NCBI RefSeq assembly: GCF_017875645.1
Contig: NZ_JAGGMR010000001.1
Location: 930,001 to 994,000 of the forward strand
Source: Nocardia goodfellowii
Lineage (GTDB): Bacteria > Actinomycetota > Actinomycetes > Mycobacteriales > Mycobacteriaceae
Length of the DNA: 64,000 bases
Direction: 5' to 3'
Part shown: one piece after another, positions 1-64,000 of the stretch
Numbering within the stretch: the stretch's first letter is position 1
Layout: each line of letters opens with the position of its first letter
The notes under the pieces: model-generated
The model's database searches: none
What the model was told of the DNA's origin: nothing
The model's input: the letters and a program-made list of their open reading frames with translations, nothing else
Translations under genes and position numbers: made by a program

Positions 1-563
1 GCCCACGGCCTGGAGACGGCCTGGCGCAGAGGCAAACAGATCGGCGTTACCCCGGACTGCGGGTAACCGCTCGCTGTGTTGTCCGAGGAAGGGAATGTGG
101 TATCGGTGTGCATAGTCGCTGCGTACCGCAGGTGTCTCCAGGCGGCCAGAAGCAGGCAAGATTGCTGAACAGTTGCTAACCGACCCAATTGCAGCGTCGA
201 TGATGTCGCTCGGCTTCCCGACTGTCATCGGCATAGTCGTCAGGAGTGCCGTCTCCGGTCTCAGCTACCTACTCCTCTGGCGAAACCCGCCCTCAGCCCA
301 GCCCAGCAGCGTACGGCCCCGTTCTGGCGCCCCAAGGCACTACCTGCCAAAGACCTTGAGAAGGCCCGGCAACTGCCGACGTCAGCGGCTTGTCGATCCG
401 TGCAGCGAGGCACGAGGCCTCGATACTGACAAACCAGCCGGTAGGCCGCCCCATGAAGCTACGATCGTGTTTTGTGACTAACTCAATACAGGGTCAGACC
501 AGTGGAACCAAAGGCCACCCCGTTTTCCTGTTTTTACACCCTCTACATGTGTTCGTAGAGGCA
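1..563. other. Left-edge stretch without a supported gene
   Basis: One plus-strand frame is open from the first base to a TAA at 64-66 and could be the last 21 codons of a gene cut by the window edge, but it is too short to identify. The rest, up to the HEPN-type gene, contains only short frames with arginine- and proline-rich translations typical of non-coding high-GC DNA. No RNA gene, repeat or terminator was recognised here. Confidence 0.4.
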
Positions 564-1904
564 ATGGAGGCAGCGCGTGAGCTTGACCGTTTCATCGGAG
601 CGAACGCTTCGCAACTGAGTGACGTCGAATCCCTTTTTGTTGCCGAGGCCACACGTCGTTTTCCAAGCGATCCGAAAAACCAGCACCGCGATGCCGCGTC
701 GCTGGTACACAAGAACATCCACGAAATTATGGACAAGCGAGACGCGCTTAAGAAGGCGGGGGCATCCGAAGATGAGATTTCAGAAGCGCGTGACCTTCTG
801 CGGAGTCAACTCCAGGCCCAGCTGGATGAATTGACAGGAAGGCCTGACTATTTTGCGAAATATGGTTCTGTGTGGTCCACGATAACTCGCAGAAATAGTG
901 GCGTGCGCATCCTCCGATCATCGCTACTTATCAATATTGTCAGCGATTTTGAAGTTTTAATTTCCGGACTGGTTCGCGCAGTTATAGAAACGCGGCCCGA
1001 GATTCTTCGATCATCCGAGAGAAGATTCACTTATCAGGACATTGAGAGCTTTGTAACCATCACCGAATTCCGTCGGCATTGCGGTGAAAGAGTCGCGGAA
1101 GATCTGTTGCGCGGGAGCTTCAACGATTGGATGGATTGGCTCGCAAAACGACACAAGATCGAAGTGGTCGGAGTTACTGACTGCCCCGTAAGCCTAGTCG
1201 AGGTGTTTCAACGGCGGCACCTACTCGTACATGCAGGAGGTGTCGTCAACGCTATCTACCTGTCGAATACGAAGGGGATTCCCGATCCGCCCGAAATTGG
1301 GCACCGGCTTCGAGTTTCATCGAAGTATTTGCGAGAGTCTGTTGCAATGCTCTTGGTTGCTGCGATCAAGCTCTGCGTTACTGCGGCTAGAAAATTTGCC
1401 AAATCTCCCGACGCCGATCTTCTGATTGATCGCGACTTGTCCAGTTTGTCGTTCGGGCTCCTTCTTCGCGAACACTATTCAATTGTCGAGACCATAAATG
1501 AATGGCACCTCGAAGCTGTAGGCAACGATGCAACTCGAATAATCTGCACGGTAAACCGCTGGATTGCGAGGAAAAAGCTGCATGGTCTGGAGGCAATCAG
1601 GAGGGAGGTGGAGGAATGGGATACATCCACATTGGCTCTTAGATACGCCGCAACCAAGAGTGCTCTGCTCGACAGAAACGAGGACGCGTATCAGCTCGTC
1701 AAAAAGGCTCTTGAGAGTGGAGAATTGCCTCCGGATGGCTGGCGTAATTGGCCAGTGTTCGAGAATGTGCGCGAATACGCACTTTCGAAAGGTGCCGATT
1801 CAACTATGATGATGAACTGGCCTTTTGAAGCGCCACATAGCCATGCAGGGCCGAGCGTGTCACCAGATGCCGAGCATCCAACGCCACCCCCGAACTCTGA
1901 GTAG
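564..1904 (+). CDS. HEPN-motif protein, function unknown
   Basis: A 446-residue protein whose helix-rich middle section carries an R-x4-H motif at about residues 218-223 (R-H-L-L-V-H), followed by A-G-G-V-V-N. That arrangement is characteristic of HEPN-domain proteins (including RiboL-PSP/MAE-type families), many of which are RNases in toxin-antitoxin or abortive-infection systems. The ATG at 564 begins the acidic, regular part of the translation. A GTG at 549 and an ATG at 390 are possible, but the extra N-terminal sequence looks non-coding. Base composition is visibly less GC-rich than the rest of the window, with many A/T-ending codons, so horizontal acquisition is likely. No antitoxin (MNT-type nucleotidyltransferase) gene is seen next to it. 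The HEPN call rests on motif recognition; an RNase role is inference. Confidence 0.6.
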   Translation: MEAARELDRFIGANASQLSDVESLFVAEATRRFPSDPKNQHRDAASLVHKNIHEIMDKRDALKKAGASEDEISEARDLLRSQLQAQLDELTGRPDYFAKYGSVWSTITRRNSGVRILRSSLLINIVSDFEVLISGLVRAVIETRPEILRSSERRFTYQDIESFVTITEFRRHCGERVAEDLLRGSFNDWMDWLAKRHKIEVVGVTDCPVSLVEVFQRRHLLVHAGGVVNAIYLSNTKGIPDPPEIGHRLRVSSKYLRESVAMLLVAAIKLCVTAARKFAKSPDADLLIDRDLSSLSFGLLLREHYSIVETINEWHLEAVGNDATRIICTVNRWIARKKLHGLEAIRREVEEWDTSTLALRYAATKSALLDRNEDAYQLVKKALESGELPPDGWRNWPVFENVREYALSKGADSTMMMNWPFEAPHSHAGPSVSPDAEHPTPPPNSE

Positions 1905-2111
1905 ATCCTTGCACGAATCCGTTCGACAGTTGGGTTTGTTCTCTGTGTGCATGCCAAGCCTTCTGCTCCGGAGGCAGCCTCGATCGGTTCGTGCCAATAC
2001 TCGTCAATCTCCCGGCGTACCGTCACCTGCCGATTGTGTCCGGCAATGTTAGGGGTTGTTCGGGGTACTTGTGACAACGTGGTGACACTCGGCGGATGCC
2101 CAGCGGCCCAT

Positions 2112-2357
2112 CTATGAGTAGTGATCGCAGTCGGTGTGCAGCGGTGGGCTGTAGATCGTGGTGTTGCAGACTCGGCACGTGTGCGTTCGATGGTGGCCAC
2201 CGATCCGGATGCAGGGCACCGCACCGACGAGCACTCGACCTGGACCGAGTCGGTGACCGTTCGGGCAGTATCGGGGAGCCGGTTCCGTCCAGCTCCCGTT
2301 GCGCAGATAGGGCCGGATAGATTCGCACATACGTTCGATTATCCACCGGCTTCCCAT
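2112..2357 (-). CDS. Small zinc-ribbon-like protein
   Basis: An 81-residue product starting at ATG 2357, although the frame stays open upstream to 2576. After a basic helical N-terminus comes a cysteine/histidine-rich segment with C-P-N-G-H, a further Cys, H-H, C-R-V-C and a terminal D-C-D-H, a spacing that suggests a bound zinc ion. Proteins with this pattern are, from memory, common short hypotheticals in Nocardia, Rhodococcus and their phages; no function is known to me. It sits in the tRNA-Thr-linked island with other orphan genes. The true start and the biological role are uncertain. Confidence 0.45.
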   Translation of the reverse strand: MGSRWIIERMCESIRPYLRNGSWTEPAPRYCPNGHRLGPGRVLVGAVPCIRIGGHHRTHTCRVCNTTIYSPPLHTDCDHYS

Positions 2358-2491
2358 CGAATGCGATCCAGCCTGGGCCAAACCACGGGTCGCGGACGTT
2401 TGTATCCGGAAAGTGGCCGAAGTCGGCGGACTAGCTTCAGCGGTCAAGTTCATCTGTAGGCCCTCGGTGCCGGGCAGCGGCAAGGTGTCAG

Positions 2492-3094
2492 TTAGGACGC
2501 GTGTAGGTCGGTGGAGTCGGTGAGCGTCTCGCTGTGTTCGGCCAACGCCCACTTTGGTATCCACCGGATGACCCATTTCGGAGTGATCGGGGCGTGGCGG
2601 CGTTGGAAGTCAGCGGGAAGGCCCTCCGCGATGAATCGGCGGCGTTCGCGCCGGGTGTACTTCCACGAGTCCCACCACACATGGGTGGTTTCCATGAACG
2701 GCGACGCCAGAATGACGATTGCCAGCAGCCCGAGCCAATGCCACCAACCCGTGATCCCCCATCGCTGGAGGACCCAGAATCCCGAGAAAGTTATCAGGGC
2801 GGCGACGCCGTAGACCACCACCCACAGCGCGAATCGGCGCCATTCGGTGGGTACCCGATGAATGGCCGCAACGAGTCTAGACAATCGGTCGGCCTCGGCG
2901 TGAAGTTCGCGGCGCTGTGCCTCCATCCCGTCGAGGTCCTCCATTCCGCCGAGGAGGTCCAAGACCTTCTGGAGGCGCCAACCGTAATACTTCCCAGGCC
3001 CCGCCATTGCGAGGGCAATCACCACGACCGCACCGACTGAGGCCCCGGCCAGTGGTCCCGCCACCGTCTCCAGCCAACTTCGCTGTTCATCCAT
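2492..3094 (-). CDS. Small membrane protein, function unknown
   Basis: A 200-residue protein. I place the start at ATG 3094, where M-D-E-Q-R begins a normal protein sequence; the open frame continues upstream to 3226 but with implausible composition. There is one hydrophobic segment near residues 14-32, then a charged helix of about 40 residues that may form a coiled coil (ending around the D-R-L-S-R-L stretch), then two more hydrophobic segments near residues 90-110 and 118-135, and a basic, tryptophan-rich C-terminus. The layout suggests three transmembrane helices with a soluble linker. I do not recognise the family. It lies in the island with the zinc-ribbon gene 134 bp downstream in the same orientation. 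Confidence 0.5.
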   Translation of the reverse strand: MDEQRSWLETVAGPLAGASVGAVVVIALAMAGPGKYYGWRLQKVLDLLGGMEDLDGMEAQRRELHAEADRLSRLVAAIHRVPTEWRRFALWVVVYGVAALITFSGFWVLQRWGITGWWHWLGLLAIVILASPFMETTHVWWDSWKYTRRERRRFIAEGLPADFQRRHAPITPKWVIRWIPKWALAEHSETLTDSTDLHAS

Positions 3095-3552
3095 CGGGTG
3101 AGTATCTCTGGTGCACGTACGGGGCACGGTTTGGCCCTGGTCTGGGGTGGTCTGCGTATGACAGGGGCTGGCTACCCGCCTGCCCCACAAGGGCCTGCCC
3201 GTCACGCGTCGAGGCTCGCAGGTCAAGAGTCAGCGAAGCTGATCCCGTAGGGACGCCGAACGGCGCTCTTGAGGTGTGAGGGGCGCGGGATCACAATGCA
3301 GGCCAACCCAGAACAGGGCCACGCGGCCACCGGTCGCGATACCACCGACATCACTGCGGATTCGTTCAGCAATGGGCCGGGGGTTGGTGCCCTGCCGTCC
3401 CACATGGGGAAGGCGTCGCCACGCGGGCGGCAGGGGTTCCGGCGAATCAGTGCGCCGGGTGCGGGCTGGGATCGACGTCGTTGGCGATCCGCTGCCCGAC
3501 GTCGTTGTCGGTGCCCGGAAGGGTGAAGGGGGCCGAAGCCCCCTCGGGTGGG
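3095..3552. other. Gene-poor gap in the island
   Basis: This stretch holds no convincing coding region; the long frames on both strands are arginine/proline-rich shadows. Its only clear element is the hairpin at 3527-3544 that belongs to the small gene to its right. Confidence 0.4.
3527..3544 (-). terminator. Hairpin after the 77-residue orphan gene
   Basis: A perfect 7-bp stem (AGGGGGC with GCCCCCT) closes a CGAA tetraloop, immediately 3' of the minus-strand gene ending at 3553. Position and stability fit a transcription terminator, although there is no long U tract, as is usual in actinomycetes. Confidence 0.6.
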
Positions 3553-3786
3553 TTAGGTGCCGTCGATGCCGCACCCGAGGCAGATCAGGACGTAGCCGTC
3601 GAGGTACCAGGCGCTGGGGACGTCCCAGCAGGGGCAGTTGTGGGGTTCGTAGGGCCATTCGTGGTCGGGGAACACCGCGCGGCCGACCTGGACGCGGCGA
3701 CCCGAGACGCAGTCTCCGACGGTGACGGTGGCCCATTCGCCGCCGAGGCTGGAGAGGTCGGGGAGTACGTGCAGTGGGTAGCTCAT
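3553..3786 (-). CDS. Cys/Trp-rich orphan protein (77 residues)
   Basis: The start is ATG 3786, supported by an AGGAAGG Shine-Dalgarno a few bases upstream. The protein begins M-S-Y-P-L-H-V-L-P-D and contains the block R-A-V-F-P-D-H-E-W followed by N-C-P-C-W-D-V-P-S-A-W-Y. It ends C-L-G-C-G, so two cysteine pairs could bind a metal. I do not recognise a family. A diverged, inverted, frameshifted copy lies immediately to the right at 3963-4150, so this is the intact member of a local duplication. The terminator-like hairpin at 3527-3544 follows it directly. Confidence 0.55.
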   Translation of the reverse strand: MSYPLHVLPDLSSLGGEWATVTVGDCVSGRRVQVGRAVFPDHEWPYEPHNCPCWDVPSAWYLDGYVLICLGCGIDGT

Positions 3787-4119
3787 GATCGGGTGCCTTC
3801 CTGCTGGGGTGGTCTGATTGAGGGCGTCTCGAGCACGGCTGTGGTGGGTGTCAAGGGTTGCGATAGCAATCACGTAGTGACGCCGTAGGCGCTCTTGATG
3901 CCCGCCGCAGTCGTGCTAGCCCTGGATCGATCAGACCGCCACAGCAGGAAGGTGGGCGACCAGTGCACGAACTCCCCGACCGGTGGTGGTGGATGGGCCA
4001 CGCCGACGCAACCGGCTCGGGTTGTCCTGTGTCGGAACGTGCGGTGTTCCCCGACCACGAATGGTTCTACGAGTCGCCCCCGCGCTGGACGTGCCCAGCG
4101 CCTGGTACTTCGACGGCGG
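3592..4119. repeat. Diverged inverted duplication around a small gene
   Basis: The minus-strand reading of 3849-3592 aligns with the plus-strand reading of 3901-4119. Shared landmarks in the same order are a C-C-acc-A-C-A-G-C-rich leader, ATCAGACC, AGCAGGAAGG (the ribosome binding site), CACG-A-CTCCCCGACC, a long GCGGTGTTCCCCGACC match, and CCCAGCGCCTGGTAC. The arms diverge at many positions and carry indels, so the event is old. The 51-bp centre contains two short palindromes. The duplication therefore includes the upstream region and most of the 77-residue gene. Confidence 0.75.
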
Positions 4120-4150
4120 ACCAGATCAACACCAGCCCCGCGGCATCTGA
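3963..4150 (+). pseudogene. Frameshifted inverted copy of the 77-residue orphan
   Basis: Read on the plus strand this is a second copy of the minus-strand gene at 3553-3786. It keeps H-x-L-P-D at the start and R-A-V-F-P-D-H-E-W in the middle. Then one G is missing where the intact copy has TGGGAC, at about 4087. Restoring that base recovers D-V-P-S-A-W-Y-F-D-G and then a stop at 4148-4150. The original ATG is also lost; a GTG at 3963 would be the only start. The combination of lost start and frameshift argues for a pseudogene. Confidence 0.65.
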
Positions 4151-4528
4151 CCCGCGCGAGGGGGCTTCGGACCAGCTCCGCAACGTGTCGATCGTCGTCC
4201 GAGTCCATCGCCTGAGCGGGACCACAGCCAGTCGACCGGGCAGAGTGCCGGCGGATTCGTCCTCGGCTGCGGGAGGTCAATGGGGTACGACTCCGGTCGC
4301 GCCCACACTGATCGGTTGATCGAAGAAGTGAGCCAGAGAGGAATCGTCACCTTCGGTATGCGCGTGTTCGTCGCCGACGCGCCGACGCGCCGGGCGGTGA
4401 GGTACGAGCAAGCCCGCTGCGCGTCGAAGCGCGGCGGCGGCGCGCACGCGCCGCCGCAGGCGCCCTTGATCCTGTATGGCTGAATTCGGCAACAACCCGA
4501 AGCTCAAAGCTACGGGGCGTGCTCACGC
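4151..4528. other. Gap without a recognised gene
   Basis: Several short overlapping frames exist on both strands, but none has a credible ribosome binding site or protein-like composition. A very GC-rich run lies near 4365-4460. I see no RNA or repeat here. Confidence 0.35.
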
Positions 4529-5326
4529 TCAGAATCGCAGGACAGCGACGGTCTTGTCGTCATGGCGTTTCGCGCGTGGCAAGATCCGCCCATCCGGGTC
4601 CGTCTCGGCTTCCCAGGTATGGATACGGTCGAGAAGTTCTCTCAGCTGGGGCGTCGACATCTGCGCTACCTCGGACCAGCTTAAGCCGACCGTCGGCACA
4701 AGATCGAAAGCGCCATCGGTGGCTACAACAATCCATGCAAGCGCACCGCGTGGATACCGGACTTGCAAGGCGTGTTTGGCCGCGCGAGGGTTAGCTTCAG
4801 CGATCCAGTAGCCGTCAGGTCGGTTGCGTCGCTCCCGTTCGGTCTTTTGCAGCTCTACCAGAAGTTTCGAGTGCTGAGCACTGTAGCCCCGCCCCGCAGT
4901 AAGGAACCGCCGGTATGCGTCAGCTTCAGGCAAGCCGAGTTGCGAGAGACGGTCGTCTGTGTACGTCGCAATGTCCCCACTGCGTTGTCCGAAGATCACC
5001 GAGGAGTCACCTAGAACCAACGATTCGACGCTGTCCAACTGAACCCGGACAAGGGCCACGGTGCTCGACGGCGAAGGGCCGGGCACGATTTCGAGTGCTT
5101 CGGCTGTCCTCGCAATGGCTCTCTCAAGTATGTCGGCAAGGGGCGAAGTTTCGCCGATCGACTGTGTCAGTTCCGAAGCCAGACGGTCGACATAATCCCC
5201 CGCCGCCGGCATCGACGGATCGTGCGCGGTGGCACCATCGAGAACGATCACGGCATTGTCAGTCACAACCAGACGGTCGGCGGCAGATGTGGCTGCCAAT
5301 TGCGCAGATTCAATGGTGAGACTCAT
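4529..5326 (-). CDS. PP2C-like serine/threonine phosphatase
   Basis: A 265-residue protein with the scattered metal-binding signatures of the PPM/PP2C fold. These are an early D-N-A-V-I-V-L-D-G-A-T block (residues about 23-33), S-S-T-V-A-L-V-R-V (87-95), L-G-D-S-S-V-I-F (103-110), V-V-A-T-D-G-A-F-D (about 202-210) and a C-terminal H-D-D-K-T-V-A-V. The N-terminal metal motif is V-L-D-G-A rather than the canonical D-G-M/V-G-G, so it belongs to a divergent actinobacterial subgroup. Its start overlaps the stop of the gene upstream (ATGA, 5323-5326), so the two were co-translated. Substrate unknown. Confidence 0.65.
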   Translation of the reverse strand: MSLTIESAQLAATSAADRLVVTDNAVIVLDGATAHDPSMPAAGDYVDRLASELTQSIGETSPLADILERAIARTAEALEIVPGPSPSSTVALVRVQLDSVESLVLGDSSVIFGQRSGDIATYTDDRLSQLGLPEADAYRRFLTAGRGYSAQHSKLLVELQKTERERRNRPDGYWIAEANPRAAKHALQVRYPRGALAWIVVATDGAFDLVPTVGLSWSEVAQMSTPQLRELLDRIHTWEAETDPDGRILPRAKRHDDKTVAVLRF

Positions 5327-5559
5327 GACGGGACCGAGTATGGCCCAGCCAGCAGCTCGCTACCGGTGACGGTGAGGTCCTGGTTGAACTCACACGCGAT
5401 TAGGCAGCCGGTCAGTTCTGCGGCTGGGTCGTAAAGCTTGTTCAGGTTGGTACTGAGCCAATGCGCGACGCCTTCGGAGCCGACAGCAGTGATGCCCGCG
5501 ATGTGGACGATGACACGGTTGTCCGCAACTCTGACCAAGGCCGCTGGCGTGCGCCGCAT
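5323..5559 (-). CDS. N-terminally truncated gene upstream of the phosphatase
   Basis: The frame gives 78 residues ending four bases into the phosphatase gene. The recognisable part (about residues 11-78, R-V-A-D-N-R-V-I-V-H-I onward) reads like the end of a normal globular protein, with alternating strands and helices. The first ten residues are translated from the antisense of the integrase fragment that starts near 5540, so the real 5' portion has apparently been replaced by that element. I do not recognise the family. It may now be non-functional, or serve only to couple translation into the phosphatase. Confidence 0.4.
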   Translation of the reverse strand: MRRTPAALVRVADNRVIVHIAGITAVGSEGVAHWLSTNLNKLYDPAAELTGCLIACEFNQDLTVTGSELLAGPYSVPS

Positions 5560-5806
5560 CCGCCTGCATGACGCACGTCACACCTGCGGAACTCTGATGC
5601 ACCTTCAAGGGGTACCGATCGCGGTGATCGCGGAATGGCTGGGCCACGCGGATAGCGCCTTCACCATGCGGACCTACGTGCATTCCCAGAACGATGCGTT
5701 GGCCTCGGCAGCGGGCACTTTAGAGGCGCTTGTGGCAAAGCGTGACAAGACGGGGAATGCGCCGATGAGGAGGAAGCGTAGGAAGGGTCGAAAAGCGGCT
5801 GGTTAG
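5540..5806 (+). pseudogene. Tyrosine recombinase (integrase) C-terminal remnant
   Basis: From about 5540 the plus-strand frame reads A-A-G-V-R-R-I-R-L-H-D-A-R-H-T-C-G-T-L, the box II H-x-x-R region of phage/ICE integrases. It continues with W-L-G-H-A-D (second His region) and T-Y-V-H, where the catalytic Tyr lies. Only the last 90 or so residues of a protein normally near 400 residues are present; upstream of 5540 the frame has no integrase character. It ends 14 bp before the 3' end of tRNA-Thr, the usual position of an integrase relative to its attachment site. It is a remnant and cannot be active alone. Confidence 0.85.
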
Positions 5807-5820
5807 AACCGCTTTTCCTG

Positions 5821-5896
5821 TGGAGCCGCCTGGGGGAATCGAACCCCCGACCTTTTCATTACGAGTGAAGCGCTCTACCGACTGAGCTAAGGCGGC
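5821..5896 (-). tRNA. tRNA-Thr (anticodon CGU)
   Basis: Read on the minus strand from 5896, the acceptor GCCGCCT pairs with AGGCGGC. The D arm is GCTC/GAGC, the anticodon loop CTCGTAA gives anticodon CGU (codon ACG), and the T arm is GGGGG/CCCCC around TTCGATT. The CCA end is encoded at 5823-5821. The integrase remnant lies at its 3' side, so this tRNA was probably the attachment site of the neighbouring island. I found no second copy of the tRNA 3' end within the window. Confidence 0.97.
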
Positions 5897-5953
5897 GTGC
5901 CTTTCGGCGTGGCGAGTCTATCGTCTCGGTGTCCGGATCGCGAAAACGGCTGG

Positions 5954-7159
5954 TCAGGATGAGTGGGCGGCGATGAGGGTGGCGACCATGGCGGCCAGGG
6001 CGAAGCGGGGTTTGACGTTGGTGTCGAGGGCCTCGCGGCAGGCGAAGACGGCTTCGATGGAGCGGAGCAGGCCCTCCGGGCGGACGCGGTCGGCCAAGTC
6101 GTGGATCTGGTCGGACAGGTCGGGGTGGGTGAGGGTGACGCCGGAGCCGTTGCGGGCGGCGCCGAAACGGACGGCGAGGGCGTCACGGTAGACGCCGGCG
6201 ATGTCGATCAGCGCGCGGTCCAGGGCGTCGCGGCCGGTGCGGGTGGCGCGGGATTTCTGCCGACGTTCGAGATCCTTGAGGACACCGGCCGAACCGCGGG
6301 TGGCGCCCGCCGCGCCTTTGCCGGTGCCGCCGGCGCCCATGGCGGTGGCGAGTTCGTCACGTTCGCGTTCGTCGCGGGCCGCGCTCATCAGCTTGGCTTC
6401 GTCGTCGGCGGATTTCACGAGGTCGTCGGCGGCGGCGTAGGCGGCGCCGGGGCGGGAGACCGCGGCAACCAGACCCAGCGCGCGCTGTCGGCGGGCGCGA
6501 GCCTCTTCGTCGGTGGCCAGGCGGCGGGCGCGGCCGACGTGGCCGCCACTGATGGAAGCCGCCCAGGTGGCCGTCTTCTCGTCGAGTTGGTCGCGGTCGC
6601 GCAACACCTGCGCGATGGCGGCGACCGACGGGGTGACCAAGTGGACGTGGCGGCAGCGCGAGCGCAGGGTGATCGAGATATCTTCCGGGTCCACCGACGG
6701 CGCGCACAGCAGGAACACCGTGCGGTCCGGTGGCTCCTCGACAACTTTCAGCAGGACGTTGCCCGCGGCCTCGGTCAAACGGTCGGCATCCTCGATGACG
6801 ACGACCTGCCAGCGACCGGTACTCGGGCGGCGGGACGCGACCTGCACGATCTCGCGCATCTCCTTGGTGCTGATGCTCAGCCCCTCGGGGATCACGCGGC
6901 GCACATCGCCGTGCGTGCCGGCCATGGTGGTGGTGCATGCGTGACAGCGGCCACAGCCGGGCGTGCCTTCGTCGGTGCATTGCAGAGCGGCCGCGAAGCA
7001 CAGGGCCGCAACGGATCTGCCCGAACCGGGCGGACCGGTGAACAACCAGGAATGCGTCATCGCGCCCTCGATGACACCGGCCCGGGCCGCGATGGCGGCA
7101 GCCGTCAGCTCGGACTCGACCGCATCCTGGCCGACCAACCGATCGAAGACACCTGGCAC
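5954..7159 (-). CDS. holB: DNA polymerase III delta' subunit
   Basis: A 401-residue clamp-loader ATPase-like protein. Walker A is G-P-P-G-S-G-R-S near residues 42-49, with Arg in place of the catalytic Lys, consistent with delta' subunits that bind but do not hydrolyse ATP. A zinc-binding C-G-R-C-H-A-C follows, then V-I-E-D-A-D at the Walker B position and the conserved T-L-R-S-R-C. The C-terminal third is the oligomerisation collar and is alanine-rich. In the replisome it works with DnaX and the delta subunit to load the beta clamp. The position next to tRNA-Thr and upstream of topA matches mycobacterial Rv3644c; the adenylate cyclase gene that adjoins it in M. tuberculosis is absent here. 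Confidence 0.92.
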   Translation of the reverse strand: MPGVFDRLVGQDAVESELTAAAIAARAGVIEGAMTHSWLFTGPPGSGRSVAALCFAAALQCTDEGTPGCGRCHACTTTMAGTHGDVRRVIPEGLSISTKEMREIVQVASRRPSTGRWQVVVIEDADRLTEAAGNVLLKVVEEPPDRTVFLLCAPSVDPEDISITLRSRCRHVHLVTPSVAAIAQVLRDRDQLDEKTATWAASISGGHVGRARRLATDEEARARRQRALGLVAAVSRPGAAYAAADDLVKSADDEAKLMSAARDERERDELATAMGAGGTGKGAAGATRGSAGVLKDLERRQKSRATRTGRDALDRALIDIAGVYRDALAVRFGAARNGSGVTLTHPDLSDQIHDLADRVRPEGLLRSIEAVFACREALDTNVKPRFALAAMVATLIAAHSS

Positions 7160-7190
7160 GGGCTACACCATAGCGGGCCGCACCGACAGC

Positions 7191-7697
7191 TCAGGACACT
7201 CGGCTATAGGTGCTGTTCTGCCCGTCCAGCTCTTCGCGAATGATGTCCGCGTGCCCGGCGTGCTGCGAGATTTCGCGGAGGATGTGCAGGAACGTCGTCC
7301 GCACCGACTGCCAGACCTGGCCCTCCACCCACGGGTTGGTCGGCGTCGGAATGGAGGTGTCCAAGCTGTCCACCGACCGGATCAGCTCGGCGGTCGCTGC
7401 GGCCGCCTCGTCCCAAGCGGCGATCAGGCCCGCGACGGTCTCCTCGGGCGCCATGACGTATTCACCGCCGAATGTGGTGACGTCGAGCGCCGCGTGCTCG
7501 TCGCGCTCGATGATCACTTTGGTCCAGTGCCGCTCACAGTTGTTCAGGTGATGCAGCAGACCACCGAGGGTCAGCTCGCTGGACGTGGTGCGTTTGCGCG
7601 CCTGTTCCTCGTCGAGACCACGCAAGGTGATCTTGAACAACTCGCGCTGTTCGGCGAGCATCGCGATCAGATCCTCGCGCTCCTGATCGATGGCCAT
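7191..7697 (-). CDS. DinB/DUF664-family protein
   Basis: A 168-residue four-helix-bundle protein of the DinB superfamily. Potential metal ligands are the His in G-G-L-L-H-H-L-N (about residues 46-51) and the H-A-G-H-A-D near residue 147. Members include mycothiol-dependent enzymes and many proteins of unknown activity, and a thiol-linked role is plausible in a mycothiol-producing actinomycete but not shown. It lies between topA and holB in the same orientation, with 31 bp before holB. The start ATG 7697 is preceded by a GGAAAGGATC-like binding site. Confidence 0.8.
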   Translation of the reverse strand: MAIDQEREDLIAMLAEQRELFKITLRGLDEEQARKRTTSSELTLGGLLHHLNNCERHWTKVIIERDEHAALDVTTFGGEYVMAPEETVAGLIAAWDEAAAATAELIRSVDSLDTSIPTPTNPWVEGQVWQSVRTTFLHILREISQHAGHADIIREELDGQNSTYSRVS

Positions 7698-7791
7698 GGG
7701 GAAGATCCTTTCGCCGTTGCCCAGCAGTATCGACTGAGGCTACGACGATTCCAGCACCCCAATACTCGGATCAGTGAACCCGGGCCGGGGC

Positions 7792-10713
7792 TCAGGCCTT
7801 CTTGGCCGCGGTCTTCTTCGCGGCGGTCTTCTTGGCGGTCGTCTTCTTCGCGGTCGTCTTGGTGGCCGCCGTCTTGGTGGCGGTCTTCTTCGCTGCGGCC
7901 TTCTTCGCCGGCGCCTTCTTGGCCGTCTTCTTCACCGGGCCGCGCGCCCGCCGATCCGCCAGCAGCTCCGAAGCCCGCTCGTCGGTGATGGATTCGACCT
8001 CGTCACCCTTGCGCAGGCTCGCGTTGGTCTCGCCGTCGGTGACGTACGGACCGAAGCGGCCGTCCTTGATCACCATCGGCTTACCCGTGGCGGAGTCGTT
8101 GCCGAGCTCGCGCAGCGCCGCCGCGCTGGCGGCCTGCCGGCCACGCCGCTTGGGTTCGGCGTAGATCTTCAGCGCCTCCTCCAGCGTCACGGTGAAGATC
8201 TGATCCTCGGTGGCCAGCGAGCGCGAGTCCGTGCCCTTCTTCAGGTACGGGCCGTAACGACCGTTCTGCGCGGTGATCTCCTCACCGGACGCCGGATCCT
8301 TACCCACCACGCGCGGCAGCGACAGCAGCTTCAACGCGTCGTCCAGGGTGATGGTGGCCAAATCCATCGACTTCAGCAGCGAACCGGTGCGCGGTTTGGG
8401 CGCGGCCGCCTTCTTCGCCGTCTTCTTGGCCGGGGCGTCGGTGGCTTCCGGCTCGGGCAGGATCTCGGTCACATAAGGACCGAAACGTCCTTCCTTGGCG
8501 ACGATTTCGTGCCCGGTCACCGGGTCGGCACCGAGTTTGCGGCCCTCCTGCGGCGTCGAGAACAGCTTCTCGGCGACCTCGGGGGTCAGCTCGTCCGGCG
8601 GCAGATCGTCGGGCAGGTTCGCCCGCTGCGAGATCGAATCACCTTCGGGGTCATCGGGATTGGTGACCATGCGCTCCAGGTACGGCCCGAATCGGCCGAC
8701 CCGAACCACCACGTCGCGGCCCTCTTCATCGGTGAACAGCTTGATCGAGTTGACCTCGCGGGCATCGATGTCATCGAGCTGCTCGCCGACCATCTTCTTC
8801 AGGCCGCCCGAGCGCGCGACCGAACCCTCGACGCCGTGATCGCCACCGAAATAGAAGGAGGACAACCAATTTCCGCGCTGCTCGCGGCCACCGGCGATGG
8901 CGTCCAGATCGTCTTCCATGGCGGCGGTGAAGTCGAAGTCGACCAATCGGCCGAAGTACGCCTCCAGTAGCCCGACCACCGCGAACGCCACCCACGACGG
9001 CACCAGCGCGCTACCACGCTTGTACACATAGCCGCGGTCCAGAATCGTCTTGATGATCGACGCGTATGTCGACGGACGACCGATGCCGAGTTCTTCCAGC
9101 GTCTTGATCAGCGAAGCTTCGGTGAAACGCGCGGGCGGATTCGTGCTGTGCCCATCGGGATTCAGTTCCACCGCGGTGACGCCCTGGCCCTCGTCCAGGG
9201 CAGGCAGACGGGATTCGGCGTCGTCGGACTGGCCGCCCGCCTCCTCGTCCACGCTCTCCACGTAGGCCTTGAGGAAGCCGGCGAAGGTGATGGTGCGACC
9301 GGAGGCGGAGAACACGCACTCTTCGCCGGTGCCCGCGACGCCGGTGATGCGCAGCGTCAGCGTGGTGCCCTTGGCGTCGGCCATCTGCGAGGCGACAGTG
9401 CGCTGCCAGATCAGCTCGTAGAGCTTGAATTCGTCTGTGTCGAGCCGAGAGTGCAGCTGGCCCGGGGTTTGGAAGGTGTCGCCGGAGGGACGGATCGCCT
9501 CGTGCGCCTCCTGCGCGTTCTTCACCTTGCGGGTGTACTGACGCGGCGTCGGCGAGACATAATCCGGACCGTAGAGCTGCGTAGCCTGCGAACGCGCGGC
9601 ATCGATCGCCGACTGCGACAGCGTGGTCGAGTCGGTACGCATATAGGTGATGTAGCCGTTTTCGTAGAGTCGCTGCGCGACCCGCATCGTGCGCTCGGAG
9701 CTGAACCGCAGCTTGCGGCCCGCCTCCTGCTGCAACGTCGAGGTCATGAACGGCGGATACGGCTTGCGCGAGTACGGCTTCGACTCCGCGGAGGAAACGA
9801 CCAGGTCGGCGCCGTCGAGCGCCTCCGCGAGCCGGCGGGCGTAGGGCTCGTCCAGTACGACGACACCGCTGCCCTTGAGCTGACCGTCGGGGCCGAAATC
9901 ACGGCCGCTGGCCACCCGCGAGCCGTCGACCTGCACCAACCGCGCCCCGAAGGTCCGCGGATTGGACGAATCGCTGCCGGCGGCGGCGCCCGCGTCGAGT
10001 TTCGCTGCGATATCCCAGTATTCGGCCGAGCGGAACGCCATGCGCTCACGCTCACGCTGCACGATCACCCGGGTCGCGACGGACTGCACACGGCCCGCCG
10101 ACAGCTTCGGCATGACCTTCTTCCACAGCACCGGACTGACCTCATACCCATAAAGGCGGTCCAGGATGCGGCGAGTCTCCTGCGCGTCGACCAGATCGTT
10201 GTCGAGTTCGCGGGTATCGGCGGCGGCGGCCTGAATGGCCGGCTCGGTGATCTCGTGGAACACCATGCGGCGCACCGGCACCTTGGGCTTGAGCGTCTCC
10301 AGCAGGTGCCAGGCGATGGCCTCGCCCTCGCGGTCGGGGTCGGTGGCGAGGTAGAGCTCGTCGGCGTCTTTGAGTAGGTTCTTTAGCTCGCTGACCTTGG
10401 CTTTCTTCTCCGGGCTCACCACATAGATCGGCTCGAAGTCGTGATCGACATCGACGCCTAGGCGGGCCCAGGACTCACCCTTGTACTTGGCGGGTACGTC
10501 CGCGGCACCGCGCGGTAGGTCCCGAATATGACCGACAGAGGCTTCGACCGTGTAGTTGCGACCCAGGTACGGCGCGATCTTGCGGGCCTTGGTCGGGGAC
10601 TCGACGATCACGAGACGACGCAGGGGACGGCCCTGGTCGGCTGTACCGAGGTCTCGTGCTGCCACCGGCGAATACACCTTTCCTTCTCGACCCGCGCGAC
10701 GCTGGTGCGTCAT
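7792..10713 (-). CDS. topA: DNA topoisomerase I
   Basis: A 973-residue type IA topoisomerase that relaxes negatively supercoiled DNA. The TOPRIM domain has V-E-S-P-T-K-A (Glu38) and D-P-D-R-E-G-E (125-131). The catalytic tyrosine is Tyr357 in I-T-Y-M-R-T-D-S. The C-terminal half carries repeated G-R-F-G-P-Y or G-R-Y-G-P-Y modules typical of actinobacterial TopA in place of zinc fingers, and the protein ends in a lysine/alanine-rich tail of about 50 residues that binds DNA. The ATG at 10713 adds about 30 residues before L-V-I-V-E-S-P; a later start is possible. A 46-bp segment of this gene (8725-8770) is duplicated in the tad locus at 14694-14739. Confidence 0.96.
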   Translation of the reverse strand: MTHQRRAGREGKVYSPVAARDLGTADQGRPLRRLVIVESPTKARKIAPYLGRNYTVEASVGHIRDLPRGAADVPAKYKGESWARLGVDVDHDFEPIYVVSPEKKAKVSELKNLLKDADELYLATDPDREGEAIAWHLLETLKPKVPVRRMVFHEITEPAIQAAAADTRELDNDLVDAQETRRILDRLYGYEVSPVLWKKVMPKLSAGRVQSVATRVIVQRERERMAFRSAEYWDIAAKLDAGAAAGSDSSNPRTFGARLVQVDGSRVASGRDFGPDGQLKGSGVVVLDEPYARRLAEALDGADLVVSSAESKPYSRKPYPPFMTSTLQQEAGRKLRFSSERTMRVAQRLYENGYITYMRTDSTTLSQSAIDAARSQATQLYGPDYVSPTPRQYTRKVKNAQEAHEAIRPSGDTFQTPGQLHSRLDTDEFKLYELIWQRTVASQMADAKGTTLTLRITGVAGTGEECVFSASGRTITFAGFLKAYVESVDEEAGGQSDDAESRLPALDEGQGVTAVELNPDGHSTNPPARFTEASLIKTLEELGIGRPSTYASIIKTILDRGYVYKRGSALVPSWVAFAVVGLLEAYFGRLVDFDFTAAMEDDLDAIAGGREQRGNWLSSFYFGGDHGVEGSVARSGGLKKMVGEQLDDIDAREVNSIKLFTDEEGRDVVVRVGRFGPYLERMVTNPDDPEGDSISQRANLPDDLPPDELTPEVAEKLFSTPQEGRKLGADPVTGHEIVAKEGRFGPYVTEILPEPEATDAPAKKTAKKAAAPKPRTGSLLKSMDLATITLDDALKLLSLPRVVGKDPASGEEITAQNGRYGPYLKKGTDSRSLATEDQIFTVTLEEALKIYAEPKRRGRQAASAAALRELGNDSATGKPMVIKDGRFGPYVTDGETNASLRKGDEVESITDERASELLADRRARGPVKKTAKKAPAKKAAAKKTATKTAATKTTAKKTTAKKTAAKKTAAKKA

Positions 10714-10913
10714 CTATCTACCGCGGTTTGGGGCAAGCGTCGGCAACATCTGCCGCCGCTACCAGACACGTTTATACCTTGACGTCGGCTGCGGGCGATT
10801 GCTTGCGACCCCGAACCACCGAGCGTACGTGGTAACCGGAACCCAGTATGCAGTGCGGGAGCCGCTAGGTGCCGTATGCCACTCGGAGATGTGTCCTGCC
10901 CCAGATATAGCTC

Positions 10914-10945
10914 GTCCCCCACCTCCGCTACCGGGGGTGAGGGAC
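10914..10945 (-). terminator. cspA terminator hairpin
   Basis: A 14-bp stem with one mismatch and one wobble pair around a 4-base loop lies 21 bp past the cspA stop on the minus strand. It has no U tract, which is common for actinomycete terminators. Confidence 0.65.
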
Positions 10946-10966
10946 GCGCTGTGGATTATGCGTCGC

Positions 10967-11173
10967 TCAGCTGAGCGCGCGAACTCCGGTGGCCTGCGGG
11001 CCCTTGGTGCCCTGGCCGACCTCGAACTCGACCTTCTGGTTCTCCTCGAGGGTGCGGAAGCCCTGACCCTGGATCTCGGAGTAGTGGACGAAGACGTCAG
11101 CGGAGCCGTCCTCGGGCGCGATGAAGCCGAACCCCTTCTCCGCGTTGAACCACTTCACAGTTCCCTGTGCCAT
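10967..11173 (-). CDS. cspA: Cold-shock protein (CspA family)
   Basis: A 68-residue single cold-shock domain that binds single-stranded nucleic acid and acts as an RNA chaperone. RNP1 is K-G-F-G-F-I and RNP2 is V-F-V-H-Y, both intact. The start ATG 11173 has an AAGGAAT binding site. The frame is open upstream but the family start is unambiguous. An untranslated region of up to several hundred bases separates it from the divergent helicase gene, compatible with the long 5' leaders of cold-shock genes. The order topA-cspA-helicase matches M. tuberculosis Rv3646c-Rv3648c-Rv3649. Confidence 0.95.
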
Positions 11174-11543
11174 TCTATTCCTTCTCTTTCTTACCGGAAC
11201 GGCGGACAACTGGGTTCGTCCACCGGGTCCGTTCCGACCGTTGTACTGTTGGTTCCCCCTGCAAGGAAAGCACCAAGCACACCGTTCGCAACATCGATCC
11301 TGCTGACGGTTTGGACTTTGGATCCGTCCCTCGAACACAGAAGCTTGCGACCAGGAACCAGTGAACCATGTCTTCGAGCAATTCGACAGTCGAGTTACCG
11401 ACAATTTGCAAAAAAGTTGATCTTGCGAATGCGCAGGTGAGGGACGCAATGGGTGAATCCAGACTCAAGGTTCGTTTGCTCCTGGATAACCTAGTGAGCA
11501 TCTGGCAAACCCCCTGTGACCCGGGTCGCTATTTGGTATCGAA
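11174..11543. promoter_or_regulatory. Divergent cspA/helicase control region
   Basis: This gap separates the divergent cspA and helicase genes and must hold both promoters and the cspA leader. It is less GC-rich than its flanks, especially near 11380-11430. I could not assign individual promoter boxes with confidence. The short frames in it have no support. Confidence 0.5.
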
Positions 11544-13991
11544 ATGGCAGGTAGGCCTTGCCAACCGCACACGTTTCACACTTTCTCGGCGTGTCGGGCG
11601 TCCCGCGTTGTGAATCCTCCCGACTTCTCGACCCTCTCGCACAGTTCCGAACAGCTCAGCTACGGTCGATCGTTGCTGAATCGTGTCCTCCCCCGTGACC
11701 CCCGACTCACCCATGTCGTAGAGCTACCGTCCCGCCACGCGCTCACCACGGAATGGCCGTCCTGGGCGGCGCCCGAGGTAGTCGACGCCATGCGCGCCGC
11801 CGGTATCGAAAAGCCCTGGAGTCACCAGACCAGCACCGCCGAAGCGGCCGCGAGCGGGCAGCACGTGGTGGTCAGCACCGGCACCGCCTCCGGGAAATCC
11901 CTGGGATATCAGCTGCCCGTCCTCACCGCGCTGCGTGCAGACCCCCGGGCCACCGCCCTTTATCTGGCGCCGACCAAAGCGTTGGGCGCCGATCAACTAC
12001 GTGCGATCGGGGAATTGACCCACGAGGGTCAGCTGCGGGACGTCCACCCGGCCACCTACGACGGCGACACTCCCGCCGAGATCCGGCAGTGGGCGCGGGC
12101 CAACGCACGCTGGATCTTCACCAATCCCGACATGCTGCACCTGGGCATTCTCCGGTCGCATCAGCGCTGGGCCCGGGTGCTGCGCCGGCTGCGCTATGTG
12201 GTGATCGACGAATGCCACGCCTATCGCGGGGTCTTCGGGTCACATGTGGCACTGGTGCTGCGCAGATTACGGCGCATCGCCCAGTACTACGGCGCGGATC
12301 CGGTGTTCATACTGTGCTCGGCGACCACCGCCGAACCCGCGGCCGCCGCGTCGCGGTTGATCGGCGCGCCCTGCGTCTCGGTGACCGAGGACGGTTCGCC
12401 GCAGGGTGCTCGCACGGTCGCACTGCTCGAACCGCCCCTCACCGCGCTGACCGGTGAGAACGGTGCACCGATACGGCGTTCGGCGACATCGGAGGCGGCC
12501 GGGATCATGGCGGATCTGGTGGCCGAAGGAGCACGGACGCTGACCTTCGTGCGCTCCCGGCGCGCCGCCGAATTGATCGCGATGGACACCAGGCTGCGGC
12601 TGCGCGAGGTGGATCCCGACCTCGCCGAACGGGTCGCCGCCTATCGGGCCGGATACCTGGGCGAGGATCGGCGAGCCCTGGAGACGGCGCTGTCCGACGG
12701 CACGCTGCTCGGCGCGGCCACCACCAACGCGCTCGAACTCGGCGTGGATATCGCGGGGCTGGACGCGGTGGTGATGGCCGGATTCCCGGGCACGGTGGCC
12801 TCGTTCTGGCAGCAGGCCGGACGGGCCGGGCGGCGCACCCAAGGGTCGCTGGTACTGCTCGTGGCCAGGGACGATCCGCTCGACACCTACCTGGTGCGGC
12901 ACCCCGAGGCACTGCTGGAAAAGCCGGTCGAGGCGACGATCACCGATCCGCACAATCCCTACGTGCTGGGCCCGCAGTTGCTCTGCGCGGCACTGGAACT
13001 GCCCCTCACCGACGCCGAAGTCGACGCACTGGACGCGCGCGAGTTGATGGCCGATCTCGCAGCTCAGGGGCTGGTTCGATGGCGGGGAAACGGCGGCGGA
13101 CGCTGGTATGTGACCGATGTTCAGGCCGGGCCGCACGACGCGGTGGACGTGCGCGGCGGGATCGGCGCTCCGGTAGCGATCGTGGACGGCGAAACCGGGC
13201 GGATGCTCGGCACCGCCGACGCTGGACGGGCCCCCGCCACCCTGCATCAAGGGGCGGTGCACCTGCATCAGGGCGAGACCTACCTGGTCGACGAACTGGA
13301 TCTGGAGGGCGGGGTCGCGTTCGTGAGCGCTGTCGACCCCGGGTACACCACCAGTGCGCGTCAGCGCACCTCGATCGCGATCGACGGCATTACCGAACAG
13401 CACAGCCATGGCGCGGTGACCAGCGCATTGGCGCAGGTCACGGTAACCAGCCAGGTGATCGGCTACCTCCGCACCCTGCGAACCGGCGAGGTGCTCGACC
13501 TCGTCGAACTGGATCTACCGGCACAGACACTGCCCACCCGCGCGGTCCTCTACACCGTCACGCCGGAGCTGCTGGAGCGCGCCGGCATCGAGCCGCCCGA
13601 GGTCCCGGGAGCCTTGCACGCGGCCGAACATGCCGCGATCGGCCTGCTCCCGCTCGTGGCGACCTGCGATCGATGGGACATCGGCGGCGTCTCCATCGCC
13701 GAGCATCCCGACACCGGCTTGCCGACGATCTTCGTCTACGACGGCCAGCCCGGTGGGGCCGGATTCGCCGAGCGTGGGTTCGCGCAGTTGCGGCAGTGGT
13801 TGGCGGCGACGCTGGCGGCCATCGAGTCCTGCGGATGCGCGGCCGGGTGCCCGTCGTGCGTGCAGTCGCCCAAGTGCGGCAACGGCAATCACCCGTTGGA
13901 CAAGGAGGCGGCGGCTTGGCTGCTCGCGGCGGTTCTGGGCGAGTTGAGCCAGGCGGCCGCGCCTGGTGAAGGCCCGGATTCCGATTTGTGA
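11544..13991 (+). CDS. DEAD/DEAH helicase with C-terminal DUF1998 zinc site
   Basis: An 815-residue superfamily 2 helicase of the YprA/Hrq1-like type (Rv3649 counterpart). Motifs in order are H-Q at the Q-motif position, V-V-S-T-G-T-A-S-G-K-S (motif I), A-P-T-K-A-L (Ia), D-E-C-H (motif II, a DECH box), C-S-A-T-T (III), F-V-R-S-R-R (IV), T-N-A-L-E-L-G-V-D-I (V) and Q-Q-A-G-R-A-G-R (VI). The C-terminus has C-G-C-x3-C-x2-C and a further Cys, the four-cysteine metal site of DUF1998. The role is probably DNA repair or restriction-linked unwinding. ATG 11544 is used, but GTG 11610 is an equally good start. About 300 bp without a gene follow it. Confidence 0.9.
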   Translation: MAGRPCQPHTFHTFSACRASRVVNPPDFSTLSHSSEQLSYGRSLLNRVLPRDPRLTHVVELPSRHALTTEWPSWAAPEVVDAMRAAGIEKPWSHQTSTAEAAASGQHVVVSTGTASGKSLGYQLPVLTALRADPRATALYLAPTKALGADQLRAIGELTHEGQLRDVHPATYDGDTPAEIRQWARANARWIFTNPDMLHLGILRSHQRWARVLRRLRYVVIDECHAYRGVFGSHVALVLRRLRRIAQYYGADPVFILCSATTAEPAAAASRLIGAPCVSVTEDGSPQGARTVALLEPPLTALTGENGAPIRRSATSEAAGIMADLVAEGARTLTFVRSRRAAELIAMDTRLRLREVDPDLAERVAAYRAGYLGEDRRALETALSDGTLLGAATTNALELGVDIAGLDAVVMAGFPGTVASFWQQAGRAGRRTQGSLVLLVARDDPLDTYLVRHPEALLEKPVEATITDPHNPYVLGPQLLCAALELPLTDAEVDALDARELMADLAAQGLVRWRGNGGGRWYVTDVQAGPHDAVDVRGGIGAPVAIVDGETGRMLGTADAGRAPATLHQGAVHLHQGETYLVDELDLEGGVAFVSAVDPGYTTSARQRTSIAIDGITEQHSHGAVTSALAQVTVTSQVIGYLRTLRTGEVLDLVELDLPAQTLPTRAVLYTVTPELLERAGIEPPEVPGALHAAEHAAIGLLPLVATCDRWDIGGVSIAEHPDTGLPTIFVYDGQPGGAGFAERGFAQLRQWLAATLAAIESCGCAAGCPSCVQSPKCGNGNHPLDKEAAAWLLAAVLGELSQAAAPGEGPDSDL

Positions 13992-14289
13992 CGAGGCCGC
14001 GCTTCGGGCGTGACCGCGTCGCCGCCTGGCTGGGAGATCACCAGCGAGCGCGCTGGCCTGTCCCGGTAGGCGTTGCGCGGTCGGATGCAGCCGGGTTTCG
14101 TCCGGATTAAATAGGATGGGATTCATGTTAACTGCGCTATTGCCACACTCCTTTCCGGCGCGACGTGCGGTTTCATTCGAATGGCCCAGACAGCGCGGGC
14201 ATAAATAGAACTGAAGTCGCATTTGTTGGTCATCTGAATTACGGAATTGCACGCACTCAGGAGGCTGAGCGCAAAGTGTGAACCGCCAG

Positions 14290-14862
14290 TCACAACTCAT
14301 CCTCGACTGGTCCTGCTCGCGCGATAGCACTAACTACCCGGGCACCAAACAGACCCATTGGTACATTTCTCTCGGCCGTCACAGTTACATCCCATTGCGA
14401 CACCGAACACGTCCGTACTCGCGCGCGCATAAGCCGCGCGATGTCTCCAGCCGCGGCACACCCTGCCTCCACTCCCTCCCCGAGCGCACCTGCCCCCGCC
14501 AATGCCGCCAGATCAGCAGCTGCCTGCACCCGATGCCGCGCCACCACAGCTGCCCCAACCTGACTGATCAACAACGTGACCGCGATCAAACCCGCGAGCG
14601 CGAGGCAGGCCAGCACAGTCGCGCCGCCGCGCTCGTCCCCCGCTTCGATCACCAACCGCCTTCGTGGTGGCCCGTTCAGCCCTCCGCTATCGGCATCGAT
14701 GCCCGCGAGGTCAGCTCGATCAAGCTGTTCACCGATGAAAGCGAAGCACGTCGCCACCGTGTTCGGCACCCATGGCCGACGTAGCCCGTCGAACCTCACG
14801 ATCATCGTATCCGTGTGTTCGAGAGGTGTTGGCCCGCAGACCGTTTCGGCATCCTTGCTCAC
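14290..14862 (-). CDS. TadE-like pseudopilin, Rv3654c family, with extended N-terminus
   Basis: The core (about residues 72-190) is the family found between the helicase and tad genes in actinobacteria: D-E-R-G-G-A-T-V-L, a hydrophobic helix, then V-A-R-H-R-V-Q-A-A-A-D-L-A-A-L-A-G-A. It is probably a minor pilus-associated, membrane-anchored protein. The GTG start at 14862 overlaps the tadE stop (GTGA), so translation is coupled. Between that start and the core lie about 70 residues with no family character, and part of them (near residues 42-56) is encoded by the antisense strand of a 46-bp topA fragment at 14694-14739. The extension is therefore an insertion. Whether translation really starts at 14862 or at an internal codon near 14650 is open. 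Confidence 0.75.
   Translation of the reverse strand: MSKDAETVCGPTPLEHTDTMIVRFDGLRRPWVPNTVATCFAFIGEQLDRADLAGIDADSGGLNGPPRRRLVIEAGDERGGATVLACLALAGLIAVTLLISQVGAAVVARHRVQAAADLAALAGAGALGEGVEAGCAAAGDIARLMRARVRTCSVSQWDVTVTAERNVPMGLFGARVVSAIARAGPVEDEL
14694..14739 (+). repeat. 46-bp topA-derived segment
   Basis: On the plus strand these bases match the sense strand of topA at 8770-8725 in 45 of 46 positions; the sole difference is A to G in TCA(A/G)CTCG. In topA the segment encodes I-D-A-R-E-V-N-S-I-K-L-F-T-D-E. Here it lies antisense within the 5' part of the Rv3654c-like gene. Flanking bases are not clearly homologous, so it is a small templated insertion and not a gene duplication. Confidence 0.9.
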
Positions 14863-15215
14863 TGAGACACTCCAGGCTCTTGCATGGCAACGGCATCCGC
14901 CCGCAACAACAGCGGCAACAACGGCGACCGGGCGGAAACAACCACCACCACCCGGTCCCCTTCCACGCGCATCGCGACGTCGGCGCCCGGCGGTGCTACC
15001 CGCCGAGCCACCGCTACCGCATTCGCCTCGTCCCCGCGCGCGGCCAATCGAGCTGCTTCACGCGCGGCGTCGACACAACGCACCTGTGTCGACGCCGCGA
15101 GCAAAGCCCCGAAACACAGCACCACCGCAACCAGGACCGCACTCAACGCGATCGCCGCCTCGACTGTCACCGCACCCCGGTCCCCCGCCGACCTCGCTGC
15201 CCGCCCAACCTTCAC
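14859..15215 (-). CDS. tadE: TadE-family pilus assembly protein
   Basis: A 118-residue protein with R-G-A-V-T-V-E-A-A-I-A-L near residues 14-25, the TadE-type pseudopilin motif with Glu at the +5-like position, followed by one hydrophobic helix. C-V-D-A-A-R-E-A-A-R-L-A-A-R-G-D comes next, as in Rv3655c. It is thought to be processed by the prepilin peptidase and to sit in the inner part of the Tad pilus machine. The start GTG 15215 overlaps the flp stop and its own stop overlaps the next start (GTGA at both ends), so three genes are translationally coupled. The longer open frame to 17138 is an artefact of the repeat array. Confidence 0.85.
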   Translation of the reverse strand: MKVGRAARSAGDRGAVTVEAAIALSAVLVAVVLCFGALLAASTQVRCVDAAREAARLAARGDEANAVAVARRVAPPGADVAMRVEGDRVVVVVSARSPLLPLLLRADAVAMQEPGVSQ

Positions 15216-15391
15216 ACGCTGGTGTTCAACGCCTTGTCGATGATCTTCGTCAACGCGTTCACGATCGAATCTCCGGTCACCACGGCATACAACACGGCCC
15301 CGAAGGCCGCCGCCGCGATAGTCCCGATCGCATATTCGACCGTGCTCATCCCCTCCTCTGCTCCCACCACCCGCAACACCCGCACCCGCAT
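15212..15391 (-). CDS. flp: Flp-type pilin (DUF4244, Rv3656c family)
   Basis: The mature part is unmistakable: G-M-S-T-V-E-Y-A-I-G-T (cleavage after Gly14, Glu at +5, Tyr at +6), a hydrophobic helix, then V-V-T-G-D-S-I-V-N-A-L-T. It is the structural subunit of the Tad pilus. I give the 59-residue form starting at ATG 15391, which has a normal short basic leader and a GGAG upstream. The same frame is open without a stop back to an ATG at 16990, 60 bp after tadC and behind a strong GAGAGGGGA site. That longer form would be a 592-residue pilin with a repeat-expanded N-terminus. Weak third-position GC in the expanded part argues against long-standing selection as protein. Confidence 0.75.
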   Translation of the reverse strand: MRVRVLRVVGAEEGMSTVEYAIGTIAAAAFGAVLYAVVTGDSIVNALTKIIDKALNTSV

Positions 15392-16990
15392 CCCCAACTC
15401 CAACCGCCGCCCCACCGCCCAAGCACGAAGGCCGATCCGCCCCCACACCACACGCTGCGCGGCCGCCCACAGATGAAGCGCGGTTCGACCCAACATGGTC
15501 GGTTGCACCGCCGCACACGAACGACGGCCAACCCGACCACACACCGTTCGCCGCACCACCTCCCACAGACGAAGCCCGGTTCGACCCACCATGGTTCGCT
15601 GCACCGCCGCACACGGAATAAACCCGATTCGCTCCAACACCATCCGCCGCACCGCCGCACACTGGCGAAGCCCGGCCTGACCCAAGACTGTCCGTGCTCG
15701 GGCGACGAGGCGGCCCAGCACCGTCGGTCGCGCCACTGCCCACGCACGAAGGCCAACCCGACCCGACACCGTCGGTTGGACCGCCGCACGCGGACGAAGG
15801 CGAACCCGACCACACATCGTCGGTCGCACCGCCTTCCGCAGGCGAAACCCTGCCGGCCCCGGCCCCGTCCGTCGCGCCCTCTCCCATGCTCCCGAGACCA
15901 GGCGGCCCAGTTCCCGTCGCAACACCGCCGATGCGCGCAGACTGAGCCCGACCAACGCCACGTGCTGTGCCATCACCCATGCCCACAAGGCGACTCGGCC
16001 AGAGCCAAGTCGCGCGGTCACCGGCCACGCCGACGACTCGGTTTCGCCAGATCCGCGCCGAACAGCCGTCCGCGTACATCGGCCGATCCGGTCGAGCAGC
16101 GGTCGTTGTTCCTGCGTTCGTGCGCGGAATCCATTCGGGCTCAACCGCACTCGGGAGCACAACATCGACGGAGCGCCCATGCTGCCGAGGCGACGCTGTG
16201 CACCCGCCCGTGTCCGCGGGATGGTGGAGTCCGACTCGGACGGGAGGGCGGTGTCGGACTCCACCCGCTGCGGGGATTCGTACGGTGGCGGATCGACCTT
16301 CCCGATCAGCGGTCGTCGTCCCTGCATTCGGAGTCCCAAACCGTTCGGGCTCGACTCGGCTCGGGCGCACAACATCCACACCGGGTGGCCGATCCTGGCG
16401 ATTCCACGTTGTGCACCCGCCCGCGTCCGTGGGATGGCCGACGCCCCCCGCTGCGAGGGTTCGCACGTGTGGAGGTCGACCTTCCCAAGCATTGTTGGCT
16501 GCTTTGCCATTTGTCCCCGCGCACCGTTTCCGCCTACTGCGGCCCGCTGTGGAAACGTCGGCGCTCGCAGGTCGGCTTCGTTCATCGGTGACTGTTGCAC
16601 CATCGTTCCTTCCTGGAGACGGGCCTGATCCGGCCTTGCCCGCTGCGAGGAATCCCGAGCCCGCCGGTCGACTTCGTTCAGTTCCGACCGTCGCTCGGCC
16701 GTTTGTTCCCGGAGATAGGGGCGTTCCGGCCTGGCCCGATGAGACGATGCCCGTGTCCGCAGGTTGACACAGTTGAGTGCCGGCCGTCGCGCCACCATTC
16801 GCTCCCACAGATCGGTCCGGTCCGGGCGTTCCTGTGGGAACGCTCGTGCTGGATGCTCGACCACGTTGCGTGCTTGCCGCACAGTTGTTTCGGCCTGCGG
16901 GGCGGTATGGTCTCGCACCTGCTGCAGCGGTGGCTTGACTGCGATTTCGGTTTGGGCGGCCGCTGGGCCGGTCACTCTCTCGATCCGCAT
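15392..16990 (-). repeat. 48/96-bp degenerate tandem-repeat array in the flp reading frame
   Basis: From about 15420 to 15900 a 48-bp unit recurs roughly nine times. In the flp frame each unit reads like G-L-R-L-W-E-V-V-R-R-T-V-C-G-R-V or G-R-R-S-C-A-A-V-Q-P-T-M-L-G-R-T. From about 16470 to 16900 the period is 96 bp (twice 48), seen as R-P-x-R-x-x-L-x-E-x-x-x-x-R-R-x-x-L-N-x-V-x-x-R-A-R-x-S-x-R-A. Between them a unit of about 215 bp occurs twice (16096-16300 and 16311-16490). Because the periods are multiples of three, long frames stay open on both strands. The array fills the gap that in relatives is only the pilin leader. Confidence 0.8.
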
Positions 16991-17050
16991 TGGGTTCCCC
17001 TCTCTTCTGCGTCCGCGCGGCGGATCCGCGTGGGCATGGATTTGTTGTGG

Positions 17051-17668
17051 TCACAGGAGTCCGTCGCCGAGGACTCGGTGGGCCAGGCCGATTACCACGG
17101 GCACTATGCCCAGGCACAGGAATGCCGGGAGGAAGCACAGGCCGAGGGGGCCGCTGATCAGTACGCCTGCTCGTTCGGCGCGGGCGGCTGCGGCATCCTC
17201 AAGGGTGGCTCGGTGGTGTTCGGCGAGTTCCGACACTGCCGCGGACAGGGAAGCGCCGGATCTGGCGGAGCGGCGGGCCATGCGGGCCAGGGCCTCGACT
17301 TGCTCCGCGCCGGGACGTCCTGCGGCTTCTCGCGCCGCTCGGTCCCAGGCTGTGGTCGCGTCGGCTCCCAATGACAGGAGGTCCGCCGCTCGTCCCAAGG
17401 CGTCCGCGAGCACCTCGGGTGCGCTTCCCGCCACCGCCCGTGCTGCGCCTGCCATGGGCAACCCCGAACGCAGACAGGCGGCCAGCAGGTCGAATACGGA
17501 GGCGACCGCGAGCGGATCCGTCGTGCTCCTCCGAATCCGCTTGGCGGCCAACGGCTCTGGTACGTCGTCCAGTACCGCGCGCAGTCGCCGGTCCACGGCG
17601 ACACGGCCCGGTAACAGCACCAGTGCGCAAGCTGCCAGTAGAACCGACACAGCGCCGAAGCTACTCAT
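17051..17668 (-). CDS. tadC: TadC-like pilus platform protein
   Basis: A 205-residue protein starting at ATG 17668 behind a clear AAGGAGAG site. It has an N-terminal hydrophobic helix and a GspF/T2SF cytoplasmic helical domain (F-D-L-L-A-A-C-L-R-S-G-L-P near residue 58, then a central W-D-R-A-A-R-E-A). A C-terminal hydrophobic pair containing G-P-L-G-L-C-F-L-P-A-F-L-C-L-G follows. With TadB it forms the inner-membrane platform driven by TadA. It is the Rv3657c counterpart. A gap of almost 800 bp to tadB upstream is unusual for this normally tight operon. Confidence 0.85.
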   Translation of the reverse strand: MSSFGAVSVLLAACALVLLPGRVAVDRRLRAVLDDVPEPLAAKRIRRSTTDPLAVASVFDLLAACLRSGLPMAGAARAVAGSAPEVLADALGRAADLLSLGADATTAWDRAAREAAGRPGAEQVEALARMARRSARSGASLSAAVSELAEHHRATLEDAAAARAERAGVLISGPLGLCFLPAFLCLGIVPVVIGLAHRVLGDGLL

Positions 17669-18461
17669 CAGAACTCTCCTTTCGGTCCTGTCGATTGCGC
17701 CTGGCCAGACCTGTGGGCACAACTGCGCGGTCCACAACCCGATGACGTTGAATCCGGCCGAAAATCCTGAACCGCAATCGATTCGAGGCGCTCGACACCC
17801 GTCCACACCCGTTCACGCCTCCGCCCAGGTGGTACGTGCCTGTTTGTGCACAACCGTCCCCAGCTGTTGCCGCGTGCCGAAACTTGCGCGCCGGTCACTC
17901 CACCCGCCCCAGTTCTCGGGCACATGAGCACAGCCGCTGCTGAGCTGTGGGCGCCCGATGCAGACACCTCGCGCGAACCCGCTAGCCCCGGCTCGGATGT
18001 GCAGCAGCACAACCATCCCGAACCATGAGCGCCGACGCACGCACCTCGCGCGCACTCGCCAGGCCGAGGTCCAGTCCAAAGGTGCACACGCATTCCACAA
18101 ACTGCTGTCGAAGAGCCTTCCGTCTCATGAGGGCACGTCAGAGCGGCGTTGCGCTCGAATGGGCAGGCCCGCGCGGCCGATGCGTCCTTGCCTCGCGGAC
18201 CTACCAGGCCGAGGTTCCGTTCGAATGCATACCTACCGCCGAGCTGATGGCGACTGCATCTCTGTCTCGTTCGGACCCGGCGAGCGAAGGGCACGTTCGG
18301 AGGTGTGGTGCGGACAGCTGAATCAGTTGGGACAGAATGGGTCCTGGGACTTCGGCGGTGGTCACGCCGAGGAGTAGGCCGCCGGATTGACGTGCGGTGG
18401 ATGTCGGACGGCCGAAATCTCGCAGGGTGCGAATTGTGCACAGTCATCCCCAGGTGTTCGG
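17669..18461. repeat. tadB-tadC gap with decayed tandem repeats
   Basis: In most relatives tadB and tadC are nearly adjacent; here 793 bp separate them. No frame looks like a protein. On the plus strand, diverged copies of a unit containing (G/A)CCTCGCG, then CCAGGCCGAGGT, then a TTCGAATG-like tail occur near 17967, 18043, 18110 and 18190, giving a period near 75 bp. The copies are much decayed, so both the period and the count are approximate. Confidence 0.5.
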
Positions 18462-19253
18462 TCATGTGAGGACCCTTCGGGTGATGGCGTCGGTCCAGAG
18501 GACGCCGGTGCAGGCGAGCGCGGTGCCCAAGGGGAGCAGCAGGGTGCCGGTGGGGGTGGTGAAAAGGGTGGTGAGGGGGGCGGCGCCCATTAGTTGGCCC
18601 AGGGCTATGCCGAGGAGGGGGAGGTAGGCGAGGACGGTGGCGGTGGCGCGGGCGCCCGCGAGGGCAGCGGTGGTGCGGCTGCGGAAACGGATGCGGGACT
18701 GGAGGTCTGTGCGTGCTGCGGTGAGGAGTTCGGCGAGGGCGAGGCCGTGGTGTTCGGCTACTTGCCATGCGGTGGCGACGCGGGCCAGTTCGGGAGCGAT
18801 GACGGAGTCGGGGTGGTGCAGGGCGGTGGCCCCGGAGCCGCCGAGGCGGCTGCGGGCGGCGCTGATGGTGAAAGCCTGGGCAGCGAGGCCACGTGATTCG
18901 CGGGCCGCGACTTCGGCGGCGGAGCTCGGGTGGGCACCCACGCGGAGTTCGGCGATCACGGCTTCGAGAGCGTCCAAGAGGTAGGCGCTTTCGGCGGCAC
19001 GCTGCCGGTCCCGCCGCATGCGGCGAGTGCGCAGGGCGAAGGTGCCGGTCACGAGTACGGCCGCGGTCAACGGACCGACGCCTACCAGCAGCACGGCCGC
19101 GAGGCCGAGCACGATAGGCACAGCGATCATATTGCGCGGCAGTGACTTTCGTTCCGCAGCGGTATCGGCGAACAGCGCGCCGAACCGGCGGCGGGCAGTC
19201 GGGACCGGTACCGCGATCAATGCCGTGACGAGGCACGCACACGCGACGATCAC
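18462..19253 (-). CDS. tadB: TadB-like pilus platform protein
   Basis: A 263-residue inner-membrane protein with two hydrophobic segments in the first 75 residues. A GspF-type helical domain follows (Y-L-L-D-A-L-E-A-V-I-A-E-L-R-V-G-A-H-P near residues 91-110, then W-Q-V-A-E-H-H-G-L-A-L-A-E-L), with a hydrophobic C-terminus. It is the partner of TadC in the pilus platform and the counterpart of Rv3658c. It is separated from tadA by 91 bp, with no other gene between them. Confidence 0.85.
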   Translation of the reverse strand: MIVACACLVTALIAVPVPTARRRFGALFADTAAERKSLPRNMIAVPIVLGLAAVLLVGVGPLTAAVLVTGTFALRTRRMRRDRQRAAESAYLLDALEAVIAELRVGAHPSSAAEVAARESRGLAAQAFTISAARSRLGGSGATALHHPDSVIAPELARVATAWQVAEHHGLALAELLTAARTDLQSRIRFRSRTTAALAGARATATVLAYLPLLGIALGQLMGAAPLTTLFTTPTGTLLLPLGTALACTGVLWTDAITRRVLT

Positions 19254-19344
19254 CGGTTCGGCCGTTCTGACGGCAGGTCAGTCGCACCGGTGACCGACGG
19301 CGACGCAGACAACCGGGAAAGCACTGGGTGGATCGGTGCCGTGA

Positions 19345-20532
19345 TCATTGCGAGAGCCGCTCGGACAGCAGCTTCGACAGTTCTGTGGCGGCCGGGGTAG
19401 GGCCGCTGTCGGCTGCCCAGGCGGGGGCTATTCGGACACGGCCATCGGGTTCGCGCTGAACCAAACCGATTTCGCGCAATCCGCGGGTGCCGTCGGCGCG
19501 GCGGTGCACGTGCAGTACGACCTGGATGGCGGCGCTGAGTTGGCTGTGCAGGGCGGCGCGGTCCATGCCGCCGAGTGCGGCGAGGGCTTCCAGGCGCGCG
19601 GGCACTTCCTGGGGCGAGTTGGCGTGCACTGTGCCCGCTCCCCCGTCGTGGCCGGTGTTCAATGCTGTCAGCAGGTCTACGACCTCGGCTCCGCGCACCT
19701 CGCCGACGACGATCCGATCGGGTCGCATACGCAGTGCTTGGCGAACCAGGTCGCGGACAGTCACCGCGCCGACACCTTCGACGTTGGCGGTGCGGGCGAC
19801 CAGCCGGACCACGTGCGGGTGCGGTGGGGCCAGTTCCGCGGCGTCCTCGACGCAGATGATGCGTTCGTTCGGGTCGACCTTGGCCAGCAGGCCGGACAGC
19901 AGGGTAGTTTTGCCCGCACCCGTGCCGCCGACTACGAGGAAGGCCAGCCGGGCGCGAACGATCGACTCCAACAACATCTTCGCTTCGGACGGCACCGCTC
20001 CCGCGGCGGCGAGGGCATCGAGCCCCTGAGTGGCCGGGCGCAGCACGCGCAGGGATAGGCAGGTGCCGCCGTGCGCGATCGGCGCGAGTACGGCGTGTAG
20101 GCGTACACCGAAGGAATCGCCCAGCGCTGCTTCGCTTCCCGACAGACGCCCGTCTACCCACGGCTGGGCGTCGTCCAGGCGGCGGCCCGCCGACAGTGCC
20201 AAGCGCTGGGCCAGCCGGCGTACCGCGGCTTCGTCCGGGAAGCTGATCGAGGTCTTCTCCAGACCGCGGCCGCGATCGACCCATACCGCATCGGGGGCGG
20301 TGACCAGTACGTCGGCGACGAGCGGGTCGTGCAGCAGGGGTTCGAGCACGCCGGCACCCGTCAGCTCCGTCTGTAGCAGCCGCAGCGCCCTGAGCAGGTC
20401 GGTATCGCCGAGCACCGCGCCGGCTTCGGCCCGGATGGCGGCGGCGACCTGGGCGGGGCCCGGATCTCCGGTGTGCCCGGCCAACCGCTCCCGTACGCGG
20501 TCCAACAGCTCCGTGGTCACGAGGGTGCTCAT
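19345..20532 (-). CDS. tadA: TadA/CpaF-type secretion ATPase
   Basis: A 395-residue hexameric ATPase that powers pilus assembly. Walker A is G-G-T-G-A-G-K-T at 202-209. The Asp box is V-E-D-A-A-E-L (about 228-234), the Walker B region is R-P-D-R-I-V-V-G-E-V-R-G (about 270-281), and the His box is T-G-H-D-G-G-A-G-T-V-H-A-N. Length and motif order match Rv3659c. Its start overlaps the end of the ssd gene (ATGA, 20529-20532), indicating a co-translated pair. Confidence 0.93.
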   Translation of the reverse strand: MSTLVTTELLDRVRERLAGHTGDPGPAQVAAAIRAEAGAVLGDTDLLRALRLLQTELTGAGVLEPLLHDPLVADVLVTAPDAVWVDRGRGLEKTSISFPDEAAVRRLAQRLALSAGRRLDDAQPWVDGRLSGSEAALGDSFGVRLHAVLAPIAHGGTCLSLRVLRPATQGLDALAAAGAVPSEAKMLLESIVRARLAFLVVGGTGAGKTTLLSGLLAKVDPNERIICVEDAAELAPPHPHVVRLVARTANVEGVGAVTVRDLVRQALRMRPDRIVVGEVRGAEVVDLLTALNTGHDGGAGTVHANSPQEVPARLEALAALGGMDRAALHSQLSAAIQVVLHVHRRADGTRGLREIGLVQREPDGRVRIAPAWAADSGPTPAATELSKLLSERLSQ

Positions 20533-21659
20533 CGGACAGCCTGTGCCACAGGGGAACTCAGCACCGACAGCACCGCGTCGGCCGCGTCTCGAAGCGGTCC
20601 GCGGCGCGGCAGACCGAGGCCGGCACGCTCCAGGCGGGCGGTGAGGCCGGGCTGGGCGCGGACTGCGGCGAGCAGGGGCAGGTCGAGGAGTTCGGCGACT
20701 TCGGCGCCACGGAGGCCGCCCGGGGCGGGGCCGCGAACGACCAAGCCCTGGTTCGGATTTCGAGTGCCGATGTAGGCGGCGAGTGTTTCGGCGGCGGCGA
20801 GGGCGCGCAGGCGAGCGGGCACGATGAGGACGACCAGGTCGGCGGAGTCGAGGATCACGTCGGCATGCGGACCGCGCTCGGCGGAGAGGTCGCAGACGAC
20901 GAGATCGCCTGCGCCCCTTCCGGCTTCGATTACGGCATGGACAGCGGCCGGTGTGATTTCGACGGGCAATCGCCCGGCACCGCCACGCCCGCAGGACAGC
21001 ACGGCCAAACCGGGCGCGGCCGCGGGCAGCGCGGCGTGCAGCGCGGCGGCGGAGATCCGGCCGTCCTCGATGACGAGATCGGGCCAGCGCGGGCCGGGCG
21101 CGTTCTCGAGGCCGAGCAGCAGGTCGAGACCACCGCCGAGGGGCGCGGCATCGAGCAGGACGGTGTCGGAACGGAACCGTTGCGCAGCCGAACGAAGGGC
21201 GGTGGCGGCGGCCAGGATGGAGGCTCCGGCGCCGCCGGTGGCACCCGCGATGGCGATAACTACGCCGTCGCCGTGACGGTATTCGGCATGCTCAGCAAAC
21301 TTCTCGATAAGCCGCACGGCAGTACCAGGCAGGGCGATGACGAGCTCGGCGCCGACGGCCGCGGCGGCCTGCCAATCGGCGAGCCCCGGCTCGCCGTCGG
21401 TCACCAGGACGACGCCGATGCGGCGGAGATATCCGGCTTCGGCGCCGGCCTGCGCGACGGTGGTGTCGACGATGATGAGCGGCGCCGCGGCCCAGCTGTG
21501 CCGGCCGATCGGGAGGTCGCGTTCGTCCAGGGCGCGTTCCGTGGCGGCCGCGATCCGGCGAACTTCGTCCCGGAGCCGGGTGTCGCGGACGAGCACCAGG
21601 GCCGGTGGGGCCGCGATCACCTGCGCTGCTTCGAGTTCCATGCGGTGAGCGTGCTGCAC
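20529..21659 (-). CDS. ssd: Septum-site-determining/CpaE-like protein
   Basis: A 376-residue MinD/ParA-superfamily protein of the Rv3660c (Ssd) type, first gene of the tad operon. The nucleotide-binding loop is degenerate: A-G-A-T-G-G-A-G-A-S lacks the Lys of the deviant Walker A motif (K-G-G-x-G-K-T/S). It may therefore bind without hydrolysing ATP, as proposed for CpaE-like pilus-localisation factors. V-L-L-D-A-A-P-L-G-G-G-L-D follows at the Walker A' position. The ATG at 21659 is used; ATG 21641 is an alternative. Transcription starts from the gap shared with the 6C RNA. Confidence 0.85.
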   Translation of the reverse strand: MQHAHRMELEAAQVIAAPPALVLVRDTRLRDEVRRIAAATERALDERDLPIGRHSWAAAPLIIVDTTVAQAGAEAGYLRRIGVVLVTDGEPGLADWQAAAAVGAELVIALPGTAVRLIEKFAEHAEYRHGDGVVIAIAGATGGAGASILAAATALRSAAQRFRSDTVLLDAAPLGGGLDLLLGLENAPGPRWPDLVIEDGRISAAALHAALPAAAPGLAVLSCGRGGAGRLPVEITPAAVHAVIEAGRGAGDLVVCDLSAERGPHADVILDSADLVVLIVPARLRALAAAETLAAYIGTRNPNQGLVVRGPAPGGLRGAEVAELLDLPLLAAVRAQPGLTARLERAGLGLPRRGPLRDAADAVLSVLSSPVAQAVR

Positions 21660-21756
21660 CGGGGAATCGAGCGGAAGACCCGTTATGCCGAATGTGGATA
21701 ACTCGGAGGCTGGGGATAACTTTTCTTCGCGCCCTGTGCGAACAAGGGCCGTCCTG

Positions 21757-21854
21757 AAAATAGAGGACGGCCCCAGCCGGGGGGGGAGGAGGCTGGGGCC
21801 GTCGGGTTCAGCCCCGGGGGGTCGGGCTGAACGCGCCTGGACTATGTCCAGGTG
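21757..21854 (-). ncRNA. 6C small RNA (B11-like)
   Basis: On the minus strand the order is a short hairpin (CCTGGAC/GTCCAGG), a 9-bp hairpin GTTCAGCCC/GGGCTGAAC with loop GACCCCCCG, and a perfect 13-bp hairpin GACGGCCCCAGCC/GGCTGGGGCCGTC with a C-rich loop. CTCTATTTT follows, a terminator-like end. Two stem-loops with six or more C in each loop define the 6C RNA of actinobacteria. Its location between the ssd and HAD genes is the same as B11/ncRv13660c between Rv3660c and Rv3661. A TAGTAT -10 box lies at 21866-21861. In mycobacteria this RNA acts through C-rich loops on G-rich mRNA leaders. A further hairpin at 21746-21773 shares bases with the terminator stem. Confidence 0.88.
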
Positions 21855-22059
21855 CCAGCAATACTACACCCAAGCCCTGGCAAGAACGCAAGTCCGTCAT
21901 AGGAGAAATTTGTCCCCGCCGACGGCCCGGCGTCTTCCGGGCAAACCTTGTGCCGACGGGGTGCGCGGAGACGATCGATCCTTCCCCCGGCCGCGCTCGT
22001 TCGCGCACTCACGGGCCGTCGCTCCCCGGCTCCGGCCGCCCCGGCCCTATCCTGAACGA

Positions 22060-22863
22060 GTGACAGACGACGGTGATCAGCGCGTGGCCGCATTCTTCGA
22101 CCTCGACAAGACGGTGATCGCCAAGTCGAGCACCTTCGTCTTCAGTAAGCCCTTCTTCGCCCAGGGCCTGCTCAACCGCCGGTCGGTGCTGGAGAGCAGC
22201 TACGCCCACTTCATGTTCCTGCTCTCCGGCGCGGATCACGACCAGATGGAGCGAATGCGCGAGCACCTCACCAAGATGTGCGCGGGCTGGGATGTCGAGC
22301 AGGTGAAATCCATTGTGGCGGAGACACTTCACGAGCTGGTCGATCCGCTCATCTACGCCGAGGCCGCGGATCTCATTGCGGACCACAAGATTCGGGGTCA
22401 CGACGTGGTGATCGTGTCGGCCTCCGGCGAGGAGATCGTCGCACCGATCGCGGAGGTGCTCGGCGCCTCGCACACCGCGGCCACGCGCATGGTGGTCGAG
22501 GACGGCAAGTACACCGGCGGGGTCGATTTCTACTGCTACGGCGAGGGCAAGGTTCAGGCCATCGAAAAGCTCGCGGCCAGTGAGGGTTACGACCTGTCCC
22601 GCTGCTACGCGTACTCCGATTCGATCACCGATCTGCCGATGCTGCAGGCGGTCGGCCATCCGACGGCGGTGAACCCCGATCGCAACCTGCGCCGCGAGGC
22701 CGTGGCCCGGAACTGGCCGGTGCTCACCTTCTCCAATCCGGTGTCACTGTGGGCCCGATTCCAGGCGCCGTCGTCGACCACCCTTGCCGCGACGGCGGCC
22801 GTCGGCGTGAGTGCGGTGGTGGCCGGCGCGATCTCCTACCGGCTGCTGCGCAAGCGCCGCTGA
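22060..22863 (+). CDS. HAD-IB family phosphatase (SerB-like)
   Basis: A 267-residue haloacid-dehalogenase hydrolase; the start is GTG 22060, and the frame upstream to 21685 is non-coding. Motif I is F-F-D-L-D-K-T (nucleophile Asp), motif II V-S-A-S-G near residue 127, the Lys in G-E-G-K, and motif III Y-S-D-S-I-T-D-L-P. HAD-IB enzymes dephosphorylate phosphoserine or phospholipid-type substrates. A hydrophobic C-terminal segment ending in basic residues suggests membrane attachment. It is the Rv3661 counterpart, and its order relative to ssd and the two small RNAs is conserved. Confidence 0.85.
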   Translation: MTDDGDQRVAAFFDLDKTVIAKSSTFVFSKPFFAQGLLNRRSVLESSYAHFMFLLSGADHDQMERMREHLTKMCAGWDVEQVKSIVAETLHELVDPLIYAEAADLIADHKIRGHDVVIVSASGEEIVAPIAEVLGASHTAATRMVVEDGKYTGGVDFYCYGEGKVQAIEKLAASEGYDLSRCYAYSDSITDLPMLQAVGHPTAVNPDRNLRREAVARNWPVLTFSNPVSLWARFQAPSSTTLAATAAVGVSAVVAGAISYRLLRKRR

Positions 22864-23023
22864 GCTTTAACTGACCTGGCATCGGGAGTGCCGCGGTGCT
22901 GTTGGGCGGGGCAGCCGAGTGCTAGCGGGAGCGTTTGCCGGTCTGCCTTGGGGGTCGCGGCGACCAGGCATTTAACCACGAAACGCCGATGGACACGCCG
23001 GTAATCTGATGTGTTCGCAACCC

Positions 23024-23052
23024 TTGAGTGACGCCGGTCACAGTGGTAGAAA
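23024..23052 (+). promoter_or_regulatory. Sigma-A promoter of the Ms1-like RNA, with a CRP-like site
   Basis: TTGAGT and TAGAAA are separated by exactly 17 bp, a good housekeeping promoter. The spacer overlaps AGTGA-N6-TCACA (23027-23042), one base off the CRP/GlxR palindrome TGTGA-N6-TCACA. Binding there would block or modulate RNA polymerase. Confidence 0.6.
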
Positions 23053-23058
23053 GGTAGC

Positions 23059-23363
23059 TACGGAAGGACGGAAGGCCTGGGCGGAATCGGAAGAGAAGAT
23101 TCAGTCTCCCCTCCCACCCTTCCCAGCACGGACACCAGGCACCCACGCGGAGCGCGCCGCGACAAGGGCAGAAGCGTTGTGGGCCTGCGAGATTCGGCTT
23201 GTTGCGGCGAGAGCCTCGCACAGGTTGCGGGGATGAACCGTAGGAGTCCGATCACTCGCCGAGGCCGCGAACACAACCCACCCAGCACGCTTGGTAACCG
23301 GGTAGTCCGTGCTTCGCGGGCGGTGAAGTCGCAGCAGCGGCTACGCCGCCCGCTTTGATGTTT
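23059..23363 (+). ncRNA. Ms1/MTS2823-like abundant small RNA
   Basis: No protein gene fits this convergent gap, yet a strong promoter at 23024-23052 points into it. A perfect 8-bp terminator stem (GCGGGCGG at 23316-23323 with CCGCCCGC at 23346-23353) followed by TTTGATGTTT closes it. The implied transcript is about 300 nt. In mycobacteria the same interval between the Rv3661 and Rv3662c genes encodes MTS2823/Ms1, an abundant stationary-phase RNA of about 300 nt that binds core RNA polymerase. Synteny, length and signals agree. I cannot verify primary-sequence similarity, and the 42-codon frame at 23233-23359 inside it is weakly supported. Confidence 0.72.
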
Positions 23364-23371
23364 CGGGCCGG

Positions 23372-24121
23372 TCAGGCCACCGCCGAATCGGCGATCGAAG
23401 TCGCTTCCCGCGCCCCGTCTTCGAGCGCCGCGCAGCACAGGACGACCCAGCCGCCCACCGCCTCCGCCTCGCCGGTGCCGAACGCGGCGGCCGCATCGAG
23501 ATAGGCCTGCCGCCGGCGCAACCAGAACACTTCGGGCACGCCCAGGCTGTGTGGATCCAGCCCGCTGGACACGGTGACCAGCCGCGACGCCGCCCGCGCC
23601 ACCACTCCGTCGGCGGTGCCGAAGGGCCGCAAGGCGAGCAATTCACCGTGCACCACGGCCGCGATCACCGGCGCGGGCGCACGCGTCGCCTGCACGGTCT
23701 GTCCCAGCAGGTCCAAGCGTTCGGCGACGCCGGGTGCGGTGCGCGGTCGGCCGAGCAGTGTCTCGTCGGTGACCAGGTCGGCGGCCGCCAGCAGATGCAA
23801 CCGGGCCAGCGCCTGCAGCGGCGCGCGCTGCCAGGTCCCCGCCAGGTTGCGCAGAGCGTCACCGTCGAGAGCTTGGCCGACCCGCAGCGATCCCGCCAGG
23901 ATCGGGTCTTCGACCACGCCGTCCGGGGAGGGCAACTCGGTGCTGCCGCCGTCGATGGCCGCGGACGAACGCGCGGCCCGCACGGCTGCTTCGGCGGCCG
24001 TGGTCGGCCAGCCTCGGCGGTTCGCCTTGTGCCGATGCACGGCCGCGAGCGCGTCGCGGGCACGGTCGGCGGCGGCACGGACACCGGGCAGGTCGACGAG
24101 TGGCTGTAGCGGGTCGGTCAC
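23372..24121 (-). CDS. Degenerate Fic-fold protein (Rv3662c family)
   Basis: A 249-residue protein conserved in mycolic-acid actinomycetes. H-G-E-L-L-A-L-R-P-F-G-T-A-D-G near residues 160-174, followed by V-A-R-A-A-S-R, resembles the Fic active-site loop H-P-F-x-x-G-N-G-R. The loop lacks an N-G-R and the motif is rearranged, so AMP-transfer activity is doubtful. An A-x-R-S-S-A-A-I-D-G segment at 50-59 recalls the inhibitory-helix region of Fic proteins. It follows the dpp operon on the same strand but is separated from it by a strong terminator. Function is unknown. Confidence 0.6.
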   Translation of the reverse strand: MTDPLQPLVDLPGVRAAADRARDALAAVHRHKANRRGWPTTAAEAAVRAARSSAAIDGGSTELPSPDGVVEDPILAGSLRVGQALDGDALRNLAGTWQRAPLQALARLHLLAAADLVTDETLLGRPRTAPGVAERLDLLGQTVQATRAPAPVIAAVVHGELLALRPFGTADGVVARAASRLVTVSSGLDPHSLGVPEVFWLRRRQAYLDAAAAFGTGEAEAVGGWVVLCCAALEDGAREATSIADSAVA

Positions 24122-24148
24122 GAGATATGAGGCTAGCGGGCACCCCGC

Positions 24149-24190
24149 GAACGCCGAACGCCCCGCCGGTCAGCGGGGCGTTCGGCGTTC
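24149..24190 (-). terminator. dpp operon terminator
   Basis: A perfect 18-bp stem (24149-24166 with 24173-24190) closes a 6-base loop, about 290 bp past the dppD stop. The interval between stop and stem is filled with the 24-bp repeats. Confidence 0.8.
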
Positions 24191-24191
24191 G

Positions 24192-24471
24192 AGCGGGCGG
24201 ACCGAGGCGTCGCGGTATCAGCGGACCGCAACGTCGCGGCCTCAGCGGACCGCACCATCGCGGCCCCAGCGGACCGCAGCCTCGCCGCTCCAGCGGACCG
24301 CAGCCTCGCGGCTCCAGCGCACCGTCACGTCACAGCTCCAACGGACCGTCACGTCACAGCACAACGGACCGCCACGCCAAGCCGAGCGCACCGCACGCCA
24401 GAGCCCTAGCGCACCGCATGTCACAGCCCCAACGCACCGCACGCCACAGCCCCAACGCACTGCGGCATCCC
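24192..24471. repeat. 24-bp degenerate tandem repeats in the dppD 3' UTR
   Basis: About eleven head-to-tail units with a plus-strand consensus close to AGCGGACCGCAnCnTCGCGGC plus two or three bases; most units are 24 bp, some 21-23. Variants replace AGCGGACC by AACGGACC or AGCGCACC. The array begins just past the dpp terminator and ends 6 bp from the dppD stop. The stretches of frame it keeps open are not genes. There are no unique spacers, so it is a minisatellite and not CRISPR. Confidence 0.8.
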
Positions 24472-24476
24472 CGGAC

Positions 24477-26186
24477 TCAGGTGGCGAGCAGCTCCCGGCC
24501 CGGGATGGCGTCCAGCAGCCGGCGGGTGTATTCGGTTTGCGGGTTGTCGAATACCTCGGTGGTGGAGGCGGATTCGACGACGCCGCCCTTCTGCATGACC
24601 AGCACGTCGTCGGCGATTTGGCGGACCACGGCCAGGTCATGGGTGACGAACAGGTAGGACAAACCCAGTTCGGCTTGCAGATCGTTGAGCAGGTTCAGGA
24701 TCTGCGCTTGCACCAGTACGTCCAGGGCCGAGACCGCTTCGTCGCAGACCACCACCTCCGGGTTGAGGGCCAGCGCCCGCGCGATGGCGACGCGCTGGCG
24801 CTGTCCGCCGGACAGCTCGTTCGGATAGCGGCGCATCACCGTGGCCGGCAGCGACACCTTGTCCAGCAGGTCACGCACGGTGGCCTCGCGTTCTTTGGCG
24901 TTGCCGATCTTGTGCGTGCGCAGCGGTTCCTCGATGGTCCGGTAGATCGAGTACATCGGATCCAGGGAGCCGTACGGGTCCTGGAAGATCGGTTGCACTC
25001 GACGCCGGAAGGCGAAGGCCTCCTTGGCGTTCAACTTCGCCACCTCGCGACCGTCGAAGGTGACGCTGCCCGAGGTGGGTTCGAGCAGGCCGAGCACCAT
25101 CTGGGTGACGGTCGACTTGCCGGAACCGGATTCGCCCACGATCGCGGTGGTCGTGCCGCGCTTCAGGCGGAACGACACCTTGTCGACGGCGGTGAAGTCC
25201 GTCGACTTCCACGGTGTGCTGCCGCGGATCTTGAACACCTTGGTGAGGTTCTCCGCGATCACCACGTCGTCGCTGACCGTGGCGACGGCCGGATCGTCGG
25301 CCAGCACCTGCTCGGCCACCTGTTCGGCGACCTCGACCGCCTGCTCCCGGATCTCGGCGCGCTTGCGCACCGCCGAAAGCCGTTGCGAGGCAAGCGACGG
25401 CGCGGAGTTGACCAGCTTCTTGGTGTACAGATGCTGCGGGTTGCGCAGAATCTGCAGCGCCGGACCGGACTCCACCACTCGGCCGCGATACATCACCACC
25501 AGATGCTCGGCGCGTTCGGCGGCCAGCCCGAGGTCGTGCGTGATCAGCAGCACCGCGGTGCCGAGTTCGCTGGTCAGTCCGTCGAGATGGTCCAGGATCT
25601 GTCGTTGCACGGTGACGTCGAGCGCGGAGGTCGGCTCGTCGGCGATCAGCAGTTTGGGCCGGCACGACAATCCGATGGCGATGAGCGCGCGCTGGCGCAT
25701 GCCGCCGGAGAACTCGTGCGGGTACTGGTTCATCCGGCGCTCGGCGTCGGACATACCGGCTTCCTCGAGCAGCTCGGCCGCCCGTTTCGCGGCCTCCTTG
25801 CCTTTGGCTATCCCGTTGGCCTCCAAGGTCTCCCGGATCTGGAAACCGATCTTCCAGACCGGATTCAGGTTCGACATGGGGTCCTGCGGCACCAGGCCGA
25901 TACCTCTACCGCGCACCGCCACAATGTCTTTCGACGAGCTCGCGGTGAGGTCCTTGCCGTCGAACATGATCTTCCCGGAGGTGACCTTTCCGCTGCCGGG
26001 CAGCAGATCGATGATCGCGTGCGCGGTCGTCGATTTGCCGGACCCGGACTCGCCGACGATCGCCACCGTCTGCCCCGGATACACCGCCAGGCTCACCCCG
26101 CGCACCGCGGGGATCTGCTTGCCCTCGGAGGTGAAACAGACGTTGAGGTCTTTGATGTCGAGCAGTGGCTCCATCGCCGCGGTCAC
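24477..26186 (-). CDS. dppD: Peptide ABC transporter ATPase, fused DppD-DppF
   Basis: A 569-residue protein with two complete ABC ATPase domains, so one gene supplies both nucleotide-binding sites of the importer. The first half has Walker A G-E-S-G-S-G-K-S-T at 45-53, signature F-S-G-G-M-R-Q-R and Walker B L-L-I-A-D-E-P. The second has Walker A G-E-S-G-S-G-K-S-T again, L-S-G-G-Q-R-Q-R and V-V-V-C-D-E-A. It is the Rv3663c counterpart. Its start overlaps the dppC stop (26183-26186). It works with DppB/DppC and the lipoprotein DppA to import di- and oligopeptides; the mycobacterial system also takes up haem-related ligands. Confidence 0.93.
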   Translation of the reverse strand: MTAAMEPLLDIKDLNVCFTSEGKQIPAVRGVSLAVYPGQTVAIVGESGSGKSTTAHAIIDLLPGSGKVTSGKIMFDGKDLTASSSKDIVAVRGRGIGLVPQDPMSNLNPVWKIGFQIRETLEANGIAKGKEAAKRAAELLEEAGMSDAERRMNQYPHEFSGGMRQRALIAIGLSCRPKLLIADEPTSALDVTVQRQILDHLDGLTSELGTAVLLITHDLGLAAERAEHLVVMYRGRVVESGPALQILRNPQHLYTKKLVNSAPSLASQRLSAVRKRAEIREQAVEVAEQVAEQVLADDPAVATVSDDVVIAENLTKVFKIRGSTPWKSTDFTAVDKVSFRLKRGTTTAIVGESGSGKSTVTQMVLGLLEPTSGSVTFDGREVAKLNAKEAFAFRRRVQPIFQDPYGSLDPMYSIYRTIEEPLRTHKIGNAKEREATVRDLLDKVSLPATVMRRYPNELSGGQRQRVAIARALALNPEVVVCDEAVSALDVLVQAQILNLLNDLQAELGLSYLFVTHDLAVVRQIADDVLVMQKGGVVESASTTEVFDNPQTEYTRRLLDAIPGRELLAT

Positions 26187-27142
26187 CTCTTCCTGGCTTT
26201 CGGATCGAGTGCGTCGCGCACCGCGTCACCGAGCATGATGAAACTCAGCACGGTCAGCGCGAGCGCGGTCGCGGGATAGAACAGAATCGGCGAGGTGCGG
26301 ATGTCGATGCGCGCCTGGGCGATATCGGAACCCCAGGACACGATCGTGCGCGGCAAACCGACACCGAGGAACGACAGCGTCGCCTCGGTGACGATGAAGA
26401 CGCCGAGCCAGATCGTGGTCACCACGATCAAAGGCCCGGCCGCGTTGGGCACCACGTGCCGCAGCAGCGTCCGGAATCGGGAAACACCGAGTGCTTTCGC
26501 CGCCGTCACGTATTCACTGTTCCTGGCTTCGATCACCGCGCTGCGGGCGATACGCGCCGCCTGGGGCCAGGTGAACATCGCCAGGATGGCAATGACGGTG
26601 AAGATCGTCCGCTGGTCGAGCAACTGCATCAGCACGATGGCGGCCAGCATCAGCGGGATGGCGTAGAAGACTTCGCCCACCCGGGACACCACGGAATCGA
26701 GCAGTCCGCCGTAGAACCCGGCCAACGCCCCGAGGGTGCCGCCGATCAGCAGGAACAGCATCGCCGAACCGACCCCAGCCGCCACGGAAGCCCGTGCGCC
26801 GTAGACGGTTCGGGCGTAGATGTCACAGCCCTGTTTGTCGAAGCCGAACGGATGCCCGGAACTGCGCGGCGACATGCTGAAAGCTCCGTCGCAGTACTGC
26901 GGATCCTGGCTGGTGAACAGCGTCGGGAAGAACACCACCACCATGACGAACAGGATCATCAGCATGGCCACGACAAAGATGGGATTGCGCCGCAGCTGTC
27001 GCCACGCGTCGGCCCAGATACTGGTCGGAGCCCCGTTCTCGACGACCTTGTCGGTGGCCAGCACCTCCACCTCGTCGGGCGGCGCGACGTAATACTCCTG
27101 CCCGGGCCGGGCGTCGGCGCTGGGCTTCTCGAGGTCAGGCAT
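26183..27142 (-). CDS. dppC: Peptide ABC transporter permease DppC
   Basis: A 319-residue inner-membrane permease. I start it at ATG 27142, nine codons inside the longest frame, giving the usual acidic N-terminal tail before the first helix near residue 60. The EAA loop region around A-K-A-L-G-V-S-R-F-R-T-L-L-R-H-V-V-P-N-A is intact and contacts the ATPase. Six transmembrane helices are visible. Its start overlaps the dppB stop by 8 bp. It is the Rv3664c counterpart. Confidence 0.92.
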   Translation of the reverse strand: MPDLEKPSADARPGQEYYVAPPDEVEVLATDKVVENGAPTSIWADAWRQLRRNPIFVVAMLMILFVMVVVFFPTLFTSQDPQYCDGAFSMSPRSSGHPFGFDKQGCDIYARTVYGARASVAAGVGSAMLFLLIGGTLGALAGFYGGLLDSVVSRVGEVFYAIPLMLAAIVLMQLLDQRTIFTVIAILAMFTWPQAARIARSAVIEARNSEYVTAAKALGVSRFRTLLRHVVPNAAGPLIVVTTIWLGVFIVTEATLSFLGVGLPRTIVSWGSDIAQARIDIRTSPILFYPATALALTVLSFIMLGDAVRDALDPKARKR

Positions 27143-28061
27143 AGCGGATCCTCGGGTCGAGTGCGGCATAGACGAGGTCGATCAGGAGATTCGAGATCAG
27201 GAAGATCACGATGAGCACCGTGACGAAGGAGACCACCGTGGGCGGCTCACCACGCACCACCGCCTGATACAGCGTGCCGCCGACGCCGGGGATATTGAAG
27301 ATGCCCTCGGTGACGATCGCGCCGCCCATCAGCGCGCCGAGATCGGCGCCCAGGAAGGTGATCACCGGGATCATCGAGTTGCGCAAAATGTGCACGGTGA
27401 TGACGCGTGGACGGCTCAATCCCTTGGCGGTCGCGGTCCGCACGTAGTCGGCGGTCATGTTCTCCGCCACCGAGTTCCGGGTCAGCCGCAGCACATAGGC
27501 GAACGACAGGGACCCGAGCACGAAGGCCGGGACGAGCAGCTCACCGTAACTGGCCTTGCCGGTCACCGTCACCGGCGCGATTCCCCACTTCACACCCAGC
27601 ACGAACTGCGCCAGGAAGCCGACGACGAACACTGGCACCGCGATGATCACCAGGCTGATGACCAGCATGGTGGAGTCGAACAGTTTGCCCTTACGCAGGC
27701 CCGAGATCAGGCCGAAGATGATGCCGAAGATGCCCTCGATGGCGACGGCCATCAGGGCCAGTTTGATCGTGATCGGGAACGCGCGGGCGAGTTCGTCCCG
27801 CACCGGCCGGCCGGAGAAGGCCGTGCCGAAATCGAAGGTGACGATGCCCTTCAGGTAGTACAGGTATTGCATCAGGAAGGGTTTGTCGAGGTTGTAGCGA
27901 GCCCGCAGCGCGGCCTCCACACCCGGTGTCAGTGGTTTCTCACCGGCCAGCGCCTTGATCGGGTCACCCGGGATCAAGAACACCATCGCATAGATCAGCA
28001 ACGTCGCCCCGAGGAAGACGGGGATCATCTGGAGCAGACGCCGCAGGATATACCAAGCCAT
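27135..28061 (-). CDS. dppB: Peptide ABC transporter permease DppB
   Basis: A 308-residue permease with the family start M-A-W-Y-I-L-R-R-L-L-Q-M-I-P at ATG 28061, behind a GGAGGAAAT site. L-I-P-G-D-P near residue 30 and the EAA loop T-A-T-A-K-G-L-S-R-P-R-V-I-T-V-H-I-L-R-N are typical. Six helices are predicted by eye. It is the Rv3665c counterpart, with 69 bp separating it from dppA upstream. Confidence 0.92.
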   Translation of the reverse strand: MAWYILRRLLQMIPVFLGATLLIYAMVFLIPGDPIKALAGEKPLTPGVEAALRARYNLDKPFLMQYLYYLKGIVTFDFGTAFSGRPVRDELARAFPITIKLALMAVAIEGIFGIIFGLISGLRKGKLFDSTMLVISLVIIAVPVFVVGFLAQFVLGVKWGIAPVTVTGKASYGELLVPAFVLGSLSFAYVLRLTRNSVAENMTADYVRTATAKGLSRPRVITVHILRNSMIPVITFLGADLGALMGGAIVTEGIFNIPGVGGTLYQAVVRGEPPTVVSFVTVLIVIFLISNLLIDLVYAALDPRIRYA

Positions 28062-28130
28062 AGCTGTATTTCCTCCGGAAAGGGCTGAGAGCCGCACCCC
28101 CGAGCAGGCGGTGCGGCTCCAGCGCGGCGA

Positions 28131-29732
28131 TTACTTGAGCTCGAGGTTCTCGAAGTCGAACAGGCCGCTCCAGGCGAGCTCGCCCTTGACACGGTCCGAA
28201 ACGCCCGCGGCGGCAATGTAATCCCACAGCGGAATGTCGGCCATGTCCTTGATCATCAGGGCCTGTGCCTCACCGACCAGCTTGTAGGACTCCTCCTCGC
28301 TCGACGCGGCGAGCGCGGCCTTCAGCAACCGGTCGAACTCCGGGTTGTTGTAGTCGACGTTGTTGGTGTCGGAGAAGCTGAAGTACTGCGAGGTGAGGAA
28401 CTGCAGCATGGTCGGGTAGTCGCCCTGCCAGCCGTAGCGGAACGCCTTCCCGATGGTCTTGGCGTTGACCTCGTCACGGATCTGCTTGAAGGTCGGGTAC
28501 GGGGTGGCGACGGCGTCGATGCCGAGGGTGTTCTTGATGCTGTTGATCACGGCCTCGGCCCATTCCTGGTGGCCGCCGTCGGAGTTGTAGGAGAACTGGT
28601 ACTGGCCCGACCACGGGGAGATAGCGTCGGCCTGCGCCCACACCTTCTTGGCCTCATCCGGGTTGTACTTCAGGTTCTCGACGCCGGGCAGGTTGCCGTT
28701 GAAGCCGGGCAGGGTGCTCGCGGTGAAGTCGAGCGCGGGCTTGCGGGTGCCGTGGAAGATCTTGTCGCAGATCTGTTCCCGGTTGATCGCCATCGAGATC
28801 GCCTTGCGGCGCAGCACGCCTTCTTCGCCGCCGAAGTGCGGAACGCTGCTCTGGATGCCGATGTGCTGGTTCTGCGCGGTCGGCTTGCTGATCGCGCGGT
28901 CGCCGAGGTCGTTCTTGTAGGTCGACAGCGCGCTGGCCGGGATGGTGTCGAGCGCGTCCAGGTTTCCGCCCTGCAGATCGGCGTAGGCCGTATCGAAGGA
29001 CTGGTAGTGCACGAACCGCAGGCCGTCGTTCTTGGCCGGGCGGCCGCCCTGGTAATCCGGGTTCTTGTCCAGATCGATCTTGACGTTGTGTTCCCACGTC
29101 TTGAACTTGTAGGGGCCGTTGCCGACCGGCGCCTCACCGAAGGCCTTCATGTCCTTGAACGCGACATCGGGCAGCGGATAGTACGGCGCGTAACCGAGAC
29201 TCAGTTCGAAGTCGATGGAGGGCTGGGTGAGCTCGACGGTGAAGGTCCGGTCGTCGACGACCTTGAGCCCCTTCATGGTCTGGGCCTTCGGCGGCTCGGC
29301 CGATACCTCGTCGAAGCCGGCGATCGAGGCGTAGACGTAGCTCTGTAACTGGGCATTGGTGCCGAGCGCGCCGTAGTTCCAGGCATCGACGAAGTTCTTC
29401 GCCTTCACGACGGTGCCGTCGGTGAACTTCCAGTCCGGCTTGATCGTGATCTTGTAGTTCTGGCGATCGGTCGTCTCGATCTTCTCGGCCATCTCGTTGT
29501 GCGCCTTGCCGTTGGCGTCGTAGTACTTCAGCCCGGCGTAGAGACGGTCGACAACTCGACCACCCATGTTCTCGTTGGTATTCGAAGGCACCAAGGGGTT
29601 CTGCGGCTCACCGCCGTTGACCGTAACGATGCCGGCGTCGGCACTGTCGTCCGACGATGAACAGGCGGTCAACCCGAGGCTTGTGGCCACCAGTGCTGCC
29701 GCGGTCAGCGCGATTGCTCTGTTGAATCTCAA
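28131..29732 (-). CDS. dppA: Peptide-binding lipoprotein DppA
   Basis: A family 5 extracellular solute-binding protein. I choose the TTG at 29732, preceded by GGGAG six bases upstream. It yields L-R-F-N-R-A-I-A-L-T-A-A-A-L and a lipobox L-T-A-C with the lipidated Cys at residue 24, an ideal lipoprotein signal. The ATG at 29819 would add 29 residues and spoil the signal. The 533-residue protein captures peptides outside the membrane and feeds DppB/C. It is the Rv3666c counterpart and heads the dppABCD operon. Confidence 0.92.
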   Translation of the reverse strand: MRFNRAIALTAAALVATSLGLTACSSSDDSADAGIVTVNGGEPQNPLVPSNTNENMGGRVVDRLYAGLKYYDANGKAHNEMAEKIETTDRQNYKITIKPDWKFTDGTVVKAKNFVDAWNYGALGTNAQLQSYVYASIAGFDEVSAEPPKAQTMKGLKVVDDRTFTVELTQPSIDFELSLGYAPYYPLPDVAFKDMKAFGEAPVGNGPYKFKTWEHNVKIDLDKNPDYQGGRPAKNDGLRFVHYQSFDTAYADLQGGNLDALDTIPASALSTYKNDLGDRAISKPTAQNQHIGIQSSVPHFGGEEGVLRRKAISMAINREQICDKIFHGTRKPALDFTASTLPGFNGNLPGVENLKYNPDEAKKVWAQADAISPWSGQYQFSYNSDGGHQEWAEAVINSIKNTLGIDAVATPYPTFKQIRDEVNAKTIGKAFRYGWQGDYPTMLQFLTSQYFSFSDTNNVDYNNPEFDRLLKAALAASSEEESYKLVGEAQALMIKDMADIPLWDYIAAAGVSDRVKGELAWSGLFDFENLELK

Positions 29733-30126
29733 CGCAACTCCCGTTTTCGGTGCGAGGGGAACGGCGGCACACGCACGGTCCAGCACCGACGCACCCCAGC
29801 CGATCCACCCAGGATGCATCGGAGGTTAACCATCCTGGACAGTCCTGTCCCGGGATCGACAAAGGTTCGTTCCACAATTTACAAATCCGGCGGGTTGCCC
29901 GTTACACAGAAAAGATCACGTGAATACGGCCGATCCGCCGGAACAATGCCTCCACCCGAGGCCATCCGAGGTTCGACGGTTCGGCTCATCTCACAGCCGA
30001 ATTTCCCTGGCCGTGATCGTTTGAAACCTGGTGGACACACTCGGCACGGCAGCGGGCCGCGTTGGCTACTGTCGACCTCGGCCGCATCGAATCGTGCGCT
30101 CAGGTTACGTGGAAAGAAGAGAAGAG
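29733..30126. promoter_or_regulatory. Divergent dppA/acs control region
   Basis: This 394-bp gap must contain the promoters of dppA (leftward) and acs (rightward). Just before acs, GAAAGAAGAGAAGAG serves as ribosome binding site. A slightly AT-richer patch at 29868-29895 is a candidate promoter area. I could not fix individual boxes or a convincing CRP site. Confidence 0.5.
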
Positions 30127-32073
30127 ATGACCGAAACCACTGCCGATCATCAGGATTCGTACCCGCCGTCGCCGGAGTTCGCCGCCGCGGCCAATGCGGA
30201 TGCCTCGCTCTACGCGCAGGCCGAAGCCGATCGCGACAAGTTCTGGGCCGCGCAGGCCGACCGGCTGCACTGGCACCAGCGCTGGTCGCAAGTCCTGGAC
30301 TGGACCGACGCCCCCGTGGCGAAGTGGTTCGTCGACGGCAAACTCAACGTCGCCTACAACTGTGTGGACCGGCACGTACTCGCCGGGCACGGCGGCCAAG
30401 TCGCCATCCACTGGGAAGGCGAACCCGGCGATTCCCGCGACCTCACCTACAACGAGTTGCTCGCCGAAGTCTCCCGAACCGCAAACTATCTCACCGAACT
30501 CGGGCTCGAAGCCGGAGACCGCGTCGCGATCTACATGCCGATGATCCCCGAAGCGATCATCGCCATGCTGGCCTGCGCCCGGCTCGGACTGACACACTCG
30601 GTGGTCTTCGCCGGGTTCTCCCCCACCGCGCTACGCCAACGCGTCGACGACGCCGGCGCCAGGCTGATCATCACCACCGACGGCCAATGGCGGCGCGGGA
30701 CCGCGGCCCCCCTGAAAGCCGCCGTGGACGAAGCACTCGGCACTGACCCGACAACCGTCGAACACGTACTCGTGGTGCGCCGCACCGAGATCGAAGTGCC
30801 CTGGACCCAAGGCCGCGACCTGTGGTGGCACGACACCGTCGGCCAAGCCTCCCCCGAACACCAAGCACAACCCTTCGACGCCGAACACCCGCTGTTCATC
30901 CTCTACACCTCCGGCACCACCGGAAAACCCAAAGGCATCCTGCACACCACCGGCGGCTACCTCACCCAAGCCGCCTACACCCACCACAACGTCTTCGACC
31001 ACAAACCAGGACAAGACATCTACTGGTGCACCGCCGACATCGGCTGGGTCACCGGACACACCTACATCGTCTACGGACCACTGGCCAACCGCACCACCCA
31101 AATCGTCTACGAAGGCACCCCCAACCACCCCGACGAACACCGCCACTGGAACATCATCGAAAAATACGGCGTCACCATCTACTACACCGCCCCCACCCTG
31201 GTACGCACCTTCATGAAATGGGGCAAAGAAATCCCCGCCGCCCACAACCTGTCCTCCCTGCGCGTCCTCGGCTCGGTCGGCGAACCCATCAACCCCGAAG
31301 CCTGGCGCTGGTACCGAGAAAACATCGGCGCCAACCGCACCCCCATCGTCGACACCTGGTGGCAAACCGAAACCGGATCCATCATGATCTCCCCACTGCC
31401 CGGCATCACCGCCACCAAACCAGGCGCCGCCATGTCTCCGCTGCCCGGGATCACGGCGAAAGTGGTCGACGAGGAAGGCAAGCCGGTGCAGCTCGGCGAG
31501 ACCGAGGCCAACGGCTACCTGGTGCTGGACCAGCCGTGGCCCTCCATGCTGCGCGGCATCTGGGGCGATATGGACCGCTACCGGTCGACCTATTGGGAGC
31601 GCTACGCCGCTCAGGGCTGGTACTTCGCCGGTGACGGCGCGAAGCTGGATGCCGACGGTGACCTGTGGGTGCTCGGGCGCGTGGACGACGTCATGAACGT
31701 CTCGGGCCACCGCATCTCCACCGCCGAAGTCGAATCAGCACTCGTCGGGCACTCCGGCGTCGCCGAAGCCGCCGTCGTCGGCGCGACCGACGCGACCACC
31801 GGACAGGGCATCGTGGCGTTCGTGATCCTCACGGCCGAGGCCAAGGACACCGGCACCGCGCTGATCGACGAACTGAAGGCGGAGGTCGCACGCGCGATCA
31901 GCCCGATCGCCCGGCCGCGGGAAATCCACGTGGTGCCGGAACTGCCGAAAACCCGCAGCGGCAAGATCATGCGGCGATTGCTGCGGGACGTGGCCGAGGG
32001 ACGCGAACTGGGCGACACCTCCACGCTGGTCGACCCGAACGTCTTCGAGGCGATCCGGGCCAGCCGCGCCTGA
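30127..32073 (+). CDS. acs: Acetyl-CoA synthetase
   Basis: A 648-residue AMP-forming ligase that activates acetate. Motifs are Y-T-S-G-T-T-G-K-P-K-G (P-loop, near residues 260-270), D-I-G-W-V-T-G-H, Y-G-V-T-I-Y-Y-T-A-P-T, W-W-Q-T-E-T-G, and the C-terminal P-K-T-R-S-G-K-I-M-R-R, whose Lys is the acetylation-regulated catalytic residue. The start ATG 30127 has a purine-rich binding site; 32 upstream codons in frame are non-coding. It is the Rv3667 counterpart, divergent from dpp. Codon choice is odd: from the 5' part to about 31437 the gene strongly prefers AAA, GAA, CAA and CCC, then switches to the G-ending codons used by its neighbours. Confidence 0.95.
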   Translation: MTETTADHQDSYPPSPEFAAAANADASLYAQAEADRDKFWAAQADRLHWHQRWSQVLDWTDAPVAKWFVDGKLNVAYNCVDRHVLAGHGGQVAIHWEGEPGDSRDLTYNELLAEVSRTANYLTELGLEAGDRVAIYMPMIPEAIIAMLACARLGLTHSVVFAGFSPTALRQRVDDAGARLIITTDGQWRRGTAAPLKAAVDEALGTDPTTVEHVLVVRRTEIEVPWTQGRDLWWHDTVGQASPEHQAQPFDAEHPLFILYTSGTTGKPKGILHTTGGYLTQAAYTHHNVFDHKPGQDIYWCTADIGWVTGHTYIVYGPLANRTTQIVYEGTPNHPDEHRHWNIIEKYGVTIYYTAPTLVRTFMKWGKEIPAAHNLSSLRVLGSVGEPINPEAWRWYRENIGANRTPIVDTWWQTETGSIMISPLPGITATKPGAAMSPLPGITAKVVDEEGKPVQLGETEANGYLVLDQPWPSMLRGIWGDMDRYRSTYWERYAAQGWYFAGDGAKLDADGDLWVLGRVDDVMNVSGHRISTAEVESALVGHSGVAEAAVVGATDATTGQGIVAFVILTAEAKDTGTALIDELKAEVARAISPIARPREIHVVPELPKTRSGKIMRRLLRDVAEGRELGDTSTLVDPNVFEAIRASRA

Positions 32074-32099
32074 GCTTCCGAACGCTGGAGGGCGAGCGC

Positions 32100-32345
32100 G
32101 ATCCTGAGTGCGCCGAGCCATGCGGTTCGCGAATCCGACGCCCTGAGCGCACAAGTCGACCAGCGCTCAGCGGGCGGCGCACAACGGACGGCGCACGGAC
32201 CAGCGCGCACAACGGACCGGCACACAAACGGACCAGCGCTCAGCGGGCTGGCGCTGAGTGGGCTGGCGCACAGCGGACCGGCGCTCAGCGGCGCGCACCA
32301 GCGACCCGGCGCACGAGCGGCATGACGGCACGGGCAGCAAGTACG
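32100..32345. repeat. Roughly 10-bp degenerate repeats in the acs 3' UTR
   Basis: Between the acs stop and its terminator, short units such as GGCGCACAAC, GGACCAGCGC, AACGGACCGG and TCAGCGGGCT recur with a period near 10 bp. The core (A)ACGGACCG or AGCGGACCG is the same as in the 24-bp array after dppD. Copies are diverged and the phase slips, so the limits are approximate. Confidence 0.6.
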
Positions 32346-32427
32346 CATCGGCGGCAAGACCGCGTGGAGGGCAGGGCCGCACTGGGGGCAGGTACGCACG
32401 CTCGGCGAGGGCGTACCTGGGAAGCGG

Positions 32428-32468
32428 CGGACCGGGCCGGTGGCCGTCAAGATCACCGGCCCGGTCCG
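32428..32468 (+). terminator. acs terminator
   Basis: A perfect 15-bp stem (32428-32442 with 32454-32468) around an 11-base loop is followed by TTAGG. It lies 355 bp past the acs stop, after the short-repeat stretch and before the nhaA promoter region. Confidence 0.75.
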
Positions 32469-32582
32469 TTAGGATTGCGTAAGGTGTGCCGGGAAGTCTG
32501 GTCGGCGTGCGGTCGAGTTGCCCGCTGGTGGATCACAGGGTGGTGAGTCCGCGGTTTTGCCCACCCCGCCGAAAGGTTTCTC

Positions 32583-33836
32583 GTGATCAAGCAAGTGCGT
32601 TCCGAGTTGACTCGATATCTACGGACCGAGACTGTCGGCGGCGCACTCCTTCTCGTCGCGGCTGCGGTCGCCTTGCTCTGGGTTAACTCCCCCTGGGGCG
32701 CGAGTTACACCTCCATCTCCGAGACAGTGCTGCCGATCGAGCCGCTGCACCTGGAACTCTCCGTAGCCGACTGGACCAAAGACGGTCTGCTGGCCATCTT
32801 CTTCTTCGTGGCGGGCCTCGAGGTCAAACGCGAGCTGGTGGTGGGCGAGCTCGCGGACAAACGCCGTGCCGCCCTGCCGATCATCGCCGCGGCCGGCGGT
32901 GTGGTCATGCCCGCGCTGATCGCGCTGAGCATCGGCTGGGGCATGCCGGGTATGGACAAGGGGTGGGCCATTCCGGTGGCCACCGATATCGCGTTCGCCC
33001 TGGCCGTACTCGCCATGACCGGGTCGCGGGTGCCGACGAGTGCGCGGGTGTTCCTGCTCAGCCTCGCGGTGGTCGACGATCTGCTGGCCATCATCCTGAT
33101 CGCGGTGCTGTTCACGGCCACGGTGTCGGTGCTGTGGCTACTCGCCGCCGCGGCGGCCTGCGCGGGCTGGTGGCTGGCGCAGCACAAGCGGCTGCGCACC
33201 CCGTTCGTCTATGTTCCGTTGGCGCTGGTGTGCTGGTACGCGCTGCACGAGGCCGGTATCCATCCGACGCTGGCCGGTGTCGCGCTGGGCCTGCTGACCA
33301 GGGTGCGACCGGACACCGGGGAAGACGAAGCGCCCGCGACCCGCCTCGAACACCTGATACAGCCCATCTCCGCCGGGGTGTGCGTGCCGCTGTTCGCGCT
33401 GTTCGCCTCTGGTGTTCCGCTGGACGGCGCGGTGTTCGGGCAGATGTTCACCGACCGCCTCGCGCTGGCCATCATTCTCGGCCTGCTGTTCGGGAAGATC
33501 ATCGGAATCTTCGGAATCAGCTGGGTGGCAATCCGGTTCGGGATCGCCAAACGACCACAAGATCTGGAATATCGCGACATGTTCGCCCTGTCGGTGCTCG
33601 GCGCGATCGGATTCACCGTTAGCCTGCTTGTGGCAGAGCTCGCGCTCGATGGCAGCTCCGTCGAATTGGCGAAGGCGGCGGTGTTGGTCACCTCAATGGC
33701 GGCATCGCTCGCCGGTTCGGCGCTACTGTTGCGACGTGGGCGTGTCCATCAGGCGCGGCGCGACGCAGAAAGCACACACCGCAGGCTGGGCCGGGCTGTG
33801 GGATCTCGAGACATGGAAGAAGGGTCGACGAAGTGA
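32583..33836 (+). CDS. nhaA: Na+/H+ antiporter NhaA
   Basis: A 417-residue inner-membrane antiporter exchanging internal sodium for protons. The ion-binding aspartates are in place: Asp135 in A-T-D-I-A-F-A-L and Asp165-Asp166 in A-V-V-D-D-L-L-A-I. About eleven to twelve hydrophobic helices are evident, and the C-terminus is a basic cytoplasmic tail. The start is GTG 32583 behind GAAAGG. Its stop overlaps the start of the next gene (GTGA), so the two form an operon. No nhaA is known to me at this place in M. tuberculosis, so this is a Nocardia-type insertion in the conserved block. Confidence 0.93.
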   Translation: MIKQVRSELTRYLRTETVGGALLLVAAAVALLWVNSPWGASYTSISETVLPIEPLHLELSVADWTKDGLLAIFFFVAGLEVKRELVVGELADKRRAALPIIAAAGGVVMPALIALSIGWGMPGMDKGWAIPVATDIAFALAVLAMTGSRVPTSARVFLLSLAVVDDLLAIILIAVLFTATVSVLWLLAAAAACAGWWLAQHKRLRTPFVYVPLALVCWYALHEAGIHPTLAGVALGLLTRVRPDTGEDEAPATRLEHLIQPISAGVCVPLFALFASGVPLDGAVFGQMFTDRLALAIILGLLFGKIIGIFGISWVAIRFGIAKRPQDLEYRDMFALSVLGAIGFTVSLLVAELALDGSSVELAKAAVLVTSMAASLAGSALLLRRGRVHQARRDAESTHRRLGRAVGSRDMEEGSTK

Positions 33837-34318
33837 GTTTCGCACAGGGGAACGGGAATGACGGCGCGCGCTTGACCTCAATTCCCTTGACCGACGCCAA
33901 TCCGCCCGGATCGGCGAGCTTCGGCACCCTGGTCCGCGACGCCACCGAGCAGATGTCGACGCTGGTGCGGGCCGAGGTCGCGCTGGCCAAGGCAGAGGTC
34001 ACCGGGGAGGTCAAGAAGGGCCTGCAGGGCAGCGTCTACTTCATCCTCGCGCTGACCGTGCTGCTGTTCAGCAGTTTCTTTTTCTTCTTCTTCCTCGGCG
34101 AGCTGCTGGATGTGTGGCTGGCGCGCTGGGCCGCGTTCCTGATCGTGTTCCTGCTGATGGTCGCGACCACCGCGCTGCTCGGGCTGCTCGGCTGGTTGCG
34201 GGTCAAGAAGCTGCGGGCGCCGGAGAAGACCATCGACTCGCTGAAGCAGGCCAAGAGCGTGCTGCCCAGCGGATTCGGACACAGCACTCACGAAACCCCT
34301 TACTCGCTGGACAAGTAG
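33833..34318 (+). CDS. Phage-holin-like membrane protein (Rv3669 family)
   Basis: A 161-residue protein with an N-terminal soluble region, then the conserved L-V-R-A-E-V-A-L-A-K-A-E-V of the actinobacterial DUF1469/'phage holin family' group. Two transmembrane helices follow; the first contains a run of seven phenylalanines. The name is historical and lysis activity is not implied. The GTG start overlaps the nhaA stop. It is followed within 30 bp by ephE, as in the Rv3669-Rv3670 pair. Confidence 0.85.
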   Translation: MSFAQGNGNDGARLTSIPLTDANPPGSASFGTLVRDATEQMSTLVRAEVALAKAEVTGEVKKGLQGSVYFILALTVLLFSSFFFFFFLGELLDVWLARWAAFLIVFLLMVATTALLGLLGWLRVKKLRAPEKTIDSLKQAKSVLPSGFGHSTHETPYSLDK

Positions 34319-34346
34319 GTGTTTTCGCCCACTAGGCTTCCTCGGC

Positions 34347-35291
34347 GTGTCGTCGAATAGCTTTCCGGATCCGTCCAGCGTCCGTTACGACGGACCGTGG
34401 ACGCATCGGGACGTCCATGCCAACGGCATCCGCTTCCATGTCGTCGAAGCCGAGGAAACCCAGGACCGGGTAGACGCGCCGCTTGTGGTGCTGCTGCACG
34501 GTTTCGCCGATTTCTGGTGGTCCTGGCGGCATCAGCTGACCGGGCTGGCCGACCTCGGCTACCGCGTGGTCTCGGTGGACCTGCGCGGCTACGGCGACAC
34601 CGACAAACCGCCGCGCGGCTACGACGGCTGGACGCTGGCGGGCGATATCGCCGGGCTCATCCGCGCTCTCGGCCACACCGACGCGACGCTGATCGGACAT
34701 GCCGACGGCGGGCTCGTCTGCTGGACCACTGCGGTCCTGCATCCCCGTCTGGTGCGATCCATCGCGCTGGTCAGCTCCCCGCATCCGGCGGCGCTGAAGA
34801 GCGCGGTGCTGCGCGACGGCAGCCAGCGCAAGGCCTGGCTGCCGAACTTCCTGCGCTACCAGCTTCCCCGCTATCCGGAGCATCTGTTGACCACCGCCGA
34901 CGGATTCGAGGTGGAACGGCTGCTGCGCCAGCGGGTCAGCGGGACCTGGTCGGGCACGGCGGAGTTCGTCGATACCGCGCGGCGGATGCGCTCGGCCATC
35001 CAGATTCCGGGCGCGGCGCACTGTGCGCTGGAATATCAGCGCTGGGCCTTCCGCAGCCAGTGGCGTCCGGACGGCCGCCGGTTCATGGCTTCGATGCGGG
35101 TGCCGGTGGGCGTGGAGGTGCTGGCGCTGCGGGGTGAGCTGGACGGCTATGTGCTGCCGCGCACCTTCCAGCGCGGTCACCAGTGGGCGCCCGGCGCACG
35201 GTTGGTCGGCATTGCCGATGCCGCGCATTTCGCGCACCAGGAGAACCCGGAGGCGGTCACCTCCGAGCTCGCCCAGTTCTTGGCCCGATAG
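34347..35291 (+). CDS. ephE: Epoxide hydrolase (EphE-like)
   Basis: A 314-residue alpha/beta hydrolase. The oxyanion region is H-G-F-A-D-F-W-W-S-W near residue 51. The nucleophile elbow is G-H-A-D-G-G with Asp120, as in epoxide hydrolases and dehalogenases rather than serine esterases. The catalytic His is in D-A-A-H-F-A-H near the end. It would open an epoxide to a diol through an aspartyl ester. It is the Rv3670 counterpart, co-transcribed with the holin-like gene and convergent with marP, with 18 bp between the stops. Confidence 0.87.
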   Translation: MSSNSFPDPSSVRYDGPWTHRDVHANGIRFHVVEAEETQDRVDAPLVVLLHGFADFWWSWRHQLTGLADLGYRVVSVDLRGYGDTDKPPRGYDGWTLAGDIAGLIRALGHTDATLIGHADGGLVCWTTAVLHPRLVRSIALVSSPHPAALKSAVLRDGSQRKAWLPNFLRYQLPRYPEHLLTTADGFEVERLLRQRVSGTWSGTAEFVDTARRMRSAIQIPGAAHCALEYQRWAFRSQWRPDGRRFMASMRVPVGVEVLALRGELDGYVLPRTFQRGHQWAPGARLVGIADAAHFAHQENPEAVTSELAQFLAR

Positions 35292-35309
35292 CTCGCTCGG
35301 CCGGATAGT

Positions 35310-36503
35310 TCAGCTGAGGACGCAGGCACCCGTATTGATCGGGGTGTTCGCGGCCGTGGCGGCGGTAATGTCCGGCTGGATCTCGTTGAGCGTCAACACG
35401 TATCCGGTGTCGTCGTCGGTGACGGCGGCGCCGAAGACGATGCCCAGCACCTGACCTTCGGTATCCACCAGCGGTCCGCCGGAATTGCCCGCCCGCACCA
35501 GACCGCGCACGGTGTAGACCTCGCGCTCCACGGTGCCGTTGCGGTAGATCGTCGGGCCGGTCAGCTCCAGCGTCTCGCGGACGCGGGCCGCGCTGGCCGT
35601 GTACGGGCCGCCACCGGGATAGCCGAGCACGATGGCGCTCTCACCCGAGGTCGCCGGCTCGGGTGCGCGCTCGACCTGGGGCGCGGTGAGTCCGGGCACC
35701 TTCAGCACCGCGACATCGCGCGACGGATCGAACAGCACGACGGTCGCGTCCAGCGGTCCGCGCGCGGTGTCCACCGAGACGCTGGTGGTCCCCGCGACGA
35801 CGTGCGCGTTGGTGATCACCCGCTCGTCGGCGATCACGAAGCCCGAACCCTCCAGCGCCCGCTGGCAACTCGGCGCGACGCCGCGGATGCGCAGCACACT
35901 CTGCTGCAACCTGGCCGCGACCGGGCTGGCCAGCACGCTCGGATCCGGCGCCGCGACCGGCGCCGTGGACGCACGGCCGAACGGCCCGATGACATCGGGC
36001 AGCCCGGAAGTATTGAGCAGCTTGGAAAATTCGTTCGGTACCTTGCGCAGCCAGTTCGGCGCGATCTGGTTGACATCGGCCAGCACCCGGGAGCCGTTGA
36101 TCGCCGTCGCGATCGCGGGCTGGGAGGAGGTGGCCAGCGGCAGCGCCAGCAGCCACGCGGTGACCAGCACCGCGACCGCCTGCAGTACCGCGCCGGTCAC
36201 GCTGTCCACACTGCGGGTGAACGGATGCCGCATCCCGCCGCGTGCGGCGCGGCCCAGCACCATGCCGGCCACCTCACCGACGATCACCAGCAGCACGATC
36301 AGCAGCACACCGGTGAGCACCCGGGTGCGGCCCTCGTCGACGTGCTGCAGGATGTGCGGGGCGATCAGGATGCCGGCGACCGCGCCGAGCACCACACCGA
36401 GGAACGCCAGCGCCGAGGCCACCGCGCCCTGCCGCCAGCCGGAGGACGCGGCGAGCAGCGCGAGCAGCACGACGGCGATGTCGAGCCACACCGAGGACGT
36501 CAT
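35310..36503 (-). CDS. marP: Membrane serine protease MarP
   Basis: A 397-residue protease with four N-terminal transmembrane helices (CvpA-like, residues 1-125) and a periplasmic trypsin-fold domain. The catalytic triad is His234 (T-N-A-H-V-V-A-G), Asp263 (S-R-D-V-A-V-L) and Ser341 (G-N-S-G-G-P-L). Cys213 and Cys394 match the regulatory disulfide described for Rv3671c, which is needed for acid resistance in M. tuberculosis. Its start overlaps the Nudix stop (ATGA), so the two are coupled. Confidence 0.93.
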   Translation of the reverse strand: MTSSVWLDIAVVLLALLAASSGWRQGAVASALAFLGVVLGAVAGILIAPHILQHVDEGRTRVLTGVLLIVLLVIVGEVAGMVLGRAARGGMRHPFTRSVDSVTGAVLQAVAVLVTAWLLALPLATSSQPAIATAINGSRVLADVNQIAPNWLRKVPNEFSKLLNTSGLPDVIGPFGRASTAPVAAPDPSVLASPVAARLQQSVLRIRGVAPSCQRALEGSGFVIADERVITNAHVVAGTTSVSVDTARGPLDATVVLFDPSRDVAVLKVPGLTAPQVERAPEPATSGESAIVLGYPGGGPYTASAARVRETLELTGPTIYRNGTVEREVYTVRGLVRAGNSGGPLVDTEGQVLGIVFGAAVTDDDTGYVLTLNEIQPDITAATAANTPINTGACVLS

Positions 36504-37204
36504 AGCGTCATCCCCAACGCGGCCAGCGCTTGTTCGAGATCACGCACGTCATTCTGGTCCCAATCCAGTTCCCAGCCGGCGTTTTTGAAGATGCCGTGCA
36601 GGATGCCGCCGGTCAGACCCCAGACCAGCATCCCGTCGACCTGGAACGCGGGGCTCTGATAACCGGTGCGGCGCACCATGAATCGATTCGCGGGATCGAG
36701 CAGTTCCGACAGCGGAACCCGCACCACCCGCTCGGTCTCCCCCGTGTTCACCACCCGAACCTCGGCGGGGTTGCGCCAGTAGCCGAGCACCGGCGTCACA
36801 TCGAAGCGCGAGGGCGGAACGAACAGCTTCGGCATCACGGCCAGCGGGACCACGTCCTCGCGCCGCACGCCGGTCTCCTCACAGGCCTCGCGCAGGGCGG
36901 TGTCGACCGGGCCCTGATCGCCCGGATCCACCGCGCCGCCCGGAAACGCGACCTGCCCGCGGTGCTGCCGCATGCTCGAAGCCCGTTGGGTGAGCAGCAC
37001 ATCCGCGTCGTCGGGGAGCGCGCGGGCACTGCCCTCGGCGGAACCGCTGAACAGCACCAGGACCGCTGCCTGCCGCGGTTCCTGCAGCACGGTCATGGCC
37101 CGGCGCATCGCCCGCGCCAGGGACAGGGTGTCGGCGGCGTCGGTATCCGCGGACTCGACCGCGGGGCGCAACCACGCGGGGGCGTTCTGCGGCTCGAGGT
37201 TCAT
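36500..37204 (-). CDS. Nudix hydrolase, CoA-pyrophosphatase type
   Basis: A 234-residue protein starting at ATG 37204; the longer frame to 37528 is out of phase with real coding. L-T-Q-R-A-S-S-M-R-Q-H-R-G-Q-V-A-F-P-G-G is the UPF0035/NudL signature seen in CoA pyrophosphatases. The Nudix box follows, with A-L-R-E-A-C-E-E-T-G. It probably cleaves CoA or acyl-CoA to phosphopantetheine and 3',5'-ADP. It is the Rv3672c counterpart, in an operon with the resA-like gene, nth and marP. Confidence 0.88.
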   Translation of the reverse strand: MNLEPQNAPAWLRPAVESADTDAADTLSLARAMRRAMTVLQEPRQAAVLVLFSGSAEGSARALPDDADVLLTQRASSMRQHRGQVAFPGGAVDPGDQGPVDTALREACEETGVRREDVVPLAVMPKLFVPPSRFDVTPVLGYWRNPAEVRVVNTGETERVVRVPLSELLDPANRFMVRRTGYQSPAFQVDGMLVWGLTGGILHGIFKNAGWELDWDQNDVRDLEQALAALGMTL

Positions 37205-37355
37205 CCGCCGGCTCCGGTGCTCATGCCTGCGCCTCGCTCGCGGTGCTCGCTTCTGCGCAACCCAACCTCCGCCGCCGTTTTTCGCATCCGCAGCGGTTGC
37301 TGCGAGATACCTTGCGGTGTAAACCATCTCATGCCCGGCCGGTTGCTCGCAGCGA

Positions 37356-37985
37356 TCACGGGCGAACTCCGAGCTTCGCGGCCACGGTATCGGCGATGTC
37401 GTCGACGCTCGTGAAGCGGCGGACCACCACCTCGGCGATGGAGCCGTCCGCGCGGACCAGCACCGAGACCGGCAGCACCGCGGGAGCGCCCACCGCCGCC
37501 CGTACTCCGGCCTCGGGGTCGAGCACACCGGGCAGCGTGACGTGCAGGTCTGTCAGCAACGACAACGCGGTGGCCGCCTGGGGATCGCTGTGCACAGTCA
37601 GCACGGTAATCGCGTCGCCGGCGCGCTGCGCGTACTGCTGCAGATCCGGCAACTCCTGCCGGCAGGGACCGCACCAGTAGGCCCACAGGTTGAGCAGCGC
37701 GGGCTTACCCGCGAGCGCGGCGGCCAGGTCCACCGGCTCGCCGTCGGCCAGGCAGTCCAGGGTGCGCCCGGCGAGCGGGCCGGTAGCGGAGGCGCCGGGC
37801 GCGGGTCGCGGACAGGCCGCCAGCCCGGCCGCGGCGCGCAGCGCGTCGGAAACCTGAGCGCTCTGCTGGACCTGAGGTCCGGGTGCGGTCTCGCCGCCGC
37901 CGCGCGGCCACACCGCGACGGCCAGGGCCACCACCGTGATCAATCCCGCCAACGCCCAGCGCACCGCGACCGGAACCTGCTTCAC
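37356..37985 (-). CDS. ResA/TlpA-like membrane thioredoxin
   Basis: A 209-residue protein with one N-terminal membrane anchor (residues about 9-26) and an extracytoplasmic thioredoxin fold. The redox site is W-C-G-P-C near residue 105. A cis-proline loop is present in V-L-P-V-S-V. Two extra cysteines occur before the domain. The start is GTG 37985, overlapping the nth stop (GTGA). It is the Rv3673c counterpart; the probable role is thiol-disulfide exchange on exported proteins or cytochrome maturation. A gap of about 150 bp to the Nudix gene holds no gene. Confidence 0.87.
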
Positions 37986-38815
37986 AGGCCGACCATCCGG
38001 AGCAAATGCTCGCGCTCGGGCCCCTTCACCAACTTGGCCGCGGCCTCGGGTTCGGTCGGTCCGGCGCCGAAGGACGGACAGTCGGCGGCCAGCACGCACG
38101 CGCCGCAGGCCGGTTTGCGGGCGTGGCACACCCGGCGGCCGTGGAAGATGACCCGGTGCGAGAGCATCGTCCAGTCCTTGCGCTCGATCAGCGCGCCGAC
38201 GATGTGCTCGACCTTCACCGGATCTTCCTCGGCGGTCCAGCCCCAGCGCCGAACCAATCGGCCGAAATGCGTGTCGACGGTGATGCCGGGAACGCCGAAG
38301 GCGTTGCCCAGGATGACGTTGGCGGTCTTGCGGCCGATGCCGGGCAACTTCACCAATTTGTCGAGCGTGTGAGGTAATTCACCCTCGTGATCTGCCAGCA
38401 GGGCCTGCCCCAAGCCGATCAGGGAGCTGGCCTTGTTGCGATAGAAACCCGTCGGCCGGATGTATTCCTCCAGCTCCGCGCGGTTCGCCTCGGCGTAGGC
38501 GCGGGCGTCGGGATACTTCGCGAACAGCGCCGGAGTCGTCATATTCACGCGCACGTCGGTGCACTGCGCGGAAAGTATTGTCGCGACCGCCAATTCGAGC
38601 GGCGTAGTGAAGTCCAGCTCACAATGCGCGTCCGGGAAGGCATCGGCCAGGGTGCGGTTCATCCGGCGCGCCCGGCGCACCAGACCCAATTGGGTTTCCG
38701 CTTGTCGCGAGCGGGTTTTCCGCTTCGGAGCGACCGGGGTCTCGGGTTGCGCGTCGGTCGCCTCGGCATCCGGCGACGATCCGTTCACGGCGGCTGTGGA
38801 GGGGGTGACACGCAC
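37982..38815 (-). CDS. nth: Endonuclease III
   Basis: A 277-residue DNA glycosylase/AP lyase removing oxidised pyrimidines. The helix-hairpin-helix is L-P-G-I-G-R-K-T-A (with the catalytic Lys nearby), V-D-T-H-F-G-R holds the catalytic Asp, and C-x6-C-x2-C-x5-C at the C-terminus binds a 4Fe-4S cluster. The start is GTG 38815, giving a roughly 45-residue Nocardia-specific tail before the conserved R-R-A-R-R-M-N-R. It is the Rv3674c counterpart, divergent from the small membrane-protein gene. Confidence 0.94.
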
Positions 38816-38906
38816 GCGTCCACCATACGGAACCGCCGAGCCACGGTGTCCGGCCAGTTCTGCTCCCGTGTTCCATCTGAGACCTGGACCGTGTTTACTT
38901 CCCGGT

Positions 38907-39149
38907 ATGCAAGGACTCGCTGTGGTGCTCTTCCCAGTGGCGTTGATGCTGTTCGCACTGGTGATGGAGCGGGTCGAGAATCGGCTCCGCAAACTTCTGG
39001 AACCCGACCCCGAGGTTCAGCAGTATCTGGACAAAGCAAGCAACGCCGAGGTCACAGAGCTGACCAAGCTCGGACTCCCTGCTGCGGTGGCCCGGGTGCG
39101 CAAGCGCCGGACCCGCAGTGAAGAATTGGACGTCGCCCGCGCCAGTTGA
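38907..39149 (+). CDS. Small membrane protein (Rv3675-like)
   Basis: An 80-residue protein with one N-terminal transmembrane helix (residues about 3-20) followed by a charged cytoplasmic helix ending in R-K-R-R-T-R. The ATG at 38907 is the natural start; the longer frame overlaps nth antisense. A protein of this form occupies the nth-crp interval in mycobacteria. Function unknown. Confidence 0.75.
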
Positions 39150-39325
39150 TGGCCGGGCTTGTCCCATAAACGCTTGATCGTCCGCAATAACCGCAGGGCA
39201 GTGCCCAACGCAATGCACTCTTTACGTGGTGTCTGTCACTACCGTTCAGTAAAGCCGCGTAGACTGCGCTGTTGGCCGATCGCTATCGGTCCAGGACAGA
39301 GCCATTTCCCATAAGGAGCACATTC

Positions 39326-40000
39326 GTGGACGAGGCCCTCGCCAGAGCAGGCATCTTCCAAGGCGTTGAGCCCACCGCGGTGGCCGCACTCGCCAAGCAG
39401 CTGCAGCCCGTGGATTTTCCACGCGGCCACGTCATCTTCAATGAGGGTGAGCCCGGCGATCGGCTGTACATCATCACGTCCGGCAAGGTGAAGATCGGCC
39501 GCCGGTCGCCCGACGGGCGGGAAAACCTGCTGACCATCATGGGCCCGTCGGACATGTTCGGCGAGCTCTCCATCTTCGACCCGGGCCCGCGTACCTCGAC
39601 CGCCACCACGGTCACCGAGGTCCGCGCCGTCACCATGGACCGGGACGCGCTCAAGGCCTGGATCGACCAGCGCCCGGAGATCGCCGAGCAGCTGCTCCGC
39701 GTGCTTGCCCGGCGTTTGCGCCGCACCAACAACAACCTGGCCGACCTCATCTTCACCGACGTCCCCGGCCGGGTCGCCAAGGCGCTGCTGCAGCTCGCTC
39801 AGCGCTTCGGCACGCAGGAAGCCGGTGCGCTGCGGGTCACCCACGACCTGACGCAGGAAGAGATCGCGCAGCTGGTCGGCGCCTCCCGCGAAACCGTGAA
39901 CAAGGCTCTGGCCGACTTCGCGCACCGCGGCTGGTTGCGACTGGAGGGCAAGAGCGTGCTCATCTCCGACTCCGAGCGCCTGGCCCGCCGCGCGCGCTGA
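39326..40000 (+). CDS. crp: CRP/GlxR-family global regulator
   Basis: A 224-residue cAMP receptor protein, nearly identical in its recognisable blocks to M. tuberculosis Rv3676. The cAMP pocket is [14 protein letters not shown], the hinge helix [15 protein letters not shown], and the DNA-recognition helix [11 protein letters not shown]. The start is GTG 39326 with AAGGAG at 39313-39318; ATG 39272 would precede the Shine-Dalgarno and is rejected. It binds TGTGA-N6-TCACA-type sites, one near-match of which lies in the Ms1-like promoter in this window. Confidence 0.95.
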
Positions 40001-40028
40001 GCTCCGCCCCCACAAAGTTCATCACCGA

Positions 40029-40067
40029 GAAGCCCGCCGATTCGTCTCGTACGAACCGGCGGGCTTC
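40029..40067. terminator. Bidirectional terminator between crp and the MBL-fold gene
   Basis: An 11-bp perfect stem (GAAGCCCGCCG with CGGCGGGCTTC) lies between convergent genes, 28 bp past the crp stop and 17 bp past the opposite stop. Confidence 0.8.
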
Positions 40068-40083
40068 GGTGTGCGATGACCGA

Positions 40084-40872
40084 TCACGGATGCGTGCGCA
40101 GGTACTCCAGCTGGGCCTGCACCGAACTGCGCGCCGCCAGCCACAGTCGTTTGTCGACGTCGGCGTAGACCTTGCGGACCACGGCCATCGCGCCCGCGTC
40201 CGGACCGAGTTCCCGCAGCGCCGCGCGCACTTGCTCCAGACGCTCCTTGCGGTGCTGGATGTAGTACCGCGCGACGGGCGCGAGATCGGGATGATCGGGA
40301 CCGTGCGCGGGTAGCAGCGCCTTGCCGGAGCCCACGGCCAGCAGCCGGTCCATCGAGGCGAGATAGTCCGCGAGGGTGCCGTCGGTGGAATCCAGGACGG
40401 TGGTGCCGCTGCCCAGGATGGTGTCGCCGGTGAGCACGGCGTCGTCGAGTACGAAACTCACCGAATCACCCGTGTGCCCAGGGGTAGCCAGCACCGCTAT
40501 CCGGAGTCCGGCCGCCTCGATCACCTCGCCGTCCGCCAGGACCGCGTCCGAGCCGCGCAGGAACGAGCGGTCGGTGGCGCGCACCGGCGTGCCGGTCAGT
40601 TTCACCAGCCGGTCGATGCCGCCGGTGTGATCGTGATGCCGGTGCGTGATCAGGGTCAGCGCGATATTGCCGTCGGTGACCCGGGTGATGGCCTCGCTGT
40701 GCGCCTTGTCCTTCGGGCCCGGGTCGACCACCACGTACTCCGGGCAGTCCGGCGCCCGCAGGATCCAGGTGTTGGTGCCTTCCAGAGTCATCTGGCCGGG
40801 GTTTTCCGCGAGCAGCACCGCGGCGGTCTCGGTGACCTGCCGCAGCTGCCCGTACGCGGGATGTTTCAGCAC
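40084..40872 (-). CDS. Metallo-beta-lactamase-fold hydrolase (Rv3677c family)
   Basis: A 262-residue MBL-fold protein with H-R-H-H-D-H-T-G-G at 77-85, T-P-G-H-T-G-D, L-T-G-D-T-I and P-A-H-G-P, the full set of ligands for a dinuclear zinc site. The C-terminal helical part matches the LACTB2-like group, members of which are endoribonucleases or thioesterases. Substrate here is unknown. Convergent with crp. Confidence 0.87.
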   Translation of the reverse strand: MLKHPAYGQLRQVTETAAVLLAENPGQMTLEGTNTWILRAPDCPEYVVVDPGPKDKAHSEAITRVTDGNIALTLITHRHHDHTGGIDRLVKLTGTPVRATDRSFLRGSDAVLADGEVIEAAGLRIAVLATPGHTGDSVSFVLDDAVLTGDTILGSGTTVLDSTDGTLADYLASMDRLLAVGSGKALLPAHGPDHPDLAPVARYYIQHRKERLEQVRAALRELGPDAGAMAVVRKVYADVDKRLWLAARSSVQAQLEYLRTHP

Positions 40873-41004
40873 TCCCCCGCCTCTCCGCGACTTTCAGGCC
40901 GGGCTGAGAGCCGCATCAGCTTGCATCGGCGGCCGGCGGTCGTGTCGGCGGCCGGTTTCGGGCGTACCCGGCGAATTGCCCACGTGCACACCGAATGGTA
41001 GCGG

Positions 41005-41952
41005 CTAGGCCGTGCCGAGCACGTCCCGCAGATGCCCGCGGACCTGTGCGACGGCCGCTCGCGCCGCGCCCGCGTCGGCGCCCGCGGTGAAGAAGCCGTG
41101 CATCGTGCCGTCGTAGCGCCGGGCGGTGACCGGCACGCCCGCCGCGGCCAAGACGCGCGCGTACTCCTCGCCTTCGTCGCGCAGCGGGTCGTATTCGGCG
41201 GTCAGCACCAGGGCGGGCGGCAGACCGGCGTGGTCGGCGGCCAGCAGTGGCGAAGCGAGCGGATCCGATCCGTCCGCGGGATGAGCCAGATAGTTGTTCC
41301 AGAACCACCCGACTGTGGATCGGTTGAAGAACACCGGATCGGCGTAGTCCGCCATCGACCCGCCGCGCCGCCCGCAGTGGGTATTCGGATAGATCAGCAC
41401 CTGCGTCGCGATCGCGGGGCCGCCCTGCTCGCGCAGCAGCAGGCAGACGGCCGCGGCGAGATTCCCGCCAGCACTGTCCCCGGCGACCGCCAAGCGATCG
41501 GGATCGCCGCCGAAACCCGAGGCATAGGCCGCTACCCAGCGCAGGCCGGTGGCGCAATCGTGCACGGCGGCAGGAAATTTGTCTTCGGGCGCGAGCCGGT
41601 AGCCGACCTGCACCGTCACACAGTCGGCCGAGTTGGTCAGCCTGCGGCAGATCGCGTCGCCGGTGTCGAGATTGCCGAGTGTCCAGCCGCCGCCGTAGTA
41701 ATAGACCAGGACCGGCCGGGGCCTGGTGGCCGCGCCGTTCGGCCGGTAGACCCGGATCGGCAGCCAGCGATCGCCGGTTCCGGCGATCACGGCGTTGATC
41801 ACGCTGTGCACAGGTTCCGGCTGCCCGCGCGTCGCCCGGACAGCCGTCGATTCGGCGGCGCGGGCCTGCGCGACCGTGAGCTGGTTCAGCGCCGGCGGGT
41901 TTTCCGAGATCGCCAGTTCACGTAATTGCCGCACTTGTGGGTGAAGCGGCAT
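41005..41952 (-). CDS. Alpha/beta-hydrolase esterase, hormone-sensitive-lipase type
   Basis: A 315-residue esterase. The oxyanion motif is Y-G-G-G-W (86-90) in place of the usual H-G-G-G. The nucleophile is Ser160 in G-D-S-A-G-G, with catalytic Asp in E-Y-D-P-L-R-D-E-G and His in M-H-G-F-F. It hydrolyses short- to medium-chain esters. It is the last gene before the polyketide region and could belong to either side; its orientation matches the core genes, and the palindrome-containing gap separates it from the SARP gene. Confidence 0.85.
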   Translation of the reverse strand: MPLHPQVRQLRELAISENPPALNQLTVAQARAAESTAVRATRGQPEPVHSVINAVIAGTGDRWLPIRVYRPNGAATRPRPVLVYYYGGGWTLGNLDTGDAICRRLTNSADCVTVQVGYRLAPEDKFPAAVHDCATGLRWVAAYASGFGGDPDRLAVAGDSAGGNLAAAVCLLLREQGGPAIATQVLIYPNTHCGRRGGSMADYADPVFFNRSTVGWFWNNYLAHPADGSDPLASPLLAADHAGLPPALVLTAEYDPLRDEGEEYARVLAAAGVPVTARRYDGTMHGFFTAGADAGAARAAVAQVRGHLRDVLGTA

Positions 41953-42436
41953 GTGATCCTCCTCGATTGCGCGGAAGCCATTGTTCAGCTATCTATTTCG
42001 GTGCTTCCGTGCCGAGGATGCTGCCGCCCTTGTCTGCGGGTCAACCCCTATACAGCACCCCCCGATCGGCTCACCGGACCACGACCGCGATCCGAAGCTA
42101 TTGCTGTGCAACATGTTTGGGGTGGCTGGTGCGGGTGCGGCCGACCCTGCCTCGGTCCAGGAACGGCGATGCCGCGGAAACTGGGGGCAAACGCCGACTT
42201 ATGACGGAAGAAAATCCGTCATATTCGCGAGGCACTGATCAGGGGTATTCGGCACTCCGCTACAGGCCGAATCGGAGGGAGCGCACAGCTCGAGCCGAAT
42301 CAAAGATTCTGCTATATGCTCACTTTGGGGGTGGCGGGATGCAGTGCGACAGTCCGCTCGGACGAGGCGGCTATTCGCACGGTCGGCGTACGCCTCAATA
42401 TTTTGATCGATTGATACGGGGGGCGGCACAGCCATC
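41953..42436. promoter_or_regulatory. SARP upstream region with a 9-bp-arm palindrome
   Basis: This 484-bp gap divides the esterase from the SARP gene. At 42200-42208 and 42215-42223 lie perfect inverted arms TATGACGGA and TCCGTCATA around AGAAAA, a likely operator. An AT-rich patch CTCAATATTTTGATCGATTG at 42392-42411 precedes the SARP start and may hold its -10 region. No ArpA/ScbR-type autoregulatory element was recognised. Confidence 0.6.
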
Positions 42437-43231
42437 ATGGAGTTCTCAATCCTGGGTCAACTGAGAGTAAGCGCCGACGGCAAGGAGCTTCCTCTCGGTG
42501 GAATGACGCAGCGAGCGGTGCTGGGCTATTTACTGTTGAATGCCAACCAGGTTGTACCGACCAGTCGCTTACAAGAGGTTCTTTGGCAGGGTGAACCGCC
42601 GTCGACCGCGCGCAAAATCATCCAGAACTCGGTCTGGGCGATCCGTCGCTTGATTGCCGACCACGCCGACGAGAAGGTGGCTCTGACAACGCGGGCCCCG
42701 GGATATCTTTTCTGGCTGTCCCCGGAATCGCTGGATCTGCACCGGTTTCGGCAACTCGCCCTGCAGGGCAGGCTCGCGATCGGCACCAGGAACTTCGAGG
42801 ACGGCATCGAGCTGCTGCGCAAAGCGCTGGCGCTGTGGGCGGGCAACGCGCTGGAGGATCTGGGCGAGTCGCATACCCGCTGGTCGGAGCTGGTGGCGAT
42901 CGAGGACGAGCGCATGGCGGTCTACGAAGACTGCTTCGACGCGGCCCTGGCCTGCGGCCGGCATCGGGAGCTCACACCCGAATTGGAGGTGCTGACCAAT
43001 GCGGAACCGCTGCGCGAAAACCTGTGCCGGCAATACATGCTCGCGCTGTACAGATCCGGGCGGCAGGTCGACGCGCTGAACGTCTTCCGCCGCACCCGGG
43101 ACGCGCTGGTGCACACCGTCGGCATCGAACCGGGCCACGAACTCCAGCATCTGCACCGGCTCATCCTGCGCCAGGACCCTATGCTGCTGGGTCAGCTGGA
43201 CGGGGATTCGACGGGGTGGATGCGGCGGTAG
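42437..43231 (+). CDS. SARP-family pathway activator
   Basis: A 264-residue regulator with an OmpR-like winged-helix domain (residues about 1-95, with R-A-V-L-G-Y-L-L-L and I-I-Q-N-S-V-W-A-I-R-R-L as the DNA-binding helices). A BTAD helical domain follows (about 96-240, with L-D-L-H-R-F-R-Q-L-A near its start). SARPs activate antibiotic clusters by binding direct heptamer repeats near the -35 box. It has no NB-ARC or TPR extension, so it is the short pathway-specific form. Its last 53 bp overlap the end of the convergent LAL gene. Confidence 0.92.
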   Translation: MEFSILGQLRVSADGKELPLGGMTQRAVLGYLLLNANQVVPTSRLQEVLWQGEPPSTARKIIQNSVWAIRRLIADHADEKVALTTRAPGYLFWLSPESLDLHRFRQLALQGRLAIGTRNFEDGIELLRKALALWAGNALEDLGESHTRWSELVAIEDERMAVYEDCFDAALACGRHRELTPELEVLTNAEPLRENLCRQYMLALYRSGRQVDALNVFRRTRDALVHTVGIEPGHELQHLHRLILRQDPMLLGQLDGDSTGWMRR

Positions 43232-45242
43232 CCGGCCGGGCGAGCCGCAGCACGTACCGCAGTTCCGAGCGCCGTGCCACGTTCAGTTTGCGATAGGCGC
43301 GGGTGAGGTGCTGTTCCACGGTGCTGATGGTCACCCCCAACGCGTCGGCGATGTCGCGATTGCGCGCACCGTCGGCGGCCAGCCGCGCGACCCGTGCTTC
43401 CGCTGGGCTCAGCCGGTCGGCCGCGGCTTGTTGCGTGGCCGCGAGCGAGTTCTGCTCGAGCAACGCCGGCCGGTGCGGCTCGACGTATTGCCGGGCGGCG
43501 CCGCATTCCCGGGCCATCCGAGCCACCTGGCGCCCCAGGGTGCGAGAGCGGTGCGCCGGTTCCAGTCCGGGCGTCTCGAGCACGCGATACGCTTCGGCCA
43601 GCGCCGCGAGCACCCGGGCGATTTCCAGTTTGTCACCGGAAACCCTTGCGATGGCCTCGGATTCGCGCAGCAATTCCAGACGTTGCCGGCGATCCCGGGC
43701 CGCGGCCAGCAGCCGCAGCGACACCCCTCCGGTCGGGTGCGCGTCCGCCCGGGTCAGTCGCGCCAGATGCGAGGACGCGAAATACTTGGCACGGTCCGGC
43801 TCACCGCGTCGAAGGTAGGCCTCGGCCAGGTCGTTACGCCACGGCACGAGGCCGGGCAGGTCGATGTCCCAGCGTCGCATCAGGTCGCCACAGGTCCGGA
43901 AATCCGTGATGGCGTCCTCGACGCGGCCCTCGGCCAGCGCCAGATGGCCGCGAGCGTGCAGGTAGCCGAGCCCGAACCGGGAGCGGAACAGCGATTCCGG
44001 CACCGCGCGGGCCAGCTGGGTTCGGGCTTCGGCGAGCCGGCCCGCCGCCGTAAGGGCGGAGACCAGAATCGCGATCGGGCCGCCCACCATGGTGCCGAGG
44101 TTCTTGGCGGGTATCTGATTCAACGCCAGCGTGGCCGAACGTTCCGCGGTCGCCAGATCTCCTTGCCGCAGTGCGATATCCGCACGCAGACCGGCGAAGA
44201 TCGCCTTCCAGGCGGGGCCGTGGCGCGCTTGGGCCTCGGCGAGCAGCACGTCGCACCACGAGGCCGCGGCGGGAAGCCGGTCCACCAGGATCAGGCTTTC
44301 CACCGCCACGGTCAGGGCATCGACGGTGGCCGCACTGAGCCGGTGGCCGGCCAGGATCCGTTGCGCCCCGGCCGCGACCTCGCCCTGATCCGCCCCGGTC
44401 ACGATGGCGGACAACACCGTCGCGGCCAGCGCCGGAGCCGAGCGCGCACCGGCGCGGGGCGCACCGGCCACACCGCCTGCCGGGCGGCGCGGTCGTGCCA
44501 GGTCCGGGTACGAATAGGCCAGCCAGGCCTGGAGAAAATCCACTTCGTCGGTTCCGGCGGGCGCGCTCGTATCCGGCGACCGGGCCAGCAGGGTCAGCGC
44601 GTGCTCGGCGTCGTCGAGGCACCCGTGCCACAGCTGATATCGGATGACGCACGGCAGCGTCCGGTGCTCGAGCAGGCCGGTGCGCGCGGCCGCGGTGACA
44701 CGGGTGAAGCTGCGGGTCGCCGTCGATGGATTCACCTGCGACTCGATCGCCGCCGACTGCGCCGAGATCGCGGCCCGGTCGGCGGCTCGCCGCGTGACCC
44801 CATAGGCGAGTTCGAGGTACTGCAGCGCGCTGTCGAGCCGGTCGTCGCGGCGGGCCTGTTCGGCTGCGGCGCGCAGCACGTCGGTGGCCCAGGCGAATTG
44901 GGCGTGGCCGGCGCCGAGCAGCAGCTCGGCGACCACGCCGGCCGACGCCCGGTGCTCGTGTAGCAGCCCCGCCGCGCGGTGGAAGAGTATCCGGCGAACG
45001 TCGTAGGACATGTCCCGCAGCAGACGCTGCCGTACCGTGGGCAGGCACAGGCGCCCGCCCTCGATCAGACCGTCTTCGGTCAGCTGTTCCAGCACCGCGT
45101 CGACCCATGCCGCATCGGTTTTCAGCAGCACCGCCACGCGCTCCGCGGTGCTCTCGTCACCGAGTACCGCTATCGCCTCCGCGACCCGCCGTTCGGAATT
45201 CGCGGCCGCCCCGGAAGCGATTCGAACCACTCCAGCCCCCAT
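43179..45242 (-). CDS. LAL-type LuxR regulator lacking its ATPase domain
   Basis: A 687-residue protein with a C-terminal LuxR HTH (L-S-P-A-E-A-R-V-A-R-L-A near residue 613, then G-V-T-I-S-T-V-E-Q-H-L). The middle is a long helical-repeat region as in LAL (MalT-like) regulators. Full LALs are usually about 900 residues with an N-terminal P-loop ATPase; here the sequence begins at the winged-helix segment after that domain, and no Walker motifs are present. An in-frame TGA at 45264-45262 (also the stop of the upstream gene) rules out a longer product. It is last in the PKS operon and overlaps the SARP gene tail to tail. Confidence 0.85.
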   Translation of the reverse strand: MGAGVVRIASGAAANSERRVAEAIAVLGDESTAERVAVLLKTDAAWVDAVLEQLTEDGLIEGGRLCLPTVRQRLLRDMSYDVRRILFHRAAGLLHEHRASAGVVAELLLGAGHAQFAWATDVLRAAAEQARRDDRLDSALQYLELAYGVTRRAADRAAISAQSAAIESQVNPSTATRSFTRVTAAARTGLLEHRTLPCVIRYQLWHGCLDDAEHALTLLARSPDTSAPAGTDEVDFLQAWLAYSYPDLARPRRPAGGVAGAPRAGARSAPALAATVLSAIVTGADQGEVAAGAQRILAGHRLSAATVDALTVAVESLILVDRLPAAASWCDVLLAEAQARHGPAWKAIFAGLRADIALRQGDLATAERSATLALNQIPAKNLGTMVGGPIAILVSALTAAGRLAEARTQLARAVPESLFRSRFGLGYLHARGHLALAEGRVEDAITDFRTCGDLMRRWDIDLPGLVPWRNDLAEAYLRRGEPDRAKYFASSHLARLTRADAHPTGGVSLRLLAAARDRRQRLELLRESEAIARVSGDKLEIARVLAALAEAYRVLETPGLEPAHRSRTLGRQVARMARECGAARQYVEPHRPALLEQNSLAATQQAAADRLSPAEARVARLAADGARNRDIADALGVTISTVEQHLTRAYRKLNVARRSELRYVLRLARPATAASTPSNPRPADPAA

Positions 45243-45261
45243 TAGTGCATCCAGATTTCAT

Positions 45262-46599
45262 TCAGCCGTTATAGGAGGGTTGCGCCGCTCCGGACAATAG
45301 TCGCCGCGCCGCCTCGAAACCGGATCGTGCGCACGCTTCCAACGGCGCGCCGAGCAGGTAATCGCCGGCCAATTCGAGACCGGCGAGACTGTGCGCTTGT
45401 GAATTTATCTGTGACAGAAAGTCACCATGAAATGGCAGATATCCACAATAAGCGGAATCCCACTGCTGGGTGACCATCCGCACGCGCTCGACTTTGCCGA
45501 CTCCCAGCATCTCCTGAATCCGCGCTTGGGCGTCTTCGATCCACCCCGCCAACTGGTCGGCCGACGGTAATGGGCGGGCCGCCCGGCCGCTGAAGGTGTA
45601 GCGCACCACGTTGAGATCGTTGACGCCGTAGACACCCGCGTTGCTGCACGGTCCGTCGTCGAGGGCGATCGCGCGAATCGCCGGGCTGAAGACCGGGCGG
45701 TCGTATTCGACCACCGCGACGGTCGCGGGAAAATAGTTGACCCCCAGCAACAATCCGCTCAGACTCGGCAACTCCGACTTGACGATCGCGGCGGCGGCGT
45801 AGGCCGGCACGGCCAGCACCACGCCGTCGTAGTGCTGCTCGACCGGCGGCTCGTCCCCCGTCACCACGCGTAGTCCGGTCACCCGTCCGTGCCGCACGAC
45901 GAGTCCGTCGACGCGAGAATGGAGCCGCACCGTCACGCGTTTCGACAAGGCCTCGAACGCGGGCTCGATCCCATGGGTCAGCTGGTCGTAGTTGTCCAGC
46001 ATCATGGCGAGGTTGGTGCCGAAGGTGCCGAGGTAGACCTCGTCGGGTTCGGCGCCGTTCATGCGCACGGTCATCGGGCGGAACAGATTCTGGGTCAGGT
46101 CCGGCCCGAAGTGCTCGCTCAGCGGAATGTGGTCGCTCTTGGCGGCGATCTTGGTGAAGGCCGGCGAACCCAGGAACCGGTTCTCCACATTGCTTTTCAC
46201 GCGGGTGCCCAGGTACAGCAGCTTCCCCACATCCTTGCGGGACCCGATCCGGCCGAGGCTCTTGCGCATCTCGCTGAACAGATGCTGACTGTCCAGCGTG
46301 GTGAGCTTGCCGTCGATCATCCGGGAGGTGTTGATGCCGAACGGCTCGTACAGGTGTACGCCCAGGTCGGCCAGCAGGGCACGCAGGGTCGCATAGTTGT
46401 GGCCGATGTTCTTGCCGCCCATCATGACCGGGCGTTCGCCGAGCCGGTTGATGCCGCACCGGCCGCCGAGGGTGCCGGTGCTCTCGATCAGGTCGACCCG
46501 GTATCCGGCCTGCTCGAGCCGGCACGCCGCGGCGATGCCCGAAATGCCGCCGCCGACCACGGCGACCTGGTTACCGATCGTGTGTGCTGAAGATTCCAC
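45262..46599 (-). CDS. FAD-dependent oxidoreductase, amine-oxidase/protoporphyrinogen-oxidase-like
   Basis: A 445-residue flavoprotein. V-V-G-G-G-I-S-G-I-A-A-A near residues 14-25 is the FAD dinucleotide site, followed by the Glu of D-L-I-E-S and G-G-R-C-G. The C-terminal flavin contact reads E-L-A-G-D-Y-L-L-G-A-P-L-E-A-C. Such enzymes desaturate or oxidise C-N, C-C or C-O bonds. It lies 11 bp after the AfsA-like gene and 19 bp before the LAL gene, so it is probably a tailoring enzyme acting on the released polyketide; the substrate cannot be read from the sequence. Confidence 0.85.
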   Translation of the reverse strand: MESSAHTIGNQVAVVGGGISGIAAACRLEQAGYRVDLIESTGTLGGRCGINRLGERPVMMGGKNIGHNYATLRALLADLGVHLYEPFGINTSRMIDGKLTTLDSQHLFSEMRKSLGRIGSRKDVGKLLYLGTRVKSNVENRFLGSPAFTKIAAKSDHIPLSEHFGPDLTQNLFRPMTVRMNGAEPDEVYLGTFGTNLAMMLDNYDQLTHGIEPAFEALSKRVTVRLHSRVDGLVVRHGRVTGLRVVTGDEPPVEQHYDGVVLAVPAYAAAAIVKSELPSLSGLLLGVNYFPATVAVVEYDRPVFSPAIRAIALDDGPCSNAGVYGVNDLNVVRYTFSGRAARPLPSADQLAGWIEDAQARIQEMLGVGKVERVRMVTQQWDSAYCGYLPFHGDFLSQINSQAHSLAGLELAGDYLLGAPLEACARSGFEAARRLLSGAAQPSYNG

Positions 46600-46610
46600 T
46601 GGTCCGACTC

Positions 46611-47624
46611 CTAGACGTACAGGGAAGGGGCGTGCGGATAGGGCGCCAGTTCGATACGGGCCCGGCCGATCTGTTCACCGAACTGGTGCAATGCCAGATC
46701 GGCGAAGTACTCGCCGAGGTCCGCCTCGGCCGCGCCGGCGACGACGGTGCAGTCCAGGCGCGCGTCGAGTTCGGCGAAGTCGGTGAACTCGGCCTCGATG
46801 CCGACGATCGCCGCCGCTTCGGCCGCCAGCGACCCGGCGGCCACGGCGGCGAAGATCGCCGCCTGCCGGAACGCTTCGATCAACAGCGGGCCGGGCACGT
46901 GGTCGTATTCGTGATCGAAGAACGAGGGGTGCGCCGGGTTCGCGATGACCGGGAACTGCCATCCGGCCTGCTCGGGCAGCGCGACCGCCGTACCCAGCAC
47001 CACATTGCGCGGATCGCGTCGGCCCACCAGGACCGGATCCAGCGGCGTCGAGCCGGTGGGCAGGCCGAATTCGGCGGACTGCAGCGAACGGCGGTAACTG
47101 CGCAGTTCGTCGTACGCCTCAGCGGGGAAGGCGATTCCGCCGCCGGTGAGGGTCATCGCCAGCGCACCCCCGACAGTCACCGTGGTGTCGAAGGAGGTGT
47201 CGGTGAAGTAGCCGCGACTGGCCGAGGCGCCGTCCGCGCGCGCCCGCACGATCCCTTCCAGCGGTGTGCGTTCGTTGTCGCGGAAGGCGCTGAGATCTTC
47301 GACGCAGATCGCCAGGCGCTGCAGACTCACCGGAGTGTTCGGCGGCACGCGCAAATAGCGGTGCCCGATCACGATCAGGGCTTGGCGCACCGCCTCCACG
47401 ACCGAGAGCGGGTCGTGAAAGCGGGCCACCCGGTCGAACCACAGGGAGTGGGCCCGCGGCAGCTGGATCGCGGCCAGGTATTCGTCCGGCCCGGCGGCCG
47501 CGGTGTCGGCGACGAACACCTCACCCAGCGCCCGGCGGTGCGCCAGCCCGCAGGGCACCGTCTGCTCGAACCGCAACTCCCCGGAATGGGAGTCGGCGGC
47601 CGATATCGTCTCTTCGGTCGTCAT
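46611..47624 (-). CDS. AfsA-family protein (butenolide-forming hotdog enzyme)
   Basis: A 337-residue protein with two AfsA repeats. The first has L-P-R-A-H-S-L-W-F-D-R, then D-P-L-S-V-V-E-A-V-R-Q-A. The second has N-P-A-H-P-S-F-F-D-H-E-Y-D-H-V-P-G, then L-L-I-E-A-F-R-Q-A-A. AfsA/ScbA enzymes join a beta-ketoacyl thioester to dihydroxyacetone phosphate, the committed step to gamma-butyrolactones and butenolides. It sits 7 bp after a terminal KS-AT-ACP protein that has no thioesterase and would make exactly a beta-ketoacyl chain. A chain-release role is therefore proposed. The alternative is synthesis of a diffusible signal. Confidence 0.85.
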   Translation of the reverse strand: MTTEETISAADSHSGELRFEQTVPCGLAHRRALGEVFVADTAAAGPDEYLAAIQLPRAHSLWFDRVARFHDPLSVVEAVRQALIVIGHRYLRVPPNTPVSLQRLAICVEDLSAFRDNERTPLEGIVRARADGASASRGYFTDTSFDTTVTVGGALAMTLTGGGIAFPAEAYDELRSYRRSLQSAEFGLPTGSTPLDPVLVGRRDPRNVVLGTAVALPEQAGWQFPVIANPAHPSFFDHEYDHVPGPLLIEAFRQAAIFAAVAAGSLAAEAAAIVGIEAEFTDFAELDARLDCTVVAGAAEADLGEYFADLALHQFGEQIGRARIELAPYPHAPSLYV

Positions 47625-47631
47625 CTCGTCC

Positions 47632-50600
47632 TCATAGTTTGATCAGCGCGTTCTCATCGCCGACGGTCTCCAGGGCGCGGTCGCGGATCAGTTCGGCGAG
47701 GGCGCGTGCGGTCGGATGGGTGAACAGGTCCTCCAGGGACAGCCCGATGCCGGTGAGCACCACCAGGCGGCTGCGCAATTCCAGCGCCGACAGGGAGGTG
47801 AGGCCGACCTCGAGGATGGTCGCCTCCACATCGATCTCGTCGTCGGCCAAATCGATGAGTATTTCCCGGATCTGGGACTTCACCAGCGTCAGCACCGCAT
47901 CGACCTGCGCCGTGTCCGGCAACTCCAGCAGGCCGGCGCGCAGTGCCTCGGCAGCCTGCTCGCGCGATCGAATGTCGAACTCGCCCGCGGAGCCGGTGGT
48001 GTCCTGCTCCTCCTCGGAGCTTCCGCTCCAGTAGTTGCGCCGTTGAAATCGGTAGGTGGGCAGGTCGACGGCGCGGGCGCCGGAATCGGCGAACGTCGCG
48101 GCCCACCGCACGGGAACCCCCCGCGTCCACGCGCCGGCCAGCGCCCGCAGCAGGCCGCGCTCCTGCTGGTCGACGCCGCGCATGACGGGGATCGCCGCGC
48201 AGGCCGCGTCGGTCATGCACTCGTGACTCAGCCCGGACAGCACCTCGCCCGGCCCGACCTCCAGCAGCGTCGTGACCCCCGAGGCCAGCAGGAACTGGAC
48301 GCCGTCGCCGAATCGGACCGGTTCGCGCGCCTGCCGCACCCAGTAGGCGGGCGACTGAAGTTCCGCCGCGGTCGCGAGTACCCCGGTGACATTGGAGACG
48401 AGCGGGATGCTCGAGTCCCGCAGCCGCACCGCCCCGAGCACCGCCGCGTACTCGGCCAGCATGCTGTCCAGCTGCGGCGAGTGGAAGGCTCGCTCGGCCT
48501 TGAGCCGCTTGATCCTTCGCCCACGTTCGCGCCAGCCGCGCGCCACCGCCAGCACCGCGTCCTCGGCGCCGGAGATCACCGTCGAATTGGGGCCGTTCGC
48601 CGCCGCCACCGCCACCTGGTCGGCGTATTCGGCCAGCGCGGCGGTCACCTCCTCGAACGAGGCCCGCACCGAGACCATGGCGCCCGGCGGGAGCGCCTGC
48701 ATGAGACGGCCGCGCGCGGCCACCACGGCGACCGCGTCGGGCAGGGACAGGACGCCGCCGATATGCGCGGCGGCCAGTTCGCCTACGGAGTGCCCGAGCA
48801 CGAAATCCGGTTGTACGCCCCAGGACTCGAGCAGACGGAACAGGGCCACCTCGACGGTGAACAGTGCGGGCTGGGTGTAGTCGGTGCGGTCCAGCAGAGT
48901 GCCGGCCGAGCCGAAGATCACCTCGCGCAGGGAGCCGTCGAGATGGGCGTCGAAGGCGGAGCACAGCTCGTCGAAGGCGGCCGCGAAAACCGGGAACCGG
49001 TCGTAGAGTTCGCTGCCCATCCCCAGCATCTGGCTGCCTTGACCGGGCAGCACGACGGCGAGCCGGCCGCGTTGGCGCGCCCGGCCCTGCACCGTGGCCG
49101 GCGCGAACGCGTCCTGCGCCACCGCGGCCAGACCCGCCGCGAAATCGGTGCGACTGTCCGCGATCAGCACCGCACGGTGCTCGAATGTCGCGCGGGTCGC
49201 GGCCAGCGAGTATCCGATGTCGGCCAGCGCGCGATCCGGATTCGCCACCAGGGCCTCACGCAGCGCGACGGCTTGGTCGCGCAGCGCGCCCGGCGATTTC
49301 GCCGACAGCACCCACGGTTGCGTGAGTACAGCCGGATCGGTTGGGCGATCGGGTGTTTCGGCCGTCGACTCCGGATCGTGCTCCAGGACGACATGCACAT
49401 TGGTACCGCTGATGCCGAACGAGGACACCGCCGCCCGCCGGGGCCGCCCGGTCCGCGGCCAGGGCTGCGCGGCGCCGGCCAGCCGGACCGGGCCCACCGT
49501 CCAGTCGACGTGCGTCGACGGCTCGTCGACATGCAGGGTCGCGGGCACGGTGCCCGCCCGCATCGCCAGGACCGCCTTGATCAGGCCGGCGACCCCGGCG
49601 GCGGTCTGGGTGTGCCCCATATTCGACTTGATCGAGCCCAGCCACAGCGGTGACTCCTCGGGCCGATCGTGGCCGTACACCGCCAGCAGCGCCTGCGCCT
49701 CGATCGGGTCCCCGAGAACGGTGCCGGTGCCATGCCCTTCGACGACGTCGATGTCCAGGGGCGAGAGCCGGGCGTTGGCCAGCGCCTGCCGGATGACGCG
49801 CTGCTGGGCCCGGCCGCTGGGCGCGGTCAGCCCGTTGGATGCGCCGTCCTGGTTCACCGCGGAACCGCGCACCACGGCGAGCACGGGATGCCCGTTCTTG
49901 CGTGCGTCGGACAGTCTTTCGATCAGCAGCAGCCCGGCGGCCTCACCCCAGGCGGTGCCGTCGGCGCCGGAGGCGAACGCTTTGCACCGCCCGTCCGGAG
50001 CGAGCGCCCGCTGCCGGGAGAAGATCGAGAACGGCGCGGCGGTCGCCATCACCGTCACCCCGCCGACCAGCGCCAGCGCGCATTCGCCGGACCGCAGCGC
50101 CTGCGCGCCCTGATGCAACGCCACCAGTGACGACGAGCACGCCGTGTCCAAAGTGACCGCGGGACCCTCGAATCCGAACAGGTAGGAGATCCGGCCCGAC
50201 GCGACGGCCGGCGCGTTGCCGGTCAGGGTGTAGCTCAGCCCGCCGGCCCACGACTCGGGGTCGGTGAGCGCGTAGCCCTGATCGTTCATCCCGATGTAGA
50301 CACCGGTCGCGCTGCCGCGCAACGAGGTCGGATCGATCCGGGCCCGTTCGATCGCCTCCCAGGCGACCTCCAGCAGCAGCCGGTGCTGCGGATCCATCGA
50401 CCGGGCCTCGCGCGGGCTGATCCCGAAGAACCCCGCGTCGAACCCGCCCGCGTCGGCGATGAACGCGCCGGTCCGCACCTCGGACGCGAAATCCGCGTCC
50501 GGGTCCGGATCGTAGAACGCGTCGAGATCCCAGCCTCGATCGTTCGGGAAGTCCGACATCAGATCCCGGCCCTGCGCCAGGGCCTGCCACAGCTCCTCGG

Positions 50601-50754
50601 GTGCGCGCAGCCCACCCGGGAAGCGGCAGCCGATGCCGACGATCGCGATGGGCTCGGACAGTCTCGCGTCCAATTCCCTTACGCGCTGCTGGCTTTCGTG
50701 GAGTTCGCGCGCCGCCTTCTTCAGGTACTTGCGAAGCTCCGCCTCGGTCGCCAT
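47632..50754 (-). CDS. Type I PKS module: KS-AT-ACP
   Basis: A 1040-residue single module. An N-terminal docking coiled coil ([11 protein letters not shown]) precedes the KS (about 33-460) with Cys206 in T-A-C-S-S-S, His341 (E-G-H-G-T-G-T) and His381. The AT (about 560-860) has G-H-S-V-G-E (Ser656) and A-F-H-S-P (756-760), indicating malonyl-CoA. The ACP follows (about 950-1025), with Ser987 in G-L-T-S-L where nearly all ACPs have G-x-D-S-L. There is no KR, DH or thioesterase, so it should end with an unreduced beta-ketoacyl-ACP. The start ATG 50754 shares a base with the stop of the upstream PKS (TGATG). The longer frame to 51543 is a shadow. Confidence 0.93.
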
Positions 50755-53700
50755 CAGATCGAGCCCGCCGCACCGTAAGCCGCGGCCGAGCGCGGCTTGT
50801 CGATGAAGTCGAACAGCTCGTCGTCGTCGGCGCTGTCCAAGCTGGTCAGGACCTCGTCGGCTTCTTCGCCGCGCAGTGTGCGGAGCAGTTCGGTCAGCCT
50901 GGCGGTGATGTCGTCGAGCTCCGAGCGGTCGAGTTCGACGTCGGCGCAGACACCGCGCAGCGCGTCGATCTGCGCCACGATCCGCGCCGGACGGTCGTCG
51001 GCCGGGGCGATCTGCTGGCGCAGGTACCCCGCCAGCGCGCCCGGCGTCGGATAGTCGAACACGACGGTGGTCGGCAGCTTCGCTCCGGTCGAGGATTTGA
51101 GCCGGTTCCGGAATTCCACGGCGCTGAGCGAATCGAAACCCAGGTCCATGAACGGCTGGTCGACGCCAACCGCCTCGGGCGAATCGTGCCCCAGCACCGC
51201 GGCCCCGTGCGCTCGGATGATCTCCAGGATCAGCCGCTCCTGTTCGGTTTCGCTCTTCCCGATCAGGCTCGCCACCAGCTTCGAGGACTCGACCGACCCG
51301 CCGTCGGCGGTCCGCCGGCCGGCCCGCACCACCGCGCGCAAGGTGGCCGGCAGATCGTCGATGTTCTTGCGCAGGGTCGCGACGTCGATCTTGGCGGGCA
51401 CGGCGGTGGCCTGCCCCAGGGTGAGCGCCGAGTCGAGCAGGGCCAGCCCCTCCTCGTCGGAGATCGGGAGGAAGCCCTCCCGATGGATCCGGGCGCGGTC
51501 CTGGGCGGTGAGGTGCTCGGTCATCCCGGTGGCACGTTCCCACAGACCCCAGGCCAGCGACGTCGCCGGCAAGCCGAGCGTGTGCCGGTGCTGGGCCAGC
51601 GCGTCCAGGAAGGCGTTGGCCCCCGCGTAGTTCGCCTGACCGGGTGAGCCGAAGACGCCGGCCACCGACGAGAACAGCACGAACAGCGACAGGTCGAGCT
51701 CACGCGTCGCCTCGTGCAGGTTCCACGCGGCGTCGGCCTTGGACCGGAACACGGCTTCGATGTGCTTCGGAGTCTGGCCGATGAACAGCGCGTCGTCGAT
51801 CACACCCGCGGTGTGCACCACGGCGGTCAGCGGATGGGCGGTCTCGATGCCGGCCAGCACCGCCGACAGGGCGGCGGGGTCGGCGACGTCGCAGGCGGCG
51901 AAGCTGACCCGCGCGCCCTGCGCGGTGAGTTCCTCGGCCAGTTCGCGCGCCGAATCCGCTTGCGCGCCACGCCTGCTCACCAACAGCAGATGCCGGACGC
52001 CGTACCTGGCGACCAGGTGCCGGGCGACCAGGCCGCCCAGCGATCCGGTGCCACCGGTGATCAGCACCGTGCCCTCGGGGTCGAGCGCGCTGGGGATCAT
52101 CAGGACGTTCTTGCCGATGTGGCGCGCGGAGCCCAGGAACCGGAACGCCTCCGGCGCCCGGCGCACATCCCAGGTGGTCACGGGCAGGGTGGTCAGCGCT
52201 CCGGCTTCGAACAGGCGGACCAGCTCGAGCATGATCTCGTGCAACCGGTCCGCGCCCGCCTCCATCAGAACGAAGTTGCGGTACCAGACCCCGGGATGGG
52301 CGGCCGCGACCTCGTCGGGATCGCGCAGATCGGTCAAGCCCATCTCGACGAAGCGCCCGCCGCGCGGCAGCAGCCGCAGCGACGCGTCGACCATGTCACC
52401 GGCCAGCGAGTCCAGCACCACGTCCGCTCCTCGACCGTCGGTCGTGGCCATGAACTTCGCCTCGAACTCGGTGGTCCGGGTGTTGCCGATCTGGTCCTCG
52501 TCGAAGCCCTGGGCCTTGAGCACCGGCCATTTCGGGGTGCTCGCGGTGACCAGTAGTTCCACGCCGAGATGCCGGGCCAACTGCACCGCGGCCATACCGA
52601 CGCCGCCGGTGGCGGCGTGGATGAGCAGGGTCTCCCCGGCCTGCACCTGAGCCAGATCCACCAGGGCGTAGTAGGCGGTGGCGAACACCGCGGGTACCGC
52701 GGCGGCTTGCGCGAACGACCATCCGGCGGGCATCGGGACGAGGGTGCGGCGGTCGGTCACCACGGTGGAGCCCACCCCGGCGAACAGGCCCATCACCCGG
52801 TCGCCCGGCGCGAATTCGGTGACCTCGGACCCGACTTCCAGCACCACGCCGGAACCTTCGCCGCCGATCGGGGCGTTCGGGTCGGGGTACATGCCGAGCA
52901 CGATCAGCACGTCGCGGAAGTTCATGCCGGTGGCGCGCACCGCGACCCGCACCTGATCCGGCCCCAGCCCGAAGGTCTCGACCGGGGTGAGAACCATGTT
53001 GTCCCCGCTGAGGGCGCCGGTGCCGAGCGCGGTGAGCGCCCAGTCCGTCGTGCCGGTGAGTGCCGCCGCACCGACGGTGTCGGCTCCCGCCCGGCCCACG
53101 CGCGGCGCGTGCAGTGCCGTCGCACGGACCGCCAGTTGCGGTTCGGTGTCCACCGCCAGCGCCACCGCGACCGCGTCCCGATAGTGCGTCCAGTCGTCGA
53201 CGTCGACGACCATGATCCGGCCCGGGTTCTCGTTCTGGGCGCTGCGCAGCATGCCCCAGATCGAGCCGGCCGCGAGATCCGCTATGTCCTCGGCGCCGTG
53301 CACCGCCACCGCCCGCCGGGTGACCACCACCAGCGGGGTGTCCGGGGTTCCGCTCGCCAGCAGCGTCTGGACGCGGGTCAGGACCTCGGACACGCGCTCA
53401 CGCACCACCTCCGCGGCGGAGCCGTCGGCGTCGGCGGTCAGCCGCAGGACGATCGCCGTGCGTCCGCCGCCTTCGTACTGCTCCACGTGCAGAGTGGACG
53501 ACGACGCGACCTCGGCGCGGACCGAATCTTCCTCGGAGGCGTTGTCCGGCAACGCCGTCCACGCCCCCTCGGCCGGGGCGGTCTCCGGTCGCGTCACCGG
53601 CACCCAGCCCAGTGCGAACAGCGATTCGTCCGAGCTCGCCGTGCTGCCGCGCAGCTGATCCATCGACACCGCGCGGACCGTCAGCGCCTGCACGGTGGCC

Positions 53701-56700
53701 ACCGCCCGGCCGGACGGGTCGGTCAGGACCAGGCCGATCCGATCGGCGCCGTCCGGCGTCACGCGCACCCGCACGGTGGTGGCGCCGACCGCGTGCAGTG
53801 CGACGCCCTCCCACGCGAAGGGCAGCCGGATCTCCCCGGCACCGGCGCTTTCCGCGTCACCGGTGAACGCCATCGCATGCAGCGCGGCGTCGAGCAGTGC
53901 CGGGTGCAGCCCGAAACGCGCTGCTTCCGAATGCGATTGGGCGGGCAGGGCGATCTCGGCGAACACTTCCCCGCCCAGCGACCAGGCGGCGCGCAGCCCG
54001 CGGAACAGCGGCCCGTACTCGTAACCGATACCGGCGAAGTTCTCGTAGAGCTCGGTCACCGCAATCGCCACCGCGCCGACCGGCGGCCAGGGCGCCAGGT
54101 CATCGGCGGGCACCTGTTCGGTGGCCGGCGCGAGCACACCCACCGCGTGACAGGTCCAGGTGCTCTCGGCCCCGAAGTCCTCGGCCACCGTCGCGGGCCG
54201 CGAGTAGATCGACACCGATCGCTCGCCGGACTCCTGCGGAGCGGCCGCGACGATCTGCACCTCCACGCCGTCCGTAGCCGGCAGGACCAGCGGTGCCTGC
54301 AGAATCAGCTCGTCCACCTGCGGGCAGTCCAGCAGATCGCCGATGTGCAAGGCCAATTCGACGAACGCGGTGCCGGGCAGCAGCACCGATCCGCTGATGG
54401 TGTGCTCGGCCAGCCACGGGTGGGTGTGCTGGGACAGCCTGCCGGTGAGCAGCAGCCCGCCGCCCTGCGCCGGTGTCACCGTCGCCCCGAGCAGCGGATG
54501 CTCGCTCGTGCCCAGGCCCGCGTCCCGGATATTCCCGCCGCCGAGCGGGCAGTCCAGCCAGTAGCGTTTGCGCTGGAACGGGTAGGTGGGCAGGACGACT
54601 CGACGCGCACCCGCCGCCGTGAGCGCCGCCGTCCAGCCGACGGAAGCGCCGGCGCCGTGCGCGGTGGCCAGCGCCGTGAGCAAACCGGTCAGCTCGTCGC
54701 GCTGCGGCCGGAGTACCGGCACCACGGTGATGTCGTCCCAGTCCGTGTCGGCGACGCAGTCCTGGGTCATCGCGCTGAGCGCGGCGCCGGGTCCGACCTC
54801 GACGAAGACTTTCGAGCCGCCGTGGCGGCGCGCCCACTGCGCACCCGCCAGGAACTGCACCGGCTCCCGCAGATGCCGGACCCAGTAGTCCGCGGAGTGC
54901 AGATCGGCGGTGTCGGCCAGCTGCCCGGTGAGGTTGGAGATGACGCCGAGCGTCGGCGTCAGGGGGGTCAGGCTCGCGCAGACCGCCCGGAATTCTTCCA
55001 GGATCGGGTCCATCAGCGGCGAGTGGAACGCGTGGCTGACGCGCAGCTGCTTGGTGCGGATTCCCTGTCCGGCAAGGGTTTCCACGATCCGCGCCACGGA
55101 CTCGGCGACGCCGGAGACCACTACGGCGTTCGGGCCGTTGACGGCGGCGATGCTCACCTCGTCGGTGTGCCCGGCGAGCAAGGGCCGGACCTGTTCCAGC
55201 GGCGCCGCCACCGCGACCATCGCCCCGCCGGTGGGCAGCGACTGCATCAGCCGGCCGCGGGCCGCGACCAGTTTGCAGGCGTCGGCCAGTGACCACACCC
55301 CCGCGACATAGGCCGCGGTGATCTCCCCGATGGAGTGACCGATCACGTAATCGGTGCGCAGTCCCCAGGATTCGGTCAGGCGGTACAGCGCGACCTCGAC
55401 CGTGAACAGGGCCGCCTGGGTGTAGGCGGTCTGATCCAGCAGCTCGGCCTCGGGGCTGTCCGGCTCGGCGAGGATCACCGCGCGTAGCGGGGTGTCGAAA
55501 GCGCCGTCGAAGTGGGCGCAGACCTCGTCGAAGGCCGCCGCGTACACCGGGTAGGCGGCGATCAGCTCCCGGCCCATGCCGACCCGTTGCGCGCCCTGGC
55601 CGGGGAAGAGCAGCGTCGTCTTGGTCACCGAACCGGCGACGCCGGTCACGACCGCGTCGGTGCGCACGCCGGTGGCCAAAGCTTGTACGCCGTCGAGCAA
55701 TTCGGCGCGGTCGCGGCCCAGGATCACCGCGCGATGCTCGAAGGTGGCTCGGCTCGCGCTCAGCGACAGCCCGATATCCAGCGGTGCCAGATCGGGATTC
55801 GCCTGCGCGTGCGCGCTGAGCCGCTCCGCCTGCGCCGTCAGCGCCTCCGGGGAGCGCGCCGAGAGCAGCCACGGGATCAGCGGCATCGGAGTCGCGGTGG
55901 GTTCGATGACCTCGGCCGGCTCGGAGTCGGGTTCGGTGTACTGCTCCAGCACCAGATGGGCGTTGGTGCCGCTGATGCCGAAGGAGGAGACCGCGGCCCG
56001 GCGCGGACGGCCGTTGCGCGACCAGGGCCGCGACTCGGTCACCAGCCGCACTTCGCCGACCGTCCAGTCCACATGCTTGGACGGTTCGTCGACGTGCAGG
56101 GTCGGCGGCATGACGCCGTGCTCCATGGCCTTGACCAGTTTGATGACGCCCGCGACACCGGCAGCGGCCTGGGTGTGGCCCATATTCGATTTGATCGAGC
56201 CCAGCCACAACGGGTTGCCGTCGCGGCGCTCGGCGCCGTAGGTCGAGAGCAGGGCGTGCGCCTCGATCGGATCGCCCAGGGCGGTGCCGGTCCCGTGGCC
56301 CTCCACCAGGTCGATCTCGGCGGCGGGCACGCCGGCGTTGGCCAGGGCCTGGCGGATCACTCGCTGCTGGGCCGGGCCGTTCGGCGCGACGAGCCCGTTG
56401 GAGGCGCCGTCCTGGTTCACCGCGCTGCCGCGGATCACCGCCAAAATCGGGTGACCGTTGCGGCGCGCGTCCGAAAGGCGTTCCAGCAGTACCATGCCGA
56501 CGCCCTCGCCCCAGGAGGTGCCGTCCGCGGCCGACGCGTAGGACTTGCAGCGCCCGTCGGCTGACAACCCCCGCTGCGCCGAGAAGCCCACGAAGGCTTC
56601 GGTGGTCGCGAACACGCACACGCCGCCGGCCAGGGCCAGGCTCGACTCCCGGGTGCGCAGCGACTGCACCGCCTGGTGCATCGCCACCAACGACGAGGAG

Positions 56701-57314
56701 CACGCCGTGTCCAGCGTGACGGCGGGGCCTTCCAAGCCGAGCGTGTAAGCGATCCGGCCGGAAGCGACGCTGGAGGTGCGCCCGGTCAGCAACAGCGCGC
56801 CGAGCCCTTCCCGGTCGCCGGTGATAGCCGGTCCGTAAGGAGTGGAGATCAGTCCGGCGAATACGCCGGTGTCGGAGCCGCGCAGCGTCGCCGGGTCGAT
56901 GCCCGCACGCTCCAACACCTCCCACGCGGACTCCAGCAGCAACCGCTGCTGCGGATCCATCGCCATCGCCTCGCGGGGGCTGATCCCGAAGAACGCGGCA
57001 TCGAAATCGGCGGCGTCATAGAGGAATCCGCCGTCACGCACGTACGAGGTGCCCTCTTTCTCCGGGTCCGGGTCGTAGGTGTTCAGATCCCAGCCCCGAT
57101 CGGTCGGCCAGCCCGACACCAGGTCGCGGCCCTGCGCCACGACATCCCACAGGTCCTCGGGCGAGGCCACGCCGCCGGGGAATCGGCAGGCCATGCTGAC
57201 GATCGCGATCGGCTCGTTCGCCCGCGCCACCGTCTCCTGCAGGCGCTGGTGGGTGGTCTGCAACTCGGTCGCTGCTCGCTTGAGGTATTTGCGGAGCTCT
57301 TCTTCGTTCGCCAT
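50754..57314 (-). CDS. Type I PKS module: KS-AT-DH-ER-KR-ACP
   Basis: A 2186-residue fully reducing module. After an N-terminal docking helix the KS has Cys205, His340 and His380. The AT has G-H-S-I-G-E (Ser661) and H-A-F-H-S-P (761-766), so malonyl-CoA is expected. The DH has H-x3-G-x4-P from His971 and Asp1142 in L-L-D-A-A-L-H. The ER NADPH loop is G-G-V-G-M-A near 1570. The KR has G-G-T-G-S-L-G-G near 1753, a B-type V-I-D-D motif, and Ser1882/1883-Tyr1896-Asn1900. The ACP is D-L-G-F-D-S-L, Ser2062. A C-terminal docking segment follows. All reductive sites look intact, so it adds a saturated two-carbon unit. First gene of the leftward operon. Confidence 0.95.
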
Positions 57315-57367
57315 GGGATACCGACCTCTAATTCGTGTGCTTTTCGGAAAAGGCTACGGACACCCGT

Positions 57368-57430
57368 GTAATTGCCCGGTAATCCTCGAGTCTGCGACTA
57401 TTTCGACGTGCCTGATTACTCGGCAATTAC
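57368..57430. promoter_or_regulatory. Paired operator-like inverted repeat between PKS and monooxygenase genes
   Basis: GTAATTGCCCGGTAATC (57368-57384) is repeated inverted as GATTACTCGGCAATTAC (57414-57430) with 15 of 17 bases complementary and a 29-base spacer. Each arm is itself a near-palindrome of the form ATT-n-C-n-C-GG-n-AAT. It lies in the 174-bp divergent promoter gap, so a dimeric regulator could control both directions. Which regulator binds is unknown. Confidence 0.65.
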
Positions 57431-57488
57431 CAGCCGCTGCAACGGGATCCGTTGACGCCGCGTACCAGGGCCCTTAGCCTCGGCTACC

Positions 57489-58997
57489 ATGACCTCATCG
57501 CGTTCCCCGGGCCACTCGCGTTTACCGCGGATCGCGGTCATCGGGGCCGGCATGTCGGGTATCTGTATGGCGATCACATTGCAGCGTGCCGGGTTCACCG
57601 ATTTCACGGTATTCGAGAAAACTTCCGCGATCGGCGGAGTCTGGCGTGACAATACCTATCCGGGATTGACTTGCGATCTGCCGTCCCGTATCTACCAGTT
57701 CAGTTTCGCGCCCAATCCGGAATGGTCCAGCTTCTTCTCACCCGGTGCGGAAATCGACCGATACCTGACCGACGTCGCCCATCGGCACAATCTCGAACCA
57801 CATATCAGATTCGATACCGAAGTCCGTTCGGCTGAATTCGACGGCACCGCCTGGACCGTGCGCACCGACGACGGTGTGGAGATTTTCGATTTCGTCGTGT
57901 GCGCGACCGGAATTCAACACAATCCGCATATCGCCGAGCTGCCCGGCATGGCGAGTTTCGCCGGTTCGATATTTCATTCCGCGCGCTGGGATCACAGCGC
58001 GGAGCTGGTGGGCCGCCGGGTGGGCGTGGTGGGCACCGGCTCGACGGGCGTGCAGCTGACGACCGCGCTGGCCGGAAAGGCCGCGCACTTCTCCCTGTTC
58101 CAGCGGACCGCTCAGTGGATGCTGCCGGTGCCGAATCCCCGGTACTTCGATATCGCCCGATGGTTGCGCCGGCGGTATCCGGTATTGGACCGGCTCAGTT
58201 ACCGGACCATCCATTTCAGTTGCGAATTCCTGTTCGACGCCGTGATCAACCCGGGATGGCGGCGCACCGCCGCCGCCTGGATCTGCCGGGCCAACCTGCG
58301 CCGGGTCCGCGATCGCGACCTGCGCCGGGCACTGACTCCCGACTACGTGCCGCTGTGCAAGCGCATCGTGGTGTCGACCAAGTTCTACCGCGCGGTGCAG
58401 CGACCGGATGTCTCGGTGGTCACCGACGCGATCGAGCGCGTCGAGCCGCGCGGGATCGTCACCGCGGACGGCACGCTGCACGAACTCGATGTCATCGTGC
58501 TCGCGACCGGGTTCGACCCACGCAGCTATATGCGTCCCATGAATTTGATCGGCACCCATGGCCGAACCATCCACGAAGAATGGGAATCCGGTCCGAACGC
58601 ATTCGAAACCGTGGCGCTGCCGGGATTCCCGAATGTTTTCCTGATGTTGGGCCCGAACAGTCCGGTGGGAAATTTTCCGCTGACCGTGGTAGCCGAATGG
58701 CAGGCGCAGCACATCGTCGGCTGGTTGCAGCGCTGGAGCAACGGCGAACTCAGCACCGTCGAGCCGACCCGGGCGGCGGCCGAGGAGTATAACGCGAAAA
58801 TCCGCGCGGCCATGCCGAATACGGTGTGGACCAGCGGTTGCCAGAGCTGGTATCTGGGCGCCGACGGCAGCCCCGATCTGTGGCCCTTCACTCCTCGTGC
58901 GCATCGCACGATGATGCAACGCATTCCGGACCTCGCGAATTATCACATCAGCACCCCCGCGCACCCTGCCCGCGTCGGCGAAATAGCGGAAGACTGA
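57489..58997 (+). CDS. Flavin-containing/Baeyer-Villiger-type monooxygenase
   Basis: A 502-residue class B flavoprotein monooxygenase. The FAD site is G-A-G-M-S-G (19-24), the fingerprint F-A-G-S-I-F-H-S-A-R-W-D matches the Baeyer-Villiger motif F-x-G-x3-H-x3-W, and the NADPH site is G-T-G-S-T-G. It would insert oxygen next to a ketone or oxidise a heteroatom; an arylamine from p-aminobenzoate is one conceivable target. It is divergent from the large PKS and followed at 51 bp by the MMPL gene on the same strand. Confidence 0.9.
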   Translation: MTSSRSPGHSRLPRIAVIGAGMSGICMAITLQRAGFTDFTVFEKTSAIGGVWRDNTYPGLTCDLPSRIYQFSFAPNPEWSSFFSPGAEIDRYLTDVAHRHNLEPHIRFDTEVRSAEFDGTAWTVRTDDGVEIFDFVVCATGIQHNPHIAELPGMASFAGSIFHSARWDHSAELVGRRVGVVGTGSTGVQLTTALAGKAAHFSLFQRTAQWMLPVPNPRYFDIARWLRRRYPVLDRLSYRTIHFSCEFLFDAVINPGWRRTAAAWICRANLRRVRDRDLRRALTPDYVPLCKRIVVSTKFYRAVQRPDVSVVTDAIERVEPRGIVTADGTLHELDVIVLATGFDPRSYMRPMNLIGTHGRTIHEEWESGPNAFETVALPGFPNVFLMLGPNSPVGNFPLTVVAEWQAQHIVGWLQRWSNGELSTVEPTRAAAEEYNAKIRAAMPNTVWTSGCQSWYLGADGSPDLWPFTPRAHRTMMQRIPDLANYHISTPAHPARVGEIAED

Positions 58998-59048
58998 GTC
59001 GCCGCCAAACCCGTTCCCTGTACGGCTATTTCAGTTAGGATTACCGCC

Positions 59049-61235
59049 ATGATCCACTGGTGGGGAAACATTCTCATCGCACGCCCGCGTGCGATTCTAG
59101 CGTTTGTGGTAGTCGCGATTATAGGCGCGGGAATTTGGGGCCTGGGGGTGATGAACCATCTCAGTCTGGGTGGATTCACCGACCCGGACAGCGAATCCAC
59201 CTACGTCGACGAATATGTCGAGCAACATTTCGGCCGCATCGATGCCAGCGACCTCATCGTCCTGTACCGCCCGCAATCCGGTCAGTCGCTGGACGCACTC
59301 GGGCCGGCGGTGGCGGCATCCCTCGAGCACATCCCCCCGGATCGGATGGTCGCCACGCCGCGGACCTACTGGTCCATCCCGAATTCGGACCTGACCAAGC
59401 TGGCGTTCCGCTCCACCGACGGCAGCACCGGTCTGGCGACCTTCGCGTTCTCCGGTGACGAGGACGCCAGAATCCGCACCTACCTCGATGTTCGCGATCA
59501 CCTGCGGATCCCCGGCGTCGAGGTCCGCTTCGGCGGTATCGCGGCGGTCGCCGACGCGTACAACCAGGAAGTGCTGACCAATGTGGTGCGCGCCGAACTG
59601 GTGTCGTTCCCGCTGATGCTGATCCTGCTGCTGTTCGTGTTCGGTGGCTTCGTCGCCGCCGCGGTGCCGCTCGCGGCGGCGGGATTGTCGCTGCTCGGTG
59701 CGTTTTTCGCGTTGCGCATGCTGCAGCAGTGGACCGAGGTCTCCGCCTTCGCCGCCAACACCGCGTCGCTGATCGGGCTGGGTCTGGCCGTCGACTACAG
59801 CCTTTTCATGGTCAGCCGGTTCCGGGAGGAGCTGCGCGCCGGGAGCAGCACCGAGGACGCGGTCCGCGCGATGATGGTCACCGCCGGTCGCACCGTCGCC
59901 ACCTCGGCGGTGCTGCTGGCCTGCGGGTCGATCGGCATGATGTTCTTCGATCTGGCGTTGATCCGCTCCCTGGCCTACGGCGGGCTCGCGGCGATGACGA
60001 TCGCGGTGGTGGTGTGCCTGACCGTGCTACCCGCCACCTTGCTGCTGCTCGGGCCGCGGATCAACGCCCTGGCGTGGCGGCGCGGAGTCATCGACCGGGT
60101 CGAGCAGCGATCGGTGACCTTCTGGGGCAACTTCGCCGACCGGGTGCTGCGGCGGCCCGTCGCGGTGTTCGCCGCGGTGACGGCGGTGCTGGCGGTCTGC
60201 CTGCTGCCGCTGTCCGGCATCAAGATCGGCGACGTCGACCACAACGGGCTACCCAGCGGTGCGCAGGCGCGCGTCACGATGGATCAGTTCTACGCCGACT
60301 TCCCGTTGGCCCGCACCGGCGCGAAAATCCTTGCCCAGCATGCGGACGGGACGCCGGCGAGCGCGTCGGAAGTCGCCGCGATCACTCGCGCGGCCGAACG
60401 CGTGCCCGGTGTCTTCCGGGTGGAAGCGGTGGGCGGCCCCGACTCCGGGGTGATCTACGCCCGGTTGACCGACGCCGAACGCAGCCCGGCCGCGCAACAG
60501 ACCGTCGACAAGTTGCGCGCCATCGCCACCGAGCCGGGGACGGCACTGAAAGTCGGTGGTACCACGGCGGTTTCCCAGGACGGCATCGCCGCCACCAAAG
60601 AGCGGATCCCGGCGATGCTGGGATTCATGGTGCTGGCCACCTTCCTGGTGCTGCTGCTGAGTTTCGGGTCGGTGGTGCTGGCGGTGAAGGCGGTGCTGAT
60701 GGCCGCCATCAGCCTCGGCGCCACCTACGGGGTGCTGACGTGGATCTTCGTCGACGGCCACGGGGCGGGATTGCTGGACATCACGCCCAGCCCGATGTTC
60801 GCGCCGATCGCGCTGATGCTCTCGACGCTGGTGTTCGGGCTCTCCAGCGATTACGAGGTGTTCCTGTTGTCGCGGATGGTCGAATCGCACGTCGACGGCG
60901 ACGACACCGACACGGCGATCCGCAACGGCATCGCCCACACCGGCCGAGTCGTCACGGCAGCGGCGTTCCTGCTGGTCGCGGTGACCGTGGCCTTCTCGCT
61001 GACCTCGCTGACCATGATCCGGCTGATCGGTGTCGGCGTCATCGTCGGCCTGCTCATCGATGCCACCATCGTGCGCATGCTGCTGGTCCCGGCCAGCGTG
61101 AAACTCATGGGCCGAGCCAACTGGTGGGCCCCCGGGCCGCTCGCCGCCATCATGGCTCGCGCCGGCCACTCGCGGGTCCGCACTCCCGCGCAACAGCACG
61201 GGCTGCTCGAGTCCGCCGACAGTTCGAGTTCCTGA
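59049..61235 (+). CDS. MMPL-family RND exporter
   Basis: A 728-residue membrane transporter with about eleven helices in the MmpL layout: one N-terminal helix, an external domain, five helices, a second external domain, then the remaining helices. The charged residues in G-L-A-V-D-Y-S-L-F-M-V-S-R-F-R-E and G-L-S-S-D-Y-E-V-F-L-L-S-R-M are the paired proton-relay positions of helices 4 and 10. It is shorter than lipid-exporting MmpL proteins and resembles the MMPL exporters found in antibiotic clusters, so export of the polyketide and self-protection are likely. Convergent with pabAB across a strong terminator. Confidence 0.9.
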   Translation: MIHWWGNILIARPRAILAFVVVAIIGAGIWGLGVMNHLSLGGFTDPDSESTYVDEYVEQHFGRIDASDLIVLYRPQSGQSLDALGPAVAASLEHIPPDRMVATPRTYWSIPNSDLTKLAFRSTDGSTGLATFAFSGDEDARIRTYLDVRDHLRIPGVEVRFGGIAAVADAYNQEVLTNVVRAELVSFPLMLILLLFVFGGFVAAAVPLAAAGLSLLGAFFALRMLQQWTEVSAFAANTASLIGLGLAVDYSLFMVSRFREELRAGSSTEDAVRAMMVTAGRTVATSAVLLACGSIGMMFFDLALIRSLAYGGLAAMTIAVVVCLTVLPATLLLLGPRINALAWRRGVIDRVEQRSVTFWGNFADRVLRRPVAVFAAVTAVLAVCLLPLSGIKIGDVDHNGLPSGAQARVTMDQFYADFPLARTGAKILAQHADGTPASASEVAAITRAAERVPGVFRVEAVGGPDSGVIYARLTDAERSPAAQQTVDKLRAIATEPGTALKVGGTTAVSQDGIAATKERIPAMLGFMVLATFLVLLLSFGSVVLAVKAVLMAAISLGATYGVLTWIFVDGHGAGLLDITPSPMFAPIALMLSTLVFGLSSDYEVFLLSRMVESHVDGDDTDTAIRNGIAHTGRVVTAAAFLLVAVTVAFSLTSLTMIRLIGVGVIVGLLIDATIVRMLLVPASVKLMGRANWWAPGPLAAIMARAGHSRVRTPAQQHGLLESADSSSS

Positions 61236-61245
61236 TCCGACGAGA

Positions 61246-61288
61246 AGCGCTCCCGCACACCCTCTTCCGGAGGGGGTGCGGGAGCGCT
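61246..61288. terminator. Bidirectional terminator between MMPL and pabAB genes
   Basis: A 13-bp perfect outer stem (61246-61258 with 61276-61288) with an additional CCCTC/GAGGG inner stem lies between convergent stops, 11 bp and 15 bp from them. Confidence 0.85.
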
Positions 61289-61302
61289 GGTTCGTCACCG
61301 GG

Positions 61303-63429
61303 TCAGGCCGGGACGCCGGACGGGTAGGTGGACTCCCCGGCCTTGTCGGTGCGAACGTCTTCCGGGGCCACCGACCGCAACGCCGATTCCGCCTTGAGCA
61401 TCATCTCGTCGAACTCCGCGGCGGCATCCGAATCCAGCAGGACCGCGCCGCCCGCGCCGGCCCGCAGCAGACCGTCGTGGATGACCGCGGTGCGGATGAC
61501 GACGTTGAGGTCCGCGGTGCCGTTGGCAGCCAGGAAACCGAGTGTGCCCGAGTAGATGCCGCGGGCCTGCGTCTCCAGTTCGTCGGTGATCTCGATCGAC
61601 CGCAGCTTCGGCGCTCCGGTCATGGAACCGCCGGGGAAGCAGGCCCGCAGCGCGGCGATCACGCTTACTTCGGGTCGTAACCGGCCGCGAATGGTCGACA
61701 CCAGCTGGTGCACCGTGGCGTAGGACTCCACCCGCATGAACCCCGGCACCGACACACTGCCGATGTCGCAGACCCGGCCCAGATCGTTGCGCAGCAGGTC
61801 GACAATCATGAGGTTCTCCGCACGAGTCTTGGCGCTGCCGGCCAGTTCCCGCGCGAGGGCCAGGTCGACGTGCGGATCGTGATCGCGCGCGGCGGTGCCT
61901 TTGATCGGCTTGGACTCCACCACGCGTTCCGGCGAGACCCGCAGGAAGCGTTCCGGCGAGGAGCACAGCACGTGCAGTTCGCCGAATCGCAGGTAGGCCG
62001 CGTGCGGTGCCGGGTTGGTGCGGCGCTGCCGGCAGTACAGCTCCAGCGGGTCGCCGCGAAACGGCGCCTCCACCATGGTGGTCAGGCAGATTTCGTAGCT
62101 CTCCCCCGCGTGCAACTGATCAATGCACTGCTCGACGTTGTGCTCGTAGGTTTCCCGGGATTGCACCAGCCACGGTTCCGGGTCGAATCCCAGCACCGCC
62201 GATCTCGGGGGCGTGCCCTCGGCGGCCGACCACCCGGAGATCCGTTGCGTGGTCTGCGCGAGCCAGTGCCCGGCGCGCCCGGCGGCACGCGGCTCATCGG
62301 GGAACATCGTGACCACCCAGGTGCTGTCGTCCTCGTGATCGACGACGACGAGGCGGTCGGCCGACATCCACAGCGCGTCCGGATACGACGACACATGCTT
62401 GTTGGGCGACCCGCACTCCTCTTTCAGTTCATAACCGAAGTAACCGACGTAACCGCCGGTGCAGTCGAACGGCAACTCCGGGGTCGGCGGCAAGGCGCGC
62501 TCGGCGAGACGCCGATCCAGCACCTCGAACACCGAGCCCTGCTCGGTCCGCGTCGCACCGCCGGCGGCGCGCACGCCCACCACGCCCGAAGCCACGTCAT
62601 AAGTGAGGGTTTCGCCGAGCGGGCCGTCGGCCGCACCCAGATAGGAGAAGCGCGACAAACCTGGCTCGACGCGGCTGCTGTCCAGCCAGAACGAGTGCGC
62701 GGCGTTCGCGAACAGCGTGCGGTACACCCGCTCGGTATCGACCGCACCGTCGATCCGCCGATGTTCGACCCGCCAGCGCGCCGCGGGTAGCGCGGGCACG
62801 GCGTTCGTTTCCGCGCGAAAGTCGCTGGGCCCCAGCGCGGTACCGTCGCTGTCCGCACCCACCAGCGCCCGGAAGTTCTCCAGCAGCCGCGCACCGTGCT
62901 CGGTGGCGATCGACTCCGGATGGAACTGCACTCCCCACCACGGCTCCCGCAGGTGCCGCAAACCCATCACCACGCCGTCGGCCGACCACGCGGTGACCTC
63001 CAGTTCCGGCGGCAACGGCGATTCGACACACAGCGAGTGATACCGCACGGCCGTGAAATCTTGGGGAATGCCGGCGAACAGGTCGGCACCGCTGTGCCGG
63101 ATCTGTTCCAGGTGACCGTGCCGCGGCGCCGGAGCGCGCACCACCTCCGCGCCCGCGACGTAGGCCAGTGCCTGATGACCCAGGCACACGCCGAGCACCG
63201 GAAGCCCGGTGCGGCGGATCAGATCCAGGCTCATCCCGATATCGCGCGGCGTGCTCGGGGTGCCCGGACCAGGCGAGATCACCAGGGCGTCGAACTCGCC
63301 GGGTGCAATCGTGCGCAGCGCCTCGTCGTCGTTGGTGTAGACCACGGGTTCGCAGCCGTAGACCGCCGCCATCAGCTGAAAGAGGTTGTAGGTGTAGGAG
63401 TCGTAGTTGTCGATGAGTAGCGTCCGCAT
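61303..63429 (-). CDS. pabAB: Aminodeoxychorismate synthase (PabA-PabB fusion)
   Basis: A 708-residue fusion. The N-terminal class I glutamine amidotransferase has Cys82 (G-V-C-L-G-H-Q), His170 and Glu172 (F-H-P-E-S). The chorismate-binding half carries P-I-K-G-T with Lys510, the residue that marks 4-amino-4-deoxychorismate formation; anthranilate synthases have an Ala-type variant there. Fused enzymes of this kind supply p-aminobenzoate in secondary metabolism (candicidin, chloramphenicol-type pathways), while folate synthesis usually uses separate genes. An ADC lyase (PabC) is not visible in the window. It lies 45 bp after the end of a PKS gene on the same strand, so it probably shares its transcript. 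Confidence 0.93.
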   Translation of the reverse strand: MRTLLIDNYDSYTYNLFQLMAAVYGCEPVVYTNDDEALRTIAPGEFDALVISPGPGTPSTPRDIGMSLDLIRRTGLPVLGVCLGHQALAYVAGAEVVRAPAPRHGHLEQIRHSGADLFAGIPQDFTAVRYHSLCVESPLPPELEVTAWSADGVVMGLRHLREPWWGVQFHPESIATEHGARLLENFRALVGADSDGTALGPSDFRAETNAVPALPAARWRVEHRRIDGAVDTERVYRTLFANAAHSFWLDSSRVEPGLSRFSYLGAADGPLGETLTYDVASGVVGVRAAGGATRTEQGSVFEVLDRRLAERALPPTPELPFDCTGGYVGYFGYELKEECGSPNKHVSSYPDALWMSADRLVVVDHEDDSTWVVTMFPDEPRAAGRAGHWLAQTTQRISGWSAAEGTPPRSAVLGFDPEPWLVQSRETYEHNVEQCIDQLHAGESYEICLTTMVEAPFRGDPLELYCRQRRTNPAPHAAYLRFGELHVLCSSPERFLRVSPERVVESKPIKGTAARDHDPHVDLALARELAGSAKTRAENLMIVDLLRNDLGRVCDIGSVSVPGFMRVESYATVHQLVSTIRGRLRPEVSVIAALRACFPGGSMTGAPKLRSIEITDELETQARGIYSGTLGFLAANGTADLNVVIRTAVIHDGLLRAGAGGAVLLDSDAAAEFDEMMLKAESALRSVAPEDVRTDKAGESTYPSGVPA

Positions 63430-63474
63430 ATCAGCTCCGGCTCTTGTTCGGTTACTCGTGGACTTCGGCGGCCG

Positions 63475-64000
63475 TCACTGGTTCGGTCGCGCCGACCCGT
63501 GCCACTGGTCGATGAATTCGAAGAGGGTCGCGTCGTCGGCTGCGGCCAGCTCCGCGCCCGCGGGCTGCTCGCCTGCGTTGCCGGCTTCCTCGAGGCGGCC
63601 GAGCAGCTCGCCGAGCCGCAGCGCGACCGCGCCCAGATCGGTGCGGGCCACGTCCGCCGCGACGATCCGCGCACCCAATTCCTCGACGAGCGACAACAAT
63701 CCGGCGGTTCCGTTCTGCCCGCCGCCCATCGTGTCGCTGATGTGGCGCGCCAGCGCCGCGGGTGAGGAGTAGTCGAAGACCACCGTGGTCGGGATCGTCA
63801 CATCGGTCACCGCGCGCAGGCGATTGCGGAACTCGACCGACCCGATCGAATCGAAGCCGAGGTCGTTGAACTGCGCGTCCGCGGCGACCGCGCCCGAGCC
63901 GCGGTGTCCGAGCACCGCGGCGGCGTGCTCGCGAATCACGTCCAGTACCAGCCGTTCTCGTTCGCTGGCCGGCTTCCCGTCCAACCGCGATTCGAGCTTG
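63475..64000 (-). CDS. Type I PKS, C-terminal ACP and docking domain (partial)
   Basis: The C-terminal 174 residues of a PKS whose 5' part lies beyond the right edge; the frame is open to base 64000, and the apparent start near 63984 is an internal TTG. The ACP has D-L-G-F-D-S-I with the phosphopantetheine Ser, then T-T-V-V-F-D-Y. A C-terminal docking helix region follows, ending L-F-E-F-I-D-Q-W-H, closely like the corresponding end of the large PKS at 50754. It therefore probably hands its chain to one of the two downstream PKS proteins. No thioesterase. Confidence 0.92.
   Translation of the reverse strand, partial: KLESRLDGKPASERERLVLDVIREHAAAVLGHRGSGAVAADAQFNDLGFDSIGSVEFRNRLRAVTDVTIPTTVVFDYSSPAALARHISDTMGGGQNGTAGLLSLVEELGARIVAADVARTDLGAVALRLGELLGRLEEAGNAGEQPAGAELAAADDATLFEFIDQWHGSARPNQ

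Follow-up and report, generated by a model that had tools for sequence, protein, structure and literature searches.

We consider it probable that a compact cis-AT polyketide synthase (PKS) cluster of Nocardia goodfellowii is primed by p-aminobenzoate (PABA), and that its chain is released by a stand-alone AfsA-type protein, acting with dihydroxyacetone phosphate (DHAP), as a phosphorylated butenolide. The cluster spans C1:972-1002 kb and lies largely within the stretch of 64,000 nucleotides that was analysed (the window, whose positions are used below unless C1 is given). This form of release is what we infer from the chemistry of the AfsA family; the end product may be a butenolide, a butyrolactone, a furan or an oxidised form.

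Assembly line and proposed starter supply

Three PKS proteins are encoded on the reverse strand, with domains assigned by Pfam and motifs. PKS1 (63475..64000 and on beyond the window to 71673, or C1:993475-1001673) comprises CoA-ligase, linker, ACP, KS, DH, ER, KR, ACP and a tail that we read as a docking segment. Its module 1 contains no AT, and is therefore either served in trans or skipped; its DH motif, HRIQDRVLLP, has Asp in place of the usual Gly. PKS2 (50754..57314) reads docking segment, KS, AT (HAFH), DH, ER, KR, ACP and, again, a putative docking tail. PKS3 (47632..50754) consists of docking segment, KS, AT and ACP, without KR, DH, ER or thioesterase; the GTG open reading frame that reaches 51543 is over-long, and the ATG at 50754 is the likely start. 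Beyond the last ACP match, 87 residues are left in PKS1 and 88 in PKS2 (docking tails by eye), and only about 17 in PKS3. Because the loading domain occurs in PKS1 only, and docking tails are found on PKS1 and PKS2 and not on PKS3, we place the modules in the order PKS1, PKS2, PKS3.

The initial annotation had anticipated that a loading module and a pabC gene would be found by extending the sequence to the right. The first is there: just right of the window, PKS1 begins with an aryl-acid-type CoA-ligase (AMP-binding, PF00501, 287.7 bits) followed by a carrier protein. The second is not, as the cluster contains no pabC and the three PF01063 genes of the genome all lie elsewhere; for the nearest (C1:1034115), the best models are branched-chain transaminases, with scores under their cut-offs.

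The cluster thus holds both a CoA-ligase loading domain and a PABA synthase gene, the latter being a fused PabAB (aminodeoxychorismate synthase; 61303..63429, reverse strand) 45 bp from PKS1. The fusion and its PIKGT motif had been recognised earlier; the motif occupies residues 508-512, and the protein passes the NCBIfam PabB equivalog TIGR00553 (350.3 against a cut-off of 328.4). Another PabAB, at C1:7365 kb, also passes this cut-off and is 63-81% identical (best segment) to the PabABs of the six Nocardia loci examined, whereas the cluster copy is a divergent one, with 54-56% identity to the same six and 53-57% to the genome's other copy. A housekeeping role for the cluster PabAB was rejected on these grounds. 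We also rejected a role as first step towards 4-aminophenylalanine: in a look through the scanned genes, short of a full search, neither the mutase nor the dehydrogenase of this pathway was seen.

Terminal module and search for a thioesterase

It had been noted at the outset that the three PKS ends carry no thioesterase, and that a KR-less last KS-AT-ACP module is followed, 7 bp on, by an AfsA-family gene. Both observations stand: Pfam detects no thioesterase domain in PKS1, PKS2 or PKS3, and the domains of PKS3 and the 7 bp gap agree with that description. Neither the locus searches nor a whole-genome search with PF00975 revealed a thioesterase elsewhere in or near the cluster; the latter gave no match in the cluster and none above cut-off within 180 kb, the nearest matches being at C1:916207 (sub-cut-off) and C1:1187557 (over cut-off). 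We discarded an alpha/beta hydrolase (41005-41952) as a candidate for chain release: NCBIfam classes it with the LipP1-type esterases, it lies beyond the SARP gene, and it is absent from the PF00975 list.

The AfsA-type protein and its placement

The proposed release enzyme, an AfsA-family protein by Pfam, tree and structural model and a putative phosphorylated butenolide synthase, is encoded at 46611..47624 on the reverse strand, as a separate open reading frame with its own start behind a ribosome-binding-like GAGGAC. The protein (337 residues) scores 129.6 bits on PF03756 (cut-off 24), with two hotdog stretches, and the secondary structure of its AlphaFold model (pLDDT 80.8) likewise corresponds to two hotdogs. 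Its top PDB matches are mostly thioesterases and dehydratases with a hotdog fold, while PDB sequences, when searched for AfsA relatives, yielded nothing beyond a chance match. Residues H29, R30, E35, E77, R80, Q81, H238, D241, H242, E250, R253 and Q254 are invariant in 72 of the 72 AfsA rows compared.

In a tree of these 72 rows, the protein falls in a group of 19, all with KS-AT-ACP upstream, apart from the receptor-linked AfsA proteins (support 100/96). On the ScbA/BarX model NF041195 it scores 176.6, under the 200-bit equivalog cut-off, whereas the other AfsA of the same genome reaches 206.3. Its position outside the signalling synthases, on which the initial annotation had made its reading depend, is thus borne out. 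Fourteen loci whose contigs equal those of genus loci in length were dropped from the tree as duplicates, and L105-L107 were kept out as partial or distant. The tree is midpoint-rooted for drawing only, 'clade' denoting one side of a branch, and contains several rows on long branches, L132, L150 and L153 among them. L150, a row labelled HAD-linked that lacks an upstream PKS, groups with the PKS side (support 100/99), and the label 'nitroreductase-linked' (11 rows) takes in L144, beside which no nitroreductase matched. MmfH, GdsF/GlaE and Spt9 are not among the rows, and the tree is silent on a common origin of the in-cis release domains and this clade.

Recurrence among relatives

A survey of the genus found an AfsA match in 86 of 150 genomes. 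Up to 20 kb of context was fetched around 40 places, 20 each from the stronger and the weaker group, a sample that excludes, among others, six places at 40-44% identity (G146, G027, G071, G061, G050 and G147); the examined loci occur in 17 of the 150 Nocardia genomes. Each of the 19 subclade loci encodes, along with AfsA, a flavoenzyme with a protoporphyrinogen oxidase / monoamine oxidase fold, assigned by profile, fold and context (here 45262..46599, reverse strand).

To assign module domains, we ran tblastn with sequences of the present cluster as queries; a module lacking an ACP match was counted only if it adjoins AfsA. In the 19 subclade loci, the module facing AfsA never has a KR, whereas all 24 of the other modules that lie on the same strand and have an ACP do. 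This last tally becomes 24/27 if one counts as modules the KR-less KS-AT pieces of G013, G137 and G044, which have no detected ACP, lie before a second flavoenzyme copy and do not face AfsA. In the sister clade, a KR is found in 0 of 23 AfsA-facing modules versus 15 of 15 others, L097 and L099 (2 of 25 loci) being omitted as their contigs begin inside the last module. One base is repeated at a join in 9 of the 16 joined locus maps, which splits matches across it (for example, a doubled KR in N. brasiliensis); the terminal modules lie away from joins.

The ACPs follow the same division. The nearest neighbour of an ACP in another locus belongs to its own class for 19/19 terminal (AfsA-facing) and 38/38 internal ones, with a mean identity of 0.55 among terminal ACPs and 0.30 between the classes, so that the AfsA-facing ACPs constitute a distinct class. 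We take the arrangement to be beyond chance because it is found in all 19 subclade loci with examined context; these loci share descent, and the counts are therefore not independent events.

Thioesterases were searched for in stretches of 10.6 kb (L051) to 53 kb, and 182 kb for our own locus: none was found in 17 of the 19 own-clade loci, while G021 and G013 each possess one as an independent gene. Thioesterase genes or domains are usual in the sister clade (23 of 25 loci), and therefore AfsA need not be the sole release enzyme there. Moreover, L060, nested in the sister clade, has a HAD phosphatase next to it as well as a receptor-like regulator, so that clade membership alone is no proof of off-loading.

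Proposed pathway

The cluster PabAB would boost the supply of aminodeoxychorismate, a lyase encoded elsewhere in the genome would complete PABA, and the CoA-ligase domain of PKS1 would put it on the first ACP. Judging from domain order, the chain would grow by a fully reduced C2 unit on each of modules 1 and 2 and by a third unit on module 3 (PKS3), where the beta-ketone is kept, giving 7-(4-aminophenyl)-3-oxoheptanoyl-ACP. From family chemistry and context, the AfsA-type protein would then play the thioesterase's role: it would join the 3-oxoheptanoyl thioester to DHAP, and an intramolecular aldol would close the ring, upon which a phosphorylated 2-acyl-3-(hydroxymethyl)butenolide would leave. 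The initial proposal, that KR-less PKS3 provides a beta-ketoacyl-ACP which the AfsA-type protein releases as an acyl-butenolide, is supported, its butenolide part by analogy with the family.

Later steps are more speculative. An unspecific phosphatase could strip the phosphate, and the AfsA-adjacent flavoenzyme might oxidise the freed ring or chain. Oxygen might be added by an FMO-like flavin monooxygenase (57489..58997, forward strand; profile matches), which matches one of two Baeyer-Villiger fingerprints and, in the form used, not the other. An MMPL-family transporter (59049..61235, forward strand; profile matches) is a possible exporter of the product. For the predicted butenolide, C16H19NO4, an ion near m/z 290.1387 is calculated; the values become 292.1543 for a reduced form, 306.1336 with an added O, 288.1230 on loss of 2H, and 262.1074 should module 1 be skipped.

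At about even chances, we would extend this reading to a portable, thioesterase-free actinobacterial release cassette, made of a KR-less KS-AT, a dedicated ACP class, a stand-alone AfsA and the protoporphyrinogen-oxidase-like flavoenzyme, and attached to cis-AT lines that range from a single module to at least six and use varied starters. In the PABA-primed line described here, the product would be an aminophenyl-alkanoyl butenolide, a type of compound not known to have been isolated. If our reading of the cluster is right, a separate AfsA-type protein can carry out this release chemistry on cis-AT lines in trans, and three marks in the DNA (a KR-less last module, a special ACP and a flavoenzyme partner) would betray it. 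It would recur in Nocardia, predicting a family of butenolide-capped metabolites, and would offer a free-standing release enzyme, movable between assembly lines, as well as a clear test of which ACP features such an enzyme reads.

Alternative explanations

AfsA may release the chain as proposed, the product being a signal, that is, a PABA-capped butyrolactone or butenolide hormone and no antibiotic. Regulators are indeed adjacent: a LuxR-family gene (43179..45242, reverse strand), 19 bp after the flavoenzyme gene, and a SARP-family gene (42437..43231, forward strand), both assigned by profile matches. Moreover, three modules only would make a molecule of hormone size (C16), which favours a signal. 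However, two queries for a ScbR-type receptor gene found no match in 40 kb around the cluster, and the transporter and monooxygenase suit a secreted, tailored metabolite equally well. We regard a signal as possible, though not the likely outcome.

Alternatively, the butenolide phosphate could be converted to a furan like those of the methylenomycin system, a 2-alkyl-4-hydroxymethylfuran-3-carboxylic acid, with the flavoenzyme acting as MmfH. The flavoenzyme does keep company with AfsA, and MmfL/MmfH likewise pair an AfsA homologue with an oxidoreductase. Against this, two HAD-phosphatase queries had no match in the cluster, and the flavoenzyme fold is protoporphyrinogen-oxidase-like; by our own reckoning the furan and the butenolide are isomeric, and therefore an oxidase is not obviously needed. 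A furan seems to us rather improbable.

We give little credit to the hypothesis that AfsA is an ordinary hormone synthase, working on fatty-acid 3-ketoacyl thioesters to make the regulator of the cluster, while water or another enzyme frees the PKS chain. Regulators are classical AfsA products, SARP and LuxR genes adjoin this one, and L060 sits next to a receptor-like gene; yet the receptor search was negative in the 40 kb covered, the ScbA/BarX cut-off is missed, a KR-less module and special ACP lie upstream in 19/19 loci, and the search for another release domain found none.

Finally, the starter could be a different aryl acid, with PabAB serving folate or another purpose. The best solved relatives of the ligase, feruloyl-CoA synthetase and fatty-acyl-CoA synthase, do not fix its substrate, nor is the starter settled by five plasmid-borne ligases from among the 49 matching records, which belong to varied clusters whose starters, by context, look varied too. 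Relatives of the PKS1 ligase occur in PKSs with no PabAB nearby, for example beside what we take to be ansamycin-type starter genes and, at 56-57% identity, three in Nocardia clusters without PabAB within 51-53 kb, but a second PabAB elsewhere in the genome and a divergent cluster copy 45 bp from the ligase gene make another starter quite unlikely.

Comparison with known systems

Candicidin and other PABA-primed polyketides have a CoA-ligase loading domain and a PABA synthase gene in the cluster; unlike such lines, the Nocardia cluster has three modules only and no thioesterase. AfsA homologues are also contained in salinipostin-type clusters. The A-factor/SCB-type synthases AfsA, ScbA and BarX, which use fatty-acid-derived substrates and sit beside receptor genes, share with the Nocardia protein the Pfam family and the predicted reaction, and the invariant residues are common to the receptor-linked members of our set; in contrast to ScbA/BarX, the Nocardia AfsA lies behind a KR-less PKS module and scores below their cut-off.

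The methylenomycin-furan set MmfL/MmfH/MmfP (PMC7037778, PMC6604932) resembles our cluster in combining an AfsA homologue with an oxidoreductase, and differs in its HAD phosphatase, of which the cluster searches found none, and probably in the fold of the flavoenzyme, here protoporphyrinogen-oxidase-like.

The closest parallel is the AfsA-type PKS release demonstrated in 2020 for gladiostatin/gladiofungin of Burkholderia gladioli (PMC7756379, PMC7756420), where 3-keto thioesters are released with DHAP from an ACP-bound substrate, in vitro for gladiostatin (PMC7756379). In both systems, an AfsA-family catalyst (there an AfsA-like, or PBS, domain) follows the last module, no thioesterase is present, and a 3-keto thioester is converted, here by prediction, into a phosphorylated acyl-butenolide; PKS3 shares the corresponding traits, a 3-ketone left by the terminal module and no over-cut-off PF00975 match within 180 kb. 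The gladiostatin/gladiofungin release domain forms the C-terminal part of a trans-AT PKS protein, whereas in Nocardia a separate protein follows a cis-AT module and has a flavoenzyme partner. If our reading is right, what is new relative to this in-cis release is an AfsA that stands alone, on a cis-AT line, in an actinobacterium.

Organization of the cluster and order of the assembly line

The AfsA-type gene (46611-47624), the KR-less PKS3 (47632-50754), PKS2 (50754-57314) and the fused PabAB, an aminodeoxychorismate synthase (61303-63429), all on the (-) strand, were confirmed where the initial annotation had placed them in the window (C1:930001-994000 of contig C1, within a 7.98 Mb genome). 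The cluster reaches past the stretch annotated initially on both sides, and the loading module sought to its right is present: PKS1 (63475-71673, (-) strand; L005:1475-9673 in the locus stretch examined) starts with an AMP-binding CoA-ligase and an ACP, followed in Pfam by KS, DH, ER, KR and ACP. To the left of AfsA lie a flavoenzyme gene (45262-46599, (-) strand), after an 11 bp gap, and a LuxR gene, 19 bp further on, with a SARP gene facing these three. An MMPL transporter and an FMO-like monooxygenase, matching one of two Baeyer-Villiger fingerprints, are encoded on the opposite strand between PKS2 and PabAB. On both outer flanks, the genes scanned look like ordinary chromosomal genes.

PKS3 is the final PKS of the line, since the only loading domain among the three PKSs is in PKS1, PKS2 and PKS3 start with N-terminal docking domains (Pfam), and PKS3 ends about 17 residues past its last ACP match. 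The 87 and 88 residues past the last ACP match of PKS1 and PKS2 are read as docking tails. AT2 and AT3, with the motifs HAFH and RAFH, are presumably malonyl-type, judged by the usual motif rules. The ACP-bound chain is expected to be 7-(4-aminophenyl)-3-oxoheptanoyl, provided that module 1 of PKS1 functions despite its absent AT: neither Pfam nor a pattern search for AT motifs found one there, unlike in the corresponding modules of three relatives, where the AT is retained. The module is of cis-AT type, its KS-AT linker joining the post-AT linker directly, and its KS N-terminal match covers 233 residues against a 252-position profile.

Supply of the starter

Five chorismate-binding genes pass the cut-off in the whole genome: TrpE, two isochorismate synthases, the cluster PabAB, which clears the PabB equivalog cut-off, and another PabAB passing the same model. 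The latter is 63 to 81% identical (best segment) to the PabABs of six other Nocardia loci, and APH-type and TerD/HNH genes adjoin PabAB in three of these six, the three scanned for neighbours. The cluster PabAB shows 53 to 57% identity to all seven. The presence of a dedicated second p-aminobenzoate (PABA) synthase next to a loading ligase of aryl-acid type speaks well, if indirectly, for PABA, which is very probably the starter. Specificity of the ligase for PABA is only presumptive, because its relatives also occur in lines whose starters, judged by context, appear to differ.

AfsA as probable release enzyme

AfsA matches at 1e-20 were found in 86 of 150 genus genomes, and gene context was examined for 40 places. 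A KS-AT-ACP directly precedes AfsA in all 17 loci (16 genomes) with 52 to 60% identity. Adding the present locus and one from a MAG (L074) gives 19 loci, which form one group in the AfsA tree (support 100/96). It unites (96/93) with a sister group (97/99) whose 25 loci, from Nonomuraea, Streptomyces, Kitasatospora, Nocardiopsis, Frankia, Nocardia and others, have a PKS module or module end at most 4 kb upstream of AfsA.

The initial annotation had proposed that AfsA off-loads the chain as a butenolide, a role that firm grouping with signalling synthases beside a receptor gene would have contradicted; receptor-linked AfsA proteins are placed elsewhere in the tree. The proteins linked to a nitroreductase or to a type-II KS also fall outside both PKS-linked groups, as do six of the seven that are HAD-linked; the remaining one, L150, sits on a long branch attached to the PKS side. 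One unlabelled row, L060 (on a contig shared with L103), is nested within the sister group, yet genes for a receptor-like regulator and for a HAD phosphatase adjoin it, and the KS-AT-ACP found upstream is about 8 kb away; it may have returned to signalling. The second AfsA of the genome (C1:7523195-7524088; L010:17151-18257) belongs to the nitroreductase-linked set. A nitroreductase gene directly follows AfsA in 10 of 11 loci of this type (that of our genome and ten further Nocardia loci; the exception is L144), and no PKS or receptor match was found upstream in these 11 stretches; NDK-, reductase- and PPDK-type genes precede our copy.

AfsA chemistry requires a 3-ketoacyl thioester. A KR is found in none of the 19 AfsA-facing modules and in 24 of 24 other same-strand ACP-bearing modules (0/23 and 15/15 in the sister group), a tally omitting KR-less KS-AT pieces without ACP match in genomes G013, G137 and G044. 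All 19 AfsA-facing ACPs carry GLTSLS, and the nearest ACP in another locus is of the same class for 19 of 19 terminal and 38 of 38 internal domains (mean identity 0.55 among terminal, 0.30 between classes); as the loci are related, neither KR nor ACP counts are independent events. A thioesterase search found none in 17 of the 19 loci, and a separate one in two (G021, G013). The case for AfsA as sole release enzyme rests on this group, because 23 of 25 sister loci carry a thioesterase, in at least one of them as a domain that follows the terminal ACP. We consider it probable that AfsA acts in chain release.

Among sister loci L077-L102, AfsA-PKS clusters accompanied by a thioesterase gene or domain include L078:9213-9965, L085:6747-9980 and L094:3332-9947; L085 and L094, the two scanned, have KAS III and a PF01494 monooxygenase between PKS and AfsA. 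In genome G103 (L050, L125, L126), six or more modules make up a line that closes with KS-AT-ACP, AfsA and flavoenzyme, with an FMO-like gene further along; a second AfsA locus (L054) of this genome has one module in view.

The flavoenzyme partner

In 16 of 19 loci the flavoenzyme comes immediately after AfsA, and in the others it lies farther along the cluster (56% identity in N. brasiliensis and N. vulneris, 40% in N. colli). It also follows AfsA in 7 of 25 sister loci and in all five loci with a type-II-like KS pair (44 to 60% identity); no match was found behind 11 nitroreductase-labelled, 7 HAD-linked and 4 receptor-linked AfsA genes. Its predicted model (pLDDT 90.6) is nearest to protoporphyrinogen oxidases and monoamine oxidases. 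The pairing across three PKS settings suggests that the flavoenzyme oxidises the released ring. The third setting (L134, L135, L136, L137 and L139, all Nocardia) combines AfsA and this flavoenzyme with a distant KS match pair and an opposite-strand AT nearby, and possibly represents a type-II line from which AfsA releases the chain.

Comparison with known systems

A PABA-primed line with AfsA release is, as a whole, fairly likely; any single final ring form of the product can be advanced only tentatively. Our literature search, covering titles and abstract openings and few subscription journals, yielded no separately encoded AfsA that follows a modular cis-AT PKS, no PABA-primed case of AfsA release and no description of the present Nocardia family. 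What it did yield is AfsA-type release in cis, documented in PMC7756379 and PMC7756420, and we therefore take as a new form of this known release a putative free-standing AfsA release enzyme downstream of a modular cis-AT PKS, apparently PABA-primed, in a Nocardia family.
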